Shown in pieces: positions 1-23,073 of a stretch of DNA of 23,073 bases; the stretch's first letter is position 1; every line of letters starts with the position of its first letter. This DNA is from a virus. The translations under genes were made by a program, and so were the position numbers. The notes below the pieces were generated by a model. The model worked only from the letters and a program-made list of their open reading frames with translations, had not been told where the DNA came from and made no database searches. The stretch lies in the IMG/VR virus record IMGVR_UViG_3300031788_000111, positions 1-23,073 of that record, one strand, 5' to 3'.

Positions 1-2
1 CC

Positions 3-758
3 TCTGGCGCGGTCACTATACTGAAGGCCGACGACATGGCGCGCGGCGTCGAGCCCAAGGAATGGCTCACGGGGGGCGACACGCAGGAGATCGCCCTCAT
101 GCTGGAGCGTAAGGAGAAGGCGATCAATTCGGCCTTCTTCGTGGACATCTTCAAGGCCCTCGGCCAGTTGGAGGACAAAATTACCCAATCTACCTACGGT
201 GCAATTGCCCTACTCCAAGGGGAGAAATTGGACCAATTCACCGGCACCTTTGACCAGTACCGGACCGAACTGATTAACCCGCTCGTGCGGCGTGCGATCG
301 GTATCGCGTACCGGAACGGCCTGTTGAAAGACCCGCCGCAGTCGCTCATGGTGAAGGGCAACGACCCGAAGGCCGAGCCCGAGCTGGCATCGCCCAAGAT
401 CACGATCAAGAGCCGGGTGACGCTGGCCCTGTCGCAGGCGAAGATCGTCGGCACCGAAAAGACGCTTCAGATGCTCGCGCCCTTGATGGAGCAGCGCCCG
501 GAGATCGGAGACAATTTCAACTGGAACCAGCTCTCGCGGAACGTGGGGCGCGGAAACGGCATGGCCGAGAATGACTTCCTGCCGCTTAAGACCGTGCTCG
601 AAAAGCAGGAGCAGCGCGTCAAGATGCAGAAGCAGGAGATGGCGCTAAAGGCGGCAGAGATCGCCGCCAAGAGCGCGGGCGCGATGGGCAAGGCGCCGCC
701 ACAGTTTCAACAGAAGGCCGGCGACATGCTAGACAGCGCCGCACAACCAGCAGCTTAA
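3..758 (+). CDS. Portal (head-tail connector) protein, C-terminal part
   Basis: This is the C-terminal 251 residues of a T7 gp8-type podovirus portal, the dodecameric ring at the capsid vertex through which DNA is packaged and to which the tail attaches. The frame is open to the left edge of the window. The first in-window ATG (36) is internal, because the residues before it (SGAVTILKADDM) read as continuous protein. Visible features are the GGDTQEIALMLERKE region, a helical segment with FFVDIFKALGQ, and a C-terminal helix rich in K, Q, E and A (about residues 195-230) that ends in a low-complexity Ala/Pro tail. Family portals are usually 500-600 residues, so roughly half is missing upstream. 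The scaffold, capsid and tail tubular genes downstream in T7 order support the call. Assignment rests on recognition of the family and on gene order. Confidence 0.85.
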   Translation, partial: SGAVTILKADDMARGVEPKEWLTGGDTQEIALMLERKEKAINSAFFVDIFKALGQLEDKITQSTYGAIALLQGEKLDQFTGTFDQYRTELINPLVRRAIGIAYRNGLLKDPPQSLMVKGNDPKAEPELASPKITIKSRVTLALSQAKIVGTEKTLQMLAPLMEQRPEIGDNFNWNQLSRNVGRGNGMAENDFLPLKTVLEKQEQRVKMQKQEMALKAAEIAAKSAGAMGKAPPQFQQKAGDMLDSAAQPAA

Positions 759-770
759 CCCACATACACC

Positions 771-1160
771 ATGGCAAACGTAGCACCACGCACACCCCTT
801 CAAGCGACTTCCGGCGTCACGCCCCTGGCCTCCGCGTCACCCGTGCAGGTGTTCGCAGCACAGAGCATCGCCGCCCTCGGCGTCAACCCGACCGTGAGCA
901 ACACGGGTGCCGAGCCCCGGCCCCTGCGCATCTACGTGACGGACATCATCCTGACGAACAGCGCGGCCACGGCTGCGGTCGTATCTATCCTTGACGGCGC
1001 CACGGTGATCTGGGCATGCAACGTCTCGGCCACGAGCGGATGGATCGACTGGAACGCCTCCACCGGTATACGCGGAACCCCGAACACGGCGCTCAGCATC
1101 CAGTCGTCCTCGGCGTCCGCCAACATAAACTGGGTGGTGACGGGGTACGCCGCGCAGTAA
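771..1160 (+). CDS. Hypothetical beta-rich structural protein
   Basis: This 129-residue protein has no function I recognise. It is rich in Ala, Ser, Thr and Val with alternating hydrophobic positions (for example RIYVTDIILTNSAATAAVVSI), typical of a beta-sandwich, and has few charged residues. It has no signal peptide or membrane segment. It lies 12 bases after the portal gene and 6 bases before the next gene, so it is co-transcribed with the head genes. A small virion component (head decoration, stopper or fibre-like) is the best guess from composition and position. No Shine-Dalgarno sequence precedes the ATG; the bases upstream are A/C-rich. The gene is real by length, spacing and frame, but the role is inferred only. 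Confidence 0.7.
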   Translation: MANVAPRTPLQATSGVTPLASASPVQVFAAQSIAALGVNPTVSNTGAEPRPLRIYVTDIILTNSAATAAVVSILDGATVIWACNVSATSGWIDWNASTGIRGTPNTALSIQSSSASANINWVVTGYAAQ

Positions 1161-1166
1161 ACTCCG

Positions 1167-1481
1167 ATGGCTGAATCCAACCAGCCCGCGGAGACGACGG
1201 CGCAGCGTTTGGCGAAGGCCTACCTGCAGGTGTTTGGTGCAGGGGACCGCGAGCGCAGCGCAGACCAGCGCCTCGTCTGGCGCGACATTGAATCCTTCTG
1301 CCACGCCTACCGCTTGAACCCCGAGGTACTGACGGACGGCGAGTATAGTGCAAACAATATGCTTGTCAACGAGGGCAGGCGTTCCTACTGGTTGCGCGCG
1401 AGGGGGCAAATCCTCGTGGCGACCGAGCCACCCGCCCCGCCTTTGACAGTCTCACGAAAGCGAAAGTCAGCGAAACCATAA
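1167..1481 (+). CDS. Bbp19-like small phage protein
   Basis: This is a 104-residue, mostly helical protein. The central stretch (about residues 14-50: AKAYLQVFGAGDRERSADQR, then LVWRDIESFC) resembles the small phage family named after Bordetella phage Bbp19. In those proteins an 'F..p.G..vL.dL..fC' motif begins a short helical domain next to portal genes. The Arg/Lys/Pro-rich C-terminus (SRKRKSAKP) is basic and probably disordered. The function of the family is not established; members sit among head-assembly genes, as here between the portal and the scaffold. The start ATG is 6 bases after the preceding stop and has no clear ribosome-binding site, which suggests translational coupling. The family link comes from memory of the motif and needs a profile search. 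Confidence 0.6.
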   Translation: MAESNQPAETTAQRLAKAYLQVFGAGDRERSADQRLVWRDIESFCHAYRLNPEVLTDGEYSANNMLVNEGRRSYWLRARGQILVATEPPAPPLTVSRKRKSAKP

Positions 1482-1487
1482 TCCAAC

Positions 1488-2210
1488 ATGGCTGAGAAGA
1501 ACACCGAACTGGACATCAACGATAAGCACCAGCTTATCCTGCTTCACGGCGTCAACAAGGGGCGGCAGACCATCCTTGCGCGGCTGGACCCGCCCGGCGG
1601 CTACACGACGATCTACTGGGTGAACCGCGACCTGCGCGACACCTACCACAAGAGCGTGACGGCGTTCCTGCCGACGCAGAACATCCACGTCTCGACCTTC
1701 CTGATCGAGGGGCAGAAACCCGACGTGATCCCGGCGAAGGCCCCGCCCCGTCCCAAGCAGCACAAGATGCAGGGCGACCTGACTCCCGACGAGCTTGACT
1801 GGGTGTACAAGTGGGCTCCGGTCGAGTTTGAGAACCGCATGGGGGTTAAGCTCCGCGAATTGAAGGCGGGCGAGGACGCCCCGAAGGATACGCGCGACCT
1901 CTGGGTGCGCGACAACGTGGTGCGCATCCACAACCAGCCCATCAAGGCGACCCACGGCGGCGAGTACCTGTCGGTCAAGTTCACGGCTGAGAACCAGATC
2001 ATCGCCCGGCGAGCCTCGCACCTCACCTTCACCGAGAAGGAAATCTACCGGAGCGAGATCGACCCGGCGACCGGCGACACGGTCCAGGTCATGGCCGAGC
2101 CGTACAAGGACATTTACTCACCCGAGGCGCTGGAGCAGATGGAGAAGAACGACAAGATCAAGGTCTTGTGGAAGCGCCCCGGCACGGCTTCAGCGGGATC
2201 GGTATTCTAA
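1488..2210 (+). CDS. Hypothetical protein in head module
   Basis: This 240-residue soluble protein is not recognised. It is charged, with no membrane segment or signal peptide. The N-terminal third (LILLHGVNKGRQTILARLDP, then an YTTIYWVNRDL stretch) looks like mixed alpha/beta. Around residues 85-100 there is a Pro/Lys-rich linker (PAKAPPRPKQHK). The C-terminal half has a repeated charged pattern (TFTEKEIYRSEIDPATGDTV). It lies between the Bbp19-like gene and the scaffold, where T7 has no extra gene, so it probably serves head assembly or is an accessory virion protein. The start follows the AACATGGCTGA context without a Shine-Dalgarno sequence. Its stop TAA directly abuts the ATG of the next short ORF (TAAATG). 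Confidence 0.7.
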   Translation: MAEKNTELDINDKHQLILLHGVNKGRQTILARLDPPGGYTTIYWVNRDLRDTYHKSVTAFLPTQNIHVSTFLIEGQKPDVIPAKAPPRPKQHKMQGDLTPDELDWVYKWAPVEFENRMGVKLRELKAGEDAPKDTRDLWVRDNVVRIHNQPIKATHGGEYLSVKFTAENQIIARRASHLTFTEKEIYRSEIDPATGDTVQVMAEPYKDIYSPEALEQMEKNDKIKVLWKRPGTASAGSVF

Positions 2211-2414
2211 ATGTGGAAGCTGCTCAAGGTCACTGAGGTTAGGGACGGCAAGGCGACAGTGACCGAGCACGCGAAACCCGAACCCAAATCCAACAATGCC
2301 AGACGCACCATCAGCGCCAGCGAGTCTCGACCCAAATGCCCCGCCCCCAGCAAGCCCGACCCCAGATTCAGGAAATACGGGCCCGGGGGCAGGGCCTCCC
2401 CCTTCACCGACTAG
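2211..2414 (+). CDS. Short ORF overlapping the scaffold start
   Basis: This is a 67-codon ORF. Its ATG directly follows the stop of the upstream gene (TAAATG), which favours coupled translation. The first 28 residues (MWKLLKVTEVRDGKATVTEH and on) look like a genuine small protein. The remaining 39 residues lie in another frame over the Pro/Ala-rich beginning of the scaffold gene and are low complexity, so only the first third is independent sequence. It could be a small phage protein, a leader whose translation controls scaffold synthesis, or a chance ORF. No function is assigned. Confidence 0.4.
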   Translation: MWKLLKVTEVRDGKATVTEHAKPEPKSNNARRTISASESRPKCPAPSKPDPRFRKYGPGGRASPFTD

Positions 2415-3294
2415 CGAGTATTGGGGCAAGGGCATCCTGAAGGAGGACGGCAGCTTTGACCACACGCGCTGGGACAAGGCTCCCGACGACATCAAGGATG
2501 TCGCCAAGGACTTCAGCAAGTTCAAGAACTGGGATGAGGCCGCCAAGGCGTGGAAGGGCAAAAACGAGCTTCTAGGGCGCAAGGGCATCGCGGAGCCACT
2601 TCCGCCCAATGCGACCCCCGAACAGCGCGCAGAGCACCTAGCTTTGGTCAGGAAGGCCCTTGGGGCGCCCGACAAGCCCGAGGGCTATACCTTTGAGTGG
2701 CCGAAGGAGATCCCCGAGGCCATGCGGGATGTTAAGTCCGTAACCGAGTTTGCCAAGATCGCCCACGAGGAGGGCATCTCGCCGGCCGCCTTCCAGAAGG
2801 CCGTGAGCCTAGAGATCGCCCGCCAGAGCGAGGCCGCCAAGGCCAACGAGGCCAGCATCAAGGCCATGTGGGACGGTCAGGACAAGCTGATCCGCGAGTT
2901 TGCGGCCAAGGAGGGGATGGACTTTGGGGCGGCCAAGACCCTCGCCGAGAAGGCGGGCATGAAGTGGGGCGTGGACAAGGATTCGCCCCTCATGCAGAAC
3001 GCGACGGTTTTTGCGCTCCTAACGCGCCTCGGAAAGGCCGGGGGCGAGGCCGGGCTCATCAAGGGCGACACGACCGACGACAACCTGGCCGCCCACACGC
3101 CCGAGACGGCCCAGAAGGCCCTTGATAAGATCCGCGACGACAAGACGAACGCCGACTGGTTCGCCTACTGGAACCGCGACCCCGAGAACCCGTCCAAGGA
3201 GAAGGCGCACCCGAGGCATGACGAGGTGGTCGCCAAGGCTAAGAAGCTCTCGGCGCTTGCCAATGCCAACAGGCCAATGAGGACCGGACGATGA
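2296..3294 (+). CDS. Scaffolding (capsid assembly) protein
   Basis: This is a 332-residue candidate scaffold of T7 gp9 type, which would guide polymerisation of the major capsid protein into the procapsid and leave before maturation. The first 45 residues are Pro/Ala/Ser-rich and disordered. The rest is almost all charged helix, with the pattern seen in phage scaffolds: a WDKAPDDIKDVAK...WDEAAKAWKGKNELLG block (about residues 58-95), the recurrent scaffold motif LGAPDKPEGYTFEWP (about 123-137), and a basic Lys/Arg-rich C-terminus (RPMRTGR) of the kind that contacts the coat protein. In-frame stops upstream of 2296 make this ATG the first available start. The last base pairs overlap the next gene as ATGA. 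The capsid gene is unusually far away, behind the co-chaperonin and glycan cassette. Confidence 0.8.
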   Translation: MPDAPSAPASLDPNAPPPASPTPDSGNTGPGAGPPPSPTSEYWGKGILKEDGSFDHTRWDKAPDDIKDVAKDFSKFKNWDEAAKAWKGKNELLGRKGIAEPLPPNATPEQRAEHLALVRKALGAPDKPEGYTFEWPKEIPEAMRDVKSVTEFAKIAHEEGISPAAFQKAVSLEIARQSEAAKANEASIKAMWDGQDKLIREFAAKEGMDFGAAKTLAEKAGMKWGVDKDSPLMQNATVFALLTRLGKAGGEAGLIKGDTTDDNLAAHTPETAQKALDKIRDDKTNADWFAYWNRDPENPSKEKAHPRHDEVVAKAKKLSALANANRPMRTGR

Positions 3295-3467
3295 CAAAGC
3301 CAAAGAAAGAGACAGTGATCGGCAGCCTCACTAGGCATGTAGGGTTTATCAAGGGAGACGTTACCGACCTGCAAAAGCGCGTGCAATACTTGGAGCAGAT
3401 AATCCTGAACCTGCCTAAGCCCGAGCCAAAGAAACGCAGCTTTTGGAATCGCTGGACTTGGCTATGA
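3291..3467 (+). CDS. Small coiled-coil protein (58 aa)
   Basis: This 58-codon ORF fills the gap between the scaffold and the next gene exactly. Its ATG overlaps the scaffold stop (ATGA, 3291-3294), and its TGA (3465-3467) overlaps the next ATG (3464). The protein is basic. It has a short amphipathic heptad stretch (VTDLQKRVQYLEQIILNL, about residues 24-41), then a Lys/Pro linker and an aromatic C-terminus (SFWNRWTWL) that could touch a membrane or another protein. No family is recognised. Seamless overlaps on both sides are the main evidence that it is real. Confidence 0.65.
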   Translation: MTKPKKETVIGSLTRHVGFIKGDVTDLQKRVQYLEQIILNLPKPEPKKRSFWNRWTWL

Positions 3468-3895
3468 GCGACGAGCACCTTTGGCGCGAAATGAAGGAGC
3501 AGGAGATGGCGGACGATGCCCGCTACCGGCAGAACCTTGCGCCTCAGCAGATCGGCAAACTGAAGGAGAAGCCGATCGACTACAACGCCGCCATGAAGCG
3601 GTTCGAGCAGGACTTTAAGCCCGTGTTCGAGCGGCGCGAGCGGGCGCGCACCTCGAAGGCCTACCGCCTGTTTTTGAAGGCCACCGGCCAGTGGACCGAC
3701 ATGGACGCCGCCGAGGCGATCAACCCCACGAAGGGGCTTGTCCCTGACGGCCTGACACCCGAGCAGCTCGCCAAGGAGATCCAGCAGAACCCGGAGGCCT
3801 ACAAGCATCTGGCTAAGGCGGCACCGCGCGTCACGCCCGTCACCGCCGAGCACCGCACCATAACCCCCAAGTGGGATAAGGACGAAGGCAAATGA
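3464..3895 (+). CDS. Hypothetical helical protein
   Basis: This 143-residue, highly charged helical protein has no function I recognise. I chose ATG 3464 over an upstream in-frame TTG (3443) because it forms an ATGA overlap with the preceding 58-codon ORF and begins MSDEHLWREMKEQEMADDAR, a typical soluble N-terminus. A Lys/Arg-rich helical section (FEQDFKPVFERRERARTSKA) is followed by a Pro/Thr-containing C-terminal part. No signal or membrane segment is seen. Its TGA overlaps the start of the GroES-like gene (ATGA, 3892-3895), so the two are probably translated together. A role in head assembly is a guess from location only. Confidence 0.7.
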   Translation: MSDEHLWREMKEQEMADDARYRQNLAPQQIGKLKEKPIDYNAAMKRFEQDFKPVFERRERARTSKAYRLFLKATGQWTDMDAAEAINPTKGLVPDGLTPEQLAKEIQQNPEAYKHLAKAAPRVTPVTAEHRTITPKWDKDEGK

Positions 3896-4170
3896 ACCAC
3901 CCCCAAGCCCTAGGACAGTACATCTTCTGCATCAAGGACGCACCCAAGGAGTGCATGGAGGGCGGCATCCTGATCCCCGAGTCTTTGGAGCGCACACCCC
4001 GTTTCGGTCCATCAGTCCTTGCGACGGTGGTAAGCGTGGGGGCGCGTTGCACCGTGCTCAAGGCGGGGGACCGGATTTGCCTTAAAGACATCGCAGGAGA
4101 CGACCTGATCTACAATGATAACACCTACACAAGACTCAGAGAACGCGACATCATCGGAACCGTCAGTTGA
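3892..4170 (+). CDS. GroES-like co-chaperonin (Cpn10), roof-deleted type
   Basis: This is a 92-residue Cpn10-family protein, expected to form a heptameric lid on host GroEL and help fold phage proteins, as T4 gp31 does for the T4 capsid protein. Visible family elements are the mobile loop with the GroEL-binding tripeptide (EGGILIPES, residues 23-31; ILI corresponds to IVL of E. coli GroES), VVSVG (46-50), KAGDRI (57-62), and the C-terminal DDLIYNDNTYTRLRERDIIG section (70-89) matching the GroES end. From VG to GD there are 12 residues here against 21 in E. coli GroES, so the roof beta-hairpin is largely absent. T4 gp31 also lacks it, which enlarges the folding cage. The gene overlaps the preceding stop by ATGA and the following glycosyltransferase by 56 bases. 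The fold call is strong; the capsid as client is inferred from context. Confidence 0.85.
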   Translation: MNHPQALGQYIFCIKDAPKECMEGGILIPESLERTPRFGPSVLATVVSVGARCTVLKAGDRICLKDIAGDDLIYNDNTYTRLRERDIIGTVS

Positions 4171-4879
4171 GACCAAGACCAAGATCGGCGTGTTGGTCGC
4201 AACACCGATGCGGTCGTTCTCGGGCTTCCACCCGCAGCACGAGGCGTTCCTAGCCGAGCTTGCCCGCCTATCCGAGGACCCCGACTGCCCGTATGAGTTC
4301 TGGCAGGCCGTGGTCGAGGGGGGCCGCACATGGGGGCGCTGCCGCATGGTGTCGAACATGAGGAAGCTGCGCCTGCAGTACCCCAACCTGAAGTGGCTGT
4401 ACTGGCACGACGACGACGTTGAGCAGACGGCAGAGGGCCTCTTGAAGCTCCTCTCCTACAAGCTGCCCGTCGTGGGCGCCATGTACGCCACCAAGGAGAA
4501 GGACTGCCACTGGTGCGCCAACTTCCTGCACGAGGTGAAGCTCCAGCCAAACGGCCTACTGCAGGTCTACGAGCTGGCGGTCGGGGCGCTGCTCACCCAC
4601 TACGAGGTGTACGAGAAGATTGAGGAGCGGTTCGCCGCGATCCTCTACACGGACAGGAACACGGGCGAGCGGCACCAGGGCTTCTTTCAGGAGGTCGTCA
4701 TCGAGCGCGTCCCGTATTCGGAGGACTACTTCTTCTGCTACCTGATGCGCAACACAGGCATTGGCATCTTCGCCGACACGAACATGAAGCTGCGCCACCG
4801 CGGGGCGGACGGCACGCTCTGGCCCGAGGAGTGGCCGCCTATACCGATCGACGAGGTGCACGAGGTTGCAACCGACTAG
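4115..4879 (+). CDS. Glycosyltransferase, GT-A fold
   Basis: This 254-residue cytoplasmic protein has the look of a nucleotide-diphospho-sugar transferase. The chain starts with a disordered 20-residue leader, then a first strand (KIGVLVATPMRS, 23-33). The metal-binding DXD motif is HDDDVE (98-103), after the strand LKWLYW. A conserved-looking VGALLTHYEVYEKI (156-169) resembles the acceptor-side helix of such enzymes. SEDYFF (202-207) supplies a candidate acidic catalytic pair, and His228 in KLRHRG is a candidate third metal ligand. The only ATG upstream of the core is 4115, inside the co-chaperonin gene, so the leader is overprinted on that gene in another frame. It is the first gene of the glycan cassette and ends 1 base before the next start. 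Sugar and acceptor are unknown. Confidence 0.75.
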   Translation: MITPTQDSENATSSEPSVETKTKIGVLVATPMRSFSGFHPQHEAFLAELARLSEDPDCPYEFWQAVVEGGRTWGRCRMVSNMRKLRLQYPNLKWLYWHDDDVEQTAEGLLKLLSYKLPVVGAMYATKEKDCHWCANFLHEVKLQPNGLLQVYELAVGALLTHYEVYEKIEERFAAILYTDRNTGERHQGFFQEVVIERVPYSEDYFFCYLMRNTGIGIFADTNMKLRHRGADGTLWPEEWPPIPIDEVHEVATD

Positions 4880-4880
4880 C

Positions 4881-5549
4881 ATGAAGCTGACGGCAATAAC
4901 CTGCACGACGCCTGCGCGAGCCGAGGCCCTTGAACTCTGCAAGGGATACGTCGCCCGCCAGACGCGCCAGCCGGACCAGTGGCTCATCCTTGACGGACCG
5001 GAGCTCATGCAAAACAAGCTGGCCGACGCGATCAGCGGCGGGAAGGTCGAGGGCGACTACATCGTGTTCGCCGAGGATGACGATTGGTTTAGCCCTCATT
5101 GGTTCAAGTGGTGCGAGGATCGTCTGGCGCGAGGATTCGACATGGTTGGGCAGGGTAACGCGCTGTACTATAACGTCGCTCACAGGTGGTGGTCCCACTG
5201 CGGCAACGTGCGCCATGCGTCCCTTTGCCAGACGGCGATCAGGAAGCGCCTCTTGGAGCACACGTATCGCATCATTGAGGACTTTGGATGCCCGTGGATC
5301 GACGTGCAGCTCTGGAACATCGAGTGCAACAAGTACCTGCATCTGCCGACGGAGAAGGAAATGCTGCTGATTGGCATCAAGGGCCTGTGCAGCGGCTACA
5401 GCCGCGAGCACCGGCAGGTGGCGGGCGACCTGAACAAATTGGACTACGACCAGTCCAAGCTGCGCGAGTTGATCGGGGACGATGCCGCGCACTATGCCAA
5501 GTTCTTCCACGGCGAGGAGGAGCTGCTACGGCTGGCCGGTGCTTTATGA
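4881..5549 (+). CDS. Glycosyltransferase family 2-like
   Basis: This is a 222-residue short GT-A glycosyltransferase. The N-terminus MKLTAITCTTPARAEALELC with RQTRQPDQWLILDG (27-39) follows the usual GT2 opening (first strand, helix, 'Q....W.ilD'). The DXD metal/nucleotide motif is AEDDDWF (64-70). WIDVQLW (139-145) may hold the catalytic acid, and SREH (174-177) a late metal-ligand His. I chose ATG 4881 rather than an in-frame TTG at 4866, because residues after 4881 form the canonical first strand and the upstream extension lies within the previous gene. It overlaps the following dehydrogenase-like gene by ATGA (5546-5549). No transmembrane anchor is present, so it should act in the cytoplasm. 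Substrate unknown. Confidence 0.75.
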   Translation: MKLTAITCTTPARAEALELCKGYVARQTRQPDQWLILDGPELMQNKLADAISGGKVEGDYIVFAEDDDWFSPHWFKWCEDRLARGFDMVGQGNALYYNVAHRWWSHCGNVRHASLCQTAIRKRLLEHTYRIIEDFGCPWIDVQLWNIECNKYLHLPTEKEMLLIGIKGLCSGYSREHRQVAGDLNKLDYDQSKLRELIGDDAAHYAKFFHGEEELLRLAGAL

Positions 5550-6274
5550 ACCTATGCGTTATAGGGCAGGGGGTGCTTGCCGCGACGACCAAGGAGGCGT
5601 GCGCGAAGGTGGGGCATACGCTGCAACCGATAGCTCACAAGGGGCTAGAGGTGCTCTGGGTGTGCTACGATACGCCGGTCACGGACAAGGGTGACGCCGA
5701 CTACGAGTGGGTCATCAACCGGATGCAGGAGGAGTTCCAGAACCTTGAGGTTGACCCGGTGATCCTGATCTCCTCCCAGCTTCCGGTCCTGACGACGTTT
5801 CGGATGCGCGAGCGGTTCCCGCTTCGCTTCTTTGCGTGCAGCCCCGAGAACATCCGGGTCGCCTCTGCACTTCCCGACTTCATGCACCAGTCGCGCATCG
5901 TGGTCGGCAGGCCAAATTCCAGTCGGGATTCGATCCTAACCGCTTTGCTTTCCCCGTTCTCGAACGACCTCATGTTCACGAACTGCGAAACCGCCGAGAT
6001 GGTAAAGCACGCGCTCAACTGCTGGCTTGGCATGAACATCGCCTTCATCAACGAGATAGCTCGGGTATGCGACTACGTTAAGGCCGACGCCGAGACGGTC
6101 GCCGATGCGCTCTTAAAGGAGCGGCGCGTGGGGCCATCTGCCCCCCTGCGTCCGGGCAAACCCTTTGGCGGCGGGCACCTCATGCGCGACATCAAGCACC
6201 TGGAGTCCATCAGCCGTGGCCGGGGCATGGCGCTTCCGATCATAACCCACATCCGCGAATCCAATGAAAGTTGA
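5546..6274 (+). CDS. Minimal UDP-glucose/GDP-mannose dehydrogenase-like protein lacking catalytic Cys
   Basis: This 242-residue protein resembles the first two domains of nucleotide-sugar 6-dehydrogenases, which are normally 400-450 residues. A reduced Rossmann half begins MNLCVIGQGVLAA (the third Gly of GxGxxG is replaced) and keeps a DTPVTDKGDAD segment (42-52, the 'TP' loop). Then come SPENIR (99-104), QSRIVVGR (115-122) and ETAEMVKHALN (148-158), with the general Lys154 and Asn158 of the family. The long helix GMNIAFINEIARVC (162-175) precedes the active-site loop FGGGHLMRD (207-215). There the nucleophilic Cys of 'FGGSCFPKD' is His211, while the Asp (215) is kept. The C-terminal UDP-binding domain is absent. 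It may do a single oxidation, another reaction, or bind substrate only. The start at 5546 overlaps the previous stop by ATGA; a longer upstream frame is the shadow of the previous gene. Confidence 0.7.
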   Translation: MNLCVIGQGVLAATTKEACAKVGHTLQPIAHKGLEVLWVCYDTPVTDKGDADYEWVINRMQEEFQNLEVDPVILISSQLPVLTTFRMRERFPLRFFACSPENIRVASALPDFMHQSRIVVGRPNSSRDSILTALLSPFSNDLMFTNCETAEMVKHALNCWLGMNIAFINEIARVCDYVKADAETVADALLKERRVGPSAPLRPGKPFGGGHLMRDIKHLESISRGRGMALPIITHIRESNES

Positions 6275-7007
6275 TGTCCACGTTCTGCGCTACGCCGACG
6301 ACTGGCTGGTCCCGTACGTCATCCGGCACTACCTGACGTTTGCGGAAAAGGTCGTCATCCACGACGCGGGCGGCGGCGCTCCCATTCCGCTCCAACCGGG
6401 AGTCGAGGTCATCCCATGGGACTGCCCCGAGGTGAACGACCTGCGCTACGCCGAACTGCGCAACAACTGCTGGAAGGGCACGAAGGCTGATTGGGTCGTC
6501 GTGTGCGATCTGGACGAGCTGCTCTGGTTCCCTGACGGCGCAGAGGCCACTCTGGGCGCCTACGAGAAGATGGGTGCCGCCGTGCCAAAGCCCCACGGGA
6601 TCGAGATGTTCAGCGAGACGTACCCGGCCGGCGACGGCCAAATCTTCGACCAGATCAAGATGGGTGCGCCGGACAACAAGTGGTACTCAAAGGCCATCCT
6701 GTTCAACCCGCGCCTCGTGTCCGATATGCGCTATGGACTTGGAAGCCATGAGTGCGACCCGTATCTCCACGATGGAAGGTCATTCCATGTGGGTCCTCGC
6801 TGGCCCCACGCGAAGCCCCCCTGCTACCTGCTCCACTGCCACCACATCGGGCCAGCCGAGGAAATCGGAGCCAAGTACGACGCGACGATAACGCGCATGT
6901 GCAAGGAGAACAAGGCGAACCACTGGGGCAACTTGGCTCCGGGTCACATTCATGTTAAGGAAAAGCGCGCCAACATCGTTCCCAACCTCCGTCAAATCAT
7001 ACCGTAA
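6264..7007 (+). CDS. Glycosyltransferase (GT2-type, Glyco_tranf_2_4-like)
   Basis: This 247-residue protein matches the pattern of the 'Glyco_tranf_2_4' group (related to GT92). It opens with MKVDVHVLRYADDWLVPYVI (order: first strand, an 'E/D-W-Y' helix facing the acceptor), then KVVIHDAGG, a D/N-rich turn, and the metal motif VCDLDELLWF (80-89) with Asp82, Asp84 and Glu85. A late His-rich motif LLHCHHIGPAEE (about 209-220) is also characteristic. The remaining C-terminal part is basic. The gene overlaps the previous one by 11 bases and the next by one (TAATG). It is probably cytoplasmic. Donor and acceptor sugars are unknown; as the third GT-A enzyme of the cassette it presumably adds another residue of the glycan. 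Confidence 0.75.
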   Translation: MKVDVHVLRYADDWLVPYVIRHYLTFAEKVVIHDAGGGAPIPLQPGVEVIPWDCPEVNDLRYAELRNNCWKGTKADWVVVCDLDELLWFPDGAEATLGAYEKMGAAVPKPHGIEMFSETYPAGDGQIFDQIKMGAPDNKWYSKAILFNPRLVSDMRYGLGSHECDPYLHDGRSFHVGPRWPHAKPPCYLLHCHHIGPAEEIGAKYDATITRMCKENKANHWGNLAPGHIHVKEKRANIVPNLRQIIP

Positions 7008-7507
7008 TGGGCTCCGTGCGCTTTGGCATCCCGAGGGAGTTGACGCTCGCCCTAAAGGCGAAGTGGCGGATAGAGGATTTCGTGGAGACAGGAACCCTTG
7101 TCGGCCACACAGCTGCGTGGGCAGCGGATCACTTCGCTCGGGTCGTAACTGTGGATAATGAAATGGATTCGTATCACAAGATAGCCGGACCCCTCGTAAA
7201 GGATCATCCCAACATTCAGGCATATTGCGATCACTCCCCTTGGTTCCTTGCTGGACTGAGACTCAACTATCAACCAGTGCTCTTTTGGCTGGACGCCCAT
7301 ACCAACGAGGAATGTCCCGTGCTTGCGGAAATATCCGTAATCAACAAGTCGGGCCAACCCCACGTGATCCTCGTTGACGACGCCCGCCTCTTCGATGCAC
7401 TGACGGCGTGGCCCCGCAAGGCCGATGTCATCGCAGCCTTGGAGAACGGCGGCAAACGCACGGTCTGGGAAGTCGAGGACGTTCTTGTAGCCGAGCCATG
7501 CCTCTAG
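7007..7507 (+). CDS. Class I SAM-dependent methyltransferase-like protein
   Basis: This 166-residue protein has a Rossmann-like core. FVETGTLVGHTAAWAA (25-40) fits a SAM-binding motif I of the form E.G...G.T. VVTVDN (46-51) would be the acidic strand binding the ribose, HSPW marks the next strand region, and VLFWLDAH (91-98) and HVILVDDARLF (119-129) are later strands with paired acidic residues. Proteins with ETGT...WLDAH...DDAR occur in surface-polysaccharide and phage glycan clusters, usually annotated as methyltransferase-like. Its short length leaves little room for a substrate domain. It overlaps the preceding stop by one base (TAATG) and the next gene by 10 bases. Function as sugar O-methyltransferase is inferred from context. 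Confidence 0.6.
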   Translation: MGSVRFGIPRELTLALKAKWRIEDFVETGTLVGHTAAWAADHFARVVTVDNEMDSYHKIAGPLVKDHPNIQAYCDHSPWFLAGLRLNYQPVLFWLDAHTNEECPVLAEISVINKSGQPHVILVDDARLFDALTAWPRKADVIAALENGGKRTVWEVEDVLVAEPCL

Positions 7508-8313
7508 TCCAGGCGATCATCGGCGGCGGTCTTGGCAACAAGCTCTTTGGCTACTGCTTCGCTAGGGCCTACGCCGAGAAGCATGGATGCGACCTGCACG
7601 TGCAAGGGGGCCTCTACCCGCAGAAGTGGAACATCGTTTTCCAAGGCACCGACCACCCTGCCGTATCCAGAGAACTGCCTATTCGACAGTCGTTCGACTT
7701 CGAGAAGTGGGAGGGGCAGACGGACATACGCATCGAGGGCTTTTGCCAGCACCAGAAGAACCTGATTTACACGCGCCGGCAGATCCGCGAATGGCTGCGC
7801 TTCACCCCCGAGGTCGAGGAAATGGTCGCGGGCATCGAGTCCGTCCAGATCCTTTGCAATCAGCGCCTTGGCGACTACTGCCTGCCGTGCAACCCGTTTG
7901 CGTGGGTGAGCCGCGAGAGCTACATCGAGTGCGCCAACCGCTTCGGGCTTGGCGCATCGAACATCACATGGCAGGACGGCGACACGCACTACCCTTGGCC
8001 GGGGATAGACGCCTCCCTTTTCAAGCGCCACGAGCACCACGCCGAGTTCGATGAGCGCATGGACTTCCTGCCTGACTTTGTGGTTATGATGCGCGCCAAG
8101 AACCTGATCCGCGCCAACTCGACCTTTGGCTGGTGGGCTCACGAACTGGGCAGCAACGAGCGGGTGTTCTGCCCCGACGTGACAAAAGTTGATGCCAACC
8201 AGGGGGTCGTCGGCCTGAAGCGCGTCCCGCAGTTTGTGCCCTTTGTTGAGGGCAACCATATGCCCGTCGTGCCCGGCATCCCGTACCTGTCCGAGCTTCA
8301 CCTTGCTCCATGA
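7498..8313 (+). CDS. GT11 (alpha-1,2-fucosyltransferase)-like glycosyltransferase
   Basis: This 271-residue protein shows the landmarks of family GT11. The N-terminal IIGGGLGNKLFGYCFARAYA (7-26) corresponds to the 'GGLGNQLFQYAFA' loop. NQRLGDY (121-127) stands where GT11 enzymes have the 'HxRRGDY' GDP-fucose-binding motif. FVVMMRAKNLIRANSTFGWW (194-213) corresponds to the 'NSTFSWW' C-terminal motif. I chose ATG 7498 because MPLVQAI leads directly into the glycine loop; a longer in-frame extension upstream falls in the preceding gene. It overlaps both neighbours (10 bases and ATGA). The Arg of the first motif set is retained, so activity is plausible, but donor specificity (fucose or another sugar) is not decidable from sequence alone. 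Confidence 0.75.
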   Translation: MPLVQAIIGGGLGNKLFGYCFARAYAEKHGCDLHVQGGLYPQKWNIVFQGTDHPAVSRELPIRQSFDFEKWEGQTDIRIEGFCQHQKNLIYTRRQIREWLRFTPEVEEMVAGIESVQILCNQRLGDYCLPCNPFAWVSRESYIECANRFGLGASNITWQDGDTHYPWPGIDASLFKRHEHHAEFDERMDFLPDFVVMMRAKNLIRANSTFGWWAHELGSNERVFCPDVTKVDANQGVVGLKRVPQFVPFVEGNHMPVVPGIPYLSELHLAP

Positions 8314-8906
8314 CGATCGACGTAATCGTAGCCCGCTACAAGGAGGACCTGATGTGGACAAAGACGGTCCAGCCCGGCAAGCGCATCTTGGTCTACAACA
8401 AGTGCGGGATAATGTGTAACTCGCTGCCCAACGTGGGGCGCGAGGCCCACACGTACCTGCATCACATCCTGCACGAATACCGGACACTGCCCGACTGGAC
8501 GTTCTTCACGCAGGGCGACCCGAACGCGCACTTGCCGAGGACGCGCATCCAGACGGTGCTTAACGGGTTTCCCGACAACCGGCTTAGGAGCGTCCTCATG
8601 CTGGAGGGTGGCCCCATCTTTTTCGTGGATGAGCCGGTTCGCCCGCTGGAGGCCGACCCGCAGAACGGGGACGCGCAAAACGACGTGCGCGGCCTGTGGG
8701 ACGAGCTGTTTAAGAGCCCGTTCCCCGAGGACATCCTGTTTGCTCCTGCCGCAATCTTCGCCATTCACAAGAGCAACTTATACACGCGGAGCATGGCCTT
8801 CTACCATCACGCCATGAACGCGGCGGCAAGGCGCCCCCGCGGCCCTTGGGAGTTCGAGCGCATCTGGGCCTACCTGTGGCGCGCCAAGGACACCCCACGC
8901 CTTTAA
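8310..8906 (+). CDS. DUF3431 family protein
   Basis: This 198-residue protein matches the DUF3431 pattern. It begins VIVARYKEDLMW (5-16), then RILVYNKCG (25-33), LPNVGREAHTYLHHI (39-53), and LPDWTFFTQGDPNAH (60-74), followed by a C-terminal half with APAAIFAIHKSNL (145-157) and MAFYHHAMN (162-170). DUF3431 proteins are found in polysaccharide and glycan loci of fungi, bacteria and viruses. They are suspected to be glycosyltransferase-like, but the activity is not established. The ATG overlaps the stop of the GT11-like gene (ATGA), and one base separates its stop from the next ATG. Family membership is clear; the reaction is not. Confidence 0.75.
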   Translation: MTIDVIVARYKEDLMWTKTVQPGKRILVYNKCGIMCNSLPNVGREAHTYLHHILHEYRTLPDWTFFTQGDPNAHLPRTRIQTVLNGFPDNRLRSVLMLEGGPIFFVDEPVRPLEADPQNGDAQNDVRGLWDELFKSPFPEDILFAPAAIFAIHKSNLYTRSMAFYHHAMNAAARRPRGPWEFERIWAYLWRAKDTPRL

Positions 8907-8907
8907 C

Positions 8908-9537
8908 ATGGACATCCTTTCCCGCTACAAGGTCCTGATCGAGAACACGGACTGCCCTGTCGTCATGGAAATCGGTGCCGCCGAGGGCGAGGACACGACG
9001 CGCTATCTTGACTGCCTGATCGCGCTCGGTCGCCCGTTCCGCTACATCGCCTTTGAGCCTGACGAGCGCAACGTCTGGCACCTGACTCGCCTCTTGGAGA
9101 AAAAGCCCTTTGAGCTGGTCCCGCACGCGCTGGGGGATAAGAGCGGCCTAGTGCCGTGGCGCTCATCGAACCACCCGTACAGCGGCAGCGTGAAGGAGCC
9201 CAAGGCCCACCACGAACTCTGGCCGCACATCAGCTTTTCTGAGCCCACCATGATCTACATGGAGGAATTGGACAACGTGGCGGCACGGATGCAGATAGCC
9301 AAGGTGGATTGGATCTGGTGCGACGTTCAGGGGGCCGAGGACTTGGTGATCGCGGGCGGGCTTAAGACGTTCGCCAGGACGCGCTTCTTCTACACCGAGT
9401 ACATCGAGGTGGAGGCCTACGTCGGCCAGATTGGCCGCGACGAGATCCACCGCCGCCTGCCGGGCCGCTGGCGCATCGCCGAGGACTACCGTTCATGGGA
9501 CAAGGGCGGGGATTGTTTGTTTGAACGCTTGACATAG
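8908..9537 (+). CDS. FkbM-family methyltransferase
   Basis: This is a 209-residue SAM-dependent O-methyltransferase of the FkbM (Methyltransf_21) family. Motif I is VVMEIGAAEGEDTTRY (18-33). The acidic ribose-binding residue sits in IAFEPDERN (47-55). HALGDKSG (73-80) is the usual 'A.g...G' segment. WIWCDVQGAEDLVIAGG (135-151) is the FkbM signature 'lKiDvEGaE..vl.G', with Gln in place of Glu at residue 141. FkbM enzymes commonly methylate sugar hydroxyls in glycans and natural products. It is the last gene of the cassette, after DUF3431. A non-coding leader and then the capsid gene follow, so this is the right border of the insertion. Methylation of the terminal sugar is inferred. Confidence 0.85.
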   Translation: MDILSRYKVLIENTDCPVVMEIGAAEGEDTTRYLDCLIALGRPFRYIAFEPDERNVWHLTRLLEKKPFELVPHALGDKSGLVPWRSSNHPYSGSVKEPKAHHELWPHISFSEPTMIYMEELDNVAARMQIAKVDWIWCDVQGAEDLVIAGGLKTFARTRFFYTEYIEVEAYVGQIGRDEIHRRLPGRWRIAEDYRSWDKGGDCLFERLT

Positions 9538-9701
9538 GCCACTCGTTGGCAATAGCAGTAGCGGCAGAGGAATGTGATGGACACTCGCGCCTAGCGCGAC
9601 CCGGTGACTCCTCGGACTAACAAGCCGAGAACCAGACCGGACTTCCCGATACTCTGGCGGTAGGCCGATCAGGCAGTTAACCGCAGTATTTTCCTCTTAC
9701 A
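9538..9701 (+). promoter_or_regulatory. Structured non-coding leader upstream of the capsid gene
   Basis: This 164-base gap is by far the largest non-coding interval in a window where genes overlap. It holds a run of short hairpins: GCCA/TGGC (9538-9541 with 9547-9550), a perfect TCGCGC-CTA-GCGCGA hairpin (9585-9599), CTCGG/CCGAG (9611-9615 with 9625-9629), CCAGA/TCTGG with an inner CGG/CCG (9632-9657), and GCGGT/ACCGC (9657-9661 with 9680-9684) followed by a T-rich stretch (about 9687-9697). GAGGA (9567-9571) can also pair with TCCTC (9609-9613) in an alternative fold. No ORF or convincing sigma-70 promoter is seen. It may be an mRNA leader, a processing site, a weak terminator or a phage promoter region. 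Confidence 0.45.
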
Positions 9702-10610
9702 ATGGCAACAGGTGTACTCACAGTACAACCGCACTACGAGCCCGACTTCGACCGCGTGTGGCATGAAATCATGGCCCAGCAGATCGACCACCGGCTCGCG
9801 GGGTACTACATCAGCGACACAGTCGTTGGTAACTCGAAGCGGTACAGCCAGATGGGGTCACAGTCCTACGCGATGAGCCAAAAGACGGCTCGCGCCGCAT
9901 GGACGGAACCCTCTGACGTACCGACCGCAATCCGCTGGGTTCTCCCCACCGGATACCAGAAAGCAACTTGGATCGACGAGGATGACGCCGCCCTTCTGGG
10001 CTCGCTCCCCGATCCGCAGAATCAGGTGGCGATGAACCACGCGATTGCCGTCAATCGCCTGAAGGACCAGCTCATCATCAACAACCTGATTGGCATCAAC
10101 TACACGGGCGCCTCGGCGCAGACCGCGACGGCGCTTCCGGCGCTCCAGCAGGTCGGCGTGCAGTTCCCGGCCACGACCAACACGGGCATGACGCTCGCCA
10201 AGATCCTTGAGTCGCTGTTCGTGCTCGACTCGAACGATGTCCCCGAGATGGACCGCGTCATGGTCTACGCCGCAAAGCAGCTCTACGATCTGCTCTTGAA
10301 CGTGGATCAGGTTGACTCCGTCCTCTACAACGATGTCCGCGCGCTGATGAAGGGTCGCTTCGACGAGTTCGCCGGTTTCCGGTGGATTCGCACCCAGCTC
10401 CTCCCGACCGTCGGCACGCCGTCCATCCGCTCGTGCATCGCCTACCAGAAGAAATTCGCGCTCTTGGGCGAACTGAAGGGCATGAGCACGAAGATCGACA
10501 TCCTGCCCCAGCAGTCCCACGCGATTCAGGTGCGCACGACCTACACGGCCAATGCCACCCGCATGGAAGAGGCTGGAGTGGTCGTGATCGCCTGCGACGA
10601 GACCCAGTAA
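9702..10610 (+). CDS. Major capsid protein
   Basis: This 302-residue protein is the likely major head protein (HK97 fold), corresponding in position to T7 gp10. The N-terminus carries the pattern PHYEPDFDRVWHEIMAQQ (about 9-26), then SDTVVGNSKRYSQMGS, followed by ATWIDEDDAALLGSLPDPQN (about 87-106). These are features of the podovirus/siphovirus capsid family often listed as Phage_capsid_2. The central segment (YTGASAQTATALP) and the long E-helix region fit an HK97 A-domain/P-domain layout. The C-terminus is beta-rich (HAIQVRTTYTANATRMEEAG). It is preceded by the structured leader and has no clear Shine-Dalgarno sequence. No slippery site for a T7-like 10A/10B frameshift is visible at the 3' end. 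Assignment is by family resemblance plus its place before the tail tubular genes. Confidence 0.85.
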   Translation: MATGVLTVQPHYEPDFDRVWHEIMAQQIDHRLAGYYISDTVVGNSKRYSQMGSQSYAMSQKTARAAWTEPSDVPTAIRWVLPTGYQKATWIDEDDAALLGSLPDPQNQVAMNHAIAVNRLKDQLIINNLIGINYTGASAQTATALPALQQVGVQFPATTNTGMTLAKILESLFVLDSNDVPEMDRVMVYAAKQLYDLLLNVDQVDSVLYNDVRALMKGRFDEFAGFRWIRTQLLPTVGTPSIRSCIAYQKKFALLGELKGMSTKIDILPQQSHAIQVRTTYTANATRMEEAGVVVIACDETQ

Positions 10611-10622
10611 CGTTTTAACCAA

Positions 10623-10627
10623 AAGGA
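10623..10627 (+). promoter_or_regulatory. Shine-Dalgarno for the gene after the capsid gene
   Basis: AAGGA lies 9 bases before the ATG at 10637. It is notable because most genes here have no recognisable Shine-Dalgarno sequence; it marks a gene that is likely translated independently and at high level. Confidence 0.65.
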
Positions 10628-10636
10628 CAAACTACC

Positions 10637-11278
10637 ATGGCAATACGTTACACACAGAACGTCGCAATCATGCAGGCGCCGTTCAGCCTCTCATCGGGGC
10701 CGGGCGACTTCATCGGCGGCGGCCCCATCGCGGGCCCCCAGTTCGGGGCCTTCCCCGTTCAGTACAATGACTCGGGCCTTGAGCTTGGACAGGTGGAGGA
10801 AGTCACCGCCATCTACCAGCTCTACGGCAACGAGTCGGTCAACGACATCATCAACATCTACCTGGCGCAGCCCGGTTCGATGCTGGACCCGGCGTACAGC
10901 TCTGTCTGCACGACGGCCGGCAGCGCGACCCTGACGATCACGGTGGGCGACGACGACGTGACGGGCTTCGGCCTTGTCTCGTCCGGCGTGGCCTTTACCG
11001 CGACGCCGCTTCCGACGACCGTGACTCCGCTGGGCGCCAACGCCTCGCGGTACTCGACCTCGATCTCGGTCGCCTCCGGTGCCACGAATCCGGTCGCCTT
11101 CACGGGCGGCACGGCGTTCACGGACCCGTACGTCATCGGCACGCTCGCCATCGAGCCGGTCGGTGGCTCCCCGGGCACGGGCGTCTCGGGCTCGTGGATT
11201 CAGGCGACGATCGGTTCGATCGTCACGCAGGCACCCGGCAAGGTGCTGATCTTTAGATTACGAATCATAAAGCCGTAA
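10637..11278 (+). CDS. Hypothetical beta-rich head-associated protein
   Basis: This 213-residue protein is rich in Gly, Ser, Thr and Val, with few Lys/Arg. The N-terminus has a GDFIGGGPIAGPQFGAFPVQ-type loop. The rest is repetitive beta (TITVGDDDVTGFGLVSSG, TSISVASGATNPVAFTGG). No enzyme motif, signal or membrane helix is seen. It sits directly after the capsid gene, with a good ribosome-binding site (AAGGA at 10623-10627, 9 bases before ATG), one of the few in the window, which suggests strong expression. A capsid decoration or head-fibre protein is a reasonable hypothesis. T7 has no gene here. The last codons and the stop lie inside a perfect 12-bp hairpin. Function is not established. Confidence 0.7.
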   Translation: MAIRYTQNVAIMQAPFSLSSGPGDFIGGGPIAGPQFGAFPVQYNDSGLELGQVEEVTAIYQLYGNESVNDIINIYLAQPGSMLDPAYSSVCTTAGSATLTITVGDDDVTGFGLVSSGVAFTATPLPTTVTPLGANASRYSTSISVASGATNPVAFTGGTAFTDPYVIGTLAIEPVGGSPGTGVSGSWIQATIGSIVTQAPGKVLIFRLRIIKP

Positions 11279-11285
11279 TCTAAAG
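11251..11285 (+). promoter_or_regulatory. Perfect 12-bp hairpin spanning a stop codon
   Basis: CTTTAGATTACG (11251-11262) and CGTAATCTAAAG (11274-11285) are exact inverted repeats with an 11-base loop. The stem is AT-rich, unlike the surrounding GC-rich sequence. The TAA stop of the upstream gene (11276-11278) is inside the right arm. No T-run follows directly, so it is not a standard terminator by itself. It could be an RNA processing (RNase III-type) site or protect the 3' end of the capsid mRNA. Confidence 0.7.
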
Positions 11286-11287
11286 TT

Positions 11288-11345
11288 AGTTATGATGGCC
11301 CCGTCTTGGATGTGTTGGATCATCTGGGGCGGGGCCTAACTTTTT
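11288..11345 (+). terminator. Rho-independent-type terminator between capsid and tail genes
   Basis: The stem is GGCCCCG (11297-11303) with CGGGGCC (11330-11336). It is extended by AGTTA (11288-11292) pairing with TAACT (11337-11341) across a 4-base bulge, and has an inner GATG/CATC hairpin (11309-11312 with 11321-11324). A TTTTT run (11341-11345) follows. The ATG of tail tubular protein A starts only 5 bases later. The position matches the T-phi terminator of T7, which lies between genes 10 and 11 and allows partial read-through into tail genes. Confidence 0.7.
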
Positions 11346-11349
11346 CAAC

Positions 11350-12249
11350 ATGCAGCAATTATCACAGGTAGAAATCTGCAATCTGAGCCTGATGCAAATC
11401 GGCCAGAACAAGATCCAGTCGATCACGAACCAGAACGACCCGAACGCCGTTGCGTGCAACGTGGCGTGGAGTCAGGCGTTCGGAAGCGTGGCGCGCGAGA
11501 CGCCTTGGAACTGCCTGAAGGCGATTGCGTCACTGGGGCAGGCCATCATCCCGAATCCGGCCTCTGCCACCTACGGGACCAACATCCCGAGCACGGCGAC
11601 TACATGGACGCCGGGGACGAACTACGCCGTCAATGCGTACGTGATCTATGCGGGCTACCTGTACCAGTGCCTGATCGCCAACACGGCGAGCGCCTCGTTC
11701 ACGGTGGACTTGACGAAGGGCTACTGGTTCCAGACGAACACCTACTCGCCGAGCTTCTTCGGGGTGCCCGCGGGCAACACCGTGAGCGGGGCCCCATGGA
11801 GCTACGCCTACACGCTGCCGGCCGATTTCATCGCGTTGGTGAGCCTTAACGGCGGCGGGTGCTGGAGCGGATGGGGATGGTGGGCGGGATGGGGCGGCAC
11901 GAGCGGTTGGCAGGGCGGGAACTCCTCGCAGGGCCAGCCCCATGAAATCTACGGACGCTACCTCTACACGAACGCCGCCTTGGCGAACATCGTGTACGTG
12001 CAGTACCAGACCGACACCACGATCTACGACTCGCTCTTTACCGACTGCCTCGTCCTGAAGCTGTCGGCCATGATCGCCACGCATTTGCGGAAGGACGACA
12101 TGGGGATCTCGCAGACCTTGGCCATGGCCTACCGCCAGCGGATACAGGACGCCCGGGTGAAGAACGCGGGCGACGACAGGCTGAAGCGGTTTAACCCGAT
12201 CTCCTCGTCCCGCTTCGTTCAGGCTCGCAGGCGTTCCACAAATGGGTAG
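11350..12249 (+). CDS. Tail tubular protein A (T7 gp11-like) with inserted binding module
   Basis: This 299-residue protein is the adaptor that connects the portal to the tail nozzle in podoviruses. The N-terminal helices (VEICNLSLMQIGQNKIQSIT, 7-26) and the paired C-terminal helices (SLFTDCLVLKLSAMIATHL...QTLAMAYRQRIQDA) follow the gp11 pattern; T7 gp11 is about 196 residues. The extra length has two parts. Residues 86-127 (W..GTNYAVNAYVIYAGYLYQC...YWF) resemble a CBM5/12-type carbohydrate-binding module. Residues 168-190 form a very Gly/Trp-rich loop (CWSGWGWWAGWG). No ribosome-binding site exists: the terminator T-run ends 4 bases before ATG. Its stop overlaps the next gene by 8 bases. Call supported by gene order. 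Confidence 0.8.
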   Translation: MQQLSQVEICNLSLMQIGQNKIQSITNQNDPNAVACNVAWSQAFGSVARETPWNCLKAIASLGQAIIPNPASATYGTNIPSTATTWTPGTNYAVNAYVIYAGYLYQCLIANTASASFTVDLTKGYWFQTNTYSPSFFGVPAGNTVSGAPWSYAYTLPADFIALVSLNGGGCWSGWGWWAGWGGTSGWQGGNSSQGQPHEIYGRYLYTNAALANIVYVQYQTDTTIYDSLFTDCLVLKLSAMIATHLRKDDMGISQTLAMAYRQRIQDARVKNAGDDRLKRFNPISSSRFVQARRRSTNG

Positions 12250-15094
12250 CCTTAGCCCCATCGTTCAGTTCACGGGAGGCGAGTGGGCGCCCTCCATGGA
12301 CACCCGCTACGACCTTGAGGGCTACCGCAACGCCTGCCGGAAGCTGCAGAACGTCATCCCGACGAAGCAGGGCGGCGCCCAGCGCAGGCCCGGCACTCAG
12401 TGGATAGCGCAGGGCAAGATCAACTCGGCGGGAACGGCGTCCATTTCCAGTTTCCGCAAGTTTCAGGTGGCCCCGGGCGTCACCTTCCAGCTTGAGTTCT
12501 GCGACCAGGGGATTCGCTTCTGCGCGAACGGCGTGCAGATCACGGTCAATCCGACTTCGATGCCGAATTGGACCAACGGCAACAGCTACGCGGCGGGGGC
12601 GTTCGTGAATGTGGGCGGCATCCCATACTACCTGTACAATGGCCCGCTCAACAATTCCATCGTGTCGCCCGGGTCTGACCCGACGCATTGGGTGCTTCAG
12701 GCGGTCTACGAGGTCCCGGCTCCCTACAGCGGGACCAACTTCACGGCACCCAACTACTGGACCGCCGACGTGGCGAACGTGCAGCTTCAGGTGCTTAACG
12801 ACGTGGCCTACATCGTCCACCCTAACTTTCCGGTCTACAAGCTGACCCGCTACACGAACGTCTACACGGGGGTCCCAAACACGGGCTGGGTGATGCAGCA
12901 GGTGCAATTCCTCCTGCCGCCGATGCTGGACGAGAACGCGACGGACGAGACGCTGACGGCAAGCGCGGTATCGGGCAGCGTAACCTTGACCGCCGCGGCG
13001 AACAGCGCGTGGGCAGGCACAACGGTCTACGTCCCCGGCAACACGGTTTCCTCGGGCGGCGTGGTCTACAACTGCCTGCAGACGCATACGAGTGGCACCT
13101 TCGCCAACGATGTGGCGAGCGGGTACTGGGCGACCGTGACCAACTTTGTGGCGGGGCACGTCGGGAGCTATTGGCAACTCGCTTACAACAGGCCCACGTC
13201 TTTCATCGAGTTTGACGCTACGGGCTCAAGTGCGAGCTACACGTTTTCGGGGGGCTCGTGGTATTCGAGCGGGGCCACGTTCAACGGGACCGCCGGCCAG
13301 TTCTTCCTTGTCGGCACATGGGAGGTGCAGACCTACGGCGTCTGGCAGAGCGACATCACGATTCAGGTCTCCTACGACAACGCCGTGACGTGGCAGACGA
13401 TCACGATCCTGTCGAGTCGCGGGGATGCCAATTATTCCATTTCGGGGCAGGAGCTAAACGGAGGCGTCTACCGCTTCACGCTTGGAAACAACGTGGCATG
13501 GGCCTCCTCCACTCCTCCCCGCATTGTTTTGACCGCCGAGAACCAGTTCATCTACGGGCTGGTGAAGATTACCGCAGTTGCGAACGCCTACTCGGCCACG
13601 GCGACAGTCATAGGCGCGCAGCTCTACAACACGGCCAGCACGATTTTCTGGAGCGAGGGGGCATGGTCCGCCGTCCGCGGCTACCCGCAGGCCGTCACCG
13701 TCTTTCAGGAGCGCGTCTGGTACGGGTACTCGGCCTATCAACCGCAAAACGTCTGGGCATCGCAAACCAATGACATCGAAAACTTCGCGCTCTACGATCA
13801 GAGCCAGTCTACCTACGGTCTTGCCTTCACTCTCAATGCTCCGGGGCGCGGTCCAATCCAGTGGCTTGCCGCTCAGACGGATCTCTTTGTCGGGATGGCG
13901 TCTGCAGAGTGGATCATCTCATCCGGGTCGGCGACATCGGCGATAACGCCCACGGCGATCCAGGCGCTTGAGCACACGGTGAACGGGAGCGCCCCCAACC
14001 TGCCCGCCCTCATCATCGGTCAGGCGTGCATGTACGTGCAGCGGAGGGCGCGGACCTTCCAGCAGATGATGTTCAGCGTGTTCACGAACAAGTACATGAG
14101 TCAGGACATGCAGACGACCTCCCAGCATTTGACCAATGCCGGGATCGTGCAGTTCGACTACCAGCAGGAGTGGCAGAACCAGCCGATCATCTGGGCGGTC
14201 TGCGGCGACGGGACGCTTATCTCCATGACCTACGCCATGGAGCAGAAGGTGTTCGCGTGGGCGGGGCACAGCACGGGTACGGACGCGGGTGACAAGGTGA
14301 TTTCGGTTCAGGTGATCTACGGCGTCAACGGTGCCGACGACGAGGTATGGGTCACGGTGCTCCGCGACATCGGGACCAACAACGGCAAGGGGTGCCAGCT
14401 TGAGCGGCTTTGGCCGGTGGACTGGCAGGCCTACAACTCGGGCGCGCCTCAGCTTAACCAGATGTGCTACGCGGACTGCGCGACCTTCTTCACGTACGGA
14501 GCGCCGCCCTTTGCGAACACGAACTCCATCTATGGGCTCCCGCTTTGCCTTGTCGGTAGGACGCTTGTCGCCTCCATCGTTCCCGCGTCGGGCAGCGGGG
14601 CATGGGCGATACGAAGCCTGACCTGCACCCTTCAGTCGAGCGGGCCGTTCCTCGGGTGGGCCTATGTGACGATCCCGAACTACCAGCCGGCGCAGGGGGA
14701 TGTGGTCTGCGTCGGCCTGCCCATCAACTGGCAGATCGAGCCCATGCGGCTGGACCTTGACCCAAGAATGGGGCCCACGAGCGGGCTCACGAAGTCGATC
14801 GAGTCGCTTTACCTGCGGACGCTCAACTCCATCGGCGGGCAATGGTCCTGCTACGGGGCGCCGCCTGTGGCGGGGCAGTTGACGCAGGTGAAGGACATCG
14901 AGGCGTACCCGATCACGGCGAACACCAACACCCCTCCCGCCCTTCAGCCCAACGTGCCGCTGGATGTGGACATCGAGGTGGGCGGGCTGTTTGGCTATTC
15001 GCTCGACCCCGCCTTTGCCATTCAGGGCTATGATCCTTTGCCCTTCTATTTGCTTGGGATAACCGTTAAGAGCAACGTCGCCGGAAGGGTATGA
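12242..15094 (+). CDS. Tail tubular protein B (T7 gp12-like nozzle) with two binding-like modules
   Basis: This 950-residue protein is the tail nozzle of podoviruses (T7 gp12 is about 794 residues). The family N-terminus is clear: FTGGEWAPSMDTRYDLEGYR (10-29), then NVIPTKQGGAQRRPGTQW (37-54). The large beta-propeller-like remainder has late motifs such as VFQERVWYGYSAYQPQNVWA and SGSATSAITPTAIQ typical of the family. Two segments (108-151 and 255-298) repeat a pattern of W..G..Y..G..V...G..Y....W, like CBM5/12 modules, and match the insert in tail tubular protein A. They may bind a surface glycan. It overlaps gp11-like by 8 bases and the next gene by ATGA. Confidence 0.85.
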   Translation: MGSLSPIVQFTGGEWAPSMDTRYDLEGYRNACRKLQNVIPTKQGGAQRRPGTQWIAQGKINSAGTASISSFRKFQVAPGVTFQLEFCDQGIRFCANGVQITVNPTSMPNWTNGNSYAAGAFVNVGGIPYYLYNGPLNNSIVSPGSDPTHWVLQAVYEVPAPYSGTNFTAPNYWTADVANVQLQVLNDVAYIVHPNFPVYKLTRYTNVYTGVPNTGWVMQQVQFLLPPMLDENATDETLTASAVSGSVTLTAAANSAWAGTTVYVPGNTVSSGGVVYNCLQTHTSGTFANDVASGYWATVTNFVAGHVGSYWQLAYNRPTSFIEFDATGSSASYTFSGGSWYSSGATFNGTAGQFFLVGTWEVQTYGVWQSDITIQVSYDNAVTWQTITILSSRGDANYSISGQELNGGVYRFTLGNNVAWASSTPPRIVLTAENQFIYGLVKITAVANAYSATATVIGAQLYNTASTIFWSEGAWSAVRGYPQAVTVFQERVWYGYSAYQPQNVWASQTNDIENFALYDQSQSTYGLAFTLNAPGRGPIQWLAAQTDLFVGMASAEWIISSGSATSAITPTAIQALEHTVNGSAPNLPALIIGQACMYVQRRARTFQQMMFSVFTNKYMSQDMQTTSQHLTNAGIVQFDYQQEWQNQPIIWAVCGDGTLISMTYAMEQKVFAWAGHSTGTDAGDKVISVQVIYGVNGADDEVWVTVLRDIGTNNGKGCQLERLWPVDWQAYNSGAPQLNQMCYADCATFFTYGAPPFANTNSIYGLPLCLVGRTLVASIVPASGSGAWAIRSLTCTLQSSGPFLGWAYVTIPNYQPAQGDVVCVGLPINWQIEPMRLDLDPRMGPTSGLTKSIESLYLRTLNSIGGQWSCYGAPPVAGQLTQVKDIEAYPITANTNTPPALQPNVPLDVDIEVGGLFGYSLDPAFAIQGYDPLPFYLLGITVKSNVAGRV

Positions 15095-15495
15095 AGATCA
15101 CAACCTTTGAGACGGAAAAGCATTACGAGACCCTGAGTGGGTGGTGGGAACGCCATGCGGTGCCCGCCGTGCCGCTGGCAATCCTGCCAACCTTTGGCGC
15201 ATTTGTGGGGGTGGGCGACACCAACATCGCCGTTGGATTCGTGTACTTCTCCAAGGACAACAAGCTGGGGGTTGTGGACTGGATCACGACGAACCCCGAC
15301 ATGGCCACGGGGCCCACGACACGCGAAGCCGTCGCCCGCCTGCTGGGGTACTTCGAGCATCTGGCCAAAAGCGAGGGATGCCACAATCTCATGTCATTCG
15401 TCGCAAAGGACACGGGCCTTTACCGCTTCATGGTGCGCGCGGGCTGGCAGGACCCCAAGAGCACCGCACACGTTTACCTCTGTAAGTCATGGTAG
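15091..15495 (+). CDS. GNAT-like protein (T7 gp13-like internal virion protein)
   Basis: This 134-residue protein resembles small GNAT-fold proteins: alternating strands (AFVGVGDTNIAVGFVYFS, 37-54), a central helix (TREAVARLLGYFEHLAKSEG) and a C-terminal segment DTGLYRFMVRAGWQD (107-121), as in the acetyl-CoA-binding half of acetyltransferases. T7 gp13, encoded right after gp12, belongs to a similar GNAT-like family and is a virion morphogenesis protein, so the position fits exactly. The 'R/Q-x-x-G-x-G/A' acetyl-CoA loop is not well preserved (residues GPTTREA near 74-80), so catalysis is doubtful. It overlaps the nozzle gene by ATGA and the next gene by 7 bases (ATGGTAG). Family link by pattern and order. 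Confidence 0.65.
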   Translation: MKITTFETEKHYETLSGWWERHAVPAVPLAILPTFGAFVGVGDTNIAVGFVYFSKDNKLGVVDWITTNPDMATGPTTREAVARLLGYFEHLAKSEGCHNLMSFVAKDTGLYRFMVRAGWQDPKSTAHVYLCKSW

Positions 15496-15977
15496 CAGCA
15501 CTCGTCATTTCCGCAGTGGCAACGGCGGCATCTGCCGCAGAGCAGGCTCACGCCTCCTCCATGCAGGCCAAGGCGGCCACGCAGGCCGCCGACTACAACG
15601 CAAAGGTGGATCAGGCCAACGCCCAGCAGATTGCGCTGAACGCCAACGCGAACATTGAGAAGCAGCGGCAGGACGACCAAGCCTACCAGTCGAACCAGCG
15701 GGCGGCGCTCGCGGCTTCGGGCGTCCTGTCCGACACGGGCAGCGCGATGCAGATCGAGGCTACGACTGCGGGGCGGCAGGAGCAGGACATCCAGACCTAT
15801 TGGACGAGCGTGCAACAGAAGGAATCGGCGCTCTACTCGTCAGCCGAGGAGGGGGTCTACGAGGGCCAGATGCAGGCCGACATCTACCACCTGCAGGGGG
15901 CTGCCGACATCTTTAACGGGATAGCCGGCGTGGCGAGCACAGGAGCCAAGGCGTACAACGTATCCCAAGGGGGCTAA
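15489..15977 (+). CDS. Internal virion protein (T7 gp14-like)
   Basis: This 162-residue, Ala/Gln-rich helical protein has an N-terminal hydrophobic segment (MVAALVISAVATAASAAEQA) and then a long helix with many Gln and Asn (YNAKVDQANAQQIALNANAN). RAALAASGVLSDTGSAMQIE (about 71-90) follows, the 'aasGv...sGs...v' motif that is common in gp14-type ejection proteins. T7 gp14 forms the pore in the outer membrane during DNA ejection. The N-terminal hydrophobic stretch is compatible with that. It lies between the gp13-like and gp15-like genes, as expected. The start overlaps the preceding stop. The assignment is strengthened more by order and composition than by any single motif. Confidence 0.75.
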   Translation: MVAALVISAVATAASAAEQAHASSMQAKAATQAADYNAKVDQANAQQIALNANANIEKQRQDDQAYQSNQRAALAASGVLSDTGSAMQIEATTAGRQEQDIQTYWTSVQQKESALYSSAEEGVYEGQMQADIYHLQGAADIFNGIAGVASTGAKAYNVSQGG

Positions 15978-15978
15978 C

Positions 15979-17508
15979 ATGGCGAACATTCCCACAATCC
16001 CTGGAAGCGCCCGCGTCCAAGACCAGCAGATTGGCGCGAAGCGCGATGTGACGCCCCAGCTTCGGGCGCTCGGCCAGTTGCGGCAAACCGTTGGCGCGGC
16101 CAACAACGCCGTGCAGGAGGGCATGTCGGCCATCGTGGACTACGAGGAGAAGAAGCGGAAGGCCGAGGAGGCCTACGTGTTCAACTCTTCGTCGCTGTCA
16201 TTCCAGAAGATGCACTCGGACTTCCTTCACAACGTGAAGAAAACGCCTGACGAGCAGATTGTCCCAAACTGGACCGAGCAGACGCAGACATGGAAGCAGC
16301 AGCAGCTTGACCAGTACGGGAGCAAGCTGTCGCCTCGGGCGACCAAGATTTTCAACATGAACCTGGACAATGCCATCGGGCAGTCCACGGCCAAGTTTCA
16401 GGTCGTCGCCGACAAGCTGGGGAGCCAGCGGCGCGAGGGGGCGGCGGTCGCCAACTGGAATGAGTTCCTGAAATCGGGCGACCCGGAGATGGCGACGAAG
16501 GCGATGAGTTCCATAAAGCTGGCGCAGGCGGCTGGGGACATCACCCCCGAGAAGGTCGCGTACTACCAGTCACAGGTGCAGCCGGTCCTCCAGAAGAACC
16601 AGATTTTGAACGGGATAGACCATGACCCGTACGCCACGCTTAAGGACATCGACGCGGGCAAATTCAAGAGCGTGCCCGAGACCGAGCTTTCGACGCTGCG
16701 CAACACCGCCGAGAAGCAGGTGAACTACCTCCAGCGGACGACGGCGGGCGAGGCCGTGAACGACTACCAGACCAGCGGCCTGCCCAAGAGCGACAAGGAA
16801 TTGGCAGACCTGAAGGCCAGCGGCAAGGTGACGGGCGAGTTTGTGAAGAACTACAAGGCCATGGTGGCGCGTACCGACTACCACACGGCGCAGGACGAGC
16901 AGGCGCTTATGCTCAATAGGCTCCGCGACATGGACCTAAGCGACTCGGACAACCCCGAAAAGGACGTGCGGCAGGTTACGGACGAGGCGGCCAGCCTGCC
17001 CCCGCAACTCCAGAAGGAGATCCACACGTTGGCGGATACGAAGCTCAAGGCTGCGAAAACAGGGCAGCGCAACGAGATGCACGCCGAGCAGCTTGACCTG
17101 ATGCGGCAGGCCCACGAGGAGTCCATGGGGCGCATCCTGATTTCCCCGCGTACGGACACCGAGCCCGCCCGCAGCGCCGAGAGCGTGGAAAGCATTGAGC
17201 GCATGGACGACGACAAGTTCGCCGCCGAGTTTGGCGAGAACGCTGACCGGAAGGACGTGCTCAAGACGGCCAAGGATTTCGAGGCCTCTGAGAAGCTGCG
17301 CTATGCCAATGCCCAAAAGGCGTTTGTGAACTGGACCAAGACCAAGAAGGGCGCAGAGGCCACGCCCGAGCAGGCGGCCGCGGAGAGGGAGCGCCTCGGG
17401 TTTGGGCGGTACTCGACGACCGATGATGTCGCCGCCGCCTACAAGGCAGGCAAGGTGGACCGTGGAACGGCCAAGGAGATCCTTCTTAGGCAGTTCGGCG
17501 TACCCTGA
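15979..17508 (+). CDS. Internal virion protein (T7 gp15-like)
   Basis: This 509-residue, almost entirely helical protein has many charged heptads and no membrane segment. It begins MANIPTIPGSARVQDQQIGA. Helical repeats follow (VVADKLGSQRREGAAVANWN and YQSQVQPVLQKNQILNGIDH), and the last 100 residues end with a DVAAAYKAGKVDRGTAKEIL section. T7 gp15 is about 747 residues and forms the periplasmic tube of the ejection machine with gp16. This homologue would be shorter. The 5-base AAGGGGG-like stretch before ATG is one of the better possible ribosome-binding sites. The TGATG junction with the next gene couples them. The identity as gp15-type comes from order, length and composition; no defined domain was recognised. 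Confidence 0.7.
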   Translation: MANIPTIPGSARVQDQQIGAKRDVTPQLRALGQLRQTVGAANNAVQEGMSAIVDYEEKKRKAEEAYVFNSSSLSFQKMHSDFLHNVKKTPDEQIVPNWTEQTQTWKQQQLDQYGSKLSPRATKIFNMNLDNAIGQSTAKFQVVADKLGSQRREGAAVANWNEFLKSGDPEMATKAMSSIKLAQAAGDITPEKVAYYQSQVQPVLQKNQILNGIDHDPYATLKDIDAGKFKSVPETELSTLRNTAEKQVNYLQRTTAGEAVNDYQTSGLPKSDKELADLKASGKVTGEFVKNYKAMVARTDYHTAQDEQALMLNRLRDMDLSDSDNPEKDVRQVTDEAASLPPQLQKEIHTLADTKLKAAKTGQRNEMHAEQLDLMRQAHEESMGRILISPRTDTEPARSAESVESIERMDDDKFAAEFGENADRKDVLKTAKDFEASEKLRYANAQKAFVNWTKTKKGAEATPEQAAAERERLGFGRYSTTDDVAAAYKAGKVDRGTAKEILLRQFGVP

Positions 17509-20492
17509 TGTTCAACGCCGACGAACTACTGGACGGCAAGCCAGGGGCCACGCCTGGAGCGGGCGCGCCGGCTGCCCCTCCCATGCCTGCCGACGCCCTT
17601 CTGGACGGCGGCGATAAAGGCCAGGGTGCCACCACTGACTCGATTAGGGCGGCAACCCCCTACGAGGAGGCTGCTGACCATTTCGACCGCCTGACCTACC
17701 ATCTGTTTTCGAGTGGACCCAAGGCCCGTCCGCAGCCTGAGGGTATAAAGATGGGGTGGGGGGATGTGCCCAATGCCGTTGCAGGCAAGGTTACAGAAAT
17801 GGCCCTCAATCCCGGCAACCTCCTGCTGGGTGCCTTCACGGGTGGCGCAGGTCCCCTAATCAAGGGTATCGTTGGCAAAGCGTATGGAGCGTATGCGGTT
17901 GCGCAGACCGCTAAACAAGTTCCCCAGCTTTACCGCGAAGTCGCAGACCCGAATGTCTCTGGGGCTCAAAAGACTGTGGATGTGACCAGTGCGACGGCAC
18001 AGGCGGGACTGGGGTATCTTGGGCTGCGTACCAAAATGTTCCCCAAGGTGGCGGCGGCGGCTCACGCCATGGGCCAAGTCCAGACGCTCGTTCCTGAGGC
18101 CGCCAAGGCCGCTGAGGCGGTTACCCCTGCCGAGGCCCCCCGCGTGCTGTCGGAAGCCTCGCTAGAGGCCGAGAAACCGCAGGAAAAGGCCGTCCTGATG
18201 CAGGCTGCTGAGGCCATCCATGAGGTAGCCCCGACAGAGCCCGTTCCAGAGGCCCCAGCTCCCGAGGTGAAGCCCGTTCCCCCAGAGGACGTTAAGACGG
18301 AGACCGCCCCCGAACCCAAGAAGGACGAGGGGAAACTCATTGGCATCAAGAACGTAGCCCGGGAGGAGGCCGCAACGGAACTCGGCGACGAGGCCCCCAA
18401 GCACGGTGAGGAAACGACCGATGAGGCCGAGCAGGCTAAGGCGCAGGCCAAGCTGGAGGCGGACCCCCTCGCCGGCCGAAAGCTGATCGAGCGCCTTGCC
18501 CAGATCCTCGCCACGGGCAAGCCCACCAACGTCTCGACAGGCGATGTGTTCCTCGCCTCGCATGAAATGGTGACGGCCACCAACGAGCGCGCCGCCGCCG
18601 AGTCCGCGTATCAGGACGCCCTCGCAAGCGGCGACAAGGAGGGCGCGCAGGATGCCGAGCAGCGAATCGCCCGCGCAAGGGACTACTACACAAAGGTTTC
18701 CAATGTCGTGACGCAGTTCGGAACCGAGCAGGCGCAGGCTTTCCGCGCGCGGGCCGTAATGTTCCGCGACGACTATTCGATTGCCTCAATGGAGCGGCAA
18801 CTGGCCGCAGCCACGAAGGACGGCAAACTGACGCCCGAGCATGAGTCCTTTGTACGGCGCATCCAGAAGTCTTTCGTCAAGACGCAGGAGCAGCTTGCCG
18901 CCCATGAGGCCAAGCGCCTCGCCGCCGCCAAGCGCCGCGCCGAGATAGCTGCCGAGGAGATTGGAGCCAAGCTTCAGCGCGGCGACCTTTCCCCCAACCC
19001 CAAGCCGGAGCCCGTCCAGCAGGATGCCGAGCTTGAACGCTTGCAGGCGGCGCACGCCCGCGTAAAGCAAGAGTTCCAAGAGGCCGTGATACGCGAGCGC
19101 CTGGAGAACCGCACGCCCTTCGAGAAGTTGCAGGATTTGGCGGTCAAGTGGCGGCGCGGTTTCGTGCTGTCGGGACCGGTCACGCTGGCCAAGCTGACGG
19201 CGGCAAGCGCCTTCCGCATGGTGTCCACCCCGTTGGAGGATGCCGTTGGGGCTCTGTACGGCAAACTGCCTGTCGTCCGCGAGATAGCCAAGGGCTCCCC
19301 GGTCGAGAGCGGATTCAATACCCGGGCACTCGCCAAGGCTTACAGCGAGGCATGGAGCAAGGGCCTGCGCGATGCCGCGCAAACGCTAAAGACCGGCCAG
19401 AGCGACTTGGATGTCCTGTTCGGAAAGGGCAAGGATGACGCCGTTGGCGAGGGTAGCGTCGTTGACAGGTCCATCATCGACTACGTCGGCAACATTCACG
19501 GCGCGCTCAAGGCCCCGCTCAAGCGGTTCAGCTATACGCTGGCGATGGAGAAGCAGTTTGACCACGCCATCAGGACGGAGGCTGACGCTGGAAATCCTGC
19601 CGTGCAGACCGCCATGTCTAATCGCGCCTACCGCAAGGCGCAGGCAAACCTGTTCCTTCAGGATAACGTCTTTAACGATGCCATCAGCGCGGCGTTGGGG
19701 ACCGTAGAGCATAGCAAGACCGCGCCGGGAATCGGCAAGGCTGTCGGTACTGCCGCCCGCATTGCCATGCCGATCCGCAAGGTGCCGACCAACATGGTGG
19801 GCGAGGGAATCGAATACTCGACCGGGCTTGCGACAGGATCGTGGAAGATCGCCAAGGCCGCGCGTGCCGGGTTCGAGACGCTTACCGCCGACCAGAAAGA
19901 TGTCATCATGCGCAACTTGAAGAAGGGCACGCTGGGCGCGGGCGGTCTCGCCATGCTGCTTGGGTACTTCACCGCCAAGGATTCCCCCATCAAGTTCGGC
20001 GGCTTCTATCAGGCGGGCGAGAAACGCAAGAAGGGCGACGTGGCGGCCGGCAGCATGTCCATCTACGGGGTTGAGCTGCCCTCATTCCTTCTCGACCACC
20101 CCATCTTTCAGACTTTCCAAGTAGGGGCGACCACCTACCGCGTTGCCAATTCCAAGATCAGGAAGGGCGATCGGGATGCGCAGGGCTGGCTGTCGGGGGC
20201 AGGCGCCGCCGCCATGGGCCTCGTTGACGAGACGCCGTTCGGGCGCACCGACGTTGAGCTTGGCAAGGTGATCGGCGGCGACCCCTCGGAGCGGCAGTAC
20301 CAGTGGGGCGAGTTCGTCAAGGGGCTTGTCGTCCCGCAGGGCGTGCAAACCGCCGCCCAGATGACCGACAAGGACCGCAAGGGCGAGCCTGTGAAGCGCA
20401 AGGCCGACACCGTCATGGAGCACGTCGAGAGCGGAATCCCTGGCCTTCGCCAAACGCTGCCCAAAAGGAAGATCGACCACAGTGAACGCTGA
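17508..20492 (+). CDS. Large internal virion protein (T7 gp16-like position)
   Basis: This 994-residue protein is the last of the internal virion set, expected to be ejected and to span the inner membrane. The N-terminus has two copies of a short motif (FNADELLDG, residues 2-10, and PADALLDGG, about 26-34). A hydrophobic/glycine section (NLLLGAFTGGAGPLIKGIVG, about 104-123) may contact membrane. It is followed by a Pro/Glu/Ala-rich linker (about 200-300), then coiled-coil (about 360-530). The C-terminal domain begins around 550 (KWRRGFVLSGPVTLAKLTAA) and has IRKVPTNMVGEGI (about 757-769), recalling the C-terminal part of LPD38-like phage proteins. A GGLAMLLGYF segment lies near 810. No lytic transglycosylase motif such as T7 gp16's was found. 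Identification is mainly positional. Confidence 0.65.
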   Translation: MFNADELLDGKPGATPGAGAPAAPPMPADALLDGGDKGQGATTDSIRAATPYEEAADHFDRLTYHLFSSGPKARPQPEGIKMGWGDVPNAVAGKVTEMALNPGNLLLGAFTGGAGPLIKGIVGKAYGAYAVAQTAKQVPQLYREVADPNVSGAQKTVDVTSATAQAGLGYLGLRTKMFPKVAAAAHAMGQVQTLVPEAAKAAEAVTPAEAPRVLSEASLEAEKPQEKAVLMQAAEAIHEVAPTEPVPEAPAPEVKPVPPEDVKTETAPEPKKDEGKLIGIKNVAREEAATELGDEAPKHGEETTDEAEQAKAQAKLEADPLAGRKLIERLAQILATGKPTNVSTGDVFLASHEMVTATNERAAAESAYQDALASGDKEGAQDAEQRIARARDYYTKVSNVVTQFGTEQAQAFRARAVMFRDDYSIASMERQLAAATKDGKLTPEHESFVRRIQKSFVKTQEQLAAHEAKRLAAAKRRAEIAAEEIGAKLQRGDLSPNPKPEPVQQDAELERLQAAHARVKQEFQEAVIRERLENRTPFEKLQDLAVKWRRGFVLSGPVTLAKLTAASAFRMVSTPLEDAVGALYGKLPVVREIAKGSPVESGFNTRALAKAYSEAWSKGLRDAAQTLKTGQSDLDVLFGKGKDDAVGEGSVVDRSIIDYVGNIHGALKAPLKRFSYTLAMEKQFDHAIRTEADAGNPAVQTAMSNRAYRKAQANLFLQDNVFNDAISAALGTVEHSKTAPGIGKAVGTAARIAMPIRKVPTNMVGEGIEYSTGLATGSWKIAKAARAGFETLTADQKDVIMRNLKKGTLGAGGLAMLLGYFTAKDSPIKFGGFYQAGEKRKKGDVAAGSMSIYGVELPSFLLDHPIFQTFQVGATTYRVANSKIRKGDRDAQGWLSGAGAAAMGLVDETPFGRTDVELGKVIGGDPSERQYQWGEFVKGLVVPQGVQTAAQMTDKDRKGEPVKRKADTVMEHVESGIPGLRQTLPKRKIDHSER
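20465..20471 (+). promoter_or_regulatory. Possible Shine-Dalgarno for the GTG-started small ORF
   Basis: AAGGAAG lies 10 bases before GTG 20482 inside the end of the preceding gene. It is one of few SD-like sites here and is the main argument for translation of the small ORF. Confidence 0.4.
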
Positions 20493-20610
20493 ACATTTCA
20501 CCGACGACATACAGGAGATAATCGACGCCGCAGAAACGGGCGAAAAAGGGTGCCTATTGCCCGAGCGAGACGACCCGAGAAAGGGGGAAGACGATGACGC
20601 TGGGGAATAA
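20482..20610 (+). CDS. Small acidic ORF (42 aa)
   Basis: This 42-codon ORF starts with GTG. It overlaps the end of the large internal protein by 11 bases and the start of the ATP-grasp gene by 17 bases. The product is acidic and soluble (it contains HFTDDIQEIIDAAETGEKG and ends KGEDDDAGE), with no membrane helix, so it is not a holin. It fills a 101-base interval that would otherwise be empty. A reasonable Shine-Dalgarno (20465-20471) supports it; its short length and GTG start argue against. No family is recognised. Confidence 0.45.
   Translation: MNAEHFTDDIQEIIDAAETGEKGCLLPERDDPRKGEDDDAGE
20582..20590 (+). promoter_or_regulatory. Shine-Dalgarno for the ATP-grasp gene
   Basis: AGGGGGAAG sits 3 bases before ATG 20594 at its right edge, with the AGGGGG core about 7 bases away. 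It supports 20594 as the start. Confidence 0.55.
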
Positions 20611-21880
20611 GACCGCGCTAGTGGTTTGCTCTGGCCTGTTCGTCAGCATTGCCGAGCGGCTAGGCCGCGACTTCAAGAAGGTGTACCTCTACGTGCCCTA
20701 CGCGGGCAACTTCCCCACGATGTCAAAGGGGATGCTGGGGCACGGGCTTGAAAATGTCGAGCGGGTTGACGGGATTTTCGGACCTCACTTCGATTCGGTG
20801 GACCTTTTCGTGTTCGTGGACTTGGGCCACGCCGCCCTTCAAATTCACCTTGAGAAGCTCGGCAAGCGCGTGTGGGGTCCTCGCAACGCCGAGGAGCAGG
20901 AAATCTACCGCGAGCTGTGCAAGGAGCAGATGGAGAAGCTGGGCCTACCCGTGCAGCCGTGGAAGATCGTGAAGGGTGTTACGGAGCTGGAGAAGCACCT
21001 GACGGCCCACAAGAACCAGCTTGTCAAGATCGACAAGTGGCGCGGCGTAACCGAGACGTTCTTCGCCCCGTCGTTCGACATCGTGGAACCCAAGGTCCAC
21101 GCCATCGCGGAGACGCTCGGTCCGTTCAAAGAGGAGCTGGAGTTCATCGTCGAGAACGAGCTTCCTGATTGCGTCGAGGCGGGCATCGACACGTTCACGA
21201 TAGACGGCCAATACCCTGCGCAAACCCTTGTTGGAATCGAGGTTAAGGACTGCGGATACCTAGGACAATTCGTGTCCTATGCCTCCATCCCTGAACCGCT
21301 GCGCAGGTGGAACGACGCCTTCGCCCCGCTCTTTGCCCAATACGGCGCGCGCGGCACGGTCTCCAACGAGGTCCGCATCGGCAAGGACAAGGTGCCGTAC
21401 ATGATCGACGCCACGATCCGCGCACCGTCGCCGCCCTCCGAACTCATGCAGGAGCTTTGGACCAACTTTTCGGAGATCATTTGGGAGGGGGCAGGCGGCG
21501 TCTTGGTCGAGCCCATCCCCGCCGCCAAGTGGGGCGTCGAGGTGATCGTCAAGAGCGCATGGGCCGAGCACAACCTTCAACTCGTGGACTACCCGGAGGA
21601 GTTCGCCAACCAGATCAAGCTCTACAACTTGGTGATCGTTGACGGCAAGCGGTACGTCGTATGCCAGGACGACGAGATGACCGAGATAGGTGCCGTGGTC
21701 GGTTGGGGCGACACCCCCGAGGAAGCGTTCGAGCACGCCAAGAAGGCGGGCGAATCGCTCAAGGGCTACCAAATCAAGTTCGAGATGGGCGCCGCCGACA
21801 AGGCATACGAGCAGATCGAGGAACTGGCTGAGCTTGGCGTCTCCCCGTTCAAACTTGAAAAGCAAGCCAATAACAAATAG
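20594..21880 (+). CDS. ATP-grasp-like ligase (PurD-like architecture)
   Basis: This 428-residue protein has the layout of an ATP-grasp enzyme, the group that joins a carboxylate to an amine or thiol through an acyl-phosphate. A Rossmann-like pre-ATP-grasp domain comes first (ALVVCSGLFVSIAERLG 8-24; VDLFVFVDLGHAALQI 69-84). GKRVWGPRNAEEQEIYRELC (90-109) resembles the PurD 'V.GP...A..E.SK' segment. LVKIDKWRG (143-151) holds a Lys145 that may bind ATP phosphate. An acidic patch FIVENELPDCVEAGIDTFTI (184-203) recalls the 'E.G.E' loop. The metal-site region would be YMIDATIRAPSPPSE (269-283), where the usual Glu/Asn pair looks altered to Asp/Thr. It sits between internal virion proteins and fibre genes. 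Substrate unknown; it might be a diverged ligase or a non-catalytic relative. Confidence 0.65.
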   Translation: MTLGNKTALVVCSGLFVSIAERLGRDFKKVYLYVPYAGNFPTMSKGMLGHGLENVERVDGIFGPHFDSVDLFVFVDLGHAALQIHLEKLGKRVWGPRNAEEQEIYRELCKEQMEKLGLPVQPWKIVKGVTELEKHLTAHKNQLVKIDKWRGVTETFFAPSFDIVEPKVHAIAETLGPFKEELEFIVENELPDCVEAGIDTFTIDGQYPAQTLVGIEVKDCGYLGQFVSYASIPEPLRRWNDAFAPLFAQYGARGTVSNEVRIGKDKVPYMIDATIRAPSPPSELMQELWTNFSEIIWEGAGGVLVEPIPAAKWGVEVIVKSAWAEHNLQLVDYPEEFANQIKLYNLVIVDGKRYVVCQDDEMTEIGAVVGWGDTPEEAFEHAKKAGESLKGYQIKFEMGAADKAYEQIEELAELGVSPFKLEKQANNK

Positions 21881-21884
21881 GAGA
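21879..21884 (+). promoter_or_regulatory. Shine-Dalgarno for the tail-fibre anchor gene
   Basis: AGGAGA overlaps the stop codon of the ATP-grasp gene and lies 6 bases from ATG 21890 (GGAG to ATG). It is the strongest ribosome-binding site in the window and fixes the start. Confidence 0.75.
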
Positions 21885-21889
21885 ATCTC

Positions 21890-22606
21890 ATGAGCGTCTC
21901 ATCCACCTTAGCCCGCTGCCAGTACACCGTAACCGTTCTGCCGCAGACCTTGGCCGTGACATTCCCCTTCAACACCTCCGCGGATCTGGCCGTCGTTGAC
22001 GGGGCGGTGGCGTGCCTCTTGGGCGGGGACTACACGGTAACGGGGGGCGGCTACAACACCGCAAACCAGTTGCAGACGGGCTCCATCACCATTGTCTCGA
22101 ACTCCTCGCCGGGCGCGGCCAACATCCAGATTGGCGACATCATCACGATTTACCGGAACATCTCGCCGGTCCAGACGACGGCCTTCGCCAGCACGGGGCT
22201 GCAAACGCCGCTGATGATCGAGAGCGACGACGACAAGCTGACGACGCTCGTACAGCAGCTTCTCCTCAACTACTTCAACCCGTTCCCGGTGGCAGGCGCC
22301 AACATGACCACCTCGCTGGGAACGCAGGTCATATCGGGGACCACGTCCCCCATCTACTTGGGCTGGATCACGGCAGAAACGGGCGGGATAAAGACTTCGA
22401 TAGACTCGCTCAATGTAACCTCTATCACCACGATCCAGCTCCCCCTCTTGCTTCAGGTAACGATCAGCTACCCGGGCGGCGGGTACGTCCTTGAAAACTG
22501 GATGCTGCGCCCGATGCAGATCGGCGACCCGAGTGCAAGCGTGGCGGGGGCGTTCATTGTTCCCGTGACGAACCCGAATAGTTTGATTTGGAATCGAGTC
22601 CTGTAA
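21890..22606 (+). CDS. Tail fibre N-terminal anchor-like protein (T7 gp17 type)
   Basis: This 238-residue protein begins like the T7 gp17 N-terminal anchoring domain, which attaches fibres to the tail. VTFPFNTSADLAV (23-35), then GGDYTVTGGGYN (45-56), a GSITIVSNSSPGAANIQIGD stretch, IITIYRNISPVQTT (84-97) and the final ESDDDKLTTLVQQL (111-124) match the well-known 'f.~..l.V......l..~~DYtvtg' and 'ie.dlDkl..l.qq.' elements. The last 110 residues are a beta-rich extra domain (SITTIQLPLLLQVTISYPGG) that is not part of the anchor. The protein ends without a shaft or receptor-binding tip, and a second fibre gene begins at once (TAATG). It may therefore be an adaptor on which another fibre is mounted. 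Confidence 0.75.
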   Translation: MSVSSTLARCQYTVTVLPQTLAVTFPFNTSADLAVVDGAVACLLGGDYTVTGGGYNTANQLQTGSITIVSNSSPGAANIQIGDIITIYRNISPVQTTAFASTGLQTPLMIESDDDKLTTLVQQLLLNYFNPFPVAGANMTTSLGTQVISGTTSPIYLGWITAETGGIKTSIDSLNVTSITTIQLPLLLQVTISYPGGGYVLENWMLRPMQIGDPSASVAGAFIVPVTNPNSLIWNRVL

Positions 22607-23073
22607 TGGCCAGCACGTCCAACTTTGCGCTAGCCTTTAACCAGACCGAGGTCCGCTCGGCTGGGGCGCATAGCAATGCGCAGACCCAGCAGCCGGCGTC
22701 AGGCGGAGGCGGTGGGGGCGGACCGCCTACGGGTGCCGCTGGCGGAGACTTAGCCGGAACGTACCCCAATCCTACGCTTGGAGCGATCGGCTCCGCGACG
22801 GGGCCGCTGCCGTCAACTGCAGCTAGGGTCCCGGTTGTCACCATTGACACGAAGGGTCGCGTCACTGCTTTGACTGACGAGGCTATCAACGGAGTGCCCT
22901 ATGCGAACATAACGGGGACGCCTACTTCCCTCCCGCCTAACGGCAGCGCTGGCGGAGACTTAGCCGGAACGTACCCCAATCCTACGCTTGGAGCGATCGG
23001 CTCCGCGACGGGGCCGCTGCCGTCAACTGCAGCTAGGGTCCCGGTTGTCACCATTGACACGAAGGGTCGCGTC
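22606..23073 (+). CDS. Tail fibre shaft protein, N-terminal part with repeats (partial)
   Basis: The frame is open to the right edge, so only 156 residues are visible. The first 30 are polar. A run of seven Gly (33-39) follows, then two copies of a 70-residue period with the signature AGGDLAGTYPNPTLG (45-59 and 115-129). This is a familiar repeat of phage tail fibres ('GGDLsGtYPnPtv'). The period also includes TIDTKGRVT (79-87) and ITGTP (102-106). Such repeats form slender trimeric shafts. The start overlaps the stop of the anchor gene by one base (TAATG), so both are expressed together. Receptor-binding parts are beyond the window. Confidence 0.8.
   Translation, partial: MASTSNFALAFNQTEVRSAGAHSNAQTQQPASGGGGGGGPPTGAAGGDLAGTYPNPTLGAIGSATGPLPSTAARVPVVTIDTKGRVTALTDEAINGVPYANITGTPTSLPPNGSAGGDLAGTYPNPTLGAIGSATGPLPSTAARVPVVTIDTKGRV
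22737..22863 (+). repeat. 127-bp direct repeat, copy 1
   Basis: This copy is identical to 22947-23073, at an offset of 210 bases (70 codons, in frame). The base to the left differs (C at 22736, G at 22946). It encodes the GGDLAGTYPNPTL part of the fibre shaft. Confidence 0.95.
22947..23073 (+). repeat. 127-bp direct repeat, copy 2, cut by window end
   Basis: This copy is an exact match to copy 1 over 127 bases and reaches the last base of the window, so the true length of the match is unknown. The perfect nucleotide identity suggests recent duplication or gene conversion in the fibre gene. Confidence 0.95.

Follow-up and report, generated by a model that had tools for sequence, protein, structure and literature searches.

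The window considered here is the whole stretch of 23,073 nt of the IMG/VR virus record IMGVR_UViG_3300031788_000111, in which an ORF specifying 92 aa on the plus strand was proposed, from the sequence alone, to encode a phage GroES-like co-chaperonin that lacks most of the roof hairpin, as does gp31 of phage T4. The locus thus raises the questions whether this ORF specifies a genuine roofless co-chaperonin, whether it represents a separate example of the gp31 design and which protein it might serve as a folding lid.

Identity of the encoded protein

The features assigned to the ORF are as follows:

3892..4170 (+): roofless GroES/Cpn10 co-chaperonin of 92 aa, according to PF00166, phrog_3188, the AlphaFold (AF2) model and the Foldseek matches to Cpn10
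3961..3978 (+): GGILIP (residues 24-29), which forms the mobile-loop core and is presumed to bind GroEL, aligned to GGIVL of E. coli GroES
3997..4011 (+): five extra residues, PRFGP (about residues 36-40, the exact placement being alignment-dependent), recognised by 19 versus 14 residues from the motif to VG
4042..4065 (+): eight-residue link ARCTVLKA (residues 51-58) in place of the 17-residue roof hairpin, located by HMMER, a multi-phage alignment and the model

The ATG start codon overlaps the stop codon of the preceding gene (ATGA), and the sequence GAAGG is located a few bases 5' of it. A comparison with the Cpn10 family, which the original prediction had suggested as a check, yielded a match to PF00166 with an E-value of 9.8e-10 and 38.8 bits, well above the curated cut-off of 21.1 bits, and the same family was matched by all nine clade members. 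The PHROG match of the protein was phrog_3188, annotated as 'co-chaperonin GroES' (E 1.3e-8), and PHROG 3188 was likewise matched by 9/9 clade members with a best E-value of 6.3e-13. The NCBIfam GroES models matched the protein below their own cut-offs, and the nearest sequences in the PDB were an algal Cpn20 co-chaperonin and mitochondrial Hsp10. An AlphaFold monomer model computed from nine natural sequences (pLDDT 86.6) displayed the Cpn10 beta-barrel, and a Foldseek search with this model found human Hsp10 with an E-value of 3.5e-6, the top fold matches in the PDB being Hsp10 and the Cpn10 proteins of M. tuberculosis and T. thermophilus; T4 gp31 (1g31) was also found (E 9e-4). The proposed affiliation with GroES is thus borne out by the agreement of PF00166, phrog_3188 and the fold match to Hsp10. 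Moreover, synonymous changes exceeded non-synonymous changes in the GroES genes, with dN/dS values of 0.14-0.41 for the closer pairs, and the protein is therefore maintained. Judged by sequence and model, the ORF specifies a genuine roofless phage co-chaperonin, a member of Cpn10 with a loop extension of its own.

The roof span and the mobile loop

The distance between the VG and GD motifs is eight residues in the window protein and 17 in E. coli GroES. The shorter span proposed originally is thus real, but the values of 12 and 21 residues given for it had included the motifs themselves. The HMMER alignment to human Hsp10 placed a nine-residue gap exactly between VG and GD. A first MAFFT alignment with E. 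coli GroES alone had located the deletion elsewhere and was discarded, as the roof is the site indicated by both HMMER and the multi-phage alignment. In the model of the window protein no strand is present between residues 49 and 61, whereas the E. coli GroES control, modelled with the same pipeline from nine sequences (pLDDT 76.9), contained the short strands 47-48 and 54-55 that form the roof hairpin. The structure prediction, likewise named as a check and run on the monomer, accordingly contains no normal roof, and most of the hairpin is absent as proposed.

The span of eight residues was present in all clade sequences, down to 39% identity, whereas a span of 17 was counted in 80/80 GroES proteins of gammaproteobacterial genomes, enteric ones included, and in all of the 30 cellular GroES proteins most like the phage profile (the best 30 in a set of 398 genomes from the same phylum). 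Since the span is eight throughout the clade and 17 in each of these 110 cellular proteins, the loss of the roof is not due to chance. Among 80 viral GroES proteins, retrieved with a cellular GroES as a query that favours roofed forms, the span was 16-17 residues in 74 cases, 12 in five and 25 in one.

The mobile loop had been described as intact. This applies to its core, GGILIP, the hydrophobic pattern I-L/V/I-I/V of which is kept, at the level of sequence, in all clade members, with variants such as GGIVIP, GSILVP and DGIIVP in the relatives, but the loop is five residues longer behind the motif: the stretch from GGILIP to VG comprises 19 residues in every clade member and 14 in E. coli GroES. 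Within this region, T35, R37 and P40 are invariant across the clade. The window protein therefore shares the Cpn10 core and the hydrophobic GroEL-binding motif with E. coli GroES and human Hsp10, which differ from it by the presence of the roof (a 17-residue span) and by a loop that is shorter by five residues.

These features also bear on the idea that the protein has lost its role as a folding lid and now blocks or diverts the host GroEL as an inhibitor, or serves as a part of the virion with a Cpn10 fold. Cpn10-like folds do occur in other proteins, and Foldseek and Pfam indeed returned weak matches to dehydrogenase domains; Cpn10 nevertheless ranked first, ahead of them by orders of magnitude, and purifying selection has preserved both the GroEL-binding loop and the Cpn10 core. 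A loss of the lid function is consequently regarded as very improbable.

Gene neighbourhood and candidate clients

The gene neighbourhood of the co-chaperonin comprises the following features:

36..758 (+): C-terminal part of a T7-type portal protein (head-tail connector), PF12236 with E 1.8e-20
2296..3294 (+): scaffold-like protein of 332 aa, assigned by position and phrog_3742; the same slot in pelagiphages is annotated as 'capsid assembly protein'
3443..3895 (+): small protein directly 5' of GroES, with a possible start at 3467 and a stop codon overlapping the GroES start; it precedes GroES in all clade members
4208..9537 (+): cassette of glycosyltransferase, UDP-sugar dehydrogenase and FkbM methyltransferase genes, separate from the co-chaperonin, with 4115 as a possible start of its first ORF
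9571..9661 (+): structured RNA, conserved and recognised by covariation, in the capsid gene leader; its distance from the capsid start codon is some 40 to 130 bases
9702..10610 (+): major capsid protein of 302 aa and 33.5 kDa, PF19821 with E 3.4e-49

Upstream of GroES are thus located the genes for the portal (67 kDa), small proteins, the scaffold-like protein and a further small protein. The latter, encoded at 3443-3895, has no significant family match and varies in its C-terminal length within the clade; it is perhaps a partner in head assembly. A fusion link between this small protein and GroES by way of phrog_13932 (E 0.21 in one member only) was dropped. Downstream of the capsid gene, a protein encoded between the capsid and a large tail protein (11350-12249) carries a predicted CBM_5_12 domain at residues 85-116 (E 4.4e-7), and two large ORFs at 17508-20492 (994 aa) and 20594-21880 (428 aa) had no Pfam match at E 0.01.

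A search of the annotated phage collection revealed no close relatives by DNA or protein, and a search of bacterial genomes with the capsid protein provided no prophage or host link. In a 42 kb contig, which comes from a virus almost identical to this one (99.99% across the 14 kb that were compared), genes for a terminase, a DnaC-like helicase loader and an Erf-like annealing protein are also present. Further relatives, with capsid proteins 75-92% identical, were obtained by searches with the capsid and tail proteins. A Cpn10 gene was detected in 17 of the 18 related contigs searched, the remaining one being a fragment with 4.1 kb of sequence 5' of the capsid gene, too little to reach the expected place of GroES. 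In all contigs of sufficient length, the order is portal, scaffold-like protein, small protein, GroES, a cassette of 0-5.6 kb and capsid; GroES lies between the scaffold-like and capsid genes in each of the 17 contigs that carry Cpn10, and in those without a cassette it is separated from the capsid gene by 178-184 bases. Since this gene order is constant in the relatives, GroES belongs to the head block and the cassette represents a variable stretch behind it. The podovirus-type block of head genes that had been proposed around GroES was thereby recovered, with a fixed order from portal to capsid.

The cassette enzymes had been named as possible clients. In the window, GroES is situated directly 5' of the cassette. 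The cassette occupies about 5.5 kb between GroES and the capsid leader, includes a DUF3431 ORF, and might modify sugars of the virion or the host surface. Its length in the relatives is 0, 2.8, 4.5 or 5.6 kb, with partly common genes, and it is absent from the contigs L018-L021 and L023-L029, all of which nonetheless retain GroES with the same span and loop. Accordingly, the cassette enzymes are not the reason for the retention of the gene, and a lid serving the sugar-modifying enzymes is the least probable of the readings considered and largely refuted. Within the cassette, the ORF at 5288-6274 resembles UDP-glucose/GDP-mannose dehydrogenases and looks shortened, as its matches are confined to the central domain and the last part of the NAD-binding domain; no counterpart of it was detected in the cassette of contig L003.

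In the stretch that separates the cassette from the capsid gene, an RNAalifold analysis of eight sequences revealed a structure of 19 base pairs, eight of which showed compensatory changes. Paired cells amounted to 94.7% versus 81.8% in shuffled alignments as a pair-count control, and the covariation score was 0.408 versus 0.148 in the shuffles, a value reached by 0/500 of them; sliding the partners by 1-3 columns reduced the pairing to 21-43%. A covariance model detected one copy of this RNA in each of nine relatives tested, source sequences included; in the phages with distantly related capsid proteins no copy was found. The corresponding capsid leaders are located at 6122-6305 of L018 and 3694-3871 of L024. 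Rfam contained no family matching the RNA up to an E-value of 1, and none was found in the whole window at gathering scores. Irrespective of the presence of the cassette, all clade members examined carry the RNA directly 5' of the capsid start codon, and since it is situated between the cassette and the capsid gene, its position with respect to that gene is constant. It is a candidate element for the control of capsid expression.

On the whole, the co-chaperonin probably (we estimate about 70%) caps the host GroEL late in infection and replaces GroES in the folding of phage morphogenesis proteins, among which the major capsid protein is the most likely client. The phage protein would form a heptamer that binds to the host GroEL through the mobile loop late in infection and would take over the role of GroES for proteins of phage morphogenesis. 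The main client would be the major capsid protein, which is encoded immediately downstream of GroES in the cassette-free contigs; the argument from the fixed place of GroES in the head block is circumstantial. If T4 gp31 is taken as a guide, the dome without a roof and the longer loop together should provide an open-topped, slightly taller cage. A requirement for a larger chamber on account of the size of the capsid protein was not supported, since the capsid protein has a mass of 33.5 kDa versus 56 kDa for T4 gp23, which makes chamber size an unlikely argument. The benefit would probably consist in client specificity or in the opening of the dome rather than in room for an oversized client, and the 67 kDa portal might profit from an open, taller cage.

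More distant capsid homologues, with about 24-33% identity, are present in HTVC010P, HTVC203P, Vibrio D105 and two Manatee Spring podoviruses, in which the order of portal, scaffold and capsid is the same. No Cpn10 match was detected in the records of these five phages, and pelagiphage Baldr yielded only a match below the cut-off, inside a large ORF. The capsid fold therefore needs no phage-encoded lid in general.

Comparison with T4 gp31 and other roofless co-chaperonins

The gp31 protein of phage T4 lacks the roof loops, has a mobile loop of 22 versus 16 residues and forms a chamber that is 8% larger (PMC6318259). Folding of gp23 needs GroEL together with gp31, for which GroES cannot substitute, and the favoured reason is chamber size; homologues of similar size nevertheless prefer their own gp23, so that subtler features may count (PMC3012670). 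The resemblance in design that had been proposed was confirmed as far as the absence of the roof in both proteins is concerned (PMC6318259). At the level of sequence, the window protein parallels gp31 twice, by the absent roof and by the longer mobile loop, and the likeness to gp31 and to CocO of phage RB49 extends to phage encoding, the Cpn10 fold and a link to head formation. The differences are equally apparent. The fold alignment with 1g31 gave a TM score of 0.69 at 14% identity; the link replacing the roof comprises ten residues in gp31 (111 aa) and eight in the window protein (92 aa); the extra loop residues are mostly located before the GroEL-binding motif in gp31 and after it in the window protein; and the window gene lies inside the head gene block, unlike that of gp31, whose client gp23 (56 kDa) is also larger than the client candidate of 33.5 kDa considered here.

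Membership in the gp31 family could not be demonstrated by profile comparison, as hhalign gave a probability of 0.8% and no significant profile-profile match. The PHROG of gp31, phrog_931, was matched weakly by three of the nine clade members (best E 0.0046) and by the window protein with an E-value of 0.19. The claim of a separate example thus stands insofar as membership in that family could not be demonstrated, but the protein is one of several, because roofless phage GroES proteins recur. Eight to ten residues replace the roof in the GroES of Bacteroides phage SJC03, Acinetobacter phage AciJM313, archaeal virus vir526, jumbo phage CBB, Microcystis phage Mvi-JY20 and the faecal contig MT835830. 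In these six proteins the loop is mostly of normal length (AciJM313 has three additional residues), and the five-residue extension was not seen in the roofless PHROG 3188 members SJC03, vir526, CBB and Mvi-JY20. The chloroplast proteins Cpn10(1) and Cpn10(2) of Arabidopsis are also devoid of the roof loop, yet they are organellar, and Cpn10(1) works only together with Cpn20 (PMC4242682). As gp31 and the plant proteins show, the roof is not strictly a defining feature of Cpn10, and with six other phage GroES proteins and the plant Cpn10s its loss is not rare. There is little hope of a resolved tree from such diverged sequences of 90 residues. Chaperonins of the virioplankton have been surveyed by Marine et al. 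2017 (cited in PMC7185714).

The recurrence of such proteins is relevant to another explanation, according to which the phage protein supplements or replaces the host GroES during infection for numerous proteins of phage and host, among which the capsid protein holds no special place, and the roof loss is a mere shortening of little effect. T4 gp31 and RB49 CocO can indeed replace GroES for all essential folding in E. coli (PMC3012670), and roofless GroES genes of unrelated phages, for example AciJM313 and CBB, are located away from annotated capsid genes; no annotated capsid gene was found in the few kb around any of the six. This explanation is nevertheless difficult to reconcile with the place in the head block, which is fixed in every clade member, and with the added five-residue loop, which offsets much of the saving by the roof, contrary to simple streamlining. 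A general supplement of GroES is therefore considered unlikely, although far less so than a lost lid function.

The co-chaperonin is thus preferably viewed as a lid for morphogenesis proteins, and for the capsid protein in particular. A further step, namely that the roof loss and the loop extension evolved separately from those of gp31 and yielded a lid dedicated to a capsid protein that an ordinary GroES would easily accommodate, is put forward tentatively and is doubtful, if slightly less so than the general supplement. If it is true, the roof would matter beyond chamber volume, for instance through an open top for chain ends or through lid affinity, and phages would remove the roof repeatedly for that reason. 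The gp31 protein is the textbook lid for one large client, and its roof loss and longer loop have been explained by chamber size; the same two changes occur here with a likely client of 33.5 kDa and with a lid gene fixed in the block of the capsid gene. Roofless lids accordingly recur among phage GroES proteins and are not a peculiarity of T4, and the combination of a roofless lid, a small capsid protein and distant capsid relatives without a lid offers a compact comparison for the function of the GroES roof.
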